A stretch of 64,000 nucleotides of DNA from Desulfuromonadales bacterium (lineage in GTDB: Bacteria; Desulfobacterota; Desulfuromonadia; Desulfuromonadales; BM103). Shown one piece after another: positions 1-64,000 of this stretch. The position numbers were made by a program, and so were the translations under genes. Each line of letters starts with the position of its first letter. Position 1 is the stretch's first letter. The DNA is taken from positions 1 to 64,000 of the forward strand of contig JACZKE010000056.1 in assembly GCA_014860225.1 (NCBI GenBank), read 5' to 3'. The notes below the pieces were generated by a model, which searched no databases, was not told the DNA's origin, and saw nothing but the letters and a program-made list of their open reading frames with translations.

Positions 1-88
1 CGCCGCCACCACCTGGTGCCGCCAGCGCGTTGCCACTGAAGACCAGCAATGCTGCCAATACAATGAGAACCAGTGATTTTAATCTCAT
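1..88 (-). CDS. N-terminus of a secreted Gly-rich protein (partial)
   Basis: Only the first 29 codons lie in the window; the gene runs off the left edge. The ATG at 88 follows a strong TAGGAGG Shine-Dalgarno (92-100). The peptide is a classic Sec signal: a short basic start (MRLKSL), a hydrophobic core and an A-L-A cleavage site, followed at once by APGGGG. This layout resembles the Gly-rich exported protein at 14777-15217. The function of the mature part cannot be judged. A LuxR regulator on the same strand lies just upstream. Confidence 0.6.
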   Translation of the reverse strand, partial: MRLKSLVLIVLAALLVFSGNALAAPGGGG

Positions 89-459
89 GATAACCTCCTA
101 AATGTTAGCGCCTGTCCAAAGATTGTCTGAGCTGATTGGACATCCTTGTCCCGAGGATCGCGCGTGATGCGCCATGATCAGTCGCTCCCCCATTTTCCGT
201 CCGCAAATCTGTTTGAGCCTTAATGATTTCTCCTCTTCCCAAATAATATGCACTGGTTGTTTTCAACCAGAGCATCAGCCGGATTTCTGAGTATTGGCTC
301 CCCTGAATTATATGAAAGTATTAATCTTTGCTGTGTATTTGCAATCAGCAGATAGGTTGATTTATAGATTTATTTTTTAAGGTTCAGCTAATGCAAAAGG
401 ATGAGAAAAAAGAAGGCTGAGAAAATTGATACGAAGAAAAGATGAGGGGCCAGTTCGGG
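89..459. other. intergenic region upstream of the left-edge gene
   Basis: No convincing gene. It holds the left-edge gene's ribosome binding site and a small perfect hairpin, CTGGTTG-TTTT-CAACCAG, at 253-270. The rest is AT-rich with no promoter I can call with confidence. Short reading frames here lack ribosome binding sites. Confidence 0.4.
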
Positions 460-1143
460 TTACAGGTTCTCTTTCGCCCAGAGAACCGCTTGAAGCCGGT
501 TGTCAACGTTGATTTTATGAAAGATGTTATGGAGGTGGGTTTTGACGGTATGAGAACTGATGCACATCCGGTCGGCAATGGCATCATTCGAGGCGCCGCT
601 TGAAAGCACCCTCAACAGTTGGAGTTCGCGCTTGGACAAAGCATGGTCGGACGGTTCCTGAAGATCCTTGCGAAGGTAGCTCTCCTGCAGGCATTCGCCG
701 AGGATCCGCCGGGAAATCCAGAACTCGCCGGAGTTGATGGCGCAGATCCCGTTGATCAGATCCTCGACAGAGTCGTCAGTATACAGGAAGCCGCGGACGC
801 CGTTTTTCAGTGCCACCTTTTCGATCCCATGCTCATGCAGTACATTGAACAGCACCATCAGGTTGTGTGCGTGTGATTTCCAGATTTTCGAAGAGAACAG
901 GTTAACCAGGTCAGCCCGATCCAGGGTATGCGTGTCGACCAGGATCATCTTCAAGCCGTACGGGATGCCCTGATTGCTGATTGGAACGGCCTCCAGGTTC
1001 TCCGCCTGGAACCATTTGGCGGCCGTATGGGTGCTGATGCAGTCAATCATCAATTCCCGCTCGAAACGCAGGGCGCCCACGGCATAAATGTGGTGTCCTC
1101 GGTAGGTGCAACCTGCACATTTGTTGAGTAGGCCACTGCTCAT
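460..1143 (-). CDS. LuxR-family transcriptional regulator, CsgD-like
   Basis: A 227-residue regulator. Residues about 160-225 form a LuxR/FixJ helix-turn-helix, with the typical LSKRELQLLRVLSSGASN and ISSHTVKTHLHNIFHKINV segments. The N-terminal 140 residues look like a degenerate receiver: there is a VDTHTLD strand but no clear phosphoacceptor and acidic-pocket set, as in CsgD. A CxxC pair (KCAGC) near the N-terminus is unusual. The ATG at 1143 follows AGGAGA with good spacing. The next gene on the same strand is the secreted Gly-rich protein at the window edge, so control of an extracellular matrix or surface protein is a reasonable guess but is not proven. A TTGACA palindrome lies about 50 bp upstream. 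Confidence 0.75.
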   Translation of the reverse strand: MSSGLLNKCAGCTYRGHHIYAVGALRFERELMIDCISTHTAAKWFQAENLEAVPISNQGIPYGLKMILVDTHTLDRADLVNLFSSKIWKSHAHNLMVLFNVLHEHGIEKVALKNGVRGFLYTDDSVEDLINGICAINSGEFWISRRILGECLQESYLRKDLQEPSDHALSKRELQLLRVLSSGASNDAIADRMCISSHTVKTHLHNIFHKINVDNRLQAVLWAKENL

Positions 1144-1644
1144 CTCGTCTCCTGTGGAAATAATTGACAGGATTCGTTTTCGGAGATACGCATTGACAGT
1201 GTTGTCAATTTCCGCCTGCTTCGAGCGGCCAGAAAGAATGGATCTCTTCTAATTTTTAACGCACGATTTAAGTCCTGTCAAACGTGATGCCCGGCAGAGA
1301 AAAACCGAAAAAGACTCTATAGCACCTTCATTCATCCCCGCGAACTCGTTGCCGGAAGTTGTTGAGCTTGTGCGCGTCTGGCTGAAGCCGGCATTCCCTG
1401 AGAATGCGTATGCGCCCCTGATTTTTGCATCCTTTCGATCAAGCCTGGGATGCAGCCTGCCTCCGGGTGCCGGTTGATCGCAACCTGGAGATAACTGCAG
1501 CGATGTGTGGAAGAGGGGGGGCAGGGTTGGGCATTTTACAGCAGGTAGTTGATCCGTCCGGCAGTCAGGGTAGAATGTCGTTGGTGCCTGAGAACCTTCT
1601 GCGGGCAGGAGAGACGATTGCTTTGGGGATGGAAACAGCTCGGT
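1144..1644. other. intergenic region upstream of the LuxR gene
   Basis: About 500 bp without a supportable gene. A plus-strand frame at 1425-1655 has no ribosome binding site and no recognisable features. The region contains the TTGACA-GTGT-TGTCAA palindrome (1193-1208) listed separately. The rest shows no clear structure. Confidence 0.4.
1193..1208. promoter_or_regulatory. perfect palindrome, candidate operator of the LuxR gene
   Basis: TTGACA-GTGT-TGTCAA is a perfect 6-bp inverted repeat about 50 bp upstream of the LuxR start. A further TTGACA lies at 1163-1168. The position suits autoregulation, but TTGACA also resembles a -35 box, so the role is an inference. Confidence 0.35.
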
Positions 1645-2418
1645 TCAGCGCCTGATATTGGAATAACTTTTAGCGCGCAGGCTGACCTGGTCATTGTGAC
1701 TCTTGAGACTCTGTGAAACCTGATCGGCCTCTGCCTTTGTCATTAAACCCTTCTCAATAAAATACTGGCCGAGGCGTTGCTGCAGGGAGCGCTGATAGTT
1801 CAGCAGCGCCTCCACCTGGTGCGGTTTGAGATAGCCAAGCTCGACGGCTTTTTTACCGAAGCGCAGGGAATGGCCGCGATGGTCCATAATCTGCGCCACT
1901 TTAGCATCTGACAACCAGCCCCAGTTCTGGGCGATAACCCCGAGCGTTGGCCGCTGTCGCCTCTGCCAGACCAGCGCTTCAATTAATTGCCGGTAAGACA
2001 CTCTCCCCTGATAATAGCTGAACATGCCGAACTCAAGTGGAATTGAAGGTATCGATGACGGCCGCGGCTGTGGCCTCTGCTGCGCACGCCGGCGGGTTGA
2101 GCTGCGGCCCCGATGTGATGTGGTTTGTGTGGGCCATACGTTGGCAATCGTCTGGCGGTTGCCGTGGCGCTTTTCGAGGAAATCAATAACCAGGTCGTAG
2201 GCCTGACGAATTTCCCGGAAGCGCTCCGTCTGTTGTTTGCGGATCTGTGCCGATGAATTCGCGTGGGCGTCAGGATGATGAGCCTTGGCCTGGTTGCGAA
2301 AGGCTGTCCTGGCACCGCTCGGCTGAAGATAGTTGAGAAATTCGCGGGACAGGTTTATCTCTTTGCCGAAAAGGGTTCGGCAGGCATTGAACAGGGCTGT
2401 TTCAGATTGAAAATACAT
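1645..2418 (-). CDS. J-domain (DnaJ-like) protein with helical C-terminal repeats
   Basis: A 257-residue protein. Residues about 8-80 make a J domain with the HPD signature in KAHHPDAHA, the DnaK-stimulating motif, followed by an amphipathic helix (FREIRQAYDLVIDFL). An Arg-rich linker (about 90-125) leads to a C-terminal region with two similar helical units: one around LIEALVWQRRQRPTLGVIAQ, the other around VEALLNYQRSLQQRLGQYFI. It lacks the Gly/Phe and zinc regions of true DnaJ, so it is a class C co-chaperone that would recruit DnaK to an unknown client. The first in-frame ATG is at 2418; an upstream TTG is possible. The ribosome binding site is weak. It stands alone between epmA and the LuxR gene. 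Confidence 0.65.
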   Translation of the reverse strand: MYFQSETALFNACRTLFGKEINLSREFLNYLQPSGARTAFRNQAKAHHPDAHANSSAQIRKQQTERFREIRQAYDLVIDFLEKRHGNRQTIANVWPTQTTSHRGRSSTRRRAQQRPQPRPSSIPSIPLEFGMFSYYQGRVSYRQLIEALVWQRRQRPTLGVIAQNWGWLSDAKVAQIMDHRGHSLRFGKKAVELGYLKPHQVEALLNYQRSLQQRLGQYFIEKGLMTKAEADQVSQSLKSHNDQVSLRAKSYSNIRR

Positions 2419-2531
2419 GGTCAGCAAAGCTCTCTGTGGAGTGTCTGTCCCTGCCTTTTTTATAGCTTGTTGAGCGGAAGAAAAACAAGAGGCATTTACG
2501 GTCGCAACGAGATTATTTGCGAGAATCGTGT

Positions 2532-3446
2532 TTAAAGATCGTCGGGCGTGAATGCCACCACGTCATCGATGCTGTCGCTATCAGTGAGCAGCATGATCAG
2601 GCGGTCGAGGCCCAGGGCGATGCCGGCCGCTTCCGGCATGGTTATCAATTCGGTCAGGAACTTTTCCGGGAGCGGATAGGGCGCTTTGCCGGAGGCGCGT
2701 CTTGTCTCTTCGGCAGCGTCGAAACGGCTGCGCTGCTCGTGCGGATCGGTCAGCTCCGAAAAGGCGTTGGCTACTTCCAGTCCGTCAATGTAGAGTTCAA
2801 ATCGTTCGGCAACCAGAGGCTCACCCGGTTTGGTGCGGGCCAGGGCTGCCAGGCTGGTTGGATATTCAGTCAGGAAAGTCGGTTGGAGCTTGCCCAGATG
2901 CGGTTCGACTTCGCCGGTCAGGACCTCTTCAAATCTGTCCGCAGTGAGGGAAGACTGCAGACTCATTGGAGCATACCGTGAGAAAGCTTCAGAAACCGTC
3001 AGCTGTTGCCATGGCATGCTCAGATCGATCATGCGCCCCTGCCGGGACAGCTTGCCCTCCGGGACCAGCACAAAAAACAGCTCCATGCATTCGGTCATCA
3101 GGGCATGGTAGTCAACCCCGGCCCGATACCATTCCAGCAGGGTGAACTCGGGGAGGTGGTACTGGCCCCGCTCACTTTCACGCCAAACCCGGCAGAGCTG
3201 AAAGAGCTGTTCGTAGCCGGCGGCAAGCAATCGCTTCATGGCCAGCTCAGGTGATGTGTGCAGAGCCCATGGACCGCTGGCGACGATATCAATGTGCGCT
3301 TCCGGAGCATTGGCCGGAATGCGGTGCGGGGTCTCCACTTCGAGGTAGCCGCGATGAATGAAAAAATTGCGGATCTCCTGAATAATCCGGGCTCTTTCTG
3401 TCAGCGCTTGACGTTTGCGGGCCAGCGCCCAGTTTGGTTCTTTCAT
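2532..3446 (-). CDS. epmA: elongation factor P--(R)-beta-lysine ligase EpmA
   Basis: EpmA is a truncated class II lysyl-tRNA-synthetase paralogue that attaches (R)-beta-lysine to a conserved lysine of EF-P. The 304-residue product has the catalytic core but no anticodon-binding domain. Motif 2 is RVWRESERGQYHLPEFTLLEW and motif 3 is ALGLDRLIMLLTDSDSIDDV, both close to the family pattern. The ATG at 3446 overlaps the stop of the RND permease as ATGA, so translation is probably coupled; an in-frame start 11 codons upstream is less likely. Being the last gene of an efflux operon is unusual. Its substrate EF-P is encoded just upstream of that operon (9397-9960) and keeps the acceptor lysine. The partner EpmB (lysine 2,3-aminomutase) is not in the window. 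Confidence 0.9.
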   Translation of the reverse strand: MKEPNWALARKRQALTERARIIQEIRNFFIHRGYLEVETPHRIPANAPEAHIDIVASGPWALHTSPELAMKRLLAAGYEQLFQLCRVWRESERGQYHLPEFTLLEWYRAGVDYHALMTECMELFFVLVPEGKLSRQGRMIDLSMPWQQLTVSEAFSRYAPMSLQSSLTADRFEEVLTGEVEPHLGKLQPTFLTEYPTSLAALARTKPGEPLVAERFELYIDGLEVANAFSELTDPHEQRSRFDAAEETRRASGKAPYPLPEKFLTELITMPEAAGIALGLDRLIMLLTDSDSIDDVVAFTPDDL

Positions 3447-6400
3447 GATTGTTGGTTGTCCGGTTCTGTGCCGAACCATCTGCGCATCAAGAGGAAGAAA
3501 TCCTCTACCAAAAGGTAGAGGCTGGGGACCAGAATCAGGGTGATCACTGTGGCAAACAGGATGCCGAAGCCCAGCGAGAGGGCCATCGGGATCAGGAAAC
3601 GGGCCTGTCTGGAGGTTTCGAAGATCATGGGCGCCAGGCCGCAGAAGGTGGTCAGGGTGGTCAGGATGATCGGTCGGAAACGGCGGGTTCCGGCGGCAGA
3701 GATCGCTGTCGAAGCGGAGGCGCCCTCGAGTCGCTGGCGGTTGGCATAGTCGATCAGTACCAGGGAGTCGTTGACCACGACCCCGGAGAGGGCAACGATC
3801 CCCATCATGCTCATCAGGCTGAGACTGTAGCCCATGAGCAGATGGCCGAGGATGGCACCGACCACGCCGAACGGGATCGCCACCATGACAATCATCGGTT
3901 GACTATAGCTGCGGAACGGGATCGCCAGCAGAAAGTAGATGGCAATCATAGCCAGAATGAAACCCTTGAACAAACCGCCGGTGCTCTCTTTCATGCTGGC
4001 CTGGCGTCCCTGGTAACCGTAGGTTAATCCCGGGTAGTCGCTGGCCAGCTCGGGAAGAATCTGACTGTTCAGGGTGGCAAGGATCTGACCCGTCTGGCTG
4101 AGTGGCTCGACGTCGGCGGTGATCGTTACGGTGCGACGGGCGTCGCGGCGGTTGATTGTGGTGTAGGCGCGGCCGCGTTCGACTTCAGCAATTTCGAAAA
4201 GGGGAGCGAAGGTTCCGGCAGGGGTGCGGATCATCAAATTCTCAATACTGAATTCGCTGCTGCGTTCGCTTTCCGGCATGCGCACCCGGACCGTGATCTC
4301 GTTGCGTCCACGCTGCTGACGTAACGCTTCGGTGCCGGAAAAAGCGTTGCGTACCTGGCGGGCGATTTCACTGGAAGTCAGGCCGAGGCTCTCGCCGCTA
4401 GGTTTGATACGGAAGTCGAGCTGTTCTTTGCCAAGGGTGACGCCGTCGTCGATATCCTTGACGTTGGCAAATTCATCCAGTCTCTCCGCCAGTGCGTTGC
4501 TGGCCAGCTCGAGAACCTCGGTGTCGCGATGCGAGAGTTCCACGGTCAGAGCTCCCCCCCCTCCGGGGCCACCGCGATCTGATTCGTAACGCAACGATTC
4601 GAGACCAATAATCGGACCGACTTCTGTGCGCCAGAGCTGGGTGACCTCGCCGGTGTTCAGTGGCCGGATGCCGGGCGGCGTCAGGTAAGCCGTCACTCCC
4701 ACCTGGCCCTCATCGACCATGGCGAAGACCCCCTGCAGCAGCTCTTCACCACCATTGGCTGCGGCCACATTCTCAATGCCGGCAACCAGAAGCTCTTGAA
4801 TCCGCAGGGCTTCAGTCAGTGGACTTCCGGCCGGCAGCACGGCGGTAACGACCGCCTGGTCCGATTCCACCCGCGGCATCAGGATCATGCCGATGCGGCC
4901 ACTCGTGACATAACTGAGAACGATCATCAGCACGGCCAAACCTATGGCAACGGTTAGAGCGCGCCAGCGGAGACTCAGTTCAAGCAGCGGCCGGTAACGC
5001 TTGTCGATAAAGCGCGAGACGCCCGCACTGAAACCCTGCTGCCAATCGTGCAGGCGGGCGGTCAGTTTGCTGGAGGGGGTACTGCGGGTGTGGGCGAGGT
5101 GGGCCGGCAGGATAAACAAGGCTTCAACCCACGAAACGATGAAGACGGTAATCACCACCACGGGGATCATCTTCCAGATCTTGCCCAGGGTGCCGGGGAT
5201 AAAATAGAGCGGTAAAAACGCGACGATGTTGGTCAGAATGGCATAGGTGATCGGAGTGGCCACATTGCGGGCGCCGAGAATCGCAGCCTTGGCCATGCCA
5301 TGGCCGCGTTGGCGGTATTCATAGATGTTTTCGCCAGCCACGATGGCATCGTCGACCACGATCCCCAGGGCGATTATAAAAGCAAACATCGACATGATAT
5401 TGATCGACACGCCCATGGCGGGGAGGAACATCAGGCCGCCAAGGAAGGAGATCGGGATGCCCATGGTCACCCAGAAAGCCAGCTTGAATTCAAGAAAGAG
5501 ACCGAGCAGCAGCAGCACCAGGACCAGACCCAGGGCGGCGTTCTTCAACAGCAGGTTGAGACGCTGCTCGTAGACCTGGGAACGGTCGCGGTTGATATCC
5601 CAGTTGATCCCCGTTGGCAGGTCGGCCTCGATTTCGCTCATGGCGTTGCGAACTGCCCGGGAGACACCGATCGGGGTTTGGTCGCCAACCCGGTAGACGT
5701 CGAGACCGATGCTACGCTGGCCGTTGTAGGTGGCAAAGCGATTACTGTCTTCGAAGGTCTCACGGACCGTGGCAAGGTCCTCTAGCAGAACCACCGTGCC
5801 GTCGGCGGTGCTGATGATTGGAATGCGGGCAAATTCTCTGGCCCAGTCACGGCGATCGGTAACACGCAACATGATATCGCCGCCACTGGTTTCTACGGCT
5901 CCACCGGGAATCTCGGTTGAAGCCGCCTCAATGGTCCTTGCGATGCCGTCGAGAGTGAGGTTATGGGCGCGCAACTTCTCCTGCGGTACGTCGACGTGAA
6001 TCTCCAGATCACGTGCCCCCGAGAGATCGATCTGGGTGATCCCGGGATCCTGCAGCAAGCGGTCACGAACCTGCTCAGCCGTCTCGCGCAGAGCGGCTTC
6101 CGAGATGTCGGCGTAAAATTGGATATTAAGGACTTCACGGCGGCGGGTCAGCAGCGAAACCTGCGGTTCCTCTGCATCGACCGGAAAGGTGCGAATCCGG
6201 TCGATCTCCTGTTTGATCTCCTGGTAGACTTTTTGCTGGTCGGCGTCAGCCAGGAGTTCGATGCGGATTGATCCGCGGCCCTCCGCCGCAGTTGCTGTCA
6301 ACTCCTTGATCCCTTCAAGACTGCGCACCGCTTCTTCGACAACCAGTATGATGCCGTGCTCTACTTCCTCCGGGCTGGCTCCGGGATAGGCGACACTGAC

Positions 6401-6568
6401 GGTGACCAGATCGAGCTCGAACTCAGGGAAGACCTCTTTCTTGATCTGTCCCGAGACGAAGATCCCGCCGAGCAGCAGGGCAATCATCAGCAGGTTGGGG
6501 GTGACCCGGTTATAGGTCATCCAGGCGAGCGGGCCCCGCTGCCAGAATTCTTTACGCGAAGGCTTCAT
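3443..6568 (-). CDS. RND-family efflux permease (AcrB/HAE type)
   Basis: A 1041-residue inner-membrane proton-driven pump subunit. It has the duplicated RND plan: TM1 near residue 25, a large periplasmic loop, TM2-6 around 335-470, a second loop, and TM8-12 near 860-1020. The proton-relay aspartate pair is present in TM4 (ALGIVVDDAIVAGENIYE). The length matches AcrB-type transporters. It is the third gene of a four-gene operon with ATGA overlaps on both sides (adaptor stop at 6565, epmA start at 3446). The substrate cannot be read from the sequence; the family includes drug, dye and metabolite exporters. Confidence 0.9.
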   Translation of the reverse strand: MKPSRKEFWQRGPLAWMTYNRVTPNLLMIALLLGGIFVSGQIKKEVFPEFELDLVTVSVAYPGASPEEVEHGIILVVEEAVRSLEGIKELTATAAEGRGSIRIELLADADQQKVYQEIKQEIDRIRTFPVDAEEPQVSLLTRRREVLNIQFYADISEAALRETAEQVRDRLLQDPGITQIDLSGARDLEIHVDVPQEKLRAHNLTLDGIARTIEAASTEIPGGAVETSGGDIMLRVTDRRDWAREFARIPIISTADGTVVLLEDLATVRETFEDSNRFATYNGQRSIGLDVYRVGDQTPIGVSRAVRNAMSEIEADLPTGINWDINRDRSQVYEQRLNLLLKNAALGLVLVLLLLGLFLEFKLAFWVTMGIPISFLGGLMFLPAMGVSINIMSMFAFIIALGIVVDDAIVAGENIYEYRQRGHGMAKAAILGARNVATPITYAILTNIVAFLPLYFIPGTLGKIWKMIPVVVITVFIVSWVEALFILPAHLAHTRSTPSSKLTARLHDWQQGFSAGVSRFIDKRYRPLLELSLRWRALTVAIGLAVLMIVLSYVTSGRIGMILMPRVESDQAVVTAVLPAGSPLTEALRIQELLVAGIENVAAANGGEELLQGVFAMVDEGQVGVTAYLTPPGIRPLNTGEVTQLWRTEVGPIIGLESLRYESDRGGPGGGGALTVELSHRDTEVLELASNALAERLDEFANVKDIDDGVTLGKEQLDFRIKPSGESLGLTSSEIARQVRNAFSGTEALRQQRGRNEITVRVRMPESERSSEFSIENLMIRTPAGTFAPLFEIAEVERGRAYTTINRRDARRTVTITADVEPLSQTGQILATLNSQILPELASDYPGLTYGYQGRQASMKESTGGLFKGFILAMIAIYFLLAIPFRSYSQPMIVMVAIPFGVVGAILGHLLMGYSLSLMSMMGIVALSGVVVNDSLVLIDYANRQRLEGASASTAISAAGTRRFRPIILTTLTTFCGLAPMIFETSRQARFLIPMALSLGFGILFATVITLILVPSLYLLVEDFFLLMRRWFGTEPDNQQS

Positions 6569-7818
6569 GGTTCGACTGCCTTTGCTTCCGCGGGGTTTGT
6601 GGTCTCAGTGTCCTTGAGTCTCAGGCTCATACCCTGTACCGGCGAGGGTAGGTTGGATGTGACCAGAAGTTCGCCGTCGCGGATTCCGCCGGTGATCAGA
6701 ACCTTGTCCTTGCCGCGAAAGGCAATGTCCACAGAACGGATATCGAGGGTCCCCTTATCATCCATAATCCAGACATGGTTGCCGTCGTGGATCAGATCAC
6801 GCTCGATCGCCGCAGCGTGCGGCAAGCTTGCTCCTGCGATTTCAACCCTGACATAACTGCCGAGCAGCAGTACTGGCTGTGCCTTTGCGGAAGCCTGCAG
6901 GGCAAGCGGGTCGCTGACTTCAACCAGCAACCTGGCCATGCGCCCTTGCTCCTCAACCGTGGCCGTCAGCCCGATCACCTGTCCGTTGCGGAAGCTATCT
7001 GCGCCCCAGGTCGCGTTATCGAAGATGCGCACCTTTGAGCCCGCGGCGATACCATTATGACCGGTATCGATCCATTTCAGCTGACTGGCTGGAATCGGCG
7101 CTTCGATCCAGTAACTATCGCTGCCGACCAGCGTTGCCAGGGTGGTGCTGGGTGAGACGATAGTGCCGATATTAATTTCGCGGGACATGATCACGGCGTT
7201 GAACGGGGCCTTGATAACGGTTCGCTCCAGATCAAGCTGTGCCTGTTCGAGGCGAGCTCTGGTCCCGTCCAGAACGGCGCGGAGATTCTCAAGCTGCGGT
7301 TGCCGGAGCATCAGCGCCTTTTCTTCCGCACTGACCATTTCGCCGAGCAATTCATATTCTTTCTGAGCAACCCGTTGCCGGCCCAGTTCTAATTGTTGGT
7401 CTGCTTCGACCCTGGCGACCTCGCTGGCGAGTTGCTGCACTGCAAGCTGGTAGTCACGCGGATCGATACTGAGTAGCTGCTCGCCCTTGGCAAAGTGTCC
7501 CCCCGGGATCAGTTTGTCACTTATCTGGAGAATCGCGCCGCTGACCTGGGGTTTGAGAATGACCTCGCGCCGCGGTATGACCGCACCCATGGCACTGACA
7601 GTTGTCGTTTGCCGGCCGAATTCAATGGGGCGCACATCCACGATGGCGGCATTGCGAACCTTGGCCCTGGGCTTGGCTTTTGGACCTGACTGCAGCATCC
7701 AGACCGCGACAGCCGCAGCGCAGATGACAACGAGGATCGGCAGCAGCAACCTCATTTGAGCGGTTCTGCGGTTCTGCATGGAGGGGGTCTGTGGCTGTTG
7801 ATGCTGGTCTGGACACAT
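6565..7818 (-). CDS. periplasmic adaptor (MFP/HlyD family) of RND pump
   Basis: A 417-residue membrane-fusion protein linking the inner-membrane RND permease to its outer-membrane channel. It has an N-terminal membrane anchor (LLLPILVVICAAAVAVWML), a lipoyl-like half (VSAMGAVIPRREVILKPQVSG), a long alpha-hairpin around residues 120-210 and beta-barrel strands after it. I chose the ATG at 7818, two bases past the upstream stop with AGGTGA before it; an in-frame extension to 7872 would overlap the upstream gene. The stop overlaps the permease start. Specificity is unknown. Confidence 0.88.
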   Translation of the reverse strand: MCPDQHQQPQTPSMQNRRTAQMRLLLPILVVICAAAVAVWMLQSGPKAKPRAKVRNAAIVDVRPIEFGRQTTTVSAMGAVIPRREVILKPQVSGAILQISDKLIPGGHFAKGEQLLSIDPRDYQLAVQQLASEVARVEADQQLELGRQRVAQKEYELLGEMVSAEEKALMLRQPQLENLRAVLDGTRARLEQAQLDLERTVIKAPFNAVIMSREINIGTIVSPSTTLATLVGSDSYWIEAPIPASQLKWIDTGHNGIAAGSKVRIFDNATWGADSFRNGQVIGLTATVEEQGRMARLLVEVSDPLALQASAKAQPVLLLGSYVRVEIAGASLPHAAAIERDLIHDGNHVWIMDDKGTLDIRSVDIAFRGKDKVLITGGIRDGELLVTSNLPSPVQGMSLRLKDTETTNPAEAKAVEP

Positions 7819-7819
7819 G

Positions 7820-9253
7820 CTATTCACCTGGAATGATCGGCCGCTCGGGCTGTCGTGACATCTTCCAGCCACCGGCTAGAGCCCGGCAGAGGTTAATGCG
7901 GTTGACGAAGAGTTCCCGCCGTGCTGTAAGCTGGGTGCGCTGCAAAAGCTGATTGGAAAGCAGCGCACCGAGAACCCGCTGGTAATCCTCGGCACCGTTG
8001 AGATAACGGTCGCGGATACGCCAGGAGGCTTGAATGGAAAGTTCCAGCTGACGGCTGATGCTGGCAAGGTACTCCTGCTGTCTCTGCTCCTGGGTCAAGG
8101 CATTCTCAACCTCTGTAAAAGCCTCGAGAACCGTCTGACCGTAATCATGGAGGGCCTCAGCGGCCACTGCCTGGCTGCGCTCGACTTCAGCTCGACGTCG
8201 ACCTCCATCGATCAGCGGTGCGAGCAGATTGGCGGCCAGAGAGGCCAGCCAGTCGTCAAACAGGTCTTCGATCTGTTCACTTGTGGAATCGACCCGACCG
8301 GTGAGGCTGAGACGGGGGAAACGATCGGCCACAGCAGCGGCGACCCGCTGGTCAGCCGCCTGCAACTGCAGCCATGCGGCGCGCACGTCGGGGCGTCGTT
8401 GCAGCAGGCTGCTCTGCAGCCCGGTAGAAGGTAGCGGCGGCAGTTCGCCGAAATTGCTTGAGGCAAGTGGCGGAGCCTGGTCGGGAGCCACACCAAGGAG
8501 CACCGCCAACTGGTTCTGCAGCACCTGAGCCCGAGCGGCGGCCAGGGCCCGTTCACCGCGCCGACTCTCAACCACCTGACGCTGTTGCAAAAGGTCGGCG
8601 ATACTGACCTGGCCGGTGCGAAACTGCAGGCTGACCAGTTCGAGAGCCTGCTCGTTGGTGTGCTGCTGCTGCTCGAGAATCTCGATCTGGCCAATCTGCT
8701 CGAGAAACTGGTACCAGGTTGTCGCTACCTGGGCAGACAGTGTCAGGGCTGCCGTCTGTAAAGACTCCTCGCTGGCCAGGGCATCGAGTACGGCAGCCTC
8801 ACTGGTGGAGCGAATGCGTCCCCAGAGATCGATTTCGTAACTAGCGACCAACCCCAGGTTGAAACTCTGTGACGAGTTGCTGCGGGAATCGATGCGTGAA
8901 CTGCTGGTGCTGCCCCCTGCTTCGCCACTGAGCTGCGGAACCAGGTCGGCACCTGACCTGCGTGCCACAGCCCGGGCCTGGTCAAGACGGTCCCAGGCGC
9001 TCTGCAAGGTGAAGTTGTCAGCGAGAGCCTGAGCAATCAGGCGATCAAGGGCCGGGTCCTCGAAGTTTGTCCACCAATGCACAGGCAACGGCGTCTCTCC
9101 GCTTGCAGAGAAAACCCCCTGTGCCTGAATGACTGATGCCTGGTAGGTGGCTGCCGGGGTACAGGCGGCGAGCAGCAGGCAGATGAGGCCAAGGCAGAGC
9201 CAGGCGCATCGATTGTTCGAGGTGTCGTCGGCTTGTATCCGCTTGTCCAGCAT
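7820..9253 (-). CDS. outer-membrane efflux lipoprotein (NodT/OprM family)
   Basis: A 477-residue TolC-like channel. The N-terminus has a lipoprotein signal with a lipobox (CLLLAACTP), so the mature protein is probably lipid-anchored. Two repeated coiled-coil halves characteristic of the family follow (for example VARRSGADLVPQLSGEAGG and AVADRFPRLSLTGRVDS). It is the first gene of the pump-epmA operon on the minus strand. The efp gene and its terminator lie directly upstream, so the operon probably starts between 9254 and 9340, though I could not define the promoter. Confidence 0.88.
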   Translation of the reverse strand: MLDKRIQADDTSNNRCAWLCLGLICLLLAACTPAATYQASVIQAQGVFSASGETPLPVHWWTNFEDPALDRLIAQALADNFTLQSAWDRLDQARAVARRSGADLVPQLSGEAGGSTSSSRIDSRSNSSQSFNLGLVASYEIDLWGRIRSTSEAAVLDALASEESLQTAALTLSAQVATTWYQFLEQIGQIEILEQQQHTNEQALELVSLQFRTGQVSIADLLQQRQVVESRRGERALAAARAQVLQNQLAVLLGVAPDQAPPLASSNFGELPPLPSTGLQSSLLQRRPDVRAAWLQLQAADQRVAAAVADRFPRLSLTGRVDSTSEQIEDLFDDWLASLAANLLAPLIDGGRRRAEVERSQAVAAEALHDYGQTVLEAFTEVENALTQEQRQQEYLASISRQLELSIQASWRIRDRYLNGAEDYQRVLGALLSNQLLQRTQLTARRELFVNRINLCRALAGGWKMSRQPERPIIPGE

Positions 9254-9342
9254 GTTTTGTGACTCTCTGCGATAGTTGCGTATCTGTCTATCTCGTGAAT
9301 TTAAAGCTCGCCGTATCTTAGACGAAACAGTTATGGAAAAGT

Positions 9343-9377
9343 TTAAAAAAAAACGTCCGCATGCGGACGTTTTTTCT
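9343..9377 (-). terminator. intrinsic terminator of efp
   Basis: A perfect 16-nt palindrome CGTCCGCATGCGGACG (9354-9369) is flanked by A and T runs, giving a terminator for the minus-strand efp transcript. The symmetry could also make it work for plus-strand transcripts. Confidence 0.85.
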
Positions 9378-9396
9378 CTCAGGTGGCTGGTTCGAG

Positions 9397-9960
9397 CTAC
9401 TCCTTGACGCGGGTCACGTATTCGCCGGTGCGCGTGTCGATCTGGATCAGGGAGCCTTGCTCGACGAAAGAGGGTACCTGCAGGGTGTAGCCGCTTTCCA
9501 CGGTGGCCGGCTTGTTATTGCCGGCGGCGGTGTCGCCCTTGACCCAGGGATCGGACTGGGTGACGCGCAGGTTAACGAAGTTGGGCAGGGTAACGCCGAT
9601 GCCACGTTCGTTATGCAACAGGACTTTGACCTCCATGTTGTCGACCAGGAAATAGTGGTCATCGCCCAGGACTTCCTCGCTGATCGAGGTCTGCTCATAA
9701 GTCTTCTGGTCCATGAACACGTAGCCGGTTTCGTCTCGATAAAGGTACTGCATGTCGCGCTCTTCCAGACTCGCCGGTTCAAAGCTTTCGCCGGAACGAT
9801 AGGTGCGGTCGAACAGGGAGCCGGTGATCATGTTGCGCAGCTTGCATTTGTAAAGAGCCTGTCCTTTGCCGGGCTTGGTGAAATCAAACTGCACGATGAC
9901 GTGGGGCTCGTTGTCGATCATCAATTTGATGCCTTTTTTCAGATCTGCACAGCTGTACAT
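9397..9960 (-). CDS. efp: translation elongation factor P
   Basis: EF-P binds stalled ribosomes between the P and E sites and promotes peptide bonds at consecutive prolines. The 187-residue product shows the three beta-barrel plan. The acceptor loop reads TKPGKGQAL, with Lys32 in the position modified by EpmA, whose gene closes the neighbouring operon. The C-terminal signature SGYTLQVPSFVEQGSLIQID is typical. The ATG at 9960 follows GAAGGAG; an upstream in-frame ATG is embedded in that ribosome binding site and is unlikely. A perfect terminator follows. Confidence 0.95.
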   Translation of the reverse strand: MYSCADLKKGIKLMIDNEPHVIVQFDFTKPGKGQALYKCKLRNMITGSLFDRTYRSGESFEPASLEERDMQYLYRDETGYVFMDQKTYEQTSISEEVLGDDHYFLVDNMEVKVLLHNERGIGVTLPNFVNLRVTQSDPWVKGDTAAGNNKPATVESGYTLQVPSFVEQGSLIQIDTRTGEYVTRVKE

Positions 9961-10007
9961 GTGAAACTCCTTCAAGAGTAGATGTCGTTTGATTTTACGG
10001 TGCTGAT

Positions 10008-10036
10008 TTTATACACAAAAGAGTGGCTTGTGTCAT
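10008..10036 (-). promoter_or_regulatory. sigma-70-type promoter of efp
   Basis: On the minus strand, ATGACA (10036-10031), a 17-bp spacer and TATAAA (10013-10008) give a good housekeeping promoter about 50 nt upstream of the efp start. Experimentally untested. Confidence 0.55.
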
Positions 10037-10102
10037 GGCTTTTCTGCGAGATGAAAGGGATGGCATGTGAGGAGTGAGGAGTGATGAGAAGACGAAACTT
10101 AA

Positions 10103-10140
10103 GCTGATGCAGGTTGTATAATGAGGCAACCTGCATCAGC
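10103..10140 (-). terminator. strong hairpin downstream of glgC, likely terminator
   Basis: A 14-bp perfect inverted repeat (GCTGATGCAGGTTG and CAACCTGCATCAGC) encloses a 10-nt loop, 27 bp past the glgC stop. No real U-run follows on the minus strand (TTAAGTTTCG), so termination may be imperfect; a protective 3' hairpin is an alternative. Confidence 0.5.
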
Positions 10141-10166
10141 AGAACAAACGGCAACTGCTGCAGCGG

Positions 10167-11408
10167 CTATTTGTCTATTCGAGGCACCACGACAATCCCG
10201 GTTTCCGTCACCGTGTAGCCTTTGCGTAAGTCCGCCTCCAGGTCATAGCCGATCTCTGAACCGTCCGTAATCACAACGTTCTTGTCGATAATCGTTTTGC
10301 GGATCTTTACATGCCGACCGATGGTGACATTCTCGAAGAGGATGGAGTCTTCGACCAGGCTGTAGCTGTTGATCTTGCAGCGAGGGCCGAGGATGGAGCC
10401 CCGGACTGTACTGCCGCTGGTGATGCAGCCGGCACAGACATAGGAGTCGAGGTTCTGGCCGCGGCGGTCTTCTTCGTCAAAAACTGTCTTGGCAGGCGGC
10501 AGGTTGCCCTGGTTGGTCAAAATTGGCCATCTGTAGTTGTAGAGATTCAACTGTGGCGAGACCTTGACGAGATCCATGTTCGCCTCGTAATAAGAGTCGA
10601 GGGTTCCTACGTCCCGCCAGTATCCCCGCTCTTCGCTCTTCATGCCGGGGATCACATTGTCATTCAAATTGTAGGCAAAGACGCGGTCGCCGTTCTCCAG
10701 CATCATCGGGATCACGTGCTTGCCAAAATCCAGATCCGCATGGTTTTTCTTGCCTTCCAGCAACACTTCGATCAGCTTGCGGGTGGGAAAGATATAGTTG
10801 CCCATGGAGGCAAAACAGGTCTCACGCCCCGGAATCCGTTCCGGAACCGTCGGCTTTTCGGCAAAGCCGGTGATCCTGGCCTCTTCATCCACTGAAAAAA
10901 CTCCGAATCTGCTGGCCTCCTCTACCGGCACCTCAAGTGCGGCAATGGTGATGTCGGCGCGGTTCATGCGGTGGAAGTTGATCATCTGGGTCACGTCCAT
11001 CTTGTAAATGTGGTCGCCTCCGAAAACAGCGACGTATTCCGCATCGGTCGATTCAACAAATCTCAGGTATTGCAGGATTGCATCGGCTGTGCCTTTGAAC
11101 CACTCCTCGCTTTCACTGCTGGTCTCAGGGGAGATGTCGACGTAGAACTCGCCGAGGCCGGTCCATTTGCCCCAGGATTCCCGGATGTGCTTGTTCAGTG
11201 AGTAGGCCCGGTACTGGGTGAGGATGTAAACCTTCTTGATGCCGGAGTTGAACAGGTTGGAGAGGACGAAGTCGATGATCTTGTATTTGCCGCCAAAAGC
11301 CACGCTTGGCTTGGCCCGACGCAGGGTCAACGGGCTGAGCCTTTCCCCCTTGCCGCCGGCCAGAACCATGGCGATGGTGTTTCTACCCACATTGTCCATA
11401 GCATACAT
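10167..11408 (-). CDS. glgC: glucose-1-phosphate adenylyltransferase
   Basis: GlgC makes ADP-glucose from glucose-1-phosphate and ATP, the committed step of bacterial glycogen synthesis. The 413-residue product has the nucleotide-binding AMVLAGGKGERLSPLTLRRAKP at the N-terminus, the FGGKYKIIDFVLSN segment, the sugar-phosphate loop with FAEKP, and a C-terminal left-handed beta-helix (SIIGYDL-like repeats) that carries allosteric sites in the family. AAGGAG lies nine bases before the ATG at 11408; two codons of extension to 11417 are possible. It is divergent from efpL. The glucanotransferase malQ at 36960-38450 supports a working glycogen cycle. Confidence 0.93.
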   Translation of the reverse strand: MYAMDNVGRNTIAMVLAGGKGERLSPLTLRRAKPSVAFGGKYKIIDFVLSNLFNSGIKKVYILTQYRAYSLNKHIRESWGKWTGLGEFYVDISPETSSESEEWFKGTADAILQYLRFVESTDAEYVAVFGGDHIYKMDVTQMINFHRMNRADITIAALEVPVEEASRFGVFSVDEEARITGFAEKPTVPERIPGRETCFASMGNYIFPTRKLIEVLLEGKKNHADLDFGKHVIPMMLENGDRVFAYNLNDNVIPGMKSEERGYWRDVGTLDSYYEANMDLVKVSPQLNLYNYRWPILTNQGNLPPAKTVFDEEDRRGQNLDSYVCAGCITSGSTVRGSILGPRCKINSYSLVEDSILFENVTIGRHVKIRKTIIDKNVVITDGSEIGYDLEADLRKGYTVTETGIVVVPRIDK

Positions 11409-11555
11409 TGCATGCATCTCCTTGTGAAACCAACGTTCGACTGCTCTGCTGAGCTACATTCTGACAAAATCTTTCTTAAATGCAAGGAAAACGTAGTGCA
11501 AAACCTTTGTCTTGACCCCTTTGTCCATGTCGACGACCTGGTGTCGGGGCAGATT

Positions 11556-11585
11556 GTTTTTCGTCAGGGGCTGTGCTAAATTTCC
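11556..11585 (+). promoter_or_regulatory. possible sigma-70 promoter of efpL
   Basis: TTGTTT, 17 bp, TAAATT lies about 40-65 bp upstream of the efpL start in the divergent glgC-efpL intergenic region. Both boxes are imperfect. Confidence 0.3.
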
Positions 11586-11621
11586 CATCCCAGACATTTA
11601 CTTATTCGAGGAGTGACCAAG

Positions 11622-12182
11622 ATGACATCCAATGACCTCAAACGCGGACAGGTGATCCTGCTTGACAACGCACCCTGCCTGGTACTTGACACCAGCAGCC
11701 AGAGTCCTTCGGCGCGTGGTGGCAGCACCCTGATCAAAACAAAATATCGCAACCTGCTCACCGGCCAGGTGCTGGAAAAGACCTTCAAGGCGGGCGACCG
11801 TGTCGATGCCGCTGATTTCGAGAAGCGCAAGGGCCAGTTCCTGTATGCAGACGGCGACAATGGCATGTTCATGGACCTTGAAAGTTACGAGCAGTACGAA
11901 TTGGGAGACGAGATGTACGGTCCGGTCAAAGGTTACCTGATCGATGGTGCCGATGTTGTTCTCGGGGTTTTCGAAGGACAGGTCGTTTCCATTGAGCCAC
12001 CAATGGTAGTGGAGTTGTTGGTCACCGAAACAGCGCCGGCGATCAAGAACGCCACGGCCCAGGCCCAGACCAAGGAAGCGACTCTGGAAACGGGGTTAAA
12101 GCTTCAGGTGCCCGGTTATCTTGAGACCGACGAACGGGTCAAGGTTGATACGCGGGAATGCCGGTTCGTTTCCAGGGCCTAG
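11622..12182 (+). CDS. efpL: EF-P-like protein EfpL (YeiP family)
   Basis: A 186-residue EF-P paralogue with the same three-barrel plan. The tip loop reads QSPSARGGSTLIK, with arginine (Arg32) where EF-P has its modifiable lysine. This matches the E. coli YeiP/EfpL loop pattern SPTARGAATLYK and implies a factor that needs no EpmA modification. The C-terminal segment ETGLKLQVPGYLETDERVKVDTRE is typical. EfpL relieves stalling at a set of motifs overlapping that of EF-P. The ATG at 11622 has GAGGAG eight bases upstream; the GTG at 11613 overlaps that site and is unlikely. The stop codon overlaps the left end of a long hairpin repeat. Confidence 0.9.
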   Translation: MTSNDLKRGQVILLDNAPCLVLDTSSQSPSARGGSTLIKTKYRNLLTGQVLEKTFKAGDRVDAADFEKRKGQFLYADGDNGMFMDLESYEQYELGDEMYGPVKGYLIDGADVVLGVFEGQVVSIEPPMVVELLVTETAPAIKNATAQAQTKEATLETGLKLQVPGYLETDERVKVDTRECRFVSRA

Positions 12183-12343
12183 TACCCAGTAACCTATAAG
12201 ATGTCGCAAGATTGCGCAGGGATTTGGCGGGTCAGCAAGGCGCGTCTTCATCTGCCCAGCCGTAGCTACTCAGCTGAAGGCGCAACGCCGCTGACGCGGC
12301 AAAGAACCAGCAAGATGCGATAGCTTATGGGTTACAGGGTACT
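12181..12343. repeat. 163-bp long-hairpin repeat element (copy 1)
   Basis: Outer arms AGTACCCAGTAACCTATAAG (12181-12200) and CTTATGGGTTACAGGGTACT (12324-12343) pair with two mismatches. Pairing continues inward (TCGCA with TGCGA; TTTGGCGGGTCAGC with GCTGACGCGGCAAA; CTTCATCTG with CAGCTGAAG), so almost the whole element can fold on itself. The apex is AGCCGTAGCTA (12258-12268). The element at 49902-50066 has the same size, fold and apical sequence but different arms. No coding capacity. It is probably a REP/MITE-like mobile or regulatory repeat. Confidence 0.6.
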
Positions 12344-12373
12344 CGTTGTAAGGCGTGAGGTGTTAAAAACATA

Positions 12374-12409
12374 AAAGGACGACTCCCGATCGAGTCGTCC
12401 TTTCCTTTT
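12374..12409 (+). terminator. intrinsic terminator after efpL
   Basis: A perfect 12-bp stem, AAAGGACGACTC with GAGTCGTCCTTT, and a 6-nt loop are followed by a T-rich stretch (TTTCCTTTTC). It closes the efpL transcript beyond the repeat element. Confidence 0.8.
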
Positions 12410-12457
12410 CTGGCGGGCTGCTTTCGCGTTTCGAAGCCAGCGCCGCGCACATCGGTT

Positions 12458-12643
12458 TTTTTGCACTTATGCAAAAAGACTTGAAATTGTCATTGCAGTA
12501 TTGCAAAACCATGTTTTAGGCTGGTTTTAAATCAGCTGTAAATCCACTTCCTGTCCGGCTTTATCTCTTCCTCATTCCTGACATACCGGCAACCTTGATT
12601 TCTTAAGGCACTCTCCGCGCTTGAGGTTTTTCGCGTTTCTGCA
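12458..12643. promoter_or_regulatory. three TGCA-N4-TGCA palindromes upstream of the OFA transporter
   Basis: Site 1 TGCACTTATGCA (12462-12473) sits inside a perfect TTTTTGCA-N4-TGCAAAAA palindrome. Site 2 is TGCAGTATTGCA (12494-12505). Site 3 is CGCGTTTCTGCA (12632-12643), a weaker match. They lie 100-280 bp upstream of the sigma-54 promoter at 12742, the usual range for enhancer-binding proteins. A matching cluster precedes the AceTr gene (20676-20726). Confidence 0.5.
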
Positions 12644-12741
12644 AAAACGCTATTTTATCCCTTCCTTGTTCACTTGCCTTGATTTGTATCCAAGATACCG
12701 AAATTAAACAGGAATAAAGTTTTTTAAGAGCGTCTTGCGAT

Positions 12742-12756
12742 TGGTATGCGAGTTGC
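12742..12756 (+). promoter_or_regulatory. sigma-54 (-24/-12) promoter of the OFA transporter
   Basis: TGGTATGCGAGTTGC has the required GG-N10-GC spacing and fits TGGYRYR-N4-TTGC. Transcription would begin near 12768, giving a leader of about 185 nt before the ATG at 12953. Confidence 0.55.
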
Positions 12757-12952
12757 GATGTCATTTGCCATAGGCAGCTCGGACGGCACAGCAAAGAAAG
12801 AGCTTATGCAGATGCTTGAACACATACCCGGTCATCGCAGAAATAAGCCAGTCATCGGTACCATCAAGGCGTGCTGGCCTTTGACTCACCGGGTTCAACA
12901 ATTGAGACAATACGGTTTGGATAACTCGACAGCGATCACCAGGGAGGCAAAC

Positions 12953-14266
12953 ATGAGCAAGCAGCGCACATCATCAAAACGTGGATGGACGGTCGTACTG
13001 GCCGGTACAGGCATCAACCTCGCATTGGGCATTCTTTATACCTGGAGTATCTTCAAAGGTGCTATTGCCGATTCGATTTCTGCCGGCGGTCCCGGGGCTT
13101 TTGCCTGGGACAAGGCCTCGATCAACGACCCTTATGCCACGGCCTGTCTGACCTTCGCTGTGGCAATGATCCTCGCCGGCAAGGTGCAGGACAAGTTCGG
13201 TCCCCGGATCACTTGCATCATCGGTGGTCTGATGGTCGGCAGCGGTTTCATCTGGATATCGCAGACGACCGATTACTGGTCCTGGATCGTTGGTTTCGGC
13301 GTCCTGGCCGGGATGGGCATCGGTTTCGGCTATTCCGCCGCCACGCCGCCGGCGCTGAAGTGGTTTCCACCGGCCAAGACCGGTCTGATCGCTGGTATCG
13401 TCGTCGCCGGCTTCGGCCTGGCCTCGGTTTACATCGCGCCGTTGGCCCAGTACCTGCTCGGTGCCTATGGCCTGCAGCAGTCGATGCTTTACTTCGGCTT
13501 CGGCTTTGTCGTTGTCACCTGCTTCTTCGGCATGTTTCTGGCCAACCCTCCGGCTGGTTACGTGGCTGATCCTCAAGCTGCCAACGCAGCGGTCAAGGCC
13601 GTCGTCGTCGAAGACAAGACCCCCTCACAGATTCTTAAGACTGCCCAGTTCTATACGCTCTGGGCCTGCTTTTTTATAGGCTCTGGCGCCGGTCTTATGG
13701 TTATCGGCAGTGCCAAAGGGCTGGCCACGGCGAGCATGGGTGAGCTGGCTTTCCTGGTCGTGGCAATCATGGCTATCGGCAACGCCGCCGGCCGCATTGT
13801 CGCCGGAGTGGTCTCCGACAAGATCGGCCGCGTCAACACCCTGGTCATCATGCTGGTTTTCCAGGCTGTGCTGATGTTTCTGGCCATTCCGGTTATCGGC
13901 GGAACCTACAACAATCCGTTGGCAATGCCTCTGTTGGTGACCTTCATGGTCTTTAACTATGGTACCAATCTCTCACTCTTTCCATCCTTTGCCAAGGATC
14001 TGTGGGGTGCCAAGAACTTTGGTATGAACTACGGCATCCTCTTCTCAGCCTGGGGCATCGGAGCTTTCGCTCTGGTGCGCGTATCCGAGATGTTGCGCGT
14101 CAAAACCGGCGGCTTCACCATGTCGTTTGCTGCCGCCGGCGCCCTGCTGGTGGTTGGCGCCATGCTTGCCGGTACCTTGAAGACACGCAGAGCCGAAGTC
14201 CCGGTGCTCGAAGGTGCTTTCGAGACGGAGGAAGACCTGGCTCTGGCAAAAGCAACCAACGATTAA
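12953..14266 (+). CDS. OFA-family MFS transporter (oxalate/formate antiporter type)
   Basis: A 437-residue inner-membrane carrier with 12 predicted helices. It has the family N-terminus GWTVVLAGTGINLALGILYTW, the loop-2/3 MFS signature AGKVQDKFGPR, and its second-half counterpart AGVVSDKIGRVN. The family exchanges or imports small monocarboxylates such as oxalate, formate, pyruvate or related acids; which one is used here cannot be read from the sequence. The ATG at 12953 is preceded by AGGGAGG. Longer in-frame starts reaching back to 12746 would begin at or before the predicted transcription start. A sigma-54 promoter and palindrome cluster lie upstream, and a strong terminator follows. Confidence 0.85.
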   Translation: MSKQRTSSKRGWTVVLAGTGINLALGILYTWSIFKGAIADSISAGGPGAFAWDKASINDPYATACLTFAVAMILAGKVQDKFGPRITCIIGGLMVGSGFIWISQTTDYWSWIVGFGVLAGMGIGFGYSAATPPALKWFPPAKTGLIAGIVVAGFGLASVYIAPLAQYLLGAYGLQQSMLYFGFGFVVVTCFFGMFLANPPAGYVADPQAANAAVKAVVVEDKTPSQILKTAQFYTLWACFFIGSGAGLMVIGSAKGLATASMGELAFLVVAIMAIGNAAGRIVAGVVSDKIGRVNTLVIMLVFQAVLMFLAIPVIGGTYNNPLAMPLLVTFMVFNYGTNLSLFPSFAKDLWGAKNFGMNYGILFSAWGIGAFALVRVSEMLRVKTGGFTMSFAAAGALLVVGAMLAGTLKTRRAEVPVLEGAFETEEDLALAKATND

Positions 14267-14310
14267 TCGTTCTTTACCGTTTGCAAACCCTCCTTCAGGT
14301 TCAAACGGCC

Positions 14311-14345
14311 GCGGCCCCGTCAGTAATGACGGGGCCGCTATCTTT
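14311..14345 (+). terminator. intrinsic terminator after the OFA transporter
   Basis: A perfect GC-rich 12-bp stem, GCGGCCCCGTCA (14311-14322) with TGACGGGGCCGC (14327-14338), and a GTAA loop are followed by TATCTTTG. Confidence 0.8.
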
Positions 14346-14776
14346 GTGTGGAAAGAGCTTTAACTTGGGGAAGACTTGTTTATTTCTGCACACATGATAA
14401 AGCATATTAAGTGTTGACTCGTAATTATCGGTGAATAGCATGCAAATTCTGCTGGCACTGAAAAGTCGCATCTATTATCAAGGATTGAAGCAGATGATCA
14501 GGGATTAAGTAATTCTGAGCGAGCCTGTCTGCTGATATGTCATGTGTCTGCAACTTTCATAGCAATACAAATCTCAATACAAATCTCTTTAATATTTATC
14601 TCTAAGTATCATTGCAACCTCTTTTTCCTCTGCGATAATAACAATTAAAGACGTCTCATCAGCTTCCGGGTCGGAACCCGCACTTCTGCTCTCCAGGTTT
14701 TCCGGATGGGCACTAAACAGAGGAGGCTCCTGGCAGAACTTTCACAGTAACCACCCGAAATCATAAGGAGCATGAC
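14346..14776. other. AT-rich intergenic region upstream of the Gly-rich gene
   Basis: About 430 bp without a gene. There is a 12-bp direct tandem repeat (AATACAAATCTC twice, near 14566-14589), a small CGGGT-CGGA-ACCCG hairpin near 14670, and an imperfect CCAGG/CCTGG pairing in the leader. I looked for a c-di-GMP (GEMM) riboswitch because a secreted protein follows, and did not find its conserved core. Confidence 0.35.
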
Positions 14777-15217
14777 ATGAAGACACCGATGAAAATAATC
14801 AAATTATTGCTGGTTTCCTTGGTCAGTGTGTTGCTGGTTGTCTGGTCAACCCCGATCCATGCATTGACCTCTTCTGCTGAGGATGCGCCGATCTACCTGG
14901 CCAGTGGCGGCGGTGGCGGCAATGGCGGTGGCGGCAATGGCGGTGGCAGCGGTGGCAGTGGTGGCAGTGGTGGCAGTGGTGGAGGCAGCGGCAGTGGTGG
15001 AGATCATACGGGTGGCCAGGGCAGCCCTGGCATGACAGGTGGTTTCGGTAAAGGCAGCATGCAAATGGAGCGAGCGCGTGAAATGGAACAAACGCTTGAT
15101 CAGGCTGGCAAGGTAAACCCGGAAGTCCAGGCAGATCAGGATCGTGATCGGGACCGCGATCGGGACAAAGATCAGGACCGTGATCAAGATAAAGAGAAGG
15201 ACAGAACTCACCAGTAA
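14777..15217 (+). CDS. exported Gly-rich protein with charged Asp/Arg tail
   Basis: A 146-residue protein in three clear parts. Residues 1-30 are a Sec signal (basic start, hydrophobic LLLVSLVSVLLVVW, cleavage near IHA-LT). Residues 45-80 are almost pure glycine, serine and asparagine in GGN and GGS repeats, also repetitive at DNA level as GGCAGTGGT units. Residues about 115-146 are alternating acidic and basic, in DRDRDRDRDKDQ style. No known domain. AAGGAG precedes the ATG at good spacing. Such low-complexity exported proteins can be adhesive or matrix components, but that is only a guess. The partial protein at 1-88 begins the same way. Confidence 0.65.
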   Translation: MKTPMKIIKLLLVSLVSVLLVVWSTPIHALTSSAEDAPIYLASGGGGGNGGGGNGGGSGGSGGSGGSGGGSGSGGDHTGGQGSPGMTGGFGKGSMQMERAREMEQTLDQAGKVNPEVQADQDRDRDRDRDKDQDRDQDKEKDRTHQ

Positions 15218-15242
15218 AAACATCTGGAAATTCTGTTAGCAG

Positions 15243-15276
15243 GCAGGCGACAGTATGCAGATCGCCTGCTTTTTTC
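15243..15276 (+). terminator. intrinsic terminator after the Gly-rich gene
   Basis: Stem CAGGCGA (15244-15250) with TCGCCTG (15262-15268), followed by a run of six T. Confidence 0.75.
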
Positions 15277-15346
15277 TGTTCAGGTGGTCCGATATTGACA
15301 GCGAGCAAGTCATGGCGCAATATGACAACTCTTTTCAGGAGACGCC

Positions 15347-16798
15347 ATGACAGCTGAACGCCGCCGCACAACATCTAAAGTGCCCTCAAAACCCCGCGCC
15401 GAAGAACTGACTCTGACCATCGAGCGCATCGATGACGATGGTATGGGGCTGGCGAATCACGCCGGCAAGCCGGTCGTCGTTTTCGATGCGCTCCCCGGCG
15501 AGAAGGTCGTCGCCCGTGTGGTGCATACCGGACGGCACCGGATCCTCGCCAGCACGCTGCGCGTATTGCAGGCGTCCCGCGACCGGATCGCCAAGACTTC
15601 ATGCCCGCATTATCGCGCCTGTCAGAGTTGTGCCCTGCTGAGCTGGAAGTATACCGCCCAGTTGGAGTGCAAGAGCAAGCGCGTGGCCGACGCCCTGGCC
15701 GCTTACCCGAGCTTGCTTGAAGTGCCGCTTGGTGAGGTCTGGGCCGCTCCGGAGACCCTTGGCTACCGGGCCAGCGCCAAGCTGGTCGTGGCTCGCAAGC
15801 GGGGCAAGGCTCAGGTCGGCATGTACCGGCGCGGCAGCCACGATGTGGTCGATATCGCCGACTGCCCTCTGCATCATCCGCTGATCAATCGGGTCGCCGC
15901 CGTGGTTCGTGAAGAACTCGACCGACGCAATATCTCGGCCTACGATGTCAATCACCGGCGCGGTCTGCTACGCTACCTGCTGATCCGGGTCAGCCCGACC
16001 TACGACAAAGCGATGGTCACTTTCGTCACCAGCGAACGCAACTATAGCGAAGTGACGCACCTGGCCAAGTGGCTGCAGCGAAAAGTCCCCGAAGTCATCT
16101 CCGTCCATCAGAACGTCAACGCCAGCTCCGGCAACGTAATCATCGGCCGCGAAACCCTCAAGGTGCTCGGTACGCCTGACCTGATCGATCAGGTCGGCGA
16201 CGTGAGGCTACGCCTCGGACCGACCTCGTTCCTGCAAGTGCATCATGTCCAGGCTGCCCGTATCTATCGCCTGGTCCGCGACTGGTGTAATCTCAGAGCC
16301 GGTGAATCGGCCCTCGACCTTTACTGTGGCGTCGGCGGCATCAGCCTGCACCTGGCCCCCAAAGCACATCAGGTGCTCGGCATAGAGACCGTCGCCGAAG
16401 CGGTGCGCCATGCTCAGGCCAATGCGAAGATGAATGGCTTCACCAACTGTAAGTTTGTCGCCGGTGATGTCGAAGCCCTGCTCGAGGAGGACCTGCCGCT
16501 GTCAGGGACACTCGGTGCCGTGGTGGTCAATCCTCCGAGATCAGGATGTGCTCCGCAAGTCCTGACGGCGATTGCAGAGATGCAGCCGCGCACGCTGGTC
16601 TATGTCTCGTGTCATCCCGGTAGCCTGGCACACGATCTTGCACTTCTGGTGGATAAGGGGTTCCATGTCGATCAGGTTCAGCCTGTCGATATGTTCCCGC
16701 AGACACCACATATTGAGAACGTTGCCAGGTTGACGTTCACGGGCAGCCATAAGCCGGCCGGATTGAGCGAAGCAAGCAACAAAGCCAAGAAGCCTTGA
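15347..16798 (+). CDS. rlmD: TRAM-domain 23S rRNA (uracil-C5)-methyltransferase, RlmD-like
   Basis: An S-adenosylmethionine-dependent RNA methyltransferase of the RumA/TrmA class. The 483-residue product has an N-terminal TRAM RNA-binding domain (about 20-75), a Cys set CPHYRACQSC and ADCPLHHP that holds a [4Fe-4S] cluster in RlmD, the SAM site ALDLYCGVGGISLHLA, and the catalytic region NPPRSGCAP with the nucleophile Cys in YVSCHPGSLAHDL. AGGAGA precedes the ATG. The C-terminal 25 residues extend past the usual end and look unstructured. The family assignment is firm; the exact target uridine (U1939 versus U747) is inferred from the cluster and TRAM domain. Confidence 0.82.
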   Translation: MTAERRRTTSKVPSKPRAEELTLTIERIDDDGMGLANHAGKPVVVFDALPGEKVVARVVHTGRHRILASTLRVLQASRDRIAKTSCPHYRACQSCALLSWKYTAQLECKSKRVADALAAYPSLLEVPLGEVWAAPETLGYRASAKLVVARKRGKAQVGMYRRGSHDVVDIADCPLHHPLINRVAAVVREELDRRNISAYDVNHRRGLLRYLLIRVSPTYDKAMVTFVTSERNYSEVTHLAKWLQRKVPEVISVHQNVNASSGNVIIGRETLKVLGTPDLIDQVGDVRLRLGPTSFLQVHHVQAARIYRLVRDWCNLRAGESALDLYCGVGGISLHLAPKAHQVLGIETVAEAVRHAQANAKMNGFTNCKFVAGDVEALLEEDLPLSGTLGAVVVNPPRSGCAPQVLTAIAEMQPRTLVYVSCHPGSLAHDLALLVDKGFHVDQVQPVDMFPQTPHIENVARLTFTGSHKPAGLSEASNKAKKP

Positions 16799-16882
16799 AT
16801 CAGGATCCGTTGCTCAGGTAACACTCGGGAAAAGACCTTCAACTCTGATTCTGAACGGACCCATAACCGATACAAAGGCTAT

Positions 16883-16978
16883 GGCCACTAAGTCACAAAG
16901 GCACCAAGGAATCGGAACATTACAGATTAACAGCTGAGGGCTTATTCTTTGTGTCTTGGCGTCTTTGTGGCTAACCTG
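16883..16978. repeat. CCAC-AAG dispersed repeat, inverted pair (copy 1)
   Basis: GCCACTAAGTCACAAAGG begins at 16885 and a roughly complementary GTCTTTGTGGCTAAC ends near 16975, so the unit forms an imperfect hairpin. The repeat has a 9-bp rhythm. It closely resembles the copy at 61077-61196 and a fragment at 42818-42839. Non-coding. Confidence 0.5.
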
Positions 16979-17036
16979 TCGTTTTTTCGGGTTTTCCAAA
17001 ATAGCCCTTTGATTGGTTAGCGAGCCGATTTGGTCG

Positions 17037-18320
17037 TTACGCCTTCGGTTTGCGGTGCCGATAGTTGTCTATCAACAGAATTGCTGCGACACAGAGAAAA
17101 GCTGCCCCGAACAAGGCGATCGCCCCGGTCGGGTTCTGCAGCAAGCTTGGGAAAAAGACCAGCACAATGCCTATGCCCGCCATCATCACGCCTGAAATCA
17201 GTTTCAACCAGCGGCCCTGCTTTTCCGTCAACTGATGTGCTCCCAGGGTCACCGTAAAAACAATCACGATAACCAGCAGCGGCATTACATAGATGACATT
17301 ATATAAGGCCAGGTAGGTATAGTACTGCCAGGTTGTCAACCCATGCAGGGTGAGGATACGGGTGAAGACCATCGGAAACCCGGCTGTACAGAGAAGCTCG
17401 TAGCTGTTTGCGGCAATTGCCAGCAGGATCGTGCCGCCAAGCAGCGAAAAGTAGCTGGGCGATTTAATGAGATTCCTGACGCGATGGTAAAGCCCGGGCT
17501 TGGCTTTTTCCGGTATCGATAAACTCGGGCCCTTGTGAAAGAAGAAGTAATCCTTGATATTAAAAGCCCCGATCAGCAGCGCCACCAGGCCAGCCAGAAG
17601 AGTGACGAAGCGGATGCCGCCGGTTGCCAGGAAGAGGTTGAGCCAAGCCGCCATGAACAGGAAGTAGATCAGGCCGGAGAAAGTGACAAAGACTATGCCG
17701 ACGGTCAACATGCGCATCCGGGAACGTGCATGGATCATCAGCGAGAGTAGAAAGAGCAGGACAAAGAAGGCGCAGGGATTGATGCTGTCAAGTAGGCCGA
17801 GTGTCAGAGTCACCAGCGGCAAAGAAACTTCCCGGGCGTCCCATTTCCCCAAAAATGGGATTGCGACCACGGTGTCTTCGGGAGCGTGTTGCCTGGATCT
17901 TTCGGCGCCATTATTCTGCTGTAGCCGCAACAAGGCATCCGGGCAGCCATTGGCAATGCACTTCCGTAATTGGACTTCGATCTCCTGTAATTTATCATGA
18001 TCGATGCCGATCCAGACCTTGTCGCCCAGGAACAGGGTTGGTGTTGCCAGCGGCAGGTCACCGTAGGTAGATAAAAGCTCAACCAGCTCGGTTAATGCGC
18101 TTCGATCCGACCAGATATCCTTTTCGATCAAGTCAATCTCTGGTAGCTGGCCGGCAAGTTCATGGATCAGAGGTCCGTATTCCTGACATTTTGGACAATT
18201 TTCGGCAGAATAGTAATAAAGTTTCGCGGCATCGGCCGATACCGTGCTAACGATGCCAAGGGAAGCAGCGCAGAGAAGGGAGAGACAGAAGGTGATGACA
18301 AGAAATCGTCGCGTGTTCAT
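17037..18320 (-). CDS. exported thioredoxin-like domain fused to CcdA/DsbD-type membrane domain
   Basis: A 427-residue protein with a signal peptide or anchor (residues 6-30), a thioredoxin/glutaredoxin-like periplasmic domain with redox motif CPKC at 42-45, a linker with two more cysteines (CIANGC, about 128-133), then a six-helix CcdA/DsbD-like module from about 180. The membrane part keeps the NPCAF motif after the first helix and a later Cys near YELLCTAGFP, the pair that passes reducing equivalents in the family. It would carry electrons from cytoplasmic thioredoxin to periplasmic thiols, for example for cytochrome c maturation. Domain order differs from DsbD. The ATG at 18320 starts the signal peptide; an upstream extension to 18425 is not signal-like. 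The ribosome binding site is weak. Confidence 0.7.
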   Translation of the reverse strand: MNTRRFLVITFCLSLLCAASLGIVSTVSADAAKLYYYSAENCPKCQEYGPLIHELAGQLPEIDLIEKDIWSDRSALTELVELLSTYGDLPLATPTLFLGDKVWIGIDHDKLQEIEVQLRKCIANGCPDALLRLQQNNGAERSRQHAPEDTVVAIPFLGKWDAREVSLPLVTLTLGLLDSINPCAFFVLLFLLSLMIHARSRMRMLTVGIVFVTFSGLIYFLFMAAWLNLFLATGGIRFVTLLAGLVALLIGAFNIKDYFFFHKGPSLSIPEKAKPGLYHRVRNLIKSPSYFSLLGGTILLAIAANSYELLCTAGFPMVFTRILTLHGLTTWQYYTYLALYNVIYVMPLLVIVIVFTVTLGAHQLTEKQGRWLKLISGVMMAGIGIVLVFFPSLLQNPTGAIALFGAAFLCVAAILLIDNYRHRKPKA

Positions 18321-18442
18321 AGCCGTCTGATATTGGTAAAATTTTGCAAAAAACTTCTGCTTATATTTTAGCAGAGTCTTGCCATGTTTCTGTTTATTGA
18401 ACACAGAAGCATTTGAACGGTCCATCCGGGGTGCGATAAGTG

Positions 18443-19102
18443 ATGTCTCAGAAAATCAATGTTCACAAAGAAGAAGCCTTGCTGATGCGCAATCTCTGGT
18501 TAATGATTTTCTTTGTCACCCTGATCTGGTCTGGAATCCAGCCCAAAGATTATCCAACCTGGCTGCTCGAAGTTCTGCCGGCCCTGATCGGTTTTGCCGT
18601 AATGGCAGCAACCCGTCGCAAATTCCCTATGACCCGCTTGGCTTATGTTTTGATCCTGTTCCATTGCGTGGTCCTGATGGTAGGGGGGCATTACACCTAC
18701 GCCGAGGTCCCCCTGTTTGACTGGATTCGCGACTGGTTCAACCTCGAGCGCAATAATTATGACAAGCTTGGCCACTTCATGCAGGGCTTCGTACCGGCGA
18801 TCATCACCCGCGAGATTCTGGTGCGCAATGCAATCGTCGCCGGCAGGGGCTGGCTCGTGTTTATCATCGTCTGTGTCTGCCTGGCAATCAGTGCTTTCTA
18901 TGAATTGATCGAGTGGTGGGTGGCTATCTTCTCGGCCGAGGCGGCCGAGGCATTTCTCGGTACCCAGGGATATGTCTGGGACACCCAGTCGGACATGATG
19001 TTCGCTTTGATCGGAGCAGCTTTGGCCTTGCTGTTTTTGTCAGGCTTGCACGACAGGCAAATAAACCGAGGCGTGGGACGCGGGATGCCGGGCGCAGTTT
19101 AA
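18443..19102 (+). CDS. DUF2238 (YjdF-like) integral membrane protein
   Basis: A 219-residue protein with about six transmembrane helices. It carries family landmarks GGHYTYAEVPLFDW, NNYDKLGHFMQGFVPA, AFYELIEWW and WDTQSDMMFALIGA, matching the DUF2238 family that includes E. coli YjdF. No biochemical role is established. It is divergent from the thioredoxin-CcdA gene. The start is uncertain: GTG 18440, ATG 18443 or ATG 18485, none with a strong ribosome binding site. Confidence 0.75.
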   Translation: MSQKINVHKEEALLMRNLWLMIFFVTLIWSGIQPKDYPTWLLEVLPALIGFAVMAATRRKFPMTRLAYVLILFHCVVLMVGGHYTYAEVPLFDWIRDWFNLERNNYDKLGHFMQGFVPAIITREILVRNAIVAGRGWLVFIIVCVCLAISAFYELIEWWVAIFSAEAAEAFLGTQGYVWDTQSDMMFALIGAALALLFLSGLHDRQINRGVGRGMPGAV

Positions 19103-19127
19103 AGCCGGTAAAATCACGAGCACAAAA

Positions 19128-19170
19128 AAAGCCATGTCGACGGTGTTGCCGTCCCATGGCTTTGGCTTTT
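19128..19170. terminator. bidirectional terminator between convergent genes
   Basis: AAAGCCATG (19128-19136) pairs with CATGGCTTT (19155-19163), and GACGG pairs with CCGTC inside. A- and T-rich flanks suit termination of both the DUF2238 gene and the convergent small membrane protein gene. Confidence 0.7.
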
Positions 19171-19202
19171 TATGGAGGTTCCCGCGTTCCCCGTTCCGGG
19201 CT

Positions 19203-19589
19203 TTAAGGAGCTATCGGCATTTCATAGTCGGTCATGACAACGTCCATTTTCAGTAGAAAGCGACTGAATTCATTGAAGGTCATGCTGGCCGGTTTGACCA
19301 GGAAAAGGGCGACGATGCTGACGACTGCTGCTGCAGCCATCCAGTTGAGAACGAGATTGCGCAACTCCCAGTTCGGCTCTTCGACCTCTTCGTTCTCGGG
19401 ATGTTCCTTGGCCGGAAGCTTTGCGGCCATCTGCCGCATGATTTTTCCTGAGCAGAGAAAGATCACGGCAGAGATTGCAAACTGGGGAAGAATCTCCAGC
19501 GAAGCCAGTCCGGTCCCCAGGATGCCGGCATAAAATGCCAAAACGCCTAGTCCGAGCATGGTCATCTGACGGCTGAGCTTTGCATTCAT
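19203..19589 (-). CDS. small membrane protein of unknown function
   Basis: A 128-residue protein with three likely transmembrane helices (about 10-30, 35-50 and 80-100) and an acidic cytoplasmic loop (KEHPENEEVEEPN). I do not recognise a family. GGGAGA lies before the ATG at 19589 with long spacing. It reads in the same direction as the AceTr gene upstream, 72 bp away, so co-transcription is possible. Confidence 0.55.
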   Translation of the reverse strand: MNAKLSRQMTMLGLGVLAFYAGILGTGLASLEILPQFAISAVIFLCSGKIMRQMAAKLPAKEHPENEEVEEPNWELRNLVLNWMAAAAVVSIVALFLVKPASMTFNEFSRFLLKMDVVMTDYEMPIAP

Positions 19590-19661
19590 GCTTTGAGTTT
19601 CTCTCCCTTGACAGCGTAACTAGTCATCACGCTATAAAATTATCGACAACGGCAACTCCTG

Positions 19662-20444
19662 TCAAGAACGGATCTTGCCTGGCCTGACCATCTCGGCCTG
19701 AAACAGGTGTAGAGCATCGCTGCCGGCATGGCGCAAACCCAGGTAGAGGCCCGGCAGGCTGCTGGCCAGTCCGAGCAGGGCAGATGCGTGAAGAAATGCA
19801 GTGTTTCCTGTCGCCTGAGCCAGGGCAAGCATAAGGAGAAAGGCTGACATCAGGGCAAAGACTGCACGGCAGGTGCGGGTTAGCTGCTCAAGCCCCTGAC
19901 AGATAACCATGCTGAACATCCCCCACATGGCGAGATAACCCATCATCGGAATCGGTCCGGGAATCGAACCGTATCCGGCCCTTGGCAGAATATCGAGAGC
20001 CAGGATCGAGAGCCAGAAGAGGCCGAAACCGGTAAAAGCGATGGCCCGTAGAAGATTGCTTTTCAGGGAATTCAGACCGGCGGAAATCTGACCGACGGCG
20101 CCCAGCATGATAATGATCGCCAGAAGATGAAGATTCAGCGACAGAACTGGCAGTTTGTCGGCGGCGTAGCTTGCCGCAGTGATGCCGTAACAGAAGAGCC
20201 CAAACACCGGCAGGTTGTCGAGATTGGCAGCGGGTCTGTCCGGAGCTGCATAACCGTTTCCTGCAGGGGCAGGTTCCTGATGTTCTGCCCGATCGGATAG
20301 CTCGCGATATTTCCGACAATCCTGATACTGACAGGAGCAGAACTTGATAATCATGCTGGCGTCATGTGAAGAAATGTAACCGCAACCGACATCACAGACA
20401 TCTTCATTGTCATCGTAGTAGGGACAGATCACTGTGTCTTGCAT
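19662..20444 (-). CDS. AceTr (GPR1/FUN34/YaaH) transporter with Cys-rich N-terminus
   Basis: A 260-residue protein. From about residue 75 it matches the acetate/succinate transporter family (SatP/YaaH): NLPVFGLFCYGITA in place of the NPAPLGL motif, then GAVGQISAGL, IAFTGFGLFWLSILAL, GYLAMWGMFSM and ALLGLASSLPGLYLGL, for six helices. The NPAP motif is altered (NLPV), so transport properties may differ. The first 45 residues hold six cysteines (7, 17, 21, 36, 38, 43) in a CX9CX3C...CXCX4C layout that looks like a metal site; E. coli SatP lacks it. AGGAGG precedes the ATG. A sigma-54 promoter and TGCA palindromes lie upstream. It probably moves acetate or another small carboxylate. Confidence 0.75.
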   Translation of the reverse strand: MQDTVICPYYDDNEDVCDVGCGYISSHDASMIIKFCSCQYQDCRKYRELSDRAEHQEPAPAGNGYAAPDRPAANLDNLPVFGLFCYGITAASYAADKLPVLSLNLHLLAIIIMLGAVGQISAGLNSLKSNLLRAIAFTGFGLFWLSILALDILPRAGYGSIPGPIPMMGYLAMWGMFSMVICQGLEQLTRTCRAVFALMSAFLLMLALAQATGNTAFLHASALLGLASSLPGLYLGLRHAGSDALHLFQAEMVRPGKIRS

Positions 20445-20488
20445 ATGCGCCTCCTGTGCCGGTTAACTCCGGCTTGTGGACTCGGTTG

Positions 20489-20538
20489 AAAAAATGGGCC
20501 CGGCCTTCAGGCAAAAGTGAAACTAAGCCGGGCCCCAT
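20489..20538 (-). terminator. strong intrinsic terminator in the leader of the AceTr gene
   Basis: GCCGGGCCCCAT (20527-20538) pairs with ATGGGCCCGGC (20494-20504), followed on the minus strand by six T (20494-20489). It lies between the predicted sigma-54 promoter and the AceTr start. It may act as an attenuator, or insulate the gene from upstream transcription. Confidence 0.7.
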
Positions 20539-20560
20539 TGGAGTCACGATATACTTATTG

Positions 20561-20576
20561 AGCAAGGCATATACCA
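20561..20576 (-). promoter_or_regulatory. sigma-54 (-24/-12) promoter of the AceTr transporter
   Basis: Read on the minus strand, TGGTATATGCCTTGCT fits TGGYRYR-N4-TTGCW exactly, with GG-N10-GC spacing. Transcription would start near 20549, about 105 nt before the AceTr ATG. Confidence 0.6.
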
Positions 20577-20675
20577 AAAGATGGTTTGTTCGTATGGAAT
20601 GGTTTTATTGTTTAATATCAGGAGATTACGTCGTATATTGTGGGTGGACCTGACAGCTGGGAAGGACATGGAATT

Positions 20676-20726
20676 CGCAGATTTGCAAAAGCTGTGAATC
20701 AGCTTTTGCATTTGTGCAAACATGCG
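20676..20726. promoter_or_regulatory. cluster of TGCA-N4-TGCA palindromes upstream of the AceTr promoter
   Basis: Three sites: CGCAGATTTGCA (20676-20687), TGCATTTGTGCA (20707-20718) and the overlapping TGCAAACATGCG (20715-20726), 100-150 bp upstream of the -24 element. The first two are also joined by a longer inverted repeat (TGCAAAAGCTG with CAGCTTTTGCA). The A/T flanks match the sites upstream of the OFA transporter. Confidence 0.5.
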
Positions 20727-20817
20727 AATCAGGGAATCCGAACAGTGGTGTGTTTTCTGTGCAACTGAACAAGCGTGCGGGAAATGGCATAAGCTTTGGC
20801 GTGGTCGTTAAACTTGA

Positions 20818-22248
20818 TCAGATCGGCTCCTCCGGCTGCCAGCCACCGCCTAACGCCTTGACCAGCAAGACGCTTGCGGTCAGCCTGCGGCCAATAAGGC
20901 CCAGCGATACGCGTTCATTGGTAAGCGCGATTGCCTGGGCGACCAGCACATTGAGATAGGTTATGGCACCGGCCTGGTATTGGGTGTTGGTGATAGTTAC
21001 AACCTGTTGGGCTGCATGTACAGCCTGATCCTGGATCTTTGACACTTCCTCCAAAATCCGCAGGGCCGCAAGGTTATCCTCAACTTCCTGAAAACCGGTC
21101 AGTACAACCCCCCGGTAGGCGGCCACTGTCTCGTCATAGGCGGCCAGGGCCTGCTCCGACTGGGCCTTGCGCAAGCCACCATCGAACAGGGGCGCCGACA
21201 TTGTCGGCCCGACAGACCAGAAACGACTCGGCCAGTCAAGCCAGGAGGAAAGTCTCGATGACTCATATCCGGCGGCAGCGGACAGCTGGATTGTTGGAAA
21301 ATAAGCGGCCCGGGCGATGCCGATCCGGGCATTGGCCGCTGCGACCTGACGCTCGGCAGAGGCGATGTCGGGCCGTCGTTCAAGAAGCTCGGAGGGAAGA
21401 CCTGCCGGGATGGGCGGAATTGCGGTTGCCAATGTCGTCGCTGGCAGGGAAAAGGCTTCGGGGGGTTTGCCGATCAGCAGGGCGATGGCATGTTCCAGTT
21501 GCGCGCGCTGTACGCCAAGATCGAGGGCTTGCGCCTCGGTGCTTCTGAGCTGGGTCTCGGCCTGAAGAGCATCTGTTTTTGCCACCACCCCGGCGGTATA
21601 GCGATAATTAGTCAGTTCCAGTGATTTACGATAAACATCGGTCGTAGTATCAAGAAGTTGCTGCTGGGCGTCCAGTACCCGGAGCTGAAAATAATTGACG
21701 GCCAGTTCCGCCTGAATACTCAGAGTCACCGCAGCCAGGTCTGCGGCACTGGCCTGGGCGGCTGCCTGGCTTGATTCGACGCTACGCCGGACTCTGCCCC
21801 AGAGGTCAAGTTCCCAGGTTAAATCCAGCGGCAGAAGAAAATCCGAAACCGGAGAGCCGGCACCGGTTTCGGTCCCCAGGTTTCCAGATTGCCGAAACCG
21901 GGTGGCCGAAACACCGGCCGACAGCGTGGGGAAGTAGCCGGCTCTGGCAGCCCGCACCAGCGCGCGTGCCTGACGGAACCGGGCCTCGGCGGAAGCTACA
22001 TTGAGGTTTGATATCGCAACCTGTTCCACCAGTGAGTCCAGAACCGGATCCCGGTAGATTTCCCACCAGCGCTCGGTCAGCATGCCGTCCCGAGGCTGTG
22101 CCACCTTCCAGTCTTCCAGCTGCTTGTAGGCCGTTGGCATGTTTGCGACCGCAGTTGGCTTCACATAATCCGGACCAACCGTGCAGGCAGTCAACAACAT
22201 GGCGCAAAGCAGCAAGATGATCCGTATGGTTAAATCTGTCGATTTCAC
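20818..22248 (-). CDS. outer-membrane efflux lipoprotein (NodT/OprM family), second pump
   Basis: A 476-residue TolC-like channel and the last gene of the second RND operon. The lipobox is MLLTACTVGPDYVKP, typical of the family, followed by paired coiled-coil repeats (AARAGYFPTLSAGVSATRF and IARAAYFPTIQLSAAAGYE). GGAGG sits four bases before a GTG at 22248, which I take as the start; an in-frame extension to 22332 would put 28 residues before the signal peptide. It lies 101 bp after the permease stop. Confidence 0.87.
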   Translation of the reverse strand: MKSTDLTIRIILLLCAMLLTACTVGPDYVKPTAVANMPTAYKQLEDWKVAQPRDGMLTERWWEIYRDPVLDSLVEQVAISNLNVASAEARFRQARALVRAARAGYFPTLSAGVSATRFRQSGNLGTETGAGSPVSDFLLPLDLTWELDLWGRVRRSVESSQAAAQASAADLAAVTLSIQAELAVNYFQLRVLDAQQQLLDTTTDVYRKSLELTNYRYTAGVVAKTDALQAETQLRSTEAQALDLGVQRAQLEHAIALLIGKPPEAFSLPATTLATAIPPIPAGLPSELLERRPDIASAERQVAAANARIGIARAAYFPTIQLSAAAGYESSRLSSWLDWPSRFWSVGPTMSAPLFDGGLRKAQSEQALAAYDETVAAYRGVVLTGFQEVEDNLAALRILEEVSKIQDQAVHAAQQVVTITNTQYQAGAITYLNVLVAQAIALTNERVSLGLIGRRLTASVLLVKALGGGWQPEEPI

Positions 22249-22349
22249 ATATCCTCCAGTCCTGGGAGTCTGTCTGCCCGTATTGTCCGACAGGCTCCTG
22301 GCAGGATCTGATTGCAACTTATCGTTTATCACTCATTGGCCAGCGATTT

Positions 22350-25300
22350 TTATTCGCTGGCAACAACGTCCTCGAGGTTTTGATCTTTGCTGTGATCCTT
22401 GGCTACCAGCATATAGATGGACGGAATGATGAAGAGTGTAAACAATGAACCGATCGCTATGCCGCCTACCAGTACCAGGCCGATGGAGTTACGGGCAGCA
22501 GCTCCGGCCCCGGTGACCAGGATCAGGGGGAAGTGACCGGCGATGGTGGCCCCGGTTGTCATCAGTATGGGTCGCAAGCGAGTCATGGCGGCTTCCTGAA
22601 CCGCTTGCCGCTTGGTGTGTCCCTTCTCCTGGAGTTTATTTGCGAATTCCACGATAAGAATGCCGTTTTTGGAGACCAGACCCACCAGGGTGACGAGCCC
22701 GACCTGGGAGTAGATGTTCATAGTCGTCGTCCAGTTATGCGTCCAGAACGGGACGCTGGGGTCGGGCATTTTTAGAAACGTAAAAATCATGGCTCCGAAC
22801 ATAGCCAGGGGTACCGAGCCGGCCAGGATCACGAACGGATCACGGAAACTGTTGAATTGTGCAGCAAGCACCAGGAAAATCAGGGTAATGGCCAGGGCAA
22901 AGGTCCGAATGAAGGTATTGCCTTCGCTGCGTAGTTGGCGCGACTCACCGGTGTAGTCCAGAATATACCCCTGAGGCAGAATCTTGGCGGCTTCGCCCTC
23001 CAGGAAGTTTAGAGCTTCGTCCAGGGGGCGAACCGCCACACCACTGATTTTGACCGCGTTAAGCTGCTGGAATCGGTTCAGAGATCGCGGTACGGTGCTG
23101 TTTTTGATCGTGGCAAAGGTGCTGAGTGGCACCAACCGACCATTCGGGCCGGTGACGTAGATGTTGCTGAGTTGCTCCGGATTCAGACGATCGATGCGCT
23201 GAATCTGCGGGATGACTTTGTAGCTGCGACCCTCGATGTTGAAGCGATTGACGAAGTTACCTCCGACCATGGTCGCCATATCGGCTCCCACCTGTTTCAG
23301 GTTGAGACCCAGGTCGGCCACCTTGTCCCGATCAATAACAAACTCGGACTCGGGTTGATCGATTTTTACGTCGATAATAGGCGGAAAAGCGAACATGCCG
23401 CTCTGCATGGCCGCGAACTGGATCTGATTCGCAAAATCCAGGATCTGTTCGGGCTCGGCGGTGGAGGCCAGAATGAACTCGACCGGGAACTGACCGCCGC
23501 CGGGCAGCGCCGGCGGGGTGACCGGGAACATTCTTATTCCCGGGATATCGTGCAGTTTTTGCTGGACTTCGGGCATAATTTCAAAAATTGTGCGGTCACG
23601 TTCCTGCCAGGGCTTGACCACCATCCCCCCAAAACCAGAGGATGGCATGGTTATCTGAAACACGAATTGGGTTTCCGGAACGCTCAAAAACGCCTCGTTG
23701 ACTGCTGCAGCATAATGACTGGTCTGGTCGATGGTAGAATTGGCGGACGCGTCCAGAATGCCGAAAATGACTCCCTGGTCCTCGGTGGGTGCCAACTCCT
23801 TGGCCGACATGGTGAACATGGGGATAGTCAGCATGCTCAATATGATCCATACCATGTAAACTGCCGGTCGAGCGTTCAGGCTGGCGTTGAGCAACTTTCC
23901 ATAAAAGTCACGCAATCGGTGGAAATCCCGTTCGATTTTCCCGGAAAAGCCACGTTCATTCATACCTGGTTTGAGCAACCGTGAGGCCATCATAGGTGAC
24001 AGGGTCACGGCCACAATGCCGGAAATCATTACAGCCCCGGCCAGGGTAAAGGCAAATTCCCGAAACAGAGATCCGGTCAGCCCGCCCTGCAACCCGATCG
24101 GCGTGTAGACTGCAGCCAGGGTCACGGTCATGGAGATCAGCGGTCCCAGGAGTTCACGCGCGCCCAATATGGCCGCCTGCATGGGCGTTTGTCCCTCACT
24201 CATGTGGCGTTCGACGTTCTCGACGACCACGATGGCATCGTCGACCACCAGGCCTACGGAGAGTACTATGGCAAGCAGTGTCAGCAGGTTGATAGTGAAT
24301 CCGAAGGCCTGCATGAGGAAAACGGCGCCGATGAGAGACAAAGGAATCGCCACCACCGGAATGAGGGCTGACCGCAGCGATCCCAGAAACAGAAAGATGA
24401 TTACGACCACAATCAGCAGGGTCTCGCTCAGGGTCTTGATTACCTCGTTTATGGCATTGTCGATATAGGCGGTGCCGTCGTAAGCAATACGGCCTTCCAA
24501 TCCTTGGGGCAACTGTTTGGAAATCGCCACCATCTCTGCACGTACGAGCTTGATTACATCCAGAGAATTGGCGTTGGGCAGTGGCCAGATCCCCATGAAG
24601 ACAGCTGTTTGGCCAGAGAAACGCACCTCGGCATCATAATTTTCAGCACCCAGCACAACATCGCCGACATCCTCCAGGCGTACGACGCCACCATTCTCTT
24701 CGCGAATGACCAGGCGTTTGAACTCTGCCACGGAGCGCAGGTCGGTATTGGCTGTCAGATTGACCTGAATCAACGCTCCCTTGGTGCTTCCCACGGCCGC
24801 CAGGACATTATTAGCCGTCAAGGCTTCGGCTACCTGCGTCGGGCTGACATTGAATGCGGCCATGCGGTCTGGTTTCAGCCAGATACGCATGGCAAAGGTG
24901 CGAGCGCCCAGGATATCGGCCCGTTGGACACCTTCCAGAGCAGAAAGCCGGGGTTGTACGACACGTACCAGGTAGTCGGTGATCTGGTTCTGTTTGAGAA
25001 AATCAGAGGTAAAGCTCAGATATGCAGAAGCGAACTGGCTGTCGGCCGATTCCACGTTGATGACCGGGACCTCGGCTTCCGGGGGAAGGTCTCCCCGTAC
25101 CTGGTCCACTTTGGAGCTGATTTCCGATAGTGCCTTGATGGGATCATAGTTGAGTTTCAGGCGGGCGCTGATGGTGGCAATCCCGTGGGAGCTTTGCGAC
25201 TCAATGTAATCAATGCCGTCAGCGGCCGCAATGGCCCGTTCCAGTGGCACGGTGATAAAACCACGCACCAGTTCGGCACTCGCGCCCACGTAGACAGTCG

Positions 25301-25442
25301 TCACGGTGACCACGGCATTGTCGCTGCGCGGGAACTGGCGTACATTCAGGGAGCGGATGGCCTGTAATCCCGCGATAATGATCAATAAGCTGATGACCAG
25401 CGCCAGTACAGGTCGACGGATAAAAATATCGGTGAATTTCAT
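22350..25442 (-). CDS. RND-family efflux permease, second pump
   Basis: A 1030-residue AcrB-class permease with the N-terminus MKFTDIFIRRPVLALVISLL, the TM4 aspartate pair in VGLVVDDAIVVVENVERHM and twelve helices in two halves. The sequence resembles the MexK/MuxC-type branch rather than the permease at 3443, so the two pumps are not a recent duplication. It starts 4 bp after the adaptor stop. Substrates cannot be inferred. Confidence 0.9.
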   Translation of the reverse strand: MKFTDIFIRRPVLALVISLLIIIAGLQAIRSLNVRQFPRSDNAVVTVTTVYVGASAELVRGFITVPLERAIAAADGIDYIESQSSHGIATISARLKLNYDPIKALSEISSKVDQVRGDLPPEAEVPVINVESADSQFASAYLSFTSDFLKQNQITDYLVRVVQPRLSALEGVQRADILGARTFAMRIWLKPDRMAAFNVSPTQVAEALTANNVLAAVGSTKGALIQVNLTANTDLRSVAEFKRLVIREENGGVVRLEDVGDVVLGAENYDAEVRFSGQTAVFMGIWPLPNANSLDVIKLVRAEMVAISKQLPQGLEGRIAYDGTAYIDNAINEVIKTLSETLLIVVVIIFLFLGSLRSALIPVVAIPLSLIGAVFLMQAFGFTINLLTLLAIVLSVGLVVDDAIVVVENVERHMSEGQTPMQAAILGARELLGPLISMTVTLAAVYTPIGLQGGLTGSLFREFAFTLAGAVMISGIVAVTLSPMMASRLLKPGMNERGFSGKIERDFHRLRDFYGKLLNASLNARPAVYMVWIILSMLTIPMFTMSAKELAPTEDQGVIFGILDASANSTIDQTSHYAAAVNEAFLSVPETQFVFQITMPSSGFGGMVVKPWQERDRTIFEIMPEVQQKLHDIPGIRMFPVTPPALPGGGQFPVEFILASTAEPEQILDFANQIQFAAMQSGMFAFPPIIDVKIDQPESEFVIDRDKVADLGLNLKQVGADMATMVGGNFVNRFNIEGRSYKVIPQIQRIDRLNPEQLSNIYVTGPNGRLVPLSTFATIKNSTVPRSLNRFQQLNAVKISGVAVRPLDEALNFLEGEAAKILPQGYILDYTGESRQLRSEGNTFIRTFALAITLIFLVLAAQFNSFRDPFVILAGSVPLAMFGAMIFTFLKMPDPSVPFWTHNWTTTMNIYSQVGLVTLVGLVSKNGILIVEFANKLQEKGHTKRQAVQEAAMTRLRPILMTTGATIAGHFPLILVTGAGAAARNSIGLVLVGGIAIGSLFTLFIIPSIYMLVAKDHSKDQNLEDVVASE

Positions 25443-25445
25443 GGA

Positions 25446-26576
25446 CTAACCTTCAGTTGGCCGAGGAGCCAGCTTGAATTCCGGGGCCAGCTTATTGTCC
25501 ACGATCACGTTCTGGCCATTGCGAAGCTTGAATACACCGGTACTTACGATGGTCTCTCCAGCCGCGAGACCAGCTGTGACGACGATAAAGTCACCGCGTT
25601 TCTCCCCCAGACTCACGAACTGCTGACGAACGGTTTTGCCTGCAGACGCACCCGCTTCATCCTTTTTCTCTTCGATGACGAAGACCGAATCACTGTATGG
25701 CGCATAGAGCACGGCCGTGGCCGGAATTGTCAGCACGTCCTTCACCTCCGGCAAGACCACGGTCACGTCGGCAAACATGCCGGGACGCAGCTGATCGTCG
25801 GGGTTGGCCAGCAGCGCCTGCACACGGATATTGCGGGTGGCACTATCCACCTCCGACTCTATGGCCGTGATTTCACCGGGGATATCCTGTCCGGGCAGGG
25901 CGTTGGATTCAACCCGTACCTGCAGACCTGTGCGGATTTTGGCCAGTTCTTGTTGGGGGAGCAGAAAGTTAACAAAAACAGGACCCAAAGACTGCAAAGT
26001 GACAATCGCCTGACCGTCATTGATAACCTGGCCCAGGTTGACCTGGCGAATTCCCAGGCGTCCAGAGAACGGTGCACGAATGGTTTTTTTGGCGATCATG
26101 GCCCGGATATTGTCAACCTGGGCCAGGGCCTCGGTGAGCTGGGCCTGGTTGCTGTCATAGTCAGACTGGGAAATGGCATTGTTGGGCAGCAGTGTCTTGG
26201 CGCGTTCAAAGTTAATGCGGGCCAGCTCCGACAGGGCTTCAGCAGCCCTGAGCTGGGCCTGCTCGACGGAAATGTCCTGTTGCACAAGCAGAGCGCCAGA
26301 AGACACACGGTTGCCGGCTTCAAAAGCGATGTGCACCACCTTGCCGGTCATTTCGGCGGTTAGTGTCACCCCTTGCACAGCGTCTAGCGAACCGATCGCA
26401 GTTAAGGATGATTCCCAGGTGTCAGCCTGAACCGATGTCGAAGTCACGACTTCGGGTGGTGGTGTAAATTGTTCGCCCTGGGAGATCATCGCCCTGATTT
26501 GCAAGGCCTTGGTGCCTGCCAGGGCCGCGACAATGATAACCAGGCCAAGAATGGTTAAAATAATTGGTTTTTTCAT
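25446..26576 (-). CDS. periplasmic adaptor (MFP family), second pump
   Basis: A 376-residue membrane-fusion protein: membrane anchor (ILTILGLVIIVAALAGT), lipoyl half (GSLDAVQGVTLTAEMTGKV), alpha-hairpin (about 95-160), second lipoyl half (KKTIRAPFSGRLGIRQVNLG) and beta-barrel. It is the first gene of the operon adaptor-permease-channel. The ATG at 26576 begins the anchor; a TTG at 26597 is an alternative. It is convergent with nothing, and the regulator gene upstream reads in the same direction with a 188-bp gap. Confidence 0.87.
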   Translation of the reverse strand: MKKPIILTILGLVIIVAALAGTKALQIRAMISQGEQFTPPPEVVTSTSVQADTWESSLTAIGSLDAVQGVTLTAEMTGKVVHIAFEAGNRVSSGALLVQQDISVEQAQLRAAEALSELARINFERAKTLLPNNAISQSDYDSNQAQLTEALAQVDNIRAMIAKKTIRAPFSGRLGIRQVNLGQVINDGQAIVTLQSLGPVFVNFLLPQQELAKIRTGLQVRVESNALPGQDIPGEITAIESEVDSATRNIRVQALLANPDDQLRPGMFADVTVVLPEVKDVLTIPATAVLYAPYSDSVFVIEEKKDEAGASAGKTVRQQFVSLGEKRGDFIVVTAGLAAGETIVSTGVFKLRNGQNVIVDNKLAPEFKLAPRPTEG

Positions 26577-26764
26577 CAGTGTCTCATCTCTTTCCAAGGA
26601 TATGATGCAGCTCCAGGCGATTACGTTCTGCTGTCATCAAGTTACCCGCGCGGTGGCAAAAAGTTCTGTGTGTGCAACCCGGACGTCCATTTGCCCATGC
26701 ATAAAACGGTGAGTCTCAGACGAATCCTGGCGACTGCCGTTCAGCTTAAAACCCATACCGTCAT

Positions 26765-28132
26765 TCAATCAATATCCTTCTTGTTGATTCCGTATTTCTT
26801 CAGCTTACGGTAGATCGTCGCCATGTTCATGCCGGCTTCTGCGGCAGCTTCTTCAACATTGCTGCCATGTTTGCGCAGCAGGCGGGTGAGGTAGTCGGTT
26901 TCGAAGCTGCTGAGCGCGGATGAATAATCCGCCTGATTGGCAACTTGTCCGGTCCGGTTGGTTTCAATCAGTTGCGTCAGTACCGGCAGTCCGATGTAGT
27001 TGCCGTTGGAGATGGTCATGGCCGCTTCGATGACGTTGCAAAGCTGACGGATATTGCCGGGCCAGTCGTAAGTGCGCAAGGCCTCCATGGCCTCTGGAGT
27101 CAAGCCACTGAAATCGGTGCCGAATTTGGTGTTCTGTTTGCGGATGAAATGGCTGACCAGCAGCGGAATATCTTCCTTCCGCTCCCGCAACGGCGGCAGA
27201 TGAAGATTGATGACGTTGAGGCGATAGAAAAGATCTTCGCGGAAGGTTCCCGCGGCGACTTCTACAGTCAGGTCTGAATTGGTCGCAGAGATGATGCGTA
27301 CGTTCACCTTGGTGGGCGTGGTGTCGCCGAGACGACGGAACTCCTGCTCCTGCAGAAAACGCAGCAGGGTTTTTTGCGTATTAAGTGACAGATTACCAAC
27401 TTCGTCAAGAAACAAAGTGCCGCCGTTGGCGGCTTCAAGGAGACCCTTGCGATTCTCTAGCGCCCCGGTAAAAGCTCCCTTGCGGTAGCCGAACAGCTCA
27501 CTTTCCAGGATGTTCTCCGGCAAGGCTCCGCAGTTGACGGCGACAAAACGATGGTTGCGGCGTGCGGAGTTGTGGTGTACGGCCTGGGCAATCAGCTCCT
27601 TGCCGGTACCCGACTCGCCGGTGATCAATGCCGAGGTGTCGCGTACCGCAACCTTGGCTACTTTCTCCAGGAGAGCATGGATGGCTGGCGAGGTACCGAT
27701 AATGTTTTCAAATTTGAACTGTCCCGACAGCTCTTCGCGCAGTTCGCGGTTCTCCTCCACCAGCTCGTGATGCTGCAAGGCATTTTTGACCCGGTAGATC
27801 AGTTCATCCGGTTCGAATGGCTTGGTCAGCATGTCATAGGCACCTCGCCGCAGGGCCTGGATCGACATCTCCACTGTGGCGAAGGCCGTGATCATAATGA
27901 CCGGCACTTCAGGGTCGCGGTTACGCACATGCTGCAGTACTTCGAGGCCGTCCATCTCCGGCATCTTGATGTCGCTGATGATCAGGTCATAATCGCCGGC
28001 GCTGAATTCAGCAACGGCCTGGACCGGCCGGGTAAAACTTTTGACCTTATAGCCCTGATCTGTCAGGACAGCTTCCATCATGCGGCAGAGGCCGAGTTCA
28101 TTATCGATCAACATGATGCGTTGAGCAGCCAT
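26765..28132 (-). CDS. NtrC-type sigma-54 response regulator
   Basis: A 455-residue enhancer-binding response regulator: receiver domain (1-120) with phosphoacceptor Asp in LIISDIKMPEMDG and the switch Lys in MLTKPFEP; AAA+ domain (about 140-370) with Walker A GESGTGKE, the sigma-54 loop GAFTGA and GTLFLDEVGNL; and a C-terminal Fis-type helix-turn-helix (EEAAAEAGMNMATIYRKLKKYG). It would activate sigma-54 promoters when phosphorylated. The ATG shares one base with the stop of the kinase gene upstream and follows GGGAGG. Its targets are not obvious next door. The sigma-54 promoters at 12742 and 20561 are candidates. Confidence 0.9.
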   Translation of the reverse strand: MAAQRIMLIDNELGLCRMMEAVLTDQGYKVKSFTRPVQAVAEFSAGDYDLIISDIKMPEMDGLEVLQHVRNRDPEVPVIMITAFATVEMSIQALRRGAYDMLTKPFEPDELIYRVKNALQHHELVEENRELREELSGQFKFENIIGTSPAIHALLEKVAKVAVRDTSALITGESGTGKELIAQAVHHNSARRNHRFVAVNCGALPENILESELFGYRKGAFTGALENRKGLLEAANGGTLFLDEVGNLSLNTQKTLLRFLQEQEFRRLGDTTPTKVNVRIISATNSDLTVEVAAGTFREDLFYRLNVINLHLPPLRERKEDIPLLVSHFIRKQNTKFGTDFSGLTPEAMEALRTYDWPGNIRQLCNVIEAAMTISNGNYIGLPVLTQLIETNRTGQVANQADYSSALSSFETDYLTRLLRKHGSNVEEAAAEAGMNMATIYRKLKKYGINKKDID

Positions 28133-30096
28133 CAAAATTCCTCCCGTACGAGGGGCAACCGAATGGTGACAGTTGTCCCTTGTTTAAGCCGACTGGTTAT
28201 CTGGATACTTCCGTGGTGCTGCTCGATTATCTGTCTGGTGATCGCCAGACCGAGGCCGGTACCCCGGTCCTTGGTTGTGTAGAAGGGTTCAAAAATGCGA
28301 TCGAGATCAGCTTCGTCAATACCACTGCCGGTGTCGGTAAATGTCACAATTGCGTCATCCTGCTCAAGGGCTGTGCTGACAGTCAGCGTGCCGCCATTCG
28401 CCATGGCAGCTCCGGCATTGAGAATCAGGTTGATCGCTACCTGACGAATCTGGTCGCCGTCGATTGAGATGGAAGGCAGGTCATCGCTGAACTTCTTGAC
28501 GATTTTCACCCCGCGCATGTCAGTATGATTTGCAGCAAAACTGACGAGCTGATCGAGCAGCTGGTTGAGGTCGGTCAGGGCAAATTCCGGCTGGGGGGTG
28601 CGTGCATAGCTGAGCAGATCCTGAACGATCTTCTTGCAGCGCTTGCTCTCGCGTTTGATCTCATGGATGAAATGGTAATTGGGATCTTCAGGATCAAGCT
28701 TGTTCTCAAGATAGCCGGCATAGCCGAGGATGACGCCGAGCGGATTGTTGATCTCATGGGCGACTCCCGACGAAAGAATACCCAATGACGCCATCTTGCC
28801 CTGTTGGGCGAGACTTGCCTCAAGTTCCCGGTTGCGTTGCAGGTTGCTGGTCATGCGGTTGAAGGTCACGGCCAGTTCTCCAAGTTCATCGCGGCTGGTG
28901 ATCTCCATTTGACGATGAAACTGGCCGCGTTTGATGTCACGGATGACCGTTGTCATATGGCGGATCGGGTCTGAGAGAACTTTGGCGGCGAGAAAAACCA
29001 TCAGAATGGACAGGGTGCCGATTACGATGGAAATAGCGCCGAGACTGCTGAGGATGCGTCCTTTGATCAGGTTGGTCTCGCGGTAAAATTCATCTTCGTA
29101 GGAGCCAACGGCGATAATCCAGTCCCAGGGCTGATAATAGAGGTAGCGGACTATCTTGCGGCGAGGCTGGATCTCACCCGGGTTCTGCCAGGGATAGCGG
29201 ATCCAGCCTTCGCTTTGTTCGCACATCTGCTTAATGAAGTGGATGCCGTTCGAATCCTCGGCGGCATAGATGTTCTCACCTTCGGCCTCGGGGTGGACTG
29301 TCAAGGTTCCCTTACGGTCCATGCAGTAGATATAGCCGGTTTGGCCGACCCGTTTTGCTTTGATCCTGTTTTTGAGCTCTGCAAATGCCTGAAGCTCAGT
29401 TGCCGGGTTCTCATAGGCTTCGTCCAGATAGACCCCGGTAGCGATAATCCAGTCCCAGGGCTCATAATAGCGATAGACCACCATCTTCTGCCTGGCGACA
29501 CTATCGCCAAGTTCGGCATTACGCCAGGGATAGATGATCATTAGAAGTTTGTCGGGTGCGGCCTCGATCGCGGTCTTGCACATTGTGCGGATAAAGTATC
29601 TACCGTCCTCATCCGTCTCGTCGTAGACATTTTCCCCTTCTCTGGCGATGTGCACCAGCAGGTCGCCCTTGCTGGACATTGCATAGGTGTAGCCGGTCTC
29701 GCCGACCTGGACCCTTTTCATAGCGCTGCGCGCTGCCGCTTTGGCACTGGCGAGATCGATTTCGCCGCTGTTCGAAAGCCTGTCCTGGCTTTCAACCATG
29801 CTGTAGGCAAAGTTGGTCAAACTCGACAGCTCCTGCTCGGTCGTGGCCTTTTTGTCTGCCCGGTAGACCTGAAACTGTTGATTGTGGGCATCGAGGAGGT
29901 CAATAGTAAATGCTGCCAGATGGTCGAGGTCGTCCATGCTGGTCTGGGTGATGCCGAGGTGCGCCTGGCGATAGGCGATCCAGCCGACCACCGTACCCAC
30001 CACGAAAATCGGAATCAACACCAGCGGTAATACGACGACTGTCATCTTCCAGCGGATCTTGAGGTTGTTGACGAATTTGAACATAATACGGCCCAT
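28132..30096 (-). CDS. sensor histidine kinase with two tandem Cache domains
   Basis: A 654-residue membrane kinase pairing with the NtrC-type regulator that follows. TM1 is at about 20-42. The periplasmic part holds two homologous Cache units, each with the pattern GxTGYxYxM, LLVH or LTVH, GENxY, YPW and YYxPWDWIIA, so the sensor arose by internal duplication. TM2 at about 365-390 leads to HAMP, a coiled coil, a HisKA phosphoacceptor (ILSSGVAHEINNPLGVILGY) and an HATPase domain with GTGLGLAI. Tandem Cache domains of this type often bind small organic acids or amino acids; the ligand here is unknown. The start may be 30084 rather than 30096. Confidence 0.88.
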   Translation of the reverse strand: MGRIMFKFVNNLKIRWKMTVVVLPLVLIPIFVVGTVVGWIAYRQAHLGITQTSMDDLDHLAAFTIDLLDAHNQQFQVYRADKKATTEQELSSLTNFAYSMVESQDRLSNSGEIDLASAKAAARSAMKRVQVGETGYTYAMSSKGDLLVHIAREGENVYDETDEDGRYFIRTMCKTAIEAAPDKLLMIIYPWRNAELGDSVARQKMVVYRYYEPWDWIIATGVYLDEAYENPATELQAFAELKNRIKAKRVGQTGYIYCMDRKGTLTVHPEAEGENIYAAEDSNGIHFIKQMCEQSEGWIRYPWQNPGEIQPRRKIVRYLYYQPWDWIIAVGSYEDEFYRETNLIKGRILSSLGAISIVIGTLSILMVFLAAKVLSDPIRHMTTVIRDIKRGQFHRQMEITSRDELGELAVTFNRMTSNLQRNRELEASLAQQGKMASLGILSSGVAHEINNPLGVILGYAGYLENKLDPEDPNYHFIHEIKRESKRCKKIVQDLLSYARTPQPEFALTDLNQLLDQLVSFAANHTDMRGVKIVKKFSDDLPSISIDGDQIRQVAINLILNAGAAMANGGTLTVSTALEQDDAIVTFTDTGSGIDEADLDRIFEPFYTTKDRGTGLGLAITRQIIEQHHGSIQITSRLKQGTTVTIRLPLVREEF

Positions 30097-30173
30097 AAGT
30101 GGAGATTAGTTGTTGTTCAGAAACGTAGCGATTATGCGGTTTGCGGGATGAAAAAGCAAGGATGCTCGGCTTG

Positions 30174-31295
30174 TCAATAAAGCTCATACTTCAACAAACG
30201 ACACTCAATCGGCCCGTTGTAGAGCACGATGCGGCGAGAGGCCTTGAGACCGACGCGTTTGGCGAGGTTGAGATTGCCGGTAAAGATCCAGGCGGTCCAG
30301 CCTTTCCAGCGCTGTTTGAAGGTATCACCGATCTTGCGGTAGAAGGCTTCGAGTTCTGCCTCTTCACCGATCCGTTCACCGTAGGGAGGGTTGCAGATCA
30401 GCGTACCGTGATCTGCGGGTGGCTCGAGTTTGGTAAAGTCTGTGTAAGACCAGCGGATTTGTGCTCCGATCCCGGCATTCTCGGCGTTGCGTCTGGCTAG
30501 CTCAATAGCACGTTGATCCCGATCACTGCCAAAGATCAGATTAGCGGTAAGCGTGCTTTGAATCTGTTCTGCTTCCTCGATCAACTCCTTCCATGCCGAG
30601 GCGTTGAAGTCGGGCCAGCGCTGGAAGCCGAAGACAGGCGAAAGCAGGCCGGGGGCTGTGTTGCTGGCGAGCAGAGCTGCCTCAAGCGGCAGGCTGCCAG
30701 AGCCACACATAGGGTCAACGAAATGGGTTTTCTGATCCCAGCCGGTTAGAGCCACCAGTCCGGCGGCGAGCGTTTCCTTGAGCGGGGCGATGGTCGGGTC
30801 GCGGCGATAACCCCGGCGATGCAGGCCGGTCCCGGCCAGGTCGAGGCTGATAGTGCACTGATTTCTGACCAGGTGCAGGTTGATGCGCAGATCGGGATCT
30901 TTCGGGTCAACGTTGGGCCGCCGGCCACTGAGATCCCTGATTTTGTCAACAATGGCATCCTTGGTTTTCAATGCCGCAAAGCGGGAGTGTGTCATTGCTG
31001 AGTCACGCAGGTTGGCATCCACGGCCAGAGTCATCTCCGGGGTCATGAGCTCATGCCAGTTGAGCGCATAAACGCCCTCGTAGAGAGCTTCCTGGGACGG
31101 GCAGGGGAAGCTGATGATCGGGTGCAGAACCCGGTTGGCGGTGCGCAGCCAGAGGCAGGCCCGATAACCGTCACTCAGGGTGCCGCTGAAGTTGACGCCG
31201 CCATTTGCGGGGATGACCTCGCGAGCGCCCAATCTGCTCAGCTCTCCAGCCAGGACTTCTTCGAGTCCCTTGGTTGTTGTTGCAAAAAATTTCAC
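30174..31295 (-). CDS. rlmL: THUMP-domain rRNA N2-guanine methyltransferase, RlmL-like
   Basis: A 373-residue methyltransferase. The N-terminal THUMP domain (about 1-150) starts FFATTTKGLEEVLAGEL, typical of the RlmL/YcbY N-terminal half. The SAM-binding core has DPMCGSGSLPLEAALLA and the catalytic TLICNPPYGERI (NPPY motif for N-methylation). It corresponds to the RlmL half only, without the RlmK domain fused to it in E. coli. The start is probably GTG at 31295 with AGG upstream. It lies 11 bp from the AI-2E gene and probably shares its transcript. Confidence 0.82.
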   Translation of the reverse strand: MKFFATTTKGLEEVLAGELSRLGAREVIPANGGVNFSGTLSDGYRACLWLRTANRVLHPIISFPCPSQEALYEGVYALNWHELMTPEMTLAVDANLRDSAMTHSRFAALKTKDAIVDKIRDLSGRRPNVDPKDPDLRINLHLVRNQCTISLDLAGTGLHRRGYRRDPTIAPLKETLAAGLVALTGWDQKTHFVDPMCGSGSLPLEAALLASNTAPGLLSPVFGFQRWPDFNASAWKELIEEAEQIQSTLTANLIFGSDRDQRAIELARRNAENAGIGAQIRWSYTDFTKLEPPADHGTLICNPPYGERIGEEAELEAFYRKIGDTFKQRWKGWTAWIFTGNLNLAKRVGLKASRRIVLYNGPIECRLLKYELY

Positions 31296-31306
31296 TTATT
31301 GCCTGT

Positions 31307-32446
31307 TCAAAGTTTATGCGGTCGATCGCTTTCCAGGGCGGCTTCCGGCAGGCGGAAGTTGCGGCGGTAGGTGCGAATTTCCAGCAGAGTGATCTTAACC
31401 ACGCTGACGATTGGCACGCCTATAATCATGCCGATGACGCCGTAAAGCTTACCGCCGACGATGATAGCGAAAAAAACCAGCAATGGATGAAGGTTGGAGA
31501 CCCGGGAAATGAGTATAGGGATCAAAATAAAGTTGTCAACAAGCACCTGTGCAATCAGGACATAGAGTATCACGATCCACCAGAACTGTCCGCCGACTCC
31601 GAGGTCGGCAAAGGCGATCAATAGACCGGGGATCATGCCGATGATGGGGCCGATATAGGGGATCAGGTTGGTGATTCCGGCAAAGATACCCAGCATTGGT
31701 GCATAACGGATATCCGTAAGGGATAAACCGCCAGCGACGACCAGGCCGACGATAATTGCTTCGAGAACCCTGCCGCGCACGAATTGCGAAAGCTGGCGGC
31801 TGACCAGATAAGAGAGGTCATGAGCCATCTCGAAATGCCGGTTCGGGGCAAGCGACACGCAGGCGCTCATGATTCTGCGGCCATCACGCAGAAAAAAGAA
31901 GGTGAAGAGCGGCACGAGAATCATCAGGCCGCCTATTTTCATGGCCGATTGTGGTGTCTGGGCCAGGATTGCTGCCATTAATTGCTCCGCCCAACTGCGA
32001 AGCTTCATTGGTAAGCTGTAGTCCTCAATGAATGGGAAGCGATCGTGCAGGGCTGCCATGCTTCTTTTTACGCCTTCGATAGCCTGGTGAGTATAGCGCG
32101 GGAAGTCGGTCCGCATGTTGCCCCAGAACTCCTGCAGGTGAGGAACCAGCCAGAGAATCAAGAGCGTGGCCAAGCCAAGAGTTAGAACATAGACAATGAA
32201 GATGCTTACTGTGCGGGTGAAGAGCCTTTCAAGTTGAGTCACTATAGGATCAAGAAGAAAAGCCAGCACCAGCGAGAAGAGCAACGGCAGGAAGAGTACG
32301 GAAAAAGCGGTACGTGAGATACCGATCAGCGAAGACACCGATGAATAAACAGACAGGCCGCAGGCAATTGCAGCTGAGAGGATAAGGAATGCCATGGCTG
32401 CCTGGGCACGGGACCAGCCGCGATGCTTTTGCACAGGGTTGTTCAT
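31307..32446 (-). CDS. AI-2E/PerM-family membrane transporter
   Basis: A 379-residue integral membrane protein with about eight helices and the family C-terminal pattern (GVVLVDNFILIPILIS-like stretch, then PLLVFFAIIVGGKLYGVIGM). Members include AI-2 exporters and Na+/H+ antiporters, so the substrate is unknown. The ATG overlaps the stop of the cNMP-binding gene as ATGA. Confidence 0.82.
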   Translation of the reverse strand: MNNPVQKHRGWSRAQAAMAFLILSAAIACGLSVYSSVSSLIGISRTAFSVLFLPLLFSLVLAFLLDPIVTQLERLFTRTVSIFIVYVLTLGLATLLILWLVPHLQEFWGNMRTDFPRYTHQAIEGVKRSMAALHDRFPFIEDYSLPMKLRSWAEQLMAAILAQTPQSAMKIGGLMILVPLFTFFFLRDGRRIMSACVSLAPNRHFEMAHDLSYLVSRQLSQFVRGRVLEAIIVGLVVAGGLSLTDIRYAPMLGIFAGITNLIPYIGPIIGMIPGLLIAFADLGVGGQFWWIVILYVLIAQVLVDNFILIPILISRVSNLHPLLVFFAIIVGGKLYGVIGMIIGVPIVSVVKITLLEIRTYRRNFRLPEAALESDRPHKL

Positions 32447-32976
32447 GTCTCAATATTTCCGGGAGAGACGCGTTCACCAGCCTGGATCCGCAACCGGCGG
32501 ATTTCCTGGCTGGCGGCCTGGAGCCGTTCACTGACAACCCGGGTTAACCCGAGAAGAATGCTACTGGAAACAGAGGGTTTCCTTTCAGCAAGTTCGAGGA
32601 TGTCGGCGCGAAATAATCCAACCAGTTCCGTGGATTCCATAGTTCGTGCAGAGGCGCTGCGTGGTGCCGGCGCCGTCAGAGTGGTTTCACCGAAAAAATC
32701 CCCTGGTATGAGACGAGCCAATTCATCTTCGGCACCGCTCTGATCACAGGCATAAATCTGCACTGAACCGCTGCGAATCATGTACATGCCGGAACCGGGG
32801 TCGCCCTCTTCGAAGATGGTTTCATTGGCCTCGTAGTTGCGAACATGCACAAGATTTTCAAGAGTCGACAGAGCACGCGGCGAGAGTTCCGAGAAGATTG
32901 GCAAGTGTTTCAGAAAATAGGCCAGCGACTCATCATCAAGCTTCTTGCGGAAAATGTTGATCCAGAGGGGATCCAT
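32443..32976 (-). CDS. cyclic-nucleotide-binding (Crp-like) domain protein
   Basis: A 177-residue protein consisting of a cNMP-binding beta-barrel (about 30-140: FEEGDPGSGMYMIRSGSVQIYA and the FFGETTLTAPAPRSASART phosphate-binding cassette) with a C-terminal helix, but no helix-turn-helix. It is therefore not a DNA-binding Crp; it may regulate the AI-2E-type transporter to which it is translationally coupled. AGGAG precedes the ATG at 32976. Confidence 0.8.
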   Translation of the reverse strand: MDPLWINIFRKKLDDESLAYFLKHLPIFSELSPRALSTLENLVHVRNYEANETIFEEGDPGSGMYMIRSGSVQIYACDQSGAEDELARLIPGDFFGETTLTAPAPRSASARTMESTELVGLFRADILELAERKPSVSSSILLGLTRVVSERLQAASQEIRRLRIQAGERVSPGNIET

Positions 32977-33289
32977 CGGTTTCTCCTGTTACTGGCTGTC
33001 AAGCCGGGTCTGGACGTTCCTGGGTGGAGACAAGCTCCTGGTGATTTTTAAAGAAGATTTCCAGATTGTCCTGAAGTCGCGGGCAAAGGATAACGCGCAT
33101 CATTTGCCGGCAGCAGACTGCTGTCTATCCCGAAGCATGTAAAATGTCTCTCACGGAGGCTGTTAGTGTTGGCTGTTTGTTGACACCTTTGTTGAGCGTT
33201 GCTACCTTGAAAATGTGAAGATGAAAGTATTGCCAGAATGTATATATTTTGAAGATAATCGATTGTTTAGGTAGTTGCAAGGAGCTTCT

Positions 33290-35116
33290 GTGACAAGCTT
33301 TGATGTGCGCAGACAGCCGACCTCTGCCGGTGTATACCTGATGAAGGATGCTGCCGGCAAAATCCTTTACGTCGGCAAGGCCAAAAATCTTCGGGCGCGT
33401 CTGCGCAGTTATCTGCAGGCCGAACGTGATACACGGCCGCAGATCAAGTTTCTCATGGAACGTACAGAAACCATCGAAACGATCGTGACAGACACAGAAA
33501 AAGAAGCCCTGATCCTCGAAAATACCCTGATTAAAAAACATCGCCCTCGCTACAATATTCATCTGCGTGATGATAAGACCTTCGTTTCCCTGCGCATTGA
33601 TCTGCGTGACGAATTCCCGATGCTGGAGATTGTCCGGCAGGTTCGTCAGGATGGCGCTCGCTACTTCGGGCCGTTCGCTTCATCTTCTGCGCTGCGGCAG
33701 ACTCTCAAGGAAATATATCGAATCTTCCCTTTGCGTCATTACCCACCGGCAAAGTGCCGGCAAAGGGGACGACCCTGCCTGTTCCACCAGATAGGCCAAT
33801 GCAGCGCACCCTGCCACGGACTTATCTCTCCTGCTGCGTATAAGCTGCTGGTAGATGGCGTTCTTGCCCTTCTCGACGGTCGACAGGGAGAAGTCGTTGA
33901 TATGCTGCGGCGGCGCATGATCGCTGCCTCAGGTGAACAGAAATATGAAGAAGCAGCTGCACTGCGTGACCATATCCATGCAATCGAGCAAACTGTTGAA
34001 CAACAAAAGTCGGTCCGCTATGGAGTCATTGATCAGGATGTCGTGGGGATTTTCCGGCAGGGGGGGGAAGTCGAGGTCGTCATGCTCTTTTACCGTCAGG
34101 GGAAATTAACGGCACGGCGCAACTACAACCTGACCTGGCAACTGGATGAAGCCGAACTCCTGGCAGAGTTCATTACGCAATTTTACGGTCGTGATGTGCC
34201 GATCCCGGAAGAGGTTGTGCTCCCTTTTGAGATTGAAGGGATGGTTCCTCTTTCGGAATGGCTCACAGAGCGACGAGGTCGCAAGGTTCGTGTCCTTGTA
34301 CCGCACCGTGGTGAGCGTATGCGTTTGGTTGAATTGGCGAATCGCAATGCCAGGGAAGTATGGCAAGAGCGCGGCAGTCGCGACGAGGCCCGACACAGAG
34401 TTCTTGCTGAGATCAAACAGCGTCTGCACCTGCAGCGTTTACCACAGCGTATGGAGTGCTTCGATGTTTCAACAATCCAGGGCCAGGCTACTGTGGCCAG
34501 TATGGCGGTTGTGCTGAATGGTGAGCCGGCCCCGGCTGAGTACAGGCATTATCGGGTGAAAACTGTGGTTGGTGCCGATGATTATGCGGCATTGCAGGAA
34601 GTCTTGCAGAGACGTCTGCAGCGTGGCCTGGAGGAGGGTAACCTCCCTGACTTCATGCTCATCGATGGGGGTAAAGGTCAACTGGGGGTTCTGACCATGG
34701 TCCTTGACGAGTTACATCTCTCCGCCGGGATTGATATTGCCGGGATCGCTAAAAGCCGCGTTAAGGCGAATGTCCGTGGGCGCTCAGTTGATCGAAGTGA
34801 AGAACGTATTTTTCTTCCTGGCCGTAAGAATCCGGTGATTTTGAGACGCGGCTCTGCAGCTCTTTTTCTGCTTGAGCGGTTACGTGATGAAGCCCACCGC
34901 TTTGCAATCACCCATCATCGCAAGGTCCGGGGCAAGGCTCATTTGCAATCTTCTTTGGGCGATATCCCGGGCATCGGCCCCAAGCGACAGAGGGCGCTTT
35001 TGAAGCACTTCGGAAGCCTGAATAGAATCAAAACCGCCAGTCTGATTGATCTGCAGGCGATGCCGGGTTTGCCGGCACGGATAGCTGAAGAGATATATAG
35101 ACATTTCCATGGTTGA
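33290..35116 (+). CDS. uvrC: excinuclease ABC subunit C
   Basis: UvrC makes both incisions in nucleotide excision repair. The 608-residue product has the GIY-YIG nuclease (GVYLMKDAAGKILYVGKAKNLRARLRS region), the Cys cluster CxRRGRPCLFHQIGQCSAPC-type segment near residue 160, the UvrB-interacting UVR motif (KYEEAAALRDHIHAIEQ), the RNase H-like C-terminal nuclease (CFDVSTIQG, MLIDGGKGQL) and terminal helix-hairpin-helix motifs (DIPGIGPKRQRALLKHFGS). The start is GTG at 33290 with AAGGAG five bases upstream. A TTGACA-N17-TACCTT element at about 33179-33207 may be its promoter. Confidence 0.95.
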   Translation: MTSFDVRRQPTSAGVYLMKDAAGKILYVGKAKNLRARLRSYLQAERDTRPQIKFLMERTETIETIVTDTEKEALILENTLIKKHRPRYNIHLRDDKTFVSLRIDLRDEFPMLEIVRQVRQDGARYFGPFASSSALRQTLKEIYRIFPLRHYPPAKCRQRGRPCLFHQIGQCSAPCHGLISPAAYKLLVDGVLALLDGRQGEVVDMLRRRMIAASGEQKYEEAAALRDHIHAIEQTVEQQKSVRYGVIDQDVVGIFRQGGEVEVVMLFYRQGKLTARRNYNLTWQLDEAELLAEFITQFYGRDVPIPEEVVLPFEIEGMVPLSEWLTERRGRKVRVLVPHRGERMRLVELANRNAREVWQERGSRDEARHRVLAEIKQRLHLQRLPQRMECFDVSTIQGQATVASMAVVLNGEPAPAEYRHYRVKTVVGADDYAALQEVLQRRLQRGLEEGNLPDFMLIDGGKGQLGVLTMVLDELHLSAGIDIAGIAKSRVKANVRGRSVDRSEERIFLPGRKNPVILRRGSAALFLLERLRDEAHRFAITHHRKVRGKAHLQSSLGDIPGIGPKRQRALLKHFGSLNRIKTASLIDLQAMPGLPARIAEEIYRHFHG

Positions 35117-35385
35117 TGGCGAGAAAGGCAAAGGCTCCCGGAAGGCTGTGAAGCGCAGCTGAAATGAGGTCGCAGGGAATGATCCGTAGATATTTCGATG
35201 TAACAACAGCATGAACCTTGTCAAGTCCTGGTTGCCAGACGGTTTACTATTAAGAGAGTTGTGTTAGCGTTTAACTGTAAACGGGATATGACGTTATCGG
35301 GTGTCATCCGTTTGAAATGAACCTCATTTGATCTGGGTGCATAGCCAACGTGTAATCAATATAGCCAAATCTACTGGAGCAGATT

Positions 35386-35880
35386 ATGAATGGAAAAAAT
35401 GGTGGATTGAGCAGACAAGACCGTTTGATTAAGCAGAAAGTTCATGATCCCTACAAGACCGACATCAATCCCAAGGAACCGACAGTTTGTCCCGAGTGCA
35501 GCGTCGTTTTCAGAGGCGGCAGATGGCAATGGCAAGCCGAAATTCCGGAAAATGGGTATAAGGAAGTCTGCCCTGCCTGTCAGCGTATCCGGGATAACAT
35601 CCCCGCTGGGATACTGACCATGACCGGCAACTTTTTCAGTGAACATCGCCAGGAAATGCTGAACCTCATAACAAACAAGGTCGAAGAGCAACGTTCGCAG
35701 CACCCCATGAAACGGCTCATGGCAATTGAAGACAAAAAGGATGGCAGTACTATTGTCACCTTCACTGATACACACCTTCCCCGTGGTGTTGGGCAGGCTA
35801 TTAAGAGGGCTTATGACGGTAAACTTGATATCCATTACACTGAAGAAGCAAGCATCATCCGTGTGTTCTGGGAGCGATGA
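35386..35880 (+). CDS. BCAM0308/NMD3-like zinc-ribbon protein
   Basis: A 164-residue soluble protein with a zinc ribbon made by CPEC (about 35-38) and CPAC (about 64-67), a pattern shared with bacterial proteins annotated as BCAM0308-type or NMD3-related. A C-terminal alpha-beta region ends in VFWER. The function is unknown; the name NMD3 reflects remote similarity only. GGAG lies six bases before the ATG. Single gene between uvrC and a convergent lipoprotein. Confidence 0.65.
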   Translation: MNGKNGGLSRQDRLIKQKVHDPYKTDINPKEPTVCPECSVVFRGGRWQWQAEIPENGYKEVCPACQRIRDNIPAGILTMTGNFFSEHRQEMLNLITNKVEEQRSQHPMKRLMAIEDKKDGSTIVTFTDTHLPRGVGQAIKRAYDGKLDIHYTEEASIIRVFWER

Positions 35881-36014
35881 GCCGTAATTTCAAGATCGGC
35901 TGCACGGTTCCTGATGAAGCGTTTGCAAACTGTTGCGGGATTAATCAAGAAGCAGAGGGCTGGTGGTAACATCCGCCAAATTTTACCAACTGTCAGGTTA
36001 TTCGAATCCATGAA

Positions 36015-36052
36015 CATCGAAAGGCCCCTGGTTAACCAGAGGCCTTTCGATG
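36015..36052. terminator. near-perfect 38-nt palindrome, probable terminator
   Basis: CATCGAAAGGCC and CTGGTTAACCAG with their complements form one long stem with a single mismatched pair. It lies 20 bp past the stop of the lipoprotein gene (minus strand) and 135 bp past the convergent gene. No strong U-run follows on either strand, so it may be a 3' stabilising hairpin instead. Confidence 0.5.
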
Positions 36053-36072
36053 TTTCCTATCGGTATGTCTGT

Positions 36073-36846
36073 TTATTCAGCGGCGACTTCAGCATCTTCA
36101 ACAATAACGTCATATGCATAGCCGTATCCGAAATCTTTATCAATGACCAGAACGCCGTTGATGGTAACAGTGTCGCCCTTTTCAGCTGTGGCATCGGTGG
36201 TGACGGTCAGGTCATTGGCTCCGGTTTCGCCGGTGCCATCCTGAAGGTGAATCCAGTTTTTGCCCATGATGCCGGGGCTGAATTTTACCACCTTGCCACG
36301 AACTTTCACCGGTTTTCCGGCCAATTCGGCTTTCTTGGCAAAGATGTCTGCAACGGTCTGACCGCCCTCTGCGGCAGTGATACCGGAAAGGTCGACGTCA
36401 GTCGTTTCAACGACGGTCTTGCCACCACCGGTCATTGGCGGATGACTGGCAGGCATATCACCGGTCAGGCTTTCTGCGCCGCCAACCAGCACGGAGGGGA
36501 CGAAGTAAACCACGTCAAAGGTGCGGTCGAGGGTTTTGCTGTGATAGTCGGGCATCGGCATCCCTTCGGGGATAACAACATCATCATCGACCTTGACAGC
36601 AAACTGGGGAGCTGCAACCCAGATCTTCTCGCTGCCGGTGTCTACCTGGATATAGGTGTAACCAGCGGCATCCATGGTTTCCAGGACTTTGCCGGTTTTG
36701 CCGGGAGCAGATTCGGCTGCTGCCGGAGCGGCTTGCGCAGAAGGCTTGGCTGCCTCAGTTGTCGGCGCAGGTTTGTCTTCGTTGCAGCCAGCGAACAGGG
36801 TAAGAGAAAACAGAGCTATACAGAAAATAGTCATCAGTTGTTTCAC
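36073..36846 (-). CDS. lipoprotein with C-terminal OB-fold domain
   Basis: A 257-residue lipoprotein: lipobox LTLFAGCNE at about 14-22, a Pro/Ala/Glu-rich linker, a first beta-rich domain (KVLETMDAAGYTYIQVDTG, WVAAPQF) and a second OB-like domain near the C-terminus (GKPVKVRGKVVKFSPGIMG, WIHLQDGTG, GDTVTINGVLVIDKDFG). Such domains are common in deltaproteobacterial periplasmic proteins annotated as nucleic-acid-binding OB folds, but no ligand is known. Single gene followed by a long hairpin. Confidence 0.65.
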   Translation of the reverse strand: MKQLMTIFCIALFSLTLFAGCNEDKPAPTTEAAKPSAQAAPAAAESAPGKTGKVLETMDAAGYTYIQVDTGSEKIWVAAPQFAVKVDDDVVIPEGMPMPDYHSKTLDRTFDVVYFVPSVLVGGAESLTGDMPASHPPMTGGGKTVVETTDVDLSGITAAEGGQTVADIFAKKAELAGKPVKVRGKVVKFSPGIMGKNWIHLQDGTGETGANDLTVTTDATAEKGDTVTINGVLVIDKDFGYGYAYDVIVEDAEVAAE

Positions 36847-36959
36847 GGGTAGATCCTCCGATCCTTTAATTTGTGGGCGGAATGCCCGGTCAGGTATTTG
36901 TTGAATGTTTCTAACATCGATTTGGAGTTATAGCATAGTCGGTGTGAGCACAGCAAGCC

Positions 36960-38450
36960 CTACTGATCGATCAGACGGTGATATTTATTAGTGAGTCTGT
37001 GCAGACGGTCAGCCAGCTCGTCGGACAGTTCTCCTGATGTTATTTGCCAGTCCCAGTTTCCCATTGCCTGGCCTGGGGTATTGAAGCGTGCCTCTTTGTC
37101 GAGGCTGAGGAGATCCTGGCAAGGGATGATGCAGAGGTTGGCAGTGCTTGCCATGGCCAGACGGATAAGTGCCCAGGGCATTTCCGGACGATGTGTGCCA
37201 AGGTATTTTCGAATACGGTCTTTTTGCTCTTTTGTGAGGCCATGCCACCAACCCAGCGTTGTGTCGTTGTCGTGAGTGCCGGTATATACCACGCTGTTCT
37301 CTGTGAGATTCTCTGGCAGATATGGGTTGTCAGGGCCGGAATCGAAGGCAAATTGCAAGACTTTCATTCCCGGGAAACCAAAATCATCCCGCAGCTTCTC
37401 AACCTCGGGAGTAATGATCCCCAGATCTTCGGCAACGATTGGCAAGGTTGTTCTCTTTTTACACAATATTTCGAAGAGCTTGCGTCCCGGCACTTCTTCC
37501 CAATGGCCGTTGACTGCGGTTTCCTCATCGGGAGGAATCGACCAACAGGCCTGGAAGCCGCGAAAATGGTCGATGCGAACCATGTCGCTACTTTGCAACT
37601 GGTGTTCGAATCGCCGTAGCCACCAGCGAAAATCCTCTGCCTCCAACTGGTCCCATCGATAGAGAGGATTGCCCCAACGTTGACCGGTTTCGCTGAAATA
37701 GTCCGGTGGTACCCCGGCGATTGCCGTCGCTCGTCCGTGCTCGTCCAGTTGGAACAACTGCTGGTTGGCCCAGACATCCGCCGAATCGTAGGCGACAAAA
37801 ATCGGAATGTCGCCGAAAATCTGGACACCATTACGATTGGCGTAGGCTTTCAGTTTGTGCCATTGCTCGGTAAAAACGAATTGCTGATATTTGTAGTGCA
37901 GGCATCTCTCTTCAAGCTTCTCTTTCCACGCATTCAAAACCTCCGGCTCTCGTGCGCGCAGGCTCTCCGGCCACTCAGACCATGCCTGCCCGGAAAAAGC
38001 TTCCCGCAAAGCCATGAAGAGGCTGAAGTCTTCCAGCCAGTCTGACTGCTCATAACAGAATTTATCGAAAGCCTGATGTCTTGTCATTGTCGGCTTGCTG
38101 AAGAACTGTTGCCCCGCTTCCTGCAACAAGCTGCTTTTCAGCATGTGCACCTGGTTAAAATTAATACCGTCGCTTTGCTTGATGACGGCCTCGAGCCGCG
38201 AGCCGTCCAGGTCACCGCAGTCGACAAGCTGCTGCAGGTCGATCAGGACCGGATTGCCGGCAAAGGCCGAGAGGGCATTGTAGGGCGAGTGACCGTATCC
38301 GGTCGGCCCCAACGGTAAAATCTGCCAGACACTCTGGCCGGCCCTGACCAGAAAGTCGATAAAGGCAAAGGTCTCCCCGCCGAGGTCGCCAATATGAAAC
38401 GGGCCCGGCAGGGCTGTCGGGTGAAGTAGAATGCCGCTTGCTCGCTGCAT
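36960..38450 (-). CDS. malQ: 4-alpha-glucanotransferase
   Basis: A 496-residue GH77 amylomaltase that transfers glucan segments between maltodextrins. Catalytic landmarks are all present: nucleophile Asp in MVRIDHFRGF, acid/base Glu in IVAEDLGIITPEVE, and the stabilising Asp in GTHDNDTTLGWW. The N-terminus (SGILLHPTALPGPFHIGDLG) is typical of the plant/bacterial D-enzyme type. With glgC it supports glycogen or maltodextrin turnover. Single gene. Confidence 0.94.
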   Translation of the reverse strand: MQRASGILLHPTALPGPFHIGDLGGETFAFIDFLVRAGQSVWQILPLGPTGYGHSPYNALSAFAGNPVLIDLQQLVDCGDLDGSRLEAVIKQSDGINFNQVHMLKSSLLQEAGQQFFSKPTMTRHQAFDKFCYEQSDWLEDFSLFMALREAFSGQAWSEWPESLRAREPEVLNAWKEKLEERCLHYKYQQFVFTEQWHKLKAYANRNGVQIFGDIPIFVAYDSADVWANQQLFQLDEHGRATAIAGVPPDYFSETGQRWGNPLYRWDQLEAEDFRWWLRRFEHQLQSSDMVRIDHFRGFQACWSIPPDEETAVNGHWEEVPGRKLFEILCKKRTTLPIVAEDLGIITPEVEKLRDDFGFPGMKVLQFAFDSGPDNPYLPENLTENSVVYTGTHDNDTTLGWWHGLTKEQKDRIRKYLGTHRPEMPWALIRLAMASTANLCIIPCQDLLSLDKEARFNTPGQAMGNWDWQITSGELSDELADRLHRLTNKYHRLIDQ

Positions 38451-38569
38451 AGATTGATTCTCCTGTGAGCGGATTATGACACAGCAGAAAGCAGAAACAA
38501 GCAGAAACCTTATTGACTCTCTTTGATGGGAATAGCTACGGTCTCGCCGATATCGTTAACTTATGAGAC

Positions 38570-38598
38570 TTGGTTGTTTGTGTAAGTTAATGTATATT
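38570..38598 (+). promoter_or_regulatory. possible sigma-70 promoter of the PAS sensor kinase
   Basis: TTGGTT, 17 bp, TATATT about 70-95 bp upstream of the start codon. The -10 is good, the -35 partial. Confidence 0.35.
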
Positions 38599-38665
38599 CG
38601 TATACTGCTGTCAGTTGATCTCGGCACGACGTCTTTCTCTAAATCGGTAAATAACAGGTCTCCGC

Positions 38666-40579
38666 ATGCTGCGTTCCAGACTACTCCGTAACCTCCTGAT
38701 TCTGTCTCTGGCGATCGCCATACTTTTGCCTGCCTATGAATATTTTTTCGTACATCCTGCGTACAAAGATCTGCTGACTGAAGAAACCGAGAGCGAGGCC
38801 GTTCGATATGCCAGTTACATGGTGCGGGCTCTCGGTCTGGAAAACCAGCTTCTGGTCAAGGATCGTCTCCCGGCGGGGCTGGGGAAAAGCCTGCAGCCGG
38901 CGAGCAGGGATCATCGGCTGATCAAGTTGCGTATCTTCACGGCACAGGGTGAGATAATTTTCTCAACCAAGCTGGAAGAAATCGGCAGTCTCAATAGTAA
39001 TGACTACTTTCGCGAAATTGTTGCCAAAGGACAGGTGTCTTCCAAGGTCGTCAGGAAAGACGACAAGACTGCCGATGGTGATGTCGCTAAAATCGATATT
39101 GTCGAAACTTATGTGCCGTTCATGGCCTCTGATGAGTTTGGCGGCGCTATTGAGGTTTATTACGACATCAGCGATAGCGTCAGCAGGATCAAAGCCCTGT
39201 CTTTGCATTCCATGGCCACTACCTTGTTCATGTCATTGGGGTTTCTTGCCGCTATTTTTTTTGCACTCACTCGCGCCCAGATGAGCTTTCTGCAACGGGA
39301 TGCGGCAGAAGAGGCCCTGAGAGTTGCCAACGGAAAACTCGAAGCGCGGGTTGCCGAGCGGACCCGGGAGCTTTCGGATACCAATCTAAAGCTGACGGAT
39401 CAGATTGTCGAGCGAGCTCGGGCGCAAACAGCTCTGGGGATGGCTCTTGAGGAGATCAAGGCTGATCGGGAAAAGCTGGAAGGAATTCTGCGCTCCGTAC
39501 CGGATGGAGTTGTAGTGACGGACGGCGACTTGAATGTCCTGCATATGAACGCTGCCGCGGAAGGTATATTGGAGACGCCTCTGGAAAAGGCTTTGGGCCA
39601 TCCCATCGCTATCCTCAGTAAGGAAGTTGATTTCATTAAAAAGATTGGACAACGACTTGATCTTACTTATGGCCCCCAGTTCTTTGATTTCGAGCTGTCG
39701 GGCGACAGCAGTCTCAGCCGTCGAGCTTACCAGACACGTGTTTCTCAGTTTATTTCAGATTCAAACGACTTTCCAGGAATTGTCCTGCTGATCCGCGATG
39801 TTACCAGGGAGCGGGAGATTGAGCATATGAAGAGCGCTTTCCTTGGCATGGCTGCTCATGAATTGAACACGCCGCTCACAACGATCATAGGTTACACGGA
39901 GTTGCTTACAGCAAAGGAAACAGCGGGTACTTTCAATGAGCAGCAACAGAAAGACTTTCTTTTGTTGGTCCACAACAAGGCTTTGGCCCTGGGCGGGTTG
40001 ATCGATGACCTGCTCGACATCAGCAGGGTAGAGTCGGGGCGTCCCCTCGATCTCTGCCGCCAGGATTTCCTGCTCAGCTCCATGATCCGTGAGATTGTCG
40101 TATCCTACCGTAATGAGTGTCGTTGCCATCAGTTTGAAGTGGCGCTGCCGGATGAGGCCGCGAGCCTTTGGGCCGACCCGTCACGCCTTGAACAGGTCGT
40201 AGATCATCTGATCAGAAATGCCGTCAAGTATTCACCGGAGGGGGGGCGCGTGAGGGTAACTCTGACCGTGCATGATGGCGAGTATGAGATCTCCGTTGAA
40301 GACGAGGGCATTGGCATGAGTGAAGAACAGCTTGCGCACATTTTTGATCGTTTCTATCGTGCGGATTCATCAGATACAGCCGTGCAGGGTGTCGGATTGG
40401 GCATGAGCATCGTACGTAATATCGTGCTGGCGCATCAGGGCGAAATCCATGTCGACAGCCAGCCCGGAAGTGGTACCAGGGTCTGCATTACCCTGCCGAT
40501 GACTTCATCTGCCGGTCATGATGAAAACGATCAACCCTTCGCAGCCAATTCAGGAGGCTGCCGATCTATGCTTTCCTGA
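38666..40579 (+). CDS. membrane PAS sensor histidine kinase
   Basis: A 637-residue kinase: TM1 (about 8-30), an extracytoplasmic sensor (about 31-180) of PDC/Cache-like composition, TM2 (about 186-205), a coiled-coil linker, a PAS domain (about 270-385: LRSVPDGVVVTDGDLNVLHMN), HisKA with the phosphoacceptor in FLGMAAHELNTPLTTIIGY, and HATPase with VGLGMSIVRNIV. No response regulator is adjacent, so it is an orphan in this window. A Rho-independent terminator follows. The signal is unknown. Confidence 0.85.
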   Translation: MLRSRLLRNLLILSLAIAILLPAYEYFFVHPAYKDLLTEETESEAVRYASYMVRALGLENQLLVKDRLPAGLGKSLQPASRDHRLIKLRIFTAQGEIIFSTKLEEIGSLNSNDYFREIVAKGQVSSKVVRKDDKTADGDVAKIDIVETYVPFMASDEFGGAIEVYYDISDSVSRIKALSLHSMATTLFMSLGFLAAIFFALTRAQMSFLQRDAAEEALRVANGKLEARVAERTRELSDTNLKLTDQIVERARAQTALGMALEEIKADREKLEGILRSVPDGVVVTDGDLNVLHMNAAAEGILETPLEKALGHPIAILSKEVDFIKKIGQRLDLTYGPQFFDFELSGDSSLSRRAYQTRVSQFISDSNDFPGIVLLIRDVTREREIEHMKSAFLGMAAHELNTPLTTIIGYTELLTAKETAGTFNEQQQKDFLLLVHNKALALGGLIDDLLDISRVESGRPLDLCRQDFLLSSMIREIVVSYRNECRCHQFEVALPDEAASLWADPSRLEQVVDHLIRNAVKYSPEGGRVRVTLTVHDGEYEISVEDEGIGMSEEQLAHIFDRFYRADSSDTAVQGVGLGMSIVRNIVLAHQGEIHVDSQPGSGTRVCITLPMTSSAGHDENDQPFAANSGGCRSMLS

Positions 40580-40617
40580 TTGACCCCTCTATCTGATTTG
40601 CGTTAAAATCAAACAGT

Positions 40618-40642
40618 AAACGGGCTTTATGCCCGTTTTTTG
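40618..40642 (+). terminator. intrinsic terminator after the PAS sensor kinase
   Basis: AAACGGGC, a TTTAT loop and GCCCGTTT, followed by more T. Confidence 0.8.
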
Positions 40643-40716
40643 TTGTCAGTAACCGGTAGCCGGCTCATTGATAGTTCGAAAGACTCCTAGAAAATAAAGT
40701 GTGAGAAGAGGCCAGA

Positions 40717-42303
40717 TTGAGTACCCGTTTTTTACAGGAAATCAAGAAGCGCAGAACTTTTGGTATTATCAGCCATCCCGACGCTGGCAAAACCACCCTG
40801 ACCGAGAAGTTGCTACTTTTTGGTGGTGCCATCCAGATGGCCGGGGCGATCAAGGCGCGCAAGGCAGGACGTCACGCCACCAGCGACTGGATGAAAGTCG
40901 AACAGGAGCGTGGCATCTCCGTGACCACTTCGGTGATGAAATTCGGGCATCGCGACTGCGAGATCAACCTGCTTGACACGCCGGGCCACCAGGATTTCTC
41001 TGAGGACACCTACCGGGTATTGACGGCAGTTGACAGTGCACTGATGGTGATCGACAGTGCCAAAGGGGTCGAGGCCCAGACGGAGAAATTGATGGCCGTC
41101 TGCCGTATGCGCAATACCCCGGTGCTGACTTTCATCAACAAGATGGATCGCGAAGGGCAATACCCTCTCGATCTGCTTGCCGATGTTGAGGAGAAACTGC
41201 AGATTGAGTGCGCGCCGATGTCCTGGCCGATCGGTATGGGCAAGCGTTTTAAAGGTGTTTACAACCTCTATCGCAAGGAATTGCGCCTGTTTCGGCCCGG
41301 AGAGCAGCGTCTTACCGAGCATGTCCGTGTGATTAAGGATGTTAATGACAGACAGCTCGATGAGCTGCTCGGCAGCGCTGCCGATGAATTGCGCGCTGAT
41401 ATTGCACTGCTCGAAGGCGCTGCCAACCCTTTTGACCTGGCAGAATACCTCAAGGGCAACCAGACTCCGGTTTTCTTCGGCAGCGCCATCAATAACTTCG
41501 GTGTCGAAGAACTGCTCGATGCGCTGGTTGATATCGCACCTCCTCCCGGGCCACGTCAGACCCAGAGCCGCTTGGTGGCACCGGAAGAAGAGGCTTTCTC
41601 CGGTTTTGTATTCAAGGTCCAGGCGAACATGGATCCAGCCCATCGCGACCGCATCGCTTTTTTGCGCATCTGTTCGGGACGTTTTCAGCGCGGTATGAAA
41701 GTTCGACATCACCGCATCGGCAAGGACGTCAGTCTTTCCAAGGCGATTATTTTCATGGCTCAGGACCGGGCCAATGTTGAAGAAGCGTTTCCGGGCGACA
41801 TTATCGGCCTGCACAACCATGGCACGATCAAGGTTGGTGATACCTTTACCGATAAGGAGGTGCTCAAGTTCACCGGCATCCCAAGCTTTGCTGCAGAGCA
41901 CTTCCGGAGGGTCCGGCTGAGATCTCCTCTTAAGGCGAAACAGCTGGAAAAGGGCTTGACGCAGCTTTCGGAGGAAGGGGCGATCCAGGTGTTCCGGCCG
42001 TTAATCAGCAATGACTACATCGTCGGGGCTGTAGGCATACTGCAATTTGATGTCACCATGGAGCGGCTTAAGACGGAGTATGGCGTTGACGCCATTTACG
42101 AGAATGTTGATTATGCCACGGCCCGCTGGGTAGGCAGTGCTGATCCGAAAAAGCTGGCAGAGTTCGAAAAGAAAAACCAGGCGAACCTGGCGCTCGATGC
42201 CGAAGGCAATCTCAGTTATCTCGCACCCAGCGAATGGCGGCTCGGCTACGTTATGGAGCAGTGGCCGGGTATCGAGTTCTTCAAGACGCGGGAACATGAT
42301 TAA
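40717..42303 (+). CDS. prfC: peptide chain release factor 3
   Basis: RF3 is a translational GTPase that recycles RF1/RF2 after termination. The 528-residue product has the P-loop [16 protein letters not shown], switch regions ([25 protein letters not shown]), NKMDREG for guanine specificity, and domains II and III in the expected order. The start is a TTG at 40717 behind GAAGAGG; no ATG lies in frame near the conserved N-terminus ([20 protein letters not shown]), so TTG is probably genuine. Confidence 0.94.
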
Positions 42304-42329
42304 GGCTCGGTATCCGACTCGGTACTCGA

Positions 42330-42358
42330 TTGACAACTGCGGGAAAAATAGATATGTT
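42330..42358 (+). promoter_or_regulatory. sigma-70 promoter of the Flp pilin gene
   Basis: A perfect TTGACA (42330-42335), a 17-bp spacer and TATGTT (42353-42358), 35 bp upstream of the Flp start. Confidence 0.55.
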
Positions 42359-42392
42359 TTACCCGTACTCTCTAAAACGTAAGGAGTCTGCC

Positions 42393-42581
42393 ATGAGCAC
42401 AAAAGTTCTGGAAAAAGCATACACCTTTTTGCGTGATGAGCGTGGTGCCACGGCAGTGGAATATGCCATGATGCTGGTACTGATTATTCTGGTTTCAATT
42501 GTGGCCGTGGGTGCCCTGGGCCTGGCAACTGAAGGGTCATTCAATAAATTTACAACCACATATGATTCTGTAACTAAATAA
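42393..42581 (+). CDS. Flp/Fap-type (type IVb) pilin
   Basis: A 62-residue prepilin. A short basic leader ends at Gly in RDERGATAVEYAMMLVLII; cleavage after that Gly would leave ATAVEY, with Glu at position 5 and the Tyr after it that define Flp pilins, then a hydrophobic helix. AAGGAG lies six bases before the ATG. It has its own promoter and hairpin, and no tad/cpa assembly genes are adjacent, so assembly must rely on a locus outside the window. Confidence 0.88.
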   Translation: MSTKVLEKAYTFLRDERGATAVEYAMMLVLIILVSIVAVGALGLATEGSFNKFTTTYDSVTK

Positions 42582-42616
42582 ACAAGTATTGTCAGAGACA
42601 GCTTATTTGATTTCTC

Positions 42617-42656
42617 AATGTCGGGGATTGGTTTACAAGCCATTCCCCGTTGTTTA
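42617..42656 (+). terminator. terminator after the Flp pilin gene
   Basis: CGGGGATTGG (42622-42631) pairs with CCATTCCCCG (42640-42649) with one mismatch, then TTGTTTATT. Confidence 0.65.
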
Positions 42657-42817
42657 TTGCCTGCTCTGCTAAAAACGGTAGCGCAGCAGCATTACAGGAA
42701 AAATAACGGTTCTATAGGCCGACCTGGCCACCGGGACGCGAAGGGCGCTGTTAAGAACGAGAGACAGCCTCTTGAGGTTTGGTGTTTTTATCTTACAGAA
42801 AGATATCAAGGCTTTTT

Positions 42818-42839
42818 CTTCGTGCCTTGGCGTCTGGCG
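42818..42839. repeat. fragment of the CCAC-AAG dispersed repeat (copy 2)
   Basis: A 22-bp stretch containing CGTGCCTTGGCGTCTGGCG matches the right arm of copy 1 (GTGTCTTGGCGTCTTTGTGG). It lies in the 311-bp gap between flp and asnS, upstream of the chosen asnS start. Confidence 0.4.
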
Positions 42840-42892
42840 AAAAACTTTGGGTTGAAATCCGAAAAATAACCATGATTCTACAGGGGTGGCAG

Positions 42893-44296
42893 ATGGCCGG
42901 ACCGGATTGGCGTCAGGATCGTCGGCGGGTAAAAAAAATATTGCAGGAAAAGCAGGCTCAAGGCGATGTGTTCGTCCAGGGTTGGCTGCGTACCGTGAGG
43001 CGCAGCAAGGGGGTGGTTTTTCTCGCCCTCAACGATGGATCCTGCCTGGAAAGCCTGCAGATCGTGGTCGGTGAGGGTGCGGCAGCATTCCCGGTGGCGG
43101 GAGAACTTGGCACCGGTGCCTGCATCGGTGTGCATGGCGAGATGGTGGCGTCGCCGGGAGAAGGACAAAGCTGGGAGGTTCAGGCCAAGCAAATCATTGT
43201 CTATGGTGAAGCCGATGACAGCTTCCCTCTGCAGAAAAAGCGCCACGGTTTCGAATTCCTGCGCTCGATTGCTCACTTGCGGCCGCGTACCAACGCCTTT
43301 GGTGCCGTGTTTCGCGTCCGCAGTCGCATTGCCCATGCGGTCCACAGCTTTTTTCAGGAACGCGGCTTCGTTTATGTACAGACACCGATTATCACCGCCA
43401 ACGACTGCGAAGGTGCCGGGCAGATGTTCCGCGTAACAACCCTGGATCCCGAAAATCCCCCCCGGGTCGATAGCCGCATCGCCTGGCATGAAGACTTTTT
43501 CGGCTCCAAAACCGGCCTGACGGTCAGCGGCCAGTTACAGGCTGAACTCTTTGCCACGGCATTTACAGACGTTTATACATTTGGCCCGACCTTCCGGGCT
43601 GAAAATTCCAATACCAGTCGACACGCTTCCGAGTTCTGGATGATTGAACCGGAGGTGGCTTTTGCCGACCTTGCGGCCAATTGTCGTCTTGCAGAAGACT
43701 TTTTCCGGTTCATGGTTACGTATGCTCTGGAGCACTGCCAGGAGGATCTGGCGTTCTTCAATAAGTTTATCGACAACAATTTGATCGAGCGGCTTGAAAG
43801 CGTCGCGGCGACCGCATTTCAGTTGATGAGCTACACAGAAGCAATCGAATGCTTGCAAAAGAGTGGTGTGAGCTTTGAATTTCCGGTTGAATGGGGTTGC
43901 GATCTGCAGTCGGAACATGAACGTTATCTGACGGAACAGGTCGTCGGTGGGCCGCTCTTTGTGACTGACTATCCGGAAGGGATCAAGGCTTTTTACATGC
44001 GGCGCAACGATGATGGGCGGACCGTGGCGGCCATGGATCTGCTGGTGCCGAAAGTTGGCGAGATTATCGGCGGCAGCCAGCGTGAAGAGCGTCTGGATGT
44101 TCTGCAACACAAGATGCGGGCCTTCGATATTCTTCCGGAAAGCCTCGACTGGTACCTCGACACGCGCCGCTGGGGGAGCTGTCCTCACGCCGGTTTCGGG
44201 CTGGGATTTGAGCGCTTCCTGATGTATATCACCGGGATGGAAAATGTTCGCGACGTTATCCCGTTTCCACGCACGCCGGGTAATGCACGGTACTGA
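42893..44296 (+). CDS. asnS: asparaginyl-tRNA synthetase
   Basis: A 467-residue class IIb synthetase that charges tRNA-Asn. An OB-fold anticodon-binding domain comes first (DVFVQGWLRTVRRSKGVVFLAL), then the catalytic core with motif 2 (FGPTFRAENSNTSRHASEFWMIEPE) and motif 3 (GFGLGFERFLMYITGM). The length equals the E. coli enzyme. CAGGGG lies six bases before the ATG at 42893; earlier in-frame starts (42779, 42872) would read through the repeat fragment and are disfavoured. Presence of AsnRS suggests a direct route to Asn-tRNA. Confidence 0.93.
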   Translation: MAGPDWRQDRRRVKKILQEKQAQGDVFVQGWLRTVRRSKGVVFLALNDGSCLESLQIVVGEGAAAFPVAGELGTGACIGVHGEMVASPGEGQSWEVQAKQIIVYGEADDSFPLQKKRHGFEFLRSIAHLRPRTNAFGAVFRVRSRIAHAVHSFFQERGFVYVQTPIITANDCEGAGQMFRVTTLDPENPPRVDSRIAWHEDFFGSKTGLTVSGQLQAELFATAFTDVYTFGPTFRAENSNTSRHASEFWMIEPEVAFADLAANCRLAEDFFRFMVTYALEHCQEDLAFFNKFIDNNLIERLESVAATAFQLMSYTEAIECLQKSGVSFEFPVEWGCDLQSEHERYLTEQVVGGPLFVTDYPEGIKAFYMRRNDDGRTVAAMDLLVPKVGEIIGGSQREERLDVLQHKMRAFDILPESLDWYLDTRRWGSCPHAGFGLGFERFLMYITGMENVRDVIPFPRTPGNARY

Positions 44297-45193
44297 TCAG
44301 CACGGGGTCTCAACGACAACGTGCGGTCGTCGCAGCGCCCACAAAGACATCAGGGTGTGTACGGCCAGGGTGCCGACGATCAGCGCCCCGGCGAGCAGGG
44401 TTGCCGCATGCGGCGACTCTTGCAGAACCAGCCAGACCCAGAATGGCCCGAGGATCGTTTCAACGAGCAGGATGAGGCTGACTTCCGGCGCCGGCAGATA
44501 ACGTGGACCCTGAGTAATCATGGTGAAGGAAACGGGAAGCACGAGGCCGCCCAGCAAAAGCAGGAAGAGCATGTCGGGGGTTGCAACCGCCATTGGTTGA
44601 GCACCGGCCAGCAGTGCCGCCGGGACGACCAGCAGATTGCCGAACAAGTTGGCAGGAACCATGTTGACCGCCTTGCTGCTGCGCAGGATGACGATGTTGC
44701 CGGCCCAGGTGAGTGTGGCTCCAAGCGCCAGCAGGTCGCCGAGCAACAGGCCGCTACGCAAGCTGCCGGAAAAGATCAACAGAATTCCCCCGAAACAGAT
44801 AAAAATGGCAATCCAGGTGCGTCTGGCGATATTCTCACGCAGGAACAGCCAACTGAGCAGGCTGCTGAACAAAGGCGCCGCCGCAAGAATGATCAAGGTG
44901 TTGGCGGCTGTGGTGTGCTTGAGCGAGTTGACGAAAAACAGGCTACCGACGGCGACCACCGCAGCAGAAAGAAAACCTGCTCGACCGGTATTGCGAAAGC
45001 TCTGCACGAATTGGCTGCGATAGCAGGCTGCGAGAAAGATCGCCTGCATGATGCCGGTCAGCAGGCAACGCCAGAAGAGCAGAGTCCAGACATCACAATG
45101 GATCAACCGCACCAACAGAGCATCCGGGCTGAGAATCACCACGGCGGCAAAGGTCAACAACAAGCCTTTAAGATGTGTGCTGTGATCTCTCAT
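44297..45193 (-). CDS. EamA/DMT-family transporter
   Basis: A ten-helix drug/metabolite transporter of about 298 residues with two EamA repeats (the first from LKGLLLTFAAVVILSP, the second from LLLGDLLALGATLTWAGNIV). Substrate unknown. It is tail-to-tail with asnS, the stop codons adjacent. The start is uncertain: no good ribosome binding site precedes 45193 or the longer in-frame options up to 45316. Confidence 0.75.
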   Translation of the reverse strand: MRDHSTHLKGLLLTFAAVVILSPDALLVRLIHCDVWTLLFWRCLLTGIMQAIFLAACYRSQFVQSFRNTGRAGFLSAAVVAVGSLFFVNSLKHTTAANTLIILAAAPLFSSLLSWLFLRENIARRTWIAIFICFGGILLIFSGSLRSGLLLGDLLALGATLTWAGNIVILRSSKAVNMVPANLFGNLLVVPAALLAGAQPMAVATPDMLFLLLLGGLVLPVSFTMITQGPRYLPAPEVSLILLVETILGPFWVWLVLQESPHAATLLAGALIVGTLAVHTLMSLWALRRPHVVVETPC

Positions 45194-45384
45194 AGCGGTG
45201 ATAGATTGCATAGAAAGTGCAGAAACGCAAGCCGGTTTTCGGTTTGACAGGATTCCTGTCATATTGTAAAACATCCGATGACTTGCCTGGCAATTTCTGC
45301 CGGTGCTGTTGATCAAAAAACACGACGTGATGACAGCCTTACCGGCTGCATCCGTTTTTTGCTGAGTGGAAAGGATTTAAGACT

Positions 45385-46209
45385 GTGCCTTTGACAACGG
45401 TAGGCAAAATCGGTTTTATCGGTGGCGGCAATATGGCAGAAGCCTTTATCAAGGGGCTGATGAACGGTGGTTTCCCGGCTGGAGACATTCTGTTCTCGGA
45501 ACCTAATGAAAAACGGCGCCAAATGATGGAAGAACGTTATGGTGTCAACTGTGCTGCGAATAACGCGGATCTGGTCACTGCCAGCGACATCATCGTCCTG
45601 GCAACCAAACCGCAGATCCTGGATAAAGTCCTGGAAGATATCGTCGCCGTATTTAACGACGAAAAGCTGCTGATCTCGATCCTGGCCGGGATTACAACGA
45701 CAAGGTTGGAAACCGGTCTCGGTGGCCGGTCGCGCGTCGTACGTTCCATGCCGAATACCCCGGCTCTCGCCGGCCAGGGAGCTGCGGCTCTTTGTCCCGG
45801 TAAATATGTCGACCAGGAAAATCGTCGCATAGCCCAACACCTGTTCGAGACGGTCGGTATCGCACTCTGGGTGGAAGAGGGGCAGATGGATGCGGTCACC
45901 GGGCTCTCCGGTTCCGGCCCGGCGTTTGTCTATACCTTCATTGAGGCTCTGACCGCAGGTGGGGTCCAGGAAGGCCTGCGGCTCGATATCGCCCATGCGC
46001 TGGCGGTGCAAACGGTCGCCGGCGCGGCACTCCTGGTACAGACAACCGGTGAACATCCTGCGCTGCTGCGGGAGAAGGTCTGCAGCCCGGCGGGAACCAC
46101 CATCAGTGCCATCCGCGTTCTTGAAGAGCGCGGGCTGCGGGCCATGATGATGGAAGCGGTCGGTGCCGCGACAGCACGATCCCGGGAGCTTGGCAAAGAG
46201 AATAAATAG
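45385..46209 (+). CDS. proC: pyrroline-5-carboxylate reductase
   Basis: ProC reduces (S)-1-pyrroline-5-carboxylate to L-proline with NAD(P)H. The 274-residue product has the Rossmann motif IGFIGGGNMAEAFIKGL, the VRSMPNTPA segment and the C-terminal substrate region DAVTGLSGSGPAFVYTFIEA plus SPAGTTISAI. The start is GTG at 45385, nine bases after AAAGGA. It sits just upstream of the activator gene of the hydroxyproline island, where its product and substrate are pathway intermediates, but its own terminator shows it is a separate transcript. Confidence 0.94.
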   Translation: MPLTTVGKIGFIGGGNMAEAFIKGLMNGGFPAGDILFSEPNEKRRQMMEERYGVNCAANNADLVTASDIIVLATKPQILDKVLEDIVAVFNDEKLLISILAGITTTRLETGLGGRSRVVRSMPNTPALAGQGAAALCPGKYVDQENRRIAQHLFETVGIALWVEEGQMDAVTGLSGSGPAFVYTFIEALTAGGVQEGLRLDIAHALAVQTVAGAALLVQTTGEHPALLREKVCSPAGTTISAIRVLEERGLRAMMMEAVGAATARSRELGKENK

Positions 46210-46228
46210 AGCGGACACGCTGAATTTT

Positions 46229-46262
46229 ATAGGGCCGGTCAATTGACCGGCCCTATTCTGTT
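46229..46262 (+). terminator. terminator after proC
   Basis: A perfect 28-nt palindrome (46229-46256), ATAGGGCCGGTCAA and its complement, followed by TCTGTTT. Confidence 0.75.
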
Positions 46263-46492
46263 TAAGCGGTTTGCGGTCGGCGCAATCATCAAAACCGCAT
46301 TTCAGGTAACCCTGAAGCATGACCGGAAAGTCTGCTTCGCAATGCTCGCTGTAAAGCAGAGATGTCTCGATTTAGCCGGCAATAAAAGCTGTCTGAAGAG
46401 TGCATTGCATAAAGGTGGGCACGCTTCTGAAGACAGACAAACAGAGCGCCGGTATTCATTTGTACAAAAGTGATTCCTTCTTGCATAAGCAA

Positions 46493-46504
46493 TGCATTTA
46501 CGCA
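46493..46504. promoter_or_regulatory. TGCA-N4-YGCA palindrome before the activator gene
   Basis: TGCATTTACGCA, 32 bp before the activator ATG. With flanks it reads ATGCATTTACGCATAA, differing by one base from the site at 48339 on the other side of the gene. This suggests autoregulation by the activator. I found no convincing sigma-54 promoter in the 46263-46492 gap, which otherwise holds only an AAACCGC-type inverted repeat near 46266-46298. Confidence 0.45.
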
Positions 46505-46536
46505 TAACATGTGTCAATGCACCGGGGAGGTATGTA

Positions 46537-48282
46537 ATGACCAATCAGGAATCGCCCATCAACCCGCAATCACTTGCTGCAAACTTTTTGGACGCGATAT
46601 CTGTCCCGTTACTGGCTTGTGACGGACAGGAGCGAATCGTCTTCGTCAACCCGGCGGCCGCAAGTCAACTCGGCGTCAAGGTCGGTATGTCGCTTGTTGA
46701 GCCGTTGCCCAAACTGGCAGAGGCGATAGGGAATTTTCGGCGCAGTGCAACCAGTAATCCGCCATTGACGATCCTGCGCGGTGCCAGCGCCCCTTACCTT
46801 GCGATGCTCAGTACAGTGAAAGACGCCGATGGCCAGAAGTTGACGCTTTGCCTTCTGCCGCCCGCACCATCAATCCCTGATTCCGATCGCCGTGTCCTTG
46901 ATTTTGAGGCGTTGACGCTTGAGTTGCATGCCATTATTGATTCTTCCTCTGATGGCTTGTTCGTATGCGACGGCGATGCGAACGTGATCCGGGTGAATCC
47001 GGCTTCGGAACGTATTCATAAGCGGATGGCCTCCGAAATGGTCGGGCGCAATATGCGCGAGCTGATACCTGAAGGATTTATCGACCGTTCAGCCGCACTT
47101 GAAGCCAGCCTGCAGAAGAAAGTTGTCAGTCTCCTGCAGAATATGCCGAACGGCAGAAAACTGATTTCCATTGGCACGCCAGTCTTTGACCAGAGCGGCG
47201 AGCTGATCCGGGTCGTGGTCAGTGAACGTGACATCACTGAAATCGACAAATTGCAGCGGGAGTTGGAAAACCAGGAGGCCATCAAGGACCAGTTCCGTCA
47301 CCAGATGCTGGAAATGCAGCAGGCTGAGTTTGAGGGCAGAAAAATTATTGCCCGCAGTCCGAATATGATCAAGGCGCTGCGCCAGGCGCTGAAGGTTGCT
47401 GCCGCAGATTCATCGGTGCTGATTCTCGGTGAATCAGGGGTCGGCAAAGGTGTCGTCGCCGATATGATTCATAGCAATTCTCAACGCGCCGACCGACCGT
47501 TGATAAAAATTAATTGCGGTGCAATCCCCGAATCGCTGATAGAGGCAGAACTGTTCGGTTATGAGAAAGGCGCCTTTACTGGCGCCAGCCCAGGTGGCAA
47601 ACCGGGACAGTTCGAGTTGGCACATGAGGGTATCCTTTTCCTCGATGAAATTGCTGAACTGCCACTGGCTGCCCAGGTCAAGCTGCTGCGTTTCCTTGAA
47701 GACGGACGGATTACACGCCTGGGCGGCACCGAAGAACGCAAGCTGGATGTGCGTGTGCTGGCGGCTACGCATCGCGACCTGGAAGAGATGATCGAACAAC
47801 GGACCTTCCGGCTCGACCTCTATTATCGGCTCAATGTTATTCCTATTCATGTGCCTGCGGTCCGCGAGCGCAAGGACTGTCTGGTGCCTTTGATCCGGCA
47901 TTATATTGATCATTTTTCTGCTATCAACAAGGTGTCGAAGCGTCTGACCAGAGCTGCACTCGAAGCCCTCGCCAATTATTCGTTCCCGGGCAATGTCCGG
48001 GAATTGATGAACATCAGTGAACGGTTGGTGGTCATGTCGGAGACCGAGGTCGTTGACCTCGCTGATTTGCCCTCTCAGGTTGCCGGATCGGTGAGAACAG
48101 GTGTTCCCGAGGATCTGGACTGGCCAGAGACTATGACCTTGCAGCAGGCTCTTGAGGCCGTCGAACGCAACCTCCTGGCCCGAGCGCGTGAGCGTTACCG
48201 CAACCAGACCATGATTGCTGAAGCGCTCGGTGTGAACCAGTCGACGATCGCTCGTAAATTGAAACGTTACGGCCTGTCATGA
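46537..48282 (+). CDS. PAS-containing sigma-54 activator, TyrR/PrdR-like
   Basis: A 581-residue enhancer-binding protein without a receiver domain. Two PAS-like domains (about 15-120 and 135-240: DSSSDGLFVCDGDANVIRVN) probably bind a small ligand. The AAA+ domain (about 270-500) has Walker A GESGVGKG, the sigma-54 loop GAFTGA, ILFLDEIAELPL and PGNVRELMN. The C-terminal helix-turn-helix is YRNQTMIAEALGVNQSTIARKL, of the TyrR/PrdR kind seen in regulators of amino-acid catabolism. GGGGAGG precedes the ATG at 46537. It lies immediately upstream of the liv-hypD operon and is flanked by two almost identical palindromes, so it is probably the dedicated activator of the hydroxyproline island. Confidence 0.88.
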   Translation: MTNQESPINPQSLAANFLDAISVPLLACDGQERIVFVNPAAASQLGVKVGMSLVEPLPKLAEAIGNFRRSATSNPPLTILRGASAPYLAMLSTVKDADGQKLTLCLLPPAPSIPDSDRRVLDFEALTLELHAIIDSSSDGLFVCDGDANVIRVNPASERIHKRMASEMVGRNMRELIPEGFIDRSAALEASLQKKVVSLLQNMPNGRKLISIGTPVFDQSGELIRVVVSERDITEIDKLQRELENQEAIKDQFRHQMLEMQQAEFEGRKIIARSPNMIKALRQALKVAAADSSVLILGESGVGKGVVADMIHSNSQRADRPLIKINCGAIPESLIEAELFGYEKGAFTGASPGGKPGQFELAHEGILFLDEIAELPLAAQVKLLRFLEDGRITRLGGTEERKLDVRVLAATHRDLEEMIEQRTFRLDLYYRLNVIPIHVPAVRERKDCLVPLIRHYIDHFSAINKVSKRLTRAALEALANYSFPGNVRELMNISERLVVMSETEVVDLADLPSQVAGSVRTGVPEDLDWPETMTLQQALEAVERNLLARARERYRNQTMIAEALGVNQSTIARKLKRYGLS

Positions 48283-48338
48283 TTCTTCCCTTGACGTCGC
48301 TTGATTACAGTGACTTATGTCGCTGCCTAACCTGTCTA

Positions 48339-48350
48339 TGCAGTTACGCA
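48339..48350. promoter_or_regulatory. candidate upstream activator site of the liv-hypD operon
   Basis: TGCAGTTACGCA in the context ATGCAGTTACGCATAA, 222 bp upstream of the sigma-54 promoter. It is 15 of 16 identical to the site at 46493. Confidence 0.5.
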
Positions 48351-48571
48351 TAAAATCCGGACGACTGTGCAGTCCACGGCCAACACAGGGCCGATAATAT
48401 TCCTGCCACTCGCATTATGTCTCCGGTGCGCTCTCCTGGCACTAAGGTCTTCTGGTGACTTCCATTACTTTCAAGTAACTGCAATCAAAGACGTTTATCT
48501 TAGTGTACCAATGTGTTAGAGTCTTCCCATCTTACTGTCTCGTAGCTCCTTTGCTAAAATAAAACGGAGTT

Positions 48572-48587
48572 TGGCATCAGCTTTGCT
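48572..48587 (+). promoter_or_regulatory. sigma-54 (-24/-12) promoter of the liv-hypD operon
   Basis: TGGCATCAGCTTTGCT has GG-N10-GC spacing and the TTGCT -12. Its -24 heptamer TGGCATC is identical to that before the P5C dehydrogenase gene (58136). The predicted leader is about 130 nt. Confidence 0.6.
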
Positions 48588-48727
48588 AGATGTTATTTCA
48601 CGTGCTTCTTCAGTTCCGCTGTTAAGCCGTATTCAAAGTGGTATAATCTATCGCTTTCGAGTGAAGTTTAATCGGTGGGTTCTCGACATTCTGTCGACTC
48701 ACACACTACAAAACAAGGAGAAACGGT

Positions 48728-49849
48728 ATGAAAAAGTATCTGGCAACATTGCTGGCAGTGTTCTTTGTAACGGGCATCGCATGCGCTGCTGACACCTTAA
48801 AGGTTGGTGTCCAGGCCCCCATTACCGGCAGCTACGCGAATGAAGGGCAGGGGATTGAGAACGGCGTGCGGCTGCTGGCAGAGCAGCTCAATGCCAAGGG
48901 CGGCGTGATGGGCAAGCAGATCGAAGTGATCGTCTGCGACGACCAGGGAACAGCAATGGCCGCCGCCATCTGCGCCAAGGATCTGGTTAACAAAGGCGTC
49001 TCGATGGTTATCGGATCTTACACCTCGACCTGTGCCGAAGCCGCTCAGGACACCTACTTCAAGGCAGGCGTCCTGCAGACCTCCGACGGTACCGCCGACA
49101 ACCTGACCGAGAAGGGTTACTGGACCTTCCTGCGCAACTCCTTCCCCAACAGCGCCGAAGCCGAATTCGCCGCTGACTACATGGTCAACGTCAAGAAATA
49201 CCAGCGCATCGTGGTGCTTTCGGATTTCTCGACCTATGCAGACGGCCTGGGCAACGCCACGGAAGCTGCGGTCAAGAAACTGGGGGGCAACATCGTCTCG
49301 CGAGATAAAATCAAAGCCGATTCGCAGAACTTCACCCCGGTTCTGACCAACATCAAGTCGAAAAATCCTGACGTGATCTTCTTTGCCGGTTATTACTCCG
49401 ACGGCGGTCAACTGCGCGCCCAGCAGATGGCCCTCGGCATCAAGGCTGATTTCATCGGCGGCGACGCCAATGACAATCCCGATTTCGTCAAACTCGCCGG
49501 AACGGCGGCCGAAGGCGCTTACATCATCAACGTCCCCTCCCCGGATGTGCTGCCCTACGATGTGGCAAAAACATTCATTGCTGACTACCAGAAAAAATAT
49601 GGCGAAATGCCTCCTTCCATCTGGGGCCTGATGAACATCGACGGCATGCGCGCCATCATTCACGCCATGGAGCAGAACAAGAGTTTCGATACTAAAAAGG
49701 CCGCCGATTACCTGCACAACATGAAAGAGCCACTGCCAGGGATCACCGGTCCTATCGCCTTCGCCAAAGATGGCAATCGCATGGGCGGCGCCTACGTGGT
49801 CAAAAAAATTCAGGCCAACGGCGAATATGCCCACGAATATGTCCAGTAA
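48728..49849 (+). CDS. livJ: branched-chain-type amino acid ABC transporter, substrate-binding protein
   Basis: A 373-residue periplasmic binding protein with a signal peptide (MKKYLATLLAVFFVTGIACA) and a type I periplasmic fold (LKVGVQAPITGSYANEGQG, GVSMVIGSYTSTCAEAA, DVIFFAGYYSDG). The Liv/HAAT family binds many amino acids, and the name does not fix the ligand. Genetic linkage to hydroxyproline and proline catabolic genes suggests hydroxyproline or proline. AAGGAG is seven bases before the ATG. A strong terminator and a 165-bp repeat separate it from the membrane subunits, an arrangement that would make this subunit more abundant than the rest. Confidence 0.88.
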   Translation: MKKYLATLLAVFFVTGIACAADTLKVGVQAPITGSYANEGQGIENGVRLLAEQLNAKGGVMGKQIEVIVCDDQGTAMAAAICAKDLVNKGVSMVIGSYTSTCAEAAQDTYFKAGVLQTSDGTADNLTEKGYWTFLRNSFPNSAEAEFAADYMVNVKKYQRIVVLSDFSTYADGLGNATEAAVKKLGGNIVSRDKIKADSQNFTPVLTNIKSKNPDVIFFAGYYSDGGQLRAQQMALGIKADFIGGDANDNPDFVKLAGTAAEGAYIINVPSPDVLPYDVAKTFIADYQKKYGEMPPSIWGLMNIDGMRAIIHAMEQNKSFDTKKAADYLHNMKEPLPGITGPIAFAKDGNRMGGAYVVKKIQANGEYAHEYVQ

Positions 49850-49868
49850 TAAGATCTGAGTCGTCCCA

Positions 49869-49897
49869 GGGGGAAGCCGATCGCTTCCCCCTTTTTT
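49869..49897 (+). terminator. intra-operon terminator after livJ
   Basis: GGGGGAAGC (49869-49877), a CGATC loop and GCTTCCCCC (49883-49891), then six T. Partial termination here would raise the ratio of binding protein to permease. Confidence 0.85.
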
Positions 49898-49901
49898 CTC
49901 T

Positions 49902-50066
49902 AACAGCCTGTCGGACTATACGGGCCGAAGCGAAAATTTGGATGTTTGAGAACAGATTTTAGCTCATTTGCAGGTTGATAGCCGTAGCTATGGACCAAAA
50001 AGGAGCTGAAATATGGGCCAAGCAGCCGGATTTGCAGCAGGCTCATGGATACTCCGACAGGCTGCT
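49902..50066. repeat. 165-bp long-hairpin repeat element (copy 2)
   Basis: Outer arms AACAGCCTGTCGGACTAT (49902-49919) and ATACTCCGACAGGCTGCT (50049-50066) pair with two mismatches. Inner pairs include ATTTTAGCTC with GAGCTGAAAT, and GGTTGATAGC with GCTATGGACC around the apex AGCCGTAGCTA (49980-49990). The size and apex match the element at 12181-12343. It sits inside the liv operon, between the livJ terminator and livH. Confidence 0.6.
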
Positions 50067-50126
50067 ATAAATACTCAATTCGCACGGTTTCCCCTGCTTC
50101 CTGGCAGCAGGGTCGCAAGGTGATTT

Positions 50127-51023
50127 ATGGATATTTTCCTGCAGCAGCTGGCCAACGGCCTGACCATCGGCAGCATGTTCGCCCTGGTGGCCCTGGGCTA
50201 CACCATGGTCTACGGAGTCATGCGCCTGATCAACTTCGCCCACGGTGACATGGTCGCCGCCTCGGCTTTTGTCGGCCTGACCATCTACACGCATGTCACG
50301 GGACAAGCCACTTCTCTGGCCGCGGTGGTCGCCATCTTTCTGCTGTCTGCTGTAGTGATGGCTGTGCTTGGCGTCGTTCTCGAGCGGGTTGCCTATCGTC
50401 CACTGCGTGAGGCGCCGCGCCTGTCGGCAGTGGTCTCGGCACTTGGAGCCAGCCTCGTCATCCAGAACGGCATCATGTTGATCTGGGGGCCGCGCATGCG
50501 CATCTTCCCGGAGCTGGTGCCCCAGGTCTACTGGGATTTCGGTGGTGTGGTCATCAGCCTCATCCAGGTGATTATTCTGGTCCTGTCGCTGGTGCTGATG
50601 ATTGCTCTCTATCTGTTCGTCGAAAAGACCCGCATCGGCGCGGCGATTCGCGCCAGCTCCATCGACCAGGACGCGGCTCGGCTGATGGGGATCAACGTCA
50701 ACAGCATCATCGCGTTGATCTTTATCATCGGTTCTTCCCTGGGCGCCGTTGGAGGTTTGTTTATCGGCCTTTATTACCGTGGTATCACTTTCAACATGGG
50801 CTGGCAGTATGGCCTCTACGCCTTTGTTGCCGCGATCATCGGCGGTATCGGCAATATCCCCGGAGCAATGCTCGGGGGCATGCTGCTCGGTCTTTTTAAC
50901 GCCTTTATCGCCGGTTACGTATCCAGTACCTGGGCCGATGCCTTTACCTTTATCCTTTTGATCGTGATCCTGATTATCCGTCCCACCGGTATCCTCGGTG
51001 AGCGGGTTGCGGAGAAAGTCTGA
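50127..51023 (+). CDS. livH: branched-chain-type amino acid ABC transporter permease LivH
   Basis: A 298-residue inner-membrane permease with about eight helices and the LivH signature (LANGLTIGSMFALVALGYTMVYGV at the start; GAAIRASSIDQDAARLMGIN in the coupling loop that contacts the ATPases). AAGGTGATTT precedes the ATG. Its stop shares one base with the livM start. Confidence 0.92.
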   Translation: MDIFLQQLANGLTIGSMFALVALGYTMVYGVMRLINFAHGDMVAASAFVGLTIYTHVTGQATSLAAVVAIFLLSAVVMAVLGVVLERVAYRPLREAPRLSAVVSALGASLVIQNGIMLIWGPRMRIFPELVPQVYWDFGGVVISLIQVIILVLSLVLMIALYLFVEKTRIGAAIRASSIDQDAARLMGINVNSIIALIFIIGSSLGAVGGLFIGLYYRGITFNMGWQYGLYAFVAAIIGGIGNIPGAMLGGMLLGLFNAFIAGYVSSTWADAFTFILLIVILIIRPTGILGERVAEKV

Positions 51024-51968
51024 TGAAAACTATACAACGTTTCGCTTATCCGATCTTCTTCGCGGTCATGGCGATCTTGCCGCACGTTCTGGATTCTCGC
51101 TGGCAAGCCGTGGCAATCACCTTTTTGATTTTTGCTGTCGTTGCCCTGTCGCAGGATATTATCCTCGGCAAGAGCGGTATGTTCAACATGGGGCAGGCGC
51201 TCTTCTTTGGTCTCGGTGCCTATACCACGGCAATCCTCAACAATGAGTACGGCTGGTCGATCATCGCCACGATCCCGTTGGCGATTCTGATCCCGGCTGT
51301 CTGCGGAGTCCTGCTGGCCGGTCCCATCGTGCATCTGCGCGGCGATTACCTGCTGGTCACCACCATCGGTTTCAATATCGTCTTCGTCCAGGTGGTACAG
51401 AACAACCTCGGCGGCATCACGGGCGGTCCGAACGGCATCTTTGGACTTGATTCTTTAAGTTTCTACGGAATCGATCTGACCAGTCAGGTGTCGGTTTACT
51501 ACTTCGCCTTTGCGGTGCTGCTGCTCACCCTCGGCATCATGCGTAATCTTGCAGGCAGCAAGGCCGGACGTGCCATGCACTATCTGCGCGAAGACCAGTT
51601 GGCGGCGGAAAGTATCGGCATCAACACGCGCATCTACAAAATATTCGCCTTTGCCCTGGGTGCCGGTATCGCCGGTCTGGCGGGCACAGTCTTCGCGGTA
51701 CAGTATTCAGCAGTCAGTCCGGAAGCATTTGACTTTATTCAGTCGGTGCTGTTCTTCAGTATCGTCATCGTCGGTGGTTCCTCTGTGCCTGGCGTTTTGA
51801 TCGGTGTGTTTGTCATGTTCGTGTTACCGGAGATCTTCCGTGAATTTGCCACATGGCGCTTCTTTATCTTCGGTTTTGCGATGATTGCGGCGATGATTCT
51901 GCGTCCGCGCGGCATTATCCCGGCCACCTTTGGCAAAATTCCCAAGTTCTTGATCAAGGAAAACAACC

Positions 51969-51979
<11 letters not shown>
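51023..51979 (+). CDS. livM: branched-chain-type amino acid ABC transporter permease LivM
   Basis: A 318-residue second permease subunit with about nine helices, the LivM features GKSGMFNMGQALFFGLGAY and the coupling-loop segment GRAMHYLREDQLAAESIGIN. Translationally coupled: the start overlaps the livH stop (TGATG) and the 3' end overlaps livG by 11 nt. Confidence 0.92.
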
Positions 51980-52740
<761 letters not shown>

Positions 52741-52748
<8 letters not shown>

Positions 52749-53460
52749 CGATGTCTTGTTTGAAATCAAGGATCTTGAAGTTTCCTACGGAGCTATCGCT
52801 GCCATCAAGGGGATCTCGCTGAAGGTGCACAAAGGCGAAATTGTCGCCATACTGGGCGCCAATGGCGCCGGCAAAACCACGACCATGCGCACCATCAGCC
52901 AGCTGCTCAAAGCCAAGGCCGGCTCGATCCGCTTCAAAGAGCATGAGCTGACCAATTTACCGGCGCACAAGATCGTCAAACTTGGGATCAGTCACTCGCC
53001 GGAAGGACGACGGGTCTTTGGCATTTTGACTGTCGAGGAGAACCTGACGCTCGGCGCTTTCTCGCAGAGCAAGCTGGATCGCAAAACCCTGGCGTGGGTT
53101 TATGACCTGTTCCCGCGCCTTCAGGAGCGACGCAAGCAGCTGGCCGGGACCTTGTCGGGCGGCGAACAGCAGATGCTGGCTATCGGGCGAGCCCTGATGA
53201 GCAATCCGGAGATGGTGCTGCTCGACGAGCCGTCACTCGGCATTGCGCCGATTCTGGTCAAGGCGATTTTTAAACAGATCAAGGAAATCGCCAAAAGTGG
53301 TGTAACCGTTCTGCTGGTGGAACAGAATGCCAAAGCCGCTCTGAAGCTCGCCGATCGTGGTTATGTGCTGGATGTCGGCAAAATTGCTCTGTCCGGGACT
53401 TCGGCAGAGCTGCTGGCATCGGAAAAAGTCCAGGAAGCTTATCTAGGCAAGAAAAACTAG
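52741..53460 (+). CDS. livF: branched-chain-type amino acid ABC transporter ATPase LivF
   Basis: A 239-residue ABC ATPase with Walker A GANGAGKTT, the signature TLSGGEQQML, Walker B MVLLDEPSLGIAP and the H-loop LLVEQNAKAAL. I chose the ATG at 52741, nine bases after GAGG and overlapping the livG stop; the longer frame to 52663 is out of line with the family length. Confidence 0.93.
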
Positions 53461-53487
53461 TCTTTTTGCGTGTCGGGGGAGAGACCA

Positions 53488-54297
53488 ATGAATTTTAAGG
53501 ATATCCTGGTTCATATTGACAACCGTCCGAGCTGCGCGTCGCGTCAGGATGTTGCCATCAAATTAGCCAAACAGCAGCAGGCGCGCTTGACAGGTCTCTA
53601 CGTCATCGCGCATCCCTATTATGCCTCACACCATGTCGATTCGCAGGCGTTGGCCGAAGAGGCCCGTCAAAACTTTGCGCAGGCTGTTGACTCGGCACAG
53701 CTGGATTCGGCGTGGCTCTGTGTCGACAGTTTGCAAAGCGGTCTTGAATTGTCTCAGAATATCAATCTGCAAGCCCATTACCATGACTTGCTGGTTATCA
53801 GTCAGACAGACCTGAACACTCCTGATCGCACGATACCGCCTGACCTTCCCGAACGGGCAGTGCTCGGTACCGGGCGTCCGGTGATGATTGTTCCTTATGC
53901 TGGTGAATTCAAACGCCTCGGTCGGCGAGTGATGCTCGCCTGGCGCGGCGGCCCGGAATCTTCGCGTGCTCTGCACGACAGTCTGCCGTTGTTGCGTCAG
54001 GCAGAGCTGGTGCGGGTCCTCAGTGTTCAAGGTATAGGTGGCGACGAATCATACAAGGCGCACAATGCTGACATCTGCGAACACCTGCTGCATTACGGCA
54101 TCAAGGCCTCCGGAGAGAAACATGTCAGTGGTGATTTGAGCGTCGGTGACATGCTGCTCAACCGTTGCGCCGACGAAGGTATCGATCTCCTGGTGATGGG
54201 CGCGTTTGCGCAATCCCGTCGCGGCCAACAGACCCTTGGCGACGTCGGTCGTTACCTGCTGGAGTTCATGACCGTGCCGGTGTTGATGTCGCATTAG
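53488..54297 (+). CDS. universal stress protein, tandem UspA domains
   Basis: A 269-residue protein with two Usp folds. The first (1-about 145) starts FKDILVHIDNRPSC and ends with RPVMIVPYAG; the second (about 150-269) has VMLAWRGGPESSRAL and ends GDVGRYLLEFMTVPVLMSH. The ATP-binding GX2GX9G(S/T) pattern is incomplete in both, so nucleotide binding is doubtful. It follows livF by 27 bp behind GGGGGAG and precedes hypD with no terminator between them, so it is probably part of the island operon. Its role there is unknown. Confidence 0.8.
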   Translation: MNFKDILVHIDNRPSCASRQDVAIKLAKQQQARLTGLYVIAHPYYASHHVDSQALAEEARQNFAQAVDSAQLDSAWLCVDSLQSGLELSQNINLQAHYHDLLVISQTDLNTPDRTIPPDLPERAVLGTGRPVMIVPYAGEFKRLGRRVMLAWRGGPESSRALHDSLPLLRQAELVRVLSVQGIGGDESYKAHNADICEHLLHYGIKASGEKHVSGDLSVGDMLLNRCADEGIDLLVMGAFAQSRRGQQTLGDVGRYLLEFMTVPVLMSH

Positions 54298-54513
54298 CAG
54301 CTTGTTGAACGATGCAGGCTGCTCTTGCGTCAAGTTTGTCAGACGCAGTAACATAAAGGCAACCGTTAAACTTTTGCCGGCACTCAATCAAGTGTCCTGT
54401 CCCGCAAGAGGATCGTCATTAACATGGAAAGAGGTCTGCACGCTGTTCCGCAGAGAAAAGCTTCTGCTGAAGGAAATTTTTACCCGATAAAGGCAAACGC
54501 CATCGGACCGGGA

Positions 54514-56874
54514 ATGAATGCGCGCATTCAGCGCCTGCGTAAGTTGAGTGTCGAGACAGAGCCCAGTCTTTCAATTGAGAGGGCTCTGCATGAGACCGCT
54601 TTTTATAAAGAGAATTACGGCAAATACTCGATCCCGGTGTTGCGTGCGCTGAATTTTCTCGACCATTGCCAAAAGAAAACCCTCTATATCGGTGATGACG
54701 AACTGATTGTCGGTGAGCGCGGTCCGCGTCCCAGGTCAGTGCCGACCTTCCCTGAGTTGACCTGTCACAGTGTTGACGATTTCCATGTGCTTAATAGCCG
54801 CGACCAGCAGCGCTACACCATCAGTGACGAAGATATCGCAACTTATGCACGCGAAGTGATCCCCTACTGGCAGGGGCGGACGGTGCGTGAGCGGATCTTT
54901 GCCCATGTGCCCGATGAGTGGCGTGCCGCTTACGAGGCAGGTGTCTTTACCGAGTTCATGGAGCAGCGTGCGCCTGGACACACTGCGCTGGACGGCCAGA
55001 TCTATCGCAAGGGGATGCTCGATTTCAAGCGGCAGATCGCTGCCGAGCTGGCCGCCCTCGATTATCTCAGCGATGTGGAAGCGACCGACAAGGCAGAGGA
55101 ACTCAAGGCGATGGACATCTCCTGCGACGCCGTGATTCTCTTTGCCGAACGGCATGCCGAGCTGGCCGAAGCTCTGGCGGCCAGTGAGGCGGTTCTGCAG
55201 CGACGGGCGGAGCTGCAAAAGGTTGCCGCAGTCTGTCGTCGAGTGCCTGCGCATGCACCGCGGACTTTCCACGAGGCGATCCAGATGTATTGGTTCGTGC
55301 ATTTGGGCACCATCACCGAACTGAACGGCTGGGACGCAATGAACCCGGGGCACTTCGACCAGCATCTGGCGCCATTTTACGCGGCGGAAGTTGCTGCAGG
55401 CGCTCTGTCCCGGGAGCAGGCCAAGGAGCTGCTCTGCTGCTTCTGGATCAAGGTCAACAACCACCCGGCACCGCCTAAGGTAGGTATTACGGCACGCGAA
55501 AGTGGCACCTATAACGATTTCACCAACATCAATATTGGTGGTATCAACAGCGATGGCAAGGACGGCGTCAGCGATGTCTCCTATCTCATGCTCGAAGTGG
55601 TCGAGGAGTTGCATATCCTGCAACCGGGCTGCTCGGTGCATGTCAGCAGCAAAACCCCTGAGCGTTTCCTCAAGGCTGCCTGCAAGGTGATTCGCCAGGG
55701 GCATGGTTACCCATCGGTGTTTAACCCGGATGTCTATACAGTCGAGTTGCTGCGGCAGGGCAAGACGCTCAAGGATGCCCGCGAAGGCGGCTGCAGCGGC
55801 TGCATCGAGGTCGGTGCTTTCGGCAAGGAAGCCTTTGTCCTGACCGGCTACCTGAATGTGCCGAAGATCCTCGAGATTACCCTCAACAACGGCGTCGATC
55901 CACTCACCGGCAAGCAGGTCGGCATTGAAACTGGTGACGCCCGCAGTTACACGAGCTACGAGCAGCTGTATGGCGCGTTTCTCGATCAGCTCAACTTTTT
56001 CGTTGACACCAAGGTGCGGGTCAGCAACTACATTGACCGCATGTTCGCCAAGTATGCGCCGGCACCGTTCCTTTCGGTGGTGATCGAGGATTGTATCAGC
56101 AAGGGCAGGGACTACTACGATGGTGGACCGCGCTATAACACCAACTACATCCAGTGTACCGGTCTCGGTACCACGACTGACAGTCTGTCTGCACTCAAGA
56201 AGCACGTATTTGAAGAGCAGTCATTCAGCATGGAGCGCTTTCTTGCAGCGATCGCCAGGAATTTCGCAGGTGAAGAAGTCCTGCGCCAGACGATTGTGAA
56301 CAAGACACCGTTCTTCGGCAACGATGATGACACTGCCGATGACATTGCTTTGCAGATCTTCGCTGATCTGCTCGCTGCCATAGATGGCAAACCGAACGTC
56401 AAGGGAGAAAGCTTCCACCTCAATATGCTTTCCACCACCTGCCATATCTACTTCGGCAAAATGACAGGCGCGACCCCAAACGGCCGTTTGGCTGGCAAAT
56501 CGATCTCCGACGGTACCTCGCCCTCCCACGGCGCCGATACTCATGGGCCGTCAGCAGTGATTCGCTCGCTGACCAAGCTCGATCACACCATGTCCGGCGG
56601 TACGCTGCTTAACCAACGCTTCCTGCCCAGCCTGCTCAAACGGGACGAGGACGTCGCCCGGTTGGCTCAGCTGATTCGCAGCTACTTTACCCTGGGCGGG
56701 CATCACATCCAGTTCAATGTCGTTGACACTGCCACTCTTAAGGCGGCTCAAAATGCTCCTGAGGATTATCGTGATCTGCTGGTGCGTATGGCCGGATACA
56801 GTGACTATTTTAACGATATGAACGCCGACCTCCAGCAGGAAGTGATCGAGCGCACAGAGAACGAGTCATTCTGA
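54514..56874 (+). CDS. hypD: glycyl radical enzyme, probable trans-4-hydroxy-L-proline dehydratase
   Basis: A 786-residue glycyl radical enzyme predicted to dehydrate trans-4-hydroxy-L-proline to (S)-1-pyrroline-5-carboxylate. The catalytic Cys430 lies in GGCSGCIEVGAFGKE, with the Cys-x-Glu pair typical of radical dehydratases. The radical Gly761 lies in VRMAGYSDYF near the C-terminus. From memory of the characterised HypD (Cys434, Gly765), the Cys-Gly spacing of 331 is identical and the N-terminus is offset by only four residues. Neighbours fit: its activase follows one base later, then P5C dehydrogenase and proline dehydrogenase. The start is taken where family similarity begins; an in-frame ATG at 54424 would add 30 residues, and neither has a strong ribosome binding site. 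Another dehydratase of the family (other hydroxyproline isomers) is not excluded. Not the hydrogenase protein also called HypD. Confidence 0.82.
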   Translation: MNARIQRLRKLSVETEPSLSIERALHETAFYKENYGKYSIPVLRALNFLDHCQKKTLYIGDDELIVGERGPRPRSVPTFPELTCHSVDDFHVLNSRDQQRYTISDEDIATYAREVIPYWQGRTVRERIFAHVPDEWRAAYEAGVFTEFMEQRAPGHTALDGQIYRKGMLDFKRQIAAELAALDYLSDVEATDKAEELKAMDISCDAVILFAERHAELAEALAASEAVLQRRAELQKVAAVCRRVPAHAPRTFHEAIQMYWFVHLGTITELNGWDAMNPGHFDQHLAPFYAAEVAAGALSREQAKELLCCFWIKVNNHPAPPKVGITARESGTYNDFTNINIGGINSDGKDGVSDVSYLMLEVVEELHILQPGCSVHVSSKTPERFLKAACKVIRQGHGYPSVFNPDVYTVELLRQGKTLKDAREGGCSGCIEVGAFGKEAFVLTGYLNVPKILEITLNNGVDPLTGKQVGIETGDARSYTSYEQLYGAFLDQLNFFVDTKVRVSNYIDRMFAKYAPAPFLSVVIEDCISKGRDYYDGGPRYNTNYIQCTGLGTTTDSLSALKKHVFEEQSFSMERFLAAIARNFAGEEVLRQTIVNKTPFFGNDDDTADDIALQIFADLLAAIDGKPNVKGESFHLNMLSTTCHIYFGKMTGATPNGRLAGKSISDGTSPSHGADTHGPSAVIRSLTKLDHTMSGGTLLNQRFLPSLLKRDEDVARLAQLIRSYFTLGGHHIQFNVVDTATLKAAQNAPEDYRDLLVRMAGYSDYFNDMNADLQQEVIERTENESF

Positions 56875-56875
56875 A

Positions 56876-57784
56876 ATGCAGAAGGGCCTGATTTTTGATA
56901 TCAAGCGTTATTCCATCAATGATGGTCCCGGCATCCGGATTACGGTCTTTTTCAAGGGCTGTCCGCTCAACTGCCGGTGGTGCCACAACCCTGAGAGTAT
57001 CTCACCGAAAATTCAGAAGCTGTTCACGACCGGCAAGTGCATCGCTTGCGGAGAATGCTGCCGGATCTGCCCTGCACAGGCCTGCACCCTGTCAGCGCAG
57101 GGCGTTGTTACCGATGACAGCCTCTGTACGCTGTGCGGAAAGTGTGCGGAGGTCTGTCCGACTTTGGCGATGCAGATGTCGGGAAGCTACCGCTCAGTCG
57201 ATGAGCTCGTCAAGGTGATCGAGAGAGAGCGGCCGTTCTTTGACCAGTCGGGCGGCGGCGTAACCTTTTCCGGTGGTGAGCCGTTGCTCTATCCGGATTT
57301 CCTCGTCGAAATACTCGAAGCCTGCGGCAGACGGCAGATTCACTGTGCCGTTGATACCTCGGGGTTCGTCAGTAAAGAGACGCTCCTCAGGGTGGCCAGG
57401 CATACCGACCTGTTCCTTTATGATCTGAAAATGATTGATGCCGAAAAACACAGGCGTTATACAGGTGTTGACAACCGATTGATCCTCGATAACCTCAGGT
57501 CCCTGGCAGAGAGCGGCGCAATGATTCAAATACGCATTCCCCTGATTGGCGGCGTTAATGATGATAACGACAGCCTCGCTGCTTCAGCCGCCTTTATTGC
57601 CGGTTTGCCTGGAGAAAAGAAGACGGTGAATCTGCTGCCATATCATGATGTCGCCCGGGGAAAGGATTTGAAGCTTGGTCAGGTGCGTGACCTCAAGGGA
57701 CTCTGCGAGCCGGCTCAGATGGATCTGGAGCGAGCGATCGACCTCTTCGCTGATTTTGGTCTGATTGCGAGCGTGGGAGGCTAG
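56876..57784 (+). CDS. glycyl radical enzyme activase (radical SAM)
   Basis: A 302-residue radical SAM enzyme that installs the glycyl radical on the upstream dehydratase. The SAM-cluster motif is CX3CX2C (GCPLNCRWCHNPES, about 29-36). A ferredoxin-like insert carries two further [4Fe-4S] sets (CIACGECCRICPAQAC and CTLCGKCAEVCP), as in activases of the dehydratase group. The SAM-binding GGE motif is VTFSGGEPLLYPDF. It begins one base after the hypD stop. No terminator is evident after it. Confidence 0.92.
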   Translation: MQKGLIFDIKRYSINDGPGIRITVFFKGCPLNCRWCHNPESISPKIQKLFTTGKCIACGECCRICPAQACTLSAQGVVTDDSLCTLCGKCAEVCPTLAMQMSGSYRSVDELVKVIERERPFFDQSGGGVTFSGGEPLLYPDFLVEILEACGRRQIHCAVDTSGFVSKETLLRVARHTDLFLYDLKMIDAEKHRRYTGVDNRLILDNLRSLAESGAMIQIRIPLIGGVNDDNDSLAASAAFIAGLPGEKKTVNLLPYHDVARGKDLKLGQVRDLKGLCEPAQMDLERAIDLFADFGLIASVGG

Positions 57785-57796
57785 GGGTCTTTCCCA

Positions 57797-57913
57797 TGCG
57801 GTAATGCATATGAAGGATATAAAAAAATTGAAATGCATATGTGCATAGTATGAGGATTGTAAAAATAACAGGCACTTAGGTGCTTATCCGTATATATACC
57901 ATGCTTATATGCA
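57797..57913. promoter_or_regulatory. three TGCA-type palindromes upstream of the P5C dehydrogenase promoter
   Basis: TGCGGTAATGCA (57797-57808), TGCATATGTGCA (57834-57845) and TGCTTATATGCA (57902-57913), the last about 220 bp before the sigma-54 promoter. Flanks are AT- and TA-type, as at 46493 and 48339. The rest of the 57785-58258 gap is AT-rich and holds no gene. Confidence 0.5.
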
Positions 57914-58135
57914 TAATAAGGTCGGGTGTTTATTTGCCTTGCCCCTTAAAATGAAATCCAGAAAATTTAAATACTAAAAAATCCCTGTCTTTATTCAACA
58001 TGTTGTTGCCCACTCTTTTTCTTTAAAAAATTCAAGTATTTCAATGGTTTGACTCTTCCCTTCTAGTCGTCTCATCCCCTTATCCGTGCGATTCAAAATT
58101 CTCTTCATGACCTAAAGGAAGCGTGTTTCGCCGTT

Positions 58136-58151
58136 TGGCATCTTGCTTGCT
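58136..58151 (+). promoter_or_regulatory. sigma-54 (-24/-12) promoter of the P5C dehydrogenase operon
   Basis: TGGCATCTTGCTTGCT has GG-N10-GC spacing and TTGCT. Its -24 box is identical to that of the liv-hypD promoter. The predicted leader is about 95 nt. Confidence 0.6.
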
Positions 58152-58258
58152 CTACTTATGATGTCAGAATGAATTAGCGTATGGCATGCTCGTTCCTGTG
58201 TCTGCGCGCGGATCTTGTCTGACAACTTCAAATAAATGGAACAAGAAAGGTGCCAATC

Positions 58259-59902
58259 ATGAACCTGTTGAATAATGCCATCCTGAAAGTCCCGACACCT
58301 GTCAATGAACCGGTTTACAGCTACGCGCCCGGCACACCTGAGCGTAGCAAGCTCAAGGCGGCGATTGATGAGATCACGTCAAAAGAGGTGGAGATTCCCC
58401 TGATTATCGGCGGTCAGGAAGTTCGTACCGGCAAGCTCGGTAAAATCGTTATGCCTCACGATCATCAGCATGTTTTGGGAGAGTATCACCAGGCTGGTGA
58501 AAAAGAGATCAACATGGCAATCGATGCTGCTATGGCCGCCAAAGCGGGTTGGGCAAATCTGCGCTGGGAAGAGCGCGCTGCCATCTTCCTGAAAACGGCC
58601 GAACTGCTTTCAGGCAAGTATCGCTTCATGATGAATGCGATCAGCATGCTGTCTACCAGCAAGACTGCATTCCAGGCTGAGATCGATGCAGCCTGTGAGC
58701 TGATTGATTTCCTGCGTTTCAATGTTTACTACGCACAGCAGGTCTATACCGATCAGCCCCTGTATTCTTCAAAAGGCCTCTGGAACTTCGTGCAGCAGCG
58801 GCCTCTGGAAGGCTTTGTTTTTGCCGTTGCTCCATTCAATTTCACCGCGATCGCCGGCAATCTGGCCACGGCACCGGCCATCATGGGCAATACCGTCCTG
58901 CTCAAGCCGGCATCATCTTGTGTCTATACGCCTTACCTGTTCATGCAGATTCTCAAGGAAGCCGGGATGCCCGACGGCGTCATCAACTTTGTGCCGGGCC
59001 CCGGCTCGATGGTCGGCAGGATCTGTCTCGATCATCGCGACCTCGGCGGTATTCACTTTACCGGCTCGACCGGCGTCTTTCACCAGATGTGGCAGACGGT
59101 CGGCAGCAATATCGCCAAATACAAGTCGTACCCGCGCATTGTCGGCGAAACCGGCGGTAAAGACTTTATCTTTGCTCATCAGAGTGCCGACGTGAAGCAG
59201 CTGGCCACCGCTATCATCCGTGGTGCCTTCGAATTTCAGGGTCAGAAATGCTCCGCAGCCTCGCGCAGCTATATCCCGGCATCAATCTGGGGGCAGGTTC
59301 GCCAGATTCTCGAAACGGACATGGCCAGGATCAAGATGGGGCCGAGCAATGATTTTAGGAACTTTTTTAATGCGGTCATCGACAAATCAGCCTTTGCGAC
59401 CATCACCGAATTTATCGATTATGCCGGGGACGCCAAGGATGCCGAGGTCATCATCGGTGGCGGCTATGATGACAGCACAGGCTATTTCATCGAACCGACC
59501 GTGATTCTGACCAGTAATCCACACTTCCGCACTATGGAAGAAGAGATTTTCGGGCCGGTCATGACCATCTACGTTTATGACGATGCCAGGTACGAAGAGA
59601 CGTTGGACATCTGCGACCGGACTTCAATCTACGCCCTGACCGGTGCCGTGTTTGCCAGTGAAAGACAGGCTGTGAGCCTTGCCATGAGCAAACTGGAAAA
59701 CGCCGCAGGCAACTTCTATATCAACGACAAGCCGACCGGAGCCGTGGTTGGCCAGCAACCGTTCGGTGGCGCCCGGGCTTCCGGCACCAACGACAAAGCC
59801 GGCTCTTATCTGAACCTGGTTCGCTGGGTTTCGCCGCGAACGATCAAAGAAACTTTCGATGCACCGTCGAGCTTTGAATATCCCTTCATGGACGCCGAAT
59901 AA
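58259..59902 (+). CDS. 1-pyrroline-5-carboxylate dehydrogenase
   Basis: A 547-residue NAD-dependent aldehyde dehydrogenase of the long P5CDH (ALDH4A1-like) type, oxidising glutamate semialdehyde/P5C to glutamate. The N-terminal extension (VNEPVYSYAPGTPERSKL) is a hallmark of this group. Catalytic Glu297 is in RIVGETGGKDF and nucleophile Cys331 in EFQGQKCSAASR, 34 residues apart as usual; the NAD region has VFAVAPFNFTAIAGNL. AAAGG precedes the ATG at 58259; a GTG at 58250 overlaps it. It would finish the route from hydroxyproline or proline to glutamate. Proline dehydrogenase follows 20 bp later. Confidence 0.9.
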   Translation: MNLLNNAILKVPTPVNEPVYSYAPGTPERSKLKAAIDEITSKEVEIPLIIGGQEVRTGKLGKIVMPHDHQHVLGEYHQAGEKEINMAIDAAMAAKAGWANLRWEERAAIFLKTAELLSGKYRFMMNAISMLSTSKTAFQAEIDAACELIDFLRFNVYYAQQVYTDQPLYSSKGLWNFVQQRPLEGFVFAVAPFNFTAIAGNLATAPAIMGNTVLLKPASSCVYTPYLFMQILKEAGMPDGVINFVPGPGSMVGRICLDHRDLGGIHFTGSTGVFHQMWQTVGSNIAKYKSYPRIVGETGGKDFIFAHQSADVKQLATAIIRGAFEFQGQKCSAASRSYIPASIWGQVRQILETDMARIKMGPSNDFRNFFNAVIDKSAFATITEFIDYAGDAKDAEVIIGGGYDDSTGYFIEPTVILTSNPHFRTMEEEIFGPVMTIYVYDDARYEETLDICDRTSIYALTGAVFASERQAVSLAMSKLENAAGNFYINDKPTGAVVGQQPFGGARASGTNDKAGSYLNLVRWVSPRTIKETFDAPSSFEYPFMDAE

Positions 59903-59922
59903 TAGGGAATGTGGAGGAATCA

Positions 59923-60822
59923 ATGTCTCTGTTTAATTTTCTTGTCTCAAAAACGATCATGCATGTACCCGGTCCGATTGTCGGTTTCTTCGCCAAGAGT
60001 TATATTGCTGGTGAGAATCTCGTCGCGGCTGTTGCGACCACCCGGGATCTGAATCACAGGGGAATGCTCGCGACTATCGATATCCTCGGTGAGTTCATCA
60101 AGACCAGGGAAGAGGCAACCTATTTTAAGCAGCAGTGCCTTGATATTCTGAACGGGATCGACAGGGAAGGCCTTGACGCCAACCTGTCGCTCAAACCCAC
60201 TCAGATGGGCCTGGAGCTCGACAAGGAGTTCGCTTTCGCAAACATCCGTGAAATCGTTGCCCAGGCGGCCAGCCTGAATAATTTCGTACGCATCGACATG
60301 GAAGATCATCCCTGTACTGATGACACCCTCGAATTCTTCCGCCGCCTGCGCGAAGAGTTTCCAGGGCATGTCGGCGTGGTCTTGCAGTCCTACTTGCGTC
60401 GAACCCTGGACGATATCGAAAGTTTGAGTGACGGTCTGCTGCATTTCAGGCTCTGCAAGGGCATCTATAATGAGCCGAGACTGATCGCTTACAAGGACAT
60501 GGCAATCATCAACCGCAGTTTTGTCTGTTGCCTTGAAAAGATGTTCGAGAAGAAGGCGTACGTCGGCATCGCCACCCATGACGAAAAGCTGATATTTGAG
60601 GCGCAGCAGCTGATCAGCAAGTTTGGTCTGAAACGGGACGAGTACGAGTTTCAAATGCTGCTTGGTGTTGATCCTGAGTTACGCGACATATTGGTTGCGC
60701 AAGGGCATCGTCTGCGCATCTATGTTCCTTTTGGCAAGTCGTGGCTGCCGTATTCCAAGCGTCGCCTCAAAGAGAATCCAAGTATCGCCAGGCATGCTTT
60801 GAAGCAGATGCTTGGCATGTAG
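59923..60822 (+). CDS. proline dehydrogenase (monofunctional)
   Basis: A 299-residue FAD-dependent TIM-barrel enzyme oxidising proline to P5C, passing electrons to quinones. Family motifs: a lysine-bearing strand in LSLKPTQMGLELD, VRIDMEDHPCTDDT, GVVLQSYLRRTLDD, and HFRLCKGIYNEPRLIAYKD with the conserved substrate and FAD contacts. The length fits the stand-alone type rather than PutA. TGGAGG precedes the ATG at 59923. Co-transcribed with the P5C dehydrogenase. Confidence 0.9.
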   Translation: MSLFNFLVSKTIMHVPGPIVGFFAKSYIAGENLVAAVATTRDLNHRGMLATIDILGEFIKTREEATYFKQQCLDILNGIDREGLDANLSLKPTQMGLELDKEFAFANIREIVAQAASLNNFVRIDMEDHPCTDDTLEFFRRLREEFPGHVGVVLQSYLRRTLDDIESLSDGLLHFRLCKGIYNEPRLIAYKDMAIINRSFVCCLEKMFEKKAYVGIATHDEKLIFEAQQLISKFGLKRDEYEFQMLLGVDPELRDILVAQGHRLRIYVPFGKSWLPYSKRRLKENPSIARHALKQMLGM

Positions 60823-61004
60823 CTGGTTTTCGTCCGGAAACGGCCCTTTTCCGCAATCTCTGCGTCAATCTGTGGATTTGATTGTGCGGCGTAAAGTGCT
60901 ACGCCTCCGCTCAAATCCTTGATTTCCTTGACCTTGCGAAAAATTGCTCGTTTCCGGATCGAAAACTGTGCTTGTGCTATCCGGAGTTTCCATAGATGAA
61001 ACCC

Positions 61005-61042
61005 TGAAGGGGGGATGATCGCTTGTTGATCTCCCCCTTTTC
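61005..61042 (+). terminator. terminator of the P5C dehydrogenase operon
   Basis: GGGGGGATGATC pairs with GATCTCCCCC across a short loop with one bulge, then TTTTC. It lies 180 bp after the proline dehydrogenase stop; I see nothing else in that gap. Confidence 0.65.
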
Positions 61043-61076
61043 ATGTATTTTCTTTCGGGATCAAAACCGAGAAATA

Positions 61077-61196
61077 GCCACCAAGTCACCAAGGCACAAA
61101 AAATTTCTTGGCGTTTTAGGTTGATTGAGACGGCAAAGTGAATCGTTGTCTTTTGTCCTGAAAAAGAACTTCCCGGGATCTTGGTGACTTGGTGAC
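61077..61196. repeat. CCAC-AAG dispersed repeat, inverted pair (copy 3)
   Basis: CACCAAGTCACCAAG (61079-61093) and its exact complement CTTGGTGACTTGGTG (61180-61194) form a 15-bp perfect inverted repeat, 86 bp apart. GCCACCAAGTCACCAAGGCAC closely matches copy 1 at 16885. Non-coding. Confidence 0.55.
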
Positions 61197-61244
61197 TGGC
61201 AATCCAGTCGCCTGCGGACTCACAGACGTTTTAGCGGTGTTTGA

Positions 61245-62558
61245 ATGACTCAACAGGCAACCCTGAAAACCGTATATCGCCTCTGGTGGCCCCTGGCTGC
61301 GACATGGCTGATGATGGCGGTCGAAGGACCCTTTCTGGCAGCTGTCATTGCCCGCATGGGCGAGAGTGCCACCAATCTGGCAGCCTACGGAATTGCCTAT
61401 GCTTTTGGACTGATTGCCGAGGGACCGGTGATCATGCTGCTGAGTGCCGCGACCCGCCTTGCCCTGGGCCGTAGTGATTATGTGCGTTTGCGAATGTTCG
61501 CCATGGCCCTGTGCGGCATGGTCACGCTGTTGCTCCTGCTGCTGGTATCCCCACCGATTTTTACTCCCCTGATGACCACGGCTCTTGGCTTGTCTGTAGA
61601 TGTTGCCCGCCATGTGCACCAGGCGTTGTGGTTGCTTCTTCCCTGGCCGGCGGCCATCGGTATGCGTCGTTTCTACCAGGGGGCGTTGATCGCCCATCAT
61701 CAGCCGGGCAGGGTTGCCGTTGGCACCATTGTCAGACTTCTCGCCATGTCCTCGACGGCGTTCTCGCTCTGGAGCTTTGAAGCCCTGGACGGTGCAAGCC
61801 TGGGGGCCTGCTCCCTCAGTGCCGGGGTGGTTGCCGAAGCGCTGGCAACCCGTTGGCTGGCCCGGAGGGCGATCGCAACCTCGCTGGGAGAGTCAGAAAT
61901 GGAAATGGTCATGCCCTCCTATACTGCACTGAGCCGCTTTTATCTGCCTCTGGCGATGACGCCGTTAATCGGCCTGAGCATCCATCCGGTGGTCACATTT
62001 TTTCTTGGCCACAGTCACAGGGCGCTTGAGTCACTGGCAATCATGCCGGTCCTTTATGCGCTGACTTTCCTGTTTCGCGCCCTGGGACTTTCTTTCCCTG
62101 AAGTTGCCATTGCCACGTTAAGGAATGGCGAGCAGAATCGCGGCGTGATTCGAAAATTCGCAATCATCCTGGCGTTGGCATTGGGTGGAGGGTTGTCGTT
62201 GATTGCATTTACGCCGCTGAATGTCTTCTGGTTCGCAAGCCTCTCCGGATTGCCTGTCGAGCTGGTTCGACTGGCGATTCCACCCTTGCAGATCATGGCG
62301 GTTTTCCCGGCCCTGACGGTCGCCATTGGTTACCAGCGGGCGATCCTGATCGATGTCGGCGTCACGCTGCCGGTAATACTGGCGACAGTGATTGAAGCCC
62401 TGGGAATTTTCTCGATTCTGGCTCTGCTTATACTATACTCAACGCTTCCGGGAGTAACCTCTGCCGCGCTTGCCTACCTGCTTGGTCGTTGTCTGGCACT
62501 GCTTTACCTGTGTTGGCCGTGCGCCGGTGTAGTGCGTCGCAGCGCTACCATCCCTTGA
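61245..62558 (+). CDS. MATE/ANK-like multidrug/polyspecific transporter (MOP superfamily)
   Basis: A 437-residue protein with about twelve helices. The layout, including WPLAATWLMMAVEGPFLAAV at the start, LIAEGPVIMLLSAATRLAL in helix 2 and LLLPWPAAIGMRRFYQGALI in the middle, resembles the MATE-related proteins sometimes called progressive-ankylosis-like. The substrate is unknown and the family call is only moderate. The ribosome binding site is weak. It is followed 22 bp later by two EamA transporter genes in the same direction. Confidence 0.6.
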   Translation: MTQQATLKTVYRLWWPLAATWLMMAVEGPFLAAVIARMGESATNLAAYGIAYAFGLIAEGPVIMLLSAATRLALGRSDYVRLRMFAMALCGMVTLLLLLLVSPPIFTPLMTTALGLSVDVARHVHQALWLLLPWPAAIGMRRFYQGALIAHHQPGRVAVGTIVRLLAMSSTAFSLWSFEALDGASLGACSLSAGVVAEALATRWLARRAIATSLGESEMEMVMPSYTALSRFYLPLAMTPLIGLSIHPVVTFFLGHSHRALESLAIMPVLYALTFLFRALGLSFPEVAIATLRNGEQNRGVIRKFAIILALALGGGLSLIAFTPLNVFWFASLSGLPVELVRLAIPPLQIMAVFPALTVAIGYQRAILIDVGVTLPVILATVIEALGIFSILALLILYSTLPGVTSAALAYLLGRCLALLYLCWPCAGVVRRSATIP

Positions 62559-62580
62559 TAGTCTTATTATGGAGTTTTTG

Positions 62581-63486
62581 ATGCAGGAAGATAATACCCG
62601 CAGCGGAGTCTGGTTTGTTCTGATGGCTGCGGTTTTGTGGGGAACAACCGGAACATCCCAGGCGTTTGCACCTGCCGGGTTCGATCCGATGGTGATCGGC
62701 ACTCTGCGCCTGGCACTTGGTGGTGGCGCAATGTTGCTGATGGTGGTGTTACGGAGTGGCACGTCGCAGCTGCGTGGCTGGCCACTTAAGGCGACGCTTG
62801 TCGCTGCGGTTTTTACAGCGCTATACCAGGCCTGTTTTTTTGCCGGGGTCGCCAAAACCGGGGTAGCTGTCGGCACCATCGTCGGCATCGGCAGCGCACC
62901 GGTTGCAGGTGGGGTCCTCGGCTATCTCTTTCGAAATGAGCGGCCGGGACGACCCTGGTTTGTAGCGACTGCACTTGCAATTTGCGGTTGCGTTGTGCTG
63001 ACACTCAGCAGTGGAGGAGATGTCAGCATCGACCCGGTCGGTGTCGCCCTCGCAATCGGTGCCGGCATCTCCTATGCGGCCTATACGCTGGTCATAAAGG
63101 GGCTTCTGGAAAAACATGAGCCGGACGCGGTTATTGCAGTAATTTTTTGTATCGGTGCCCTGATGCTTGCCCCTCTGCTGATCGGCCGTGACATTGCATG
63201 GCTGGCCGCACCGCGCAGTATCGCGGTTATCCTGCATCTCGGCCTGGTGACAGCGGCGCTTGCCTACTGGTTCTTTGTCCGTGGTTTGCAGCGGGTTCAG
63301 GTGGCGACTGCAGTGACGCTTAGTCTGGCTGAGCCTTTGACGGCTGGCTTGCTGGGATTCCTGGTGTTGGGAGAGCATCTGAATCCACTCTCCTTTGCCG
63401 GTATCGGCCTGATATTTTCCGGGCTAGCAGTCCTTACTTTCGTTGGTCGATCGGTGCCGGACACCTCGGCTGAATTCGGCGGCTGA
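62581..63486 (+). CDS. EamA/DMT-family transporter
   Basis: A 301-residue ten-helix drug/metabolite exporter with two EamA repeats (SGVWFVLMAAVLWGTTGT; GVALAIGAGISYAAYTLVIK) and the closing pattern LAEPLTAGLLGFLVLGEHL. GGAG lies six bases before the ATG at 62581; the ATG at 62569 contains that site. A second EamA gene follows 4 bp later. Substrate unknown; amino acid or metabolite export is common in the family. Confidence 0.85.
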   Translation: MQEDNTRSGVWFVLMAAVLWGTTGTSQAFAPAGFDPMVIGTLRLALGGGAMLLMVVLRSGTSQLRGWPLKATLVAAVFTALYQACFFAGVAKTGVAVGTIVGIGSAPVAGGVLGYLFRNERPGRPWFVATALAICGCVVLTLSSGGDVSIDPVGVALAIGAGISYAAYTLVIKGLLEKHEPDAVIAVIFCIGALMLAPLLIGRDIAWLAAPRSIAVILHLGLVTAALAYWFFVRGLQRVQVATAVTLSLAEPLTAGLLGFLVLGEHLNPLSFAGIGLIFSGLAVLTFVGRSVPDTSAEFGG

Positions 63487-63490
63487 CCGG

Positions 63491-64000
63491 ATGGTCAATC
63501 AACGTAAAGCCTATATCTACGCTCTCGGAGCGGTTTTGATCTGGTCGACAGTGGCTTCGGCGTTCAAGATATCATTGCGTAGCTTGTCGCCGGCCCATTT
63601 GCTGCTTTACGCCAATCTGGTCTCCGTTCTGCTACTTGGCGGCATTCTTCTCTGTCGCCGTGAACTCGGTCTGGCCTTGCCGAAAAACCGCCAGGAATTG
63701 TTGCGCTCAGCCTGCCTGGGGCTGCTTAATCCCTTTCTTTATTACCTGATACTTTTCAAAGCTTTTACCCTGCTGCCAGCTCAAGAAGCTCAGCCGCTCA
63801 ACTATACCTGGGCGATTACCCTGTCGCTTCTCGCTGTACCGCTACTCAAACAGCGTCTTTGCCTGCGTGAAGTTGCGGCTATTCTGGTCAGCTACAGCGG
63901 CGTGCTGGTGATCTCGACCAGGGGTGACTTGTTCGGACTGAATTTCTCCGATCCGTATGGTGTCACTCTGGCGCTGGGCAGCACAGTCGTCTGGTCACTT
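63491..64000 (+). CDS. EamA/DMT-family transporter (partial)
   Basis: Open from the ATG at 63491 to the window end (170 codons), so the gene is cut. It begins MVNQRKAYIYALGAVLIWST with the WSTVASAFK pattern of the first EamA repeat, and the visible part holds about six helices (for example LNPFLYYLILFKAFTLL and LREVAAILVSYSGVLVIST). It starts 4 bp after the previous EamA gene. The two proteins are not close copies, so they may form a heteromeric pair or simply be co-transcribed. Confidence 0.75.
   Translation, partial: MVNQRKAYIYALGAVLIWSTVASAFKISLRSLSPAHLLLYANLVSVLLLGGILLCRRELGLALPKNRQELLRSACLGLLNPFLYYLILFKAFTLLPAQEAQPLNYTWAITLSLLAVPLLKQRLCLREVAAILVSYSGVLVISTRGDLFGLNFSDPYGVTLALGSTVVWSL

Follow-up and report, generated by a model that had tools for sequence, protein, structure and literature searches.

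Two transporter genes of unrelated families lie apart from one another in this locus, and each stands behind a cluster of TGCA-N4-TGCA palindromes and a sigma-54 type promoter. Do these genes form one regulon, and which activator reads the palindromes? The window, i.e. the whole 64-kb stretch of DNA that was analysed, holds a candidate, a sensor kinase and response regulator pair at 26765-30096.

Two transporter genes share a palindrome and a promoter type

The first gene (12953..14266, plus strand) encodes an SfMCT/OFA-type MFS transporter, which scores 393.4 bits against NF049980 (SfMCT L-lactate MFS transporter; curated cut-off 320) and 202 bits against the OFA family model TIGR00890, below the curated cut-off of 374.85. 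The second (19662..20444, minus strand) encodes an AceTr (GPR1/FUN34/YaaH) transporter with an N-terminal Cys-rich module. It reaches 76.4 bits against NF038013 (acetate uptake transporter; curated cut-off 50) and a weak 29.6 bits against Pfam PF01184 (cut-off 25). The start codons are most likely those at 12953 and 20444. With NF049980, NF038013 and PF01184 all exceeded, the family models support the predicted identity of both proteins as small-carboxylate transporters. Nothing indicates that the genes at 14.3-19.6 kb belong to the transporter regulon, and a 462-aa open reading frame at 17037-18425 has no match in Pfam or NCBIfam.

The window contains five sites with at most two mismatches to TTTTGCA-N4-TGCAAAA and no others, all of them 113-283 bp upstream of the two -24/-12 promoters, one for the L-lactate-type transporter and one for AceTr (YaaH/SatP). 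By chance, 20 mononucleotide shuffles of the 64 kb yield a mean of 0.05 and a maximum of 1. The predicted promoter of the lactate-type transporter (12742..12757, plus strand; TGGTATGCGAGTTGCG) is preceded by distal site 1 (12459..12476; TTTTGCACTTATGCAAAA, a perfect consensus), distal site 2 (12491..12508; CATTGCAGTATTGCAAAA, 32 bp from site 1) and a proximal site (12629..12646; TTTCGCGTTTCTGCAAAA, 2 mismatches, 113 bp upstream of -24), which gives offsets of -283, -251 and -113. At the predicted AceTr promoter (20561..20576, minus strand; TGGTATATGCCTTGCT), the proximal site (20673..20690; ATTCGCAGATTTGCAAAA, 2 mismatches) lies 114 bp and the second site (20704..20721; TTTTGCATTTGTGCAAAC) 145 bp upstream of -24. 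Both promoters, present where they had been predicted (12742-12757 and 20576-20561), fit GG-N10-GC at -24/-12 with a TTGGYA-type element.

The clustering of palindromes before sigma-54 type promoters at both transporters is thus confirmed, although not every palindrome of the original prediction is equally secure. Those at 12462, 12494 and 20707 have exact TGCA-N4-TGCA cores. Those at 12632 and 20676 (sites 12629-12646 and 20673-20690) have one degenerate half each, yet occupy the proximal position, which relatives conserve. The last, at 20715 (20712-20729; TTGTGCAAACATGCGAAT), carries 3 mismatches, and we treat it as doubtful because it overlaps the 20704 site and lacks a counterpart at the equivalent offset in relatives. 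The flanks do differ from those of the hydroxyproline-side sites, as had been claimed; the latter read ATGCA-N4-YGCAT at 46493, 48339 and 57834.

Could the palindromes be terminators or hairpins of adjacent genes instead of protein-binding sites? Between the AceTr sites is an inverted repeat, TTTGCAAAAGCTG...CAGCTTTTGCATT, which resembles a terminator stem and lies downstream of an efflux-type operon. However, the family alignment keeps the palindromes and loses the stem between them, and the arrayed sites of the lactate-type transporter keep recurrent distances from the promoter. We consider a hairpin origin scarcely conceivable and reject it, since the intervening stem is not kept.

The motif is rare in the genome and recurs in relatives

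Throughout the organism's own genome (3.94 Mb in 68 contigs), there are 3 copies of TTTGCA-N4-TGCAAA, compared with 0 for the reversed pattern; two occurrences are in the window and one falls within an open reading frame on contig C42. When the pattern is relaxed to TTGCA-N4-TGCAA, there are 11 occurrences and 3 of its reversed pattern; 8 of the 11 fall beyond the window, and no TGGYAY-N5-YTGC promoter match lies within 450 bp of any of these. The genome has six further promoters of the TGGTAYR type (L257-L262), for which the surrounding 3 kb lacks any site of at most 2 mismatches; 3-mismatch matches are present in the 3 kb searched around L260-L262. Clear sites mark two genes in this genome.

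Among relatives, a strict sigma-54 promoter match was found in 49 of 58 regions upstream of OFA and AceTr homologs (40 genomes). This count leaves out L069 and L070, duplicate loci of L034 and L037; nine loci (L024, L025, L033, L041, L053, L062, L065, L068 and L071) were dropped for want of a strict promoter match or of sequence upstream. In 46 of the 49 scored promoters a site lies 98-120 bp upstream of -24, and together they carry 123 sites versus 0.78 in mononucleotide shuffles, so that both the palindromes and their spacing recur. Across 156 genomes of the class, 327 copies of TTTGCA-N4-TGCAAA compare with 8 of the reversed control. The class is taken as Desulfuromonadia, since in two of its genomes, G109 and G123, the kinase has coordinates identical to those in the Geomonas silvestris and G. 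limicola records; one closer relative is classed no further than unclassified Deltaproteobacteria. The sites show no clear helical phasing (resultant 0.47, 0.38 and 0.21 at periods of 10, 10.5 and 11). Relatives add AceTr paralogs and, as a third target, an alpha/beta hydrolase; the nearest hydrolase of the own genome (43% identity, contig C64) is not preceded by a site, which limits membership of the hydrolase in the regulon to relatives.

The same geometry bears on whether each transporter has an independent regulator of its own, with convergent sites. The spacing is indeed unlike, with a distal pair and a proximal site at the OFA-type gene and a closer pair at AceTr. Nonetheless, the consensus, the proximal offset and the TGGTAY promoter type are all the same. 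In G074, moreover, genes of the OFA and AceTr types, each with the same kind of site array, adjoin one kinase/regulator pair, in the order kinase-regulator-sites-OFA, and in G029 the two genes stand in tandem behind a single site close to the pair, at a locus with no strict promoter match. Two separate regulators are accordingly a highly improbable arrangement.

A kinase/regulator pair tracks the sites

The original prediction named the pair at 26765-30096 as the single activator of both genes. Synteny in relatives argues for this proposal. In 17 of 30 AceTr loci, a regulator ortholog (at least 50% identity, within 1.5 kb; all 30 loci kept) precedes AceTr on the same strand, with the sites in between. 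Among the 13 remaining loci, 4 have less than 1 kb upstream, 2 are OFA genes and one is the window's own, where the efflux-type operon (20818-26597) separates AceTr from the regulator. Looking from the kinase, exact sites lie within 400 bp of the regulator 3' end at 15 of 49 loci, including those of Geomonas silvestris (L183) and G. limicola (L184); 11 further loci have the 16-mer elsewhere than directly behind the regulator, and at 23 the sequence scanned lacks an exact 16-mer.

Co-occurrence points the same way. Of the 156 class genomes, 116 have both kinase and motif, 9 the kinase only, 8 the motif only and 23 neither, where 11 of the kinase-negative genomes were assigned by difference (Fisher p=6.6e-14, ignoring relatedness among genomes). 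In G038, one of the 8 with the motif only, the regulator sits at a contig edge. An OFA ortholog (at least 55% identity; three present as fragments only) is found in 31 of 33 kinase-positive and 0 of 7 kinase-negative genomes in the set of 40. G006, a genome of the same genus that is 99% complete, is without kinase, OFA, AceTr and motif alike.

These data also weigh on the idea that some other sigma-54 activator in the cell, such as a paralog, reads the palindromes and the pair is merely a neighbour. Such an activator would fit the 8 of 31 kinase-less genomes that keep at least one exact site, as well as the 23 kinase loci lacking one, and the window itself encodes a PrdR-like protein (46492-48282) with TGCA-type sites nearby. 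However, synteny and co-occurrence track the 26765-30096 pair, and the regulator orthologs of L113 and L121, in stretches picked for motif matches, end within 60 bp of a site. The sites of the PrdR-like protein are flanked differently, and we reject it as reader of TTTTGCA-N4-TGCAAAA. A different activator is thus unlikely, and the 26765-30096 pair, with its carboxylate-type Cache signature, is the better-supported candidate.

The kinase carries two predicted carboxylate pockets

The proposed activator (26765..28132, minus strand) is an NtrC-type response regulator. PF00072, PF00158, PF25601 and PF02954 all exceed their cut-offs, giving a receiver, a sigma-54 AAA+ domain and a Fis-type HTH, and its translation contains the GAFTGA loop and the Walker A motif GESGTGKE. 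It shares this layout with NtrC, AtoC and ZraR, but its scores stay below the curated cut-offs of all 25 models listed (AtoC 714, ntrC 558.6), AtoC being the best at 454 bits. Its start overlaps the stop of the kinase (28132). The latter (28132..30096, minus strand) is a double-Cache HAMP-HisKA-HATPase protein and the predicted cognate sensor of C2/C3 carboxylates.

Cache module 2 of the kinase aligns with 2qhk/4exo, 5g4y and 4k08. We take PDB 5g4y to be PscD, and its sequence fits the residue numbers used in PMC5062169. According to the available part of that paper, PscD occurs with propionate, 4K08 with acetate and 4EXO with pyruvate (PMC5062169). The equivalents of PscD Tyr90, His103, Tyr143 and Lys156, a likeness to the carboxylate-binding Cache chemoreceptor domains (PscD, McpP, Adeh_3718 and the V. 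parahaemolyticus domain 4EXO), are invariant in both Cache modules of all 34 aligned orthologs, with module 1 equated to module 2 by reading of its motifs. The 34 comprise the window's kinase, 29 relatives and 4 named-record loci; kinases without the distal module were left out. Unlike the chemoreceptors, the kinase has two such modules in tandem, each predicted to bind carboxylates, and the position of PscD Trp92 is Tyr or Phe. The distal module is not general, as 13 of 125 kinase matches span only residues from about 230 on.

Cys-rich module and AceTr leader

The Cys-rich module of AceTr (20289..20429, minus strand; about 48 aa) follows the pattern CP...CDVGCGYIS-x-HD...C...C, matches no Pfam or NCBIfam family and occurs on AceTr or on OFA transporters. 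Structure prediction of AceTr does not resolve it (block means 35-50 for residues 1-50). That one module recurs in two unrelated families of transporter, both under the same enhancer motif, has yet to be explained and can be tested.

Downstream of the AceTr promoter lies a conserved 5' mRNA leader (20488..20554, minus strand), in which CGTGACTCC precedes a terminator-like hairpin and U-run. In the family to which the window belongs, our RNA model R1 places this leader before AceTr in 19 genomes; 17 of these were in the training set and two (G007 and G013) were not. Other matches are weak (E 0.03-0.06): G015, with the same hairpin on the opposite strand, G038, and G039 twice. Covariation is modest, with double changes in 4 of 10 pairs. 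An Rfam search of 11500-30500 gave a sole match, mir-153, below the gathering score, which we take as chance.

Proposed circuit and known systems

At the sequence level, the sites, promoters, recurrent geometry, synteny, co-occurrence with the pair and conserved ligand-pocket residues make a sigma-54-dependent two-component regulon for small monocarboxylate import, with the 26765-30096 pair acting at both transporters, very probable. The double-Cache kinase would sense an extracytoplasmic C2/C3 carboxylate (for example acetate, lactate, propionate or pyruvate) and phosphorylate its NtrC-type partner. Regulator dimers would then bind TTTTGCA-N4-TGCAAAA, with a proximal site roughly 114 bp upstream of -24 and others about 30 to 170 bp beyond. 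Through DNA looping, the AAA+ ring would open sigma-54 polymerase at the TGGTAY-type promoters of the L-lactate-type MFS and AceTr transporters. Phosphotransfer, binding, looping and RpoN dependence are steps that we infer, as are the exact ligand and the transported substrates. The circuit is a classical NtrC-type one, built of parts of known kinds.

In the open-access literature searched, we found no description of the motif, the kinase/regulator pair or the Cys-rich module. A 2008 study that deals with genes of acetate-limited Geobacter may overlap with these findings. Tentatively, and with considerable doubt, small-carboxylate import in the class Desulfuromonadia may form one undescribed layered circuit. 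In it, a dual-pocket carboxylate kinase and its activator would act at TTTTGCA-N4-TGCAAAA, the Cys-rich module would serve both transporter types as a control domain that responds to redox state or metals, either fused to their two unrelated folds or present as a separate small protein, and the sigma-54-driven AceTr leader, with its terminator-like hairpin, may attenuate the transcript.

A close likeness is with LurS-LurR of Desulfovibrio (LurR = DVU3023), described in the available text as a two-component system that acts with sigma-54 to activate the lactate oxidation operon and the lactate permease DVU2451 (PMC6456213). Both systems have an NtrC-type activator, a sigma-54 promoter, several upstream sites and a lactate transport target. 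However, LurR sites read GTCCGCTTTTTCAGAC and similar (PMC6456213), unlike those here, and the present targets are SfMCT-type MFS and AceTr-type transporters. Both strands of the 64-kb window hold 0 matches to RTCYRC-N6-RGAC, which represents the 16-bp LurR site type GTCCGC...CAGAC. Because the site sequence differs, we reject the regulator as a LurR ortholog.

In the related G. sulfurreducens, the oxalate-formate antiporter gene GSU2490, a possible counterpart of the OFA-type gene, rose on RpoN over-expression. The available text predicts an RpoN element for it, while the table marks disagreement with PromScan (PMC2725144). Unlike the circuit here, no kinase/regulator pair or palindrome is named for GSU2490 in the available part of that paper. 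Primer extension of GSU2490 led to an RpoD promoter (PMC2725144), an observation that counts against a sigma-54 circuit reading.

Geomonas genomes carry the kinase/regulator pair and the sites, and with kinase, activator, site and targets proposed, carboxylate-responsive uptake is directly testable in cultured Geomonas.

Two transporter genes preceded by palindromes and sigma-54 type promoters

The transporter gene at 12953-14266 (+) scores above the NCBIfam cut-off for SfMCT L-lactate transporters (393 vs 320 bits) and below that of the general OFA model, and 'OFA' is used here only as a short name for this SfMCT-type transporter. Its best solved structural relative is 6g9x. The second gene, AceTr (19662-20444, -), exceeds the AceTr_1 model cut-off (76 vs 50) and shows likeness to the solved structures 5ys3 and 5zug. 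Between the two lies a 462-aa ORF (17037-18425, -), for which neither Pfam nor NCBIfam gave a match at E 0.001.

A sequence scan placed a -24/-12 promoter before each transporter gene, TGGTATGCGAGTTGCG at 12742-12757 (+) for OFA and TGGTATATGCCTTGCT at 20576-20561 (-) for AceTr. With up to two mismatches allowed, TTTTGCA-N4-TGCAAAA has five sites in the entire 64 kb (12459, 12491, 12629, 20673 and 20704), where twenty mononucleotide shuffles yielded a mean of 0.05 and a maximum of 1. Relative to the -24 element, they lie at -283, -251 and -113 for OFA and at -145 and -114 for AceTr. The original prediction listed six palindromes. Exact TGCA-N4-TGCA cores exist at three of them (12462, 12494 and 20707); two further ones (the 12629 and 20673 sites) have one degenerate half, yet occupy the conserved proximal position, and the palindrome at 20715 is doubtful, with three mismatches and an overlap with a better site.

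In the whole genome, the exact 16-mer TTTGCA-N4-TGCAAA occurs three times, two of these in the window. The shorter TTGCA-N4-TGCAA has 11 copies vs 3 for the reversed control, and no -24/-12 match lies within 450 bp of any of the 8 copies outside the window. Palindromes of the form ATGCA-N4-YGCAT at 46493, 48339 and 57834 lie near a PrdR-like activator gene (46492-48282), whose called start overlaps the copy at 46493, and a trans-4-hydroxy-L-proline dehydratase gene. By its sequence, this is a site type related to, yet separate from, TTTTGCA-N4-TGCAAAA.

Conservation of the regulatory sites

The same palindromes were found upstream of transporter homologs in relatives. Among 58 upstream regions from 40 genomes (60 rows minus two duplicates), 49 contain a strict promoter. 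In 46 of these 49, a site is located 98-120 bp before the -24 element, mostly at 113-117. Of the three lacking a proximal site, one has sequence reaching just 101 bp beyond the promoter, and the other two each have a single, more distal site. In total, 123 sites lie within 330 bp upstream of the 49 promoters vs 0.78 in shuffles; their helical phasing gave no clear signal. In family alignments, palindromes and promoter stand out as conserved islands amid divergent sequence, as does GTTTTA directly after the second OFA site. As an observation, palindromes upstream of -24/-12 promoters are real.

The putative activator

The genes at 26765-30096 (-) code for a receiver/AAA+/HTH regulator with GAFTGA (26765-28132) and a double-Cache sensor kinase (28132-30096), the stop of the kinase gene overlapping the regulator start. 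That this pair is the one activator of both transporters, as had been proposed, is well supported by comparative genomics, namely synteny and co-occurrence of kinase and motif.

In 17/30 AceTr loci, AceTr is preceded within 1.5 kb on its own strand by a regulator ortholog (at least 50% identity), with sites between the two genes in all 17. The remaining 13 comprise four with less than 1 kb upstream, two that are OFA genes (L069 and L070), six without a regulator there and our own locus. In the latter an efflux-type operon (20818-26597, -) intervenes between regulator and AceTr, consisting of an OEP gene identified by Pfam (20818-22332, -) and, judged by position and length only, putative RND and membrane-fusion genes (22350-25442 and 25446-26597, -). 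Across 49 kinase loci in named records, the exact 16-mer is found within 400 bp of the regulator 3' end in 15, including Geomonas silvestris (L183) and G. limicola (L184), and elsewhere in the locus in 11, while 23, short contigs among them, have none in the available sequence.

Of the 40 genomes, 32 contain the 16-mer and 33 have a kinase match with E up to 1e-100. OFA orthologs (at least 55% identity) occur in 31/33 kinase-positive genomes, three as fragments, and in 0/7 kinase-negative ones; G006, of the same genus, lacks kinase, 16-mer, OFA and AceTr. In a survey of 156 genomes of the class Desulfuromonadia with a completeness of 90% or more, the kinase is found in 125 and the 16-mer in 124. 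Both are present in 116, the kinase alone in 9, the motif alone in 8 and neither in 23 (Fisher p=6.6e-14, uncorrected for relatedness); 16-mer sites number 327 vs 8 for the control. In outgroup loci, enhancer-type sites also lie directly before the kinase gene (L302 at 8420, L306 at 8983, L311 at 9086), which suggests autoregulation there.

The second Cache module of the sensor region gives matches to 2qhk/4exo, 5g4y and 4k08. In PscD, which binds C2/C3 acids, Tyr90, His103, Tyr143 and Lys156 hydrogen-bond the carboxylate, and acetate is bound in 4K08 and pyruvate in 4EXO (PMC5062169). Equivalents of these four residues occur without exception in both Cache modules of all 34 aligned orthologs, module 1 being matched to module 2 by our own motif reading. 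The Trp145 equivalent is kept in 34/34 (module 2) and 33/34 (module 1), and the kinase has Tyr or Phe in place of Trp92. The conserved pocket thus supports a C2/C3 carboxylate as the signal; the exact ligand is one we infer. In the class survey, 13 of the 125 kinase matches start only at about residue 230. These partial matches (residues about 230-653; G043, G046, G053, G056, G064 and 8 others, family f21) imply that the membrane-distal sensor module is replaced or lost.

Comparison with known systems

In mode of action, the proposed system resembles Desulfovibrio LurSR, a two-component system acting with sigma-54 on lactate genes (PMC6456213). However, LurSR binds a different sequence of its own, and identity with LurSR was rejected by the binding-site test, the window containing 0 LurR-type sites. 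In G. sulfurreducens, an oxalate-formate antiporter gene, GSU2490, goes up on RpoN over-expression. Its promoter is of the RpoD type by primer extension, and text and table disagree on a predicted RpoN element (PMC2725144). Searches of the open-access literature yielded no description of the TTTTGCA-N4-TGCAAAA motif or of the kinase/regulator pair.

Further targets and the AceTr leader

An alpha/beta-hydrolase-like gene also has one or two sites before it in relatives (L102-L106, L108, L110, L116 and L119). The genes at 5976-6998 in L102, 4222-5365 in L110 and 4072-5227 in L116 have a sigma-54 promoter as well; a strict promoter search at L108 gave no match. This gene is likely a third regulon member there. 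The L102 and L110 genes reached no specific NCBIfam cut-off among the models shown in a Pfam/NCBIfam run, and no site lies upstream of the nearest homolog in our genome. Other families contain AceTr-type paralogs that have both sites and promoters, the L115 copy passing AceTr_1.

The AceTr 5' leader (20488-20554, -), which separates the sigma-54 promoter from the start codon, carries a conserved CGTGACTCC followed by a terminator-like hairpin and U-run. Of the 10 consensus base pairs in the leader, 4 show double changes, and one might speculate that the hairpin acts by attenuation. An RNA model finds the leader before AceTr in 19 family genomes and only weak matches elsewhere. Similar ACTCC-plus-hairpin leaders occur at G026, G031, G032 and G033, and searches at G022, G037 and G039 found none.

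A Cys-rich module common to two transporter families

The most novel element of the regulon is a Cys-rich module of about 48 aa in AceTr (20289-20429, -; also in L030, L034, L037 and L069). It is common to AceTr and SfMCT/OFA, two unrelated transporter families. Across 17 sequences C3, P4, C13-D-V-G, Y19-I, D24, C32, C39 and L45 are invariant. Pfam and NCBIfam searches returned no family match, and structure prediction no resolved fold. Taking frames from stop to stop with putative starts, the module shares one open frame with AceTr in the family of the window and in some genomes outside it; in others, the shared frame is that of the OFA transporter. A module profile matched 22 places in 20 of 26 genomes searched, and by coordinates all 22 fall within frames or fragments of AceTr or OFA. 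In outgroup loci, the module is a short frame of its own that follows the sites, as directly observed in L302 (99 codons).
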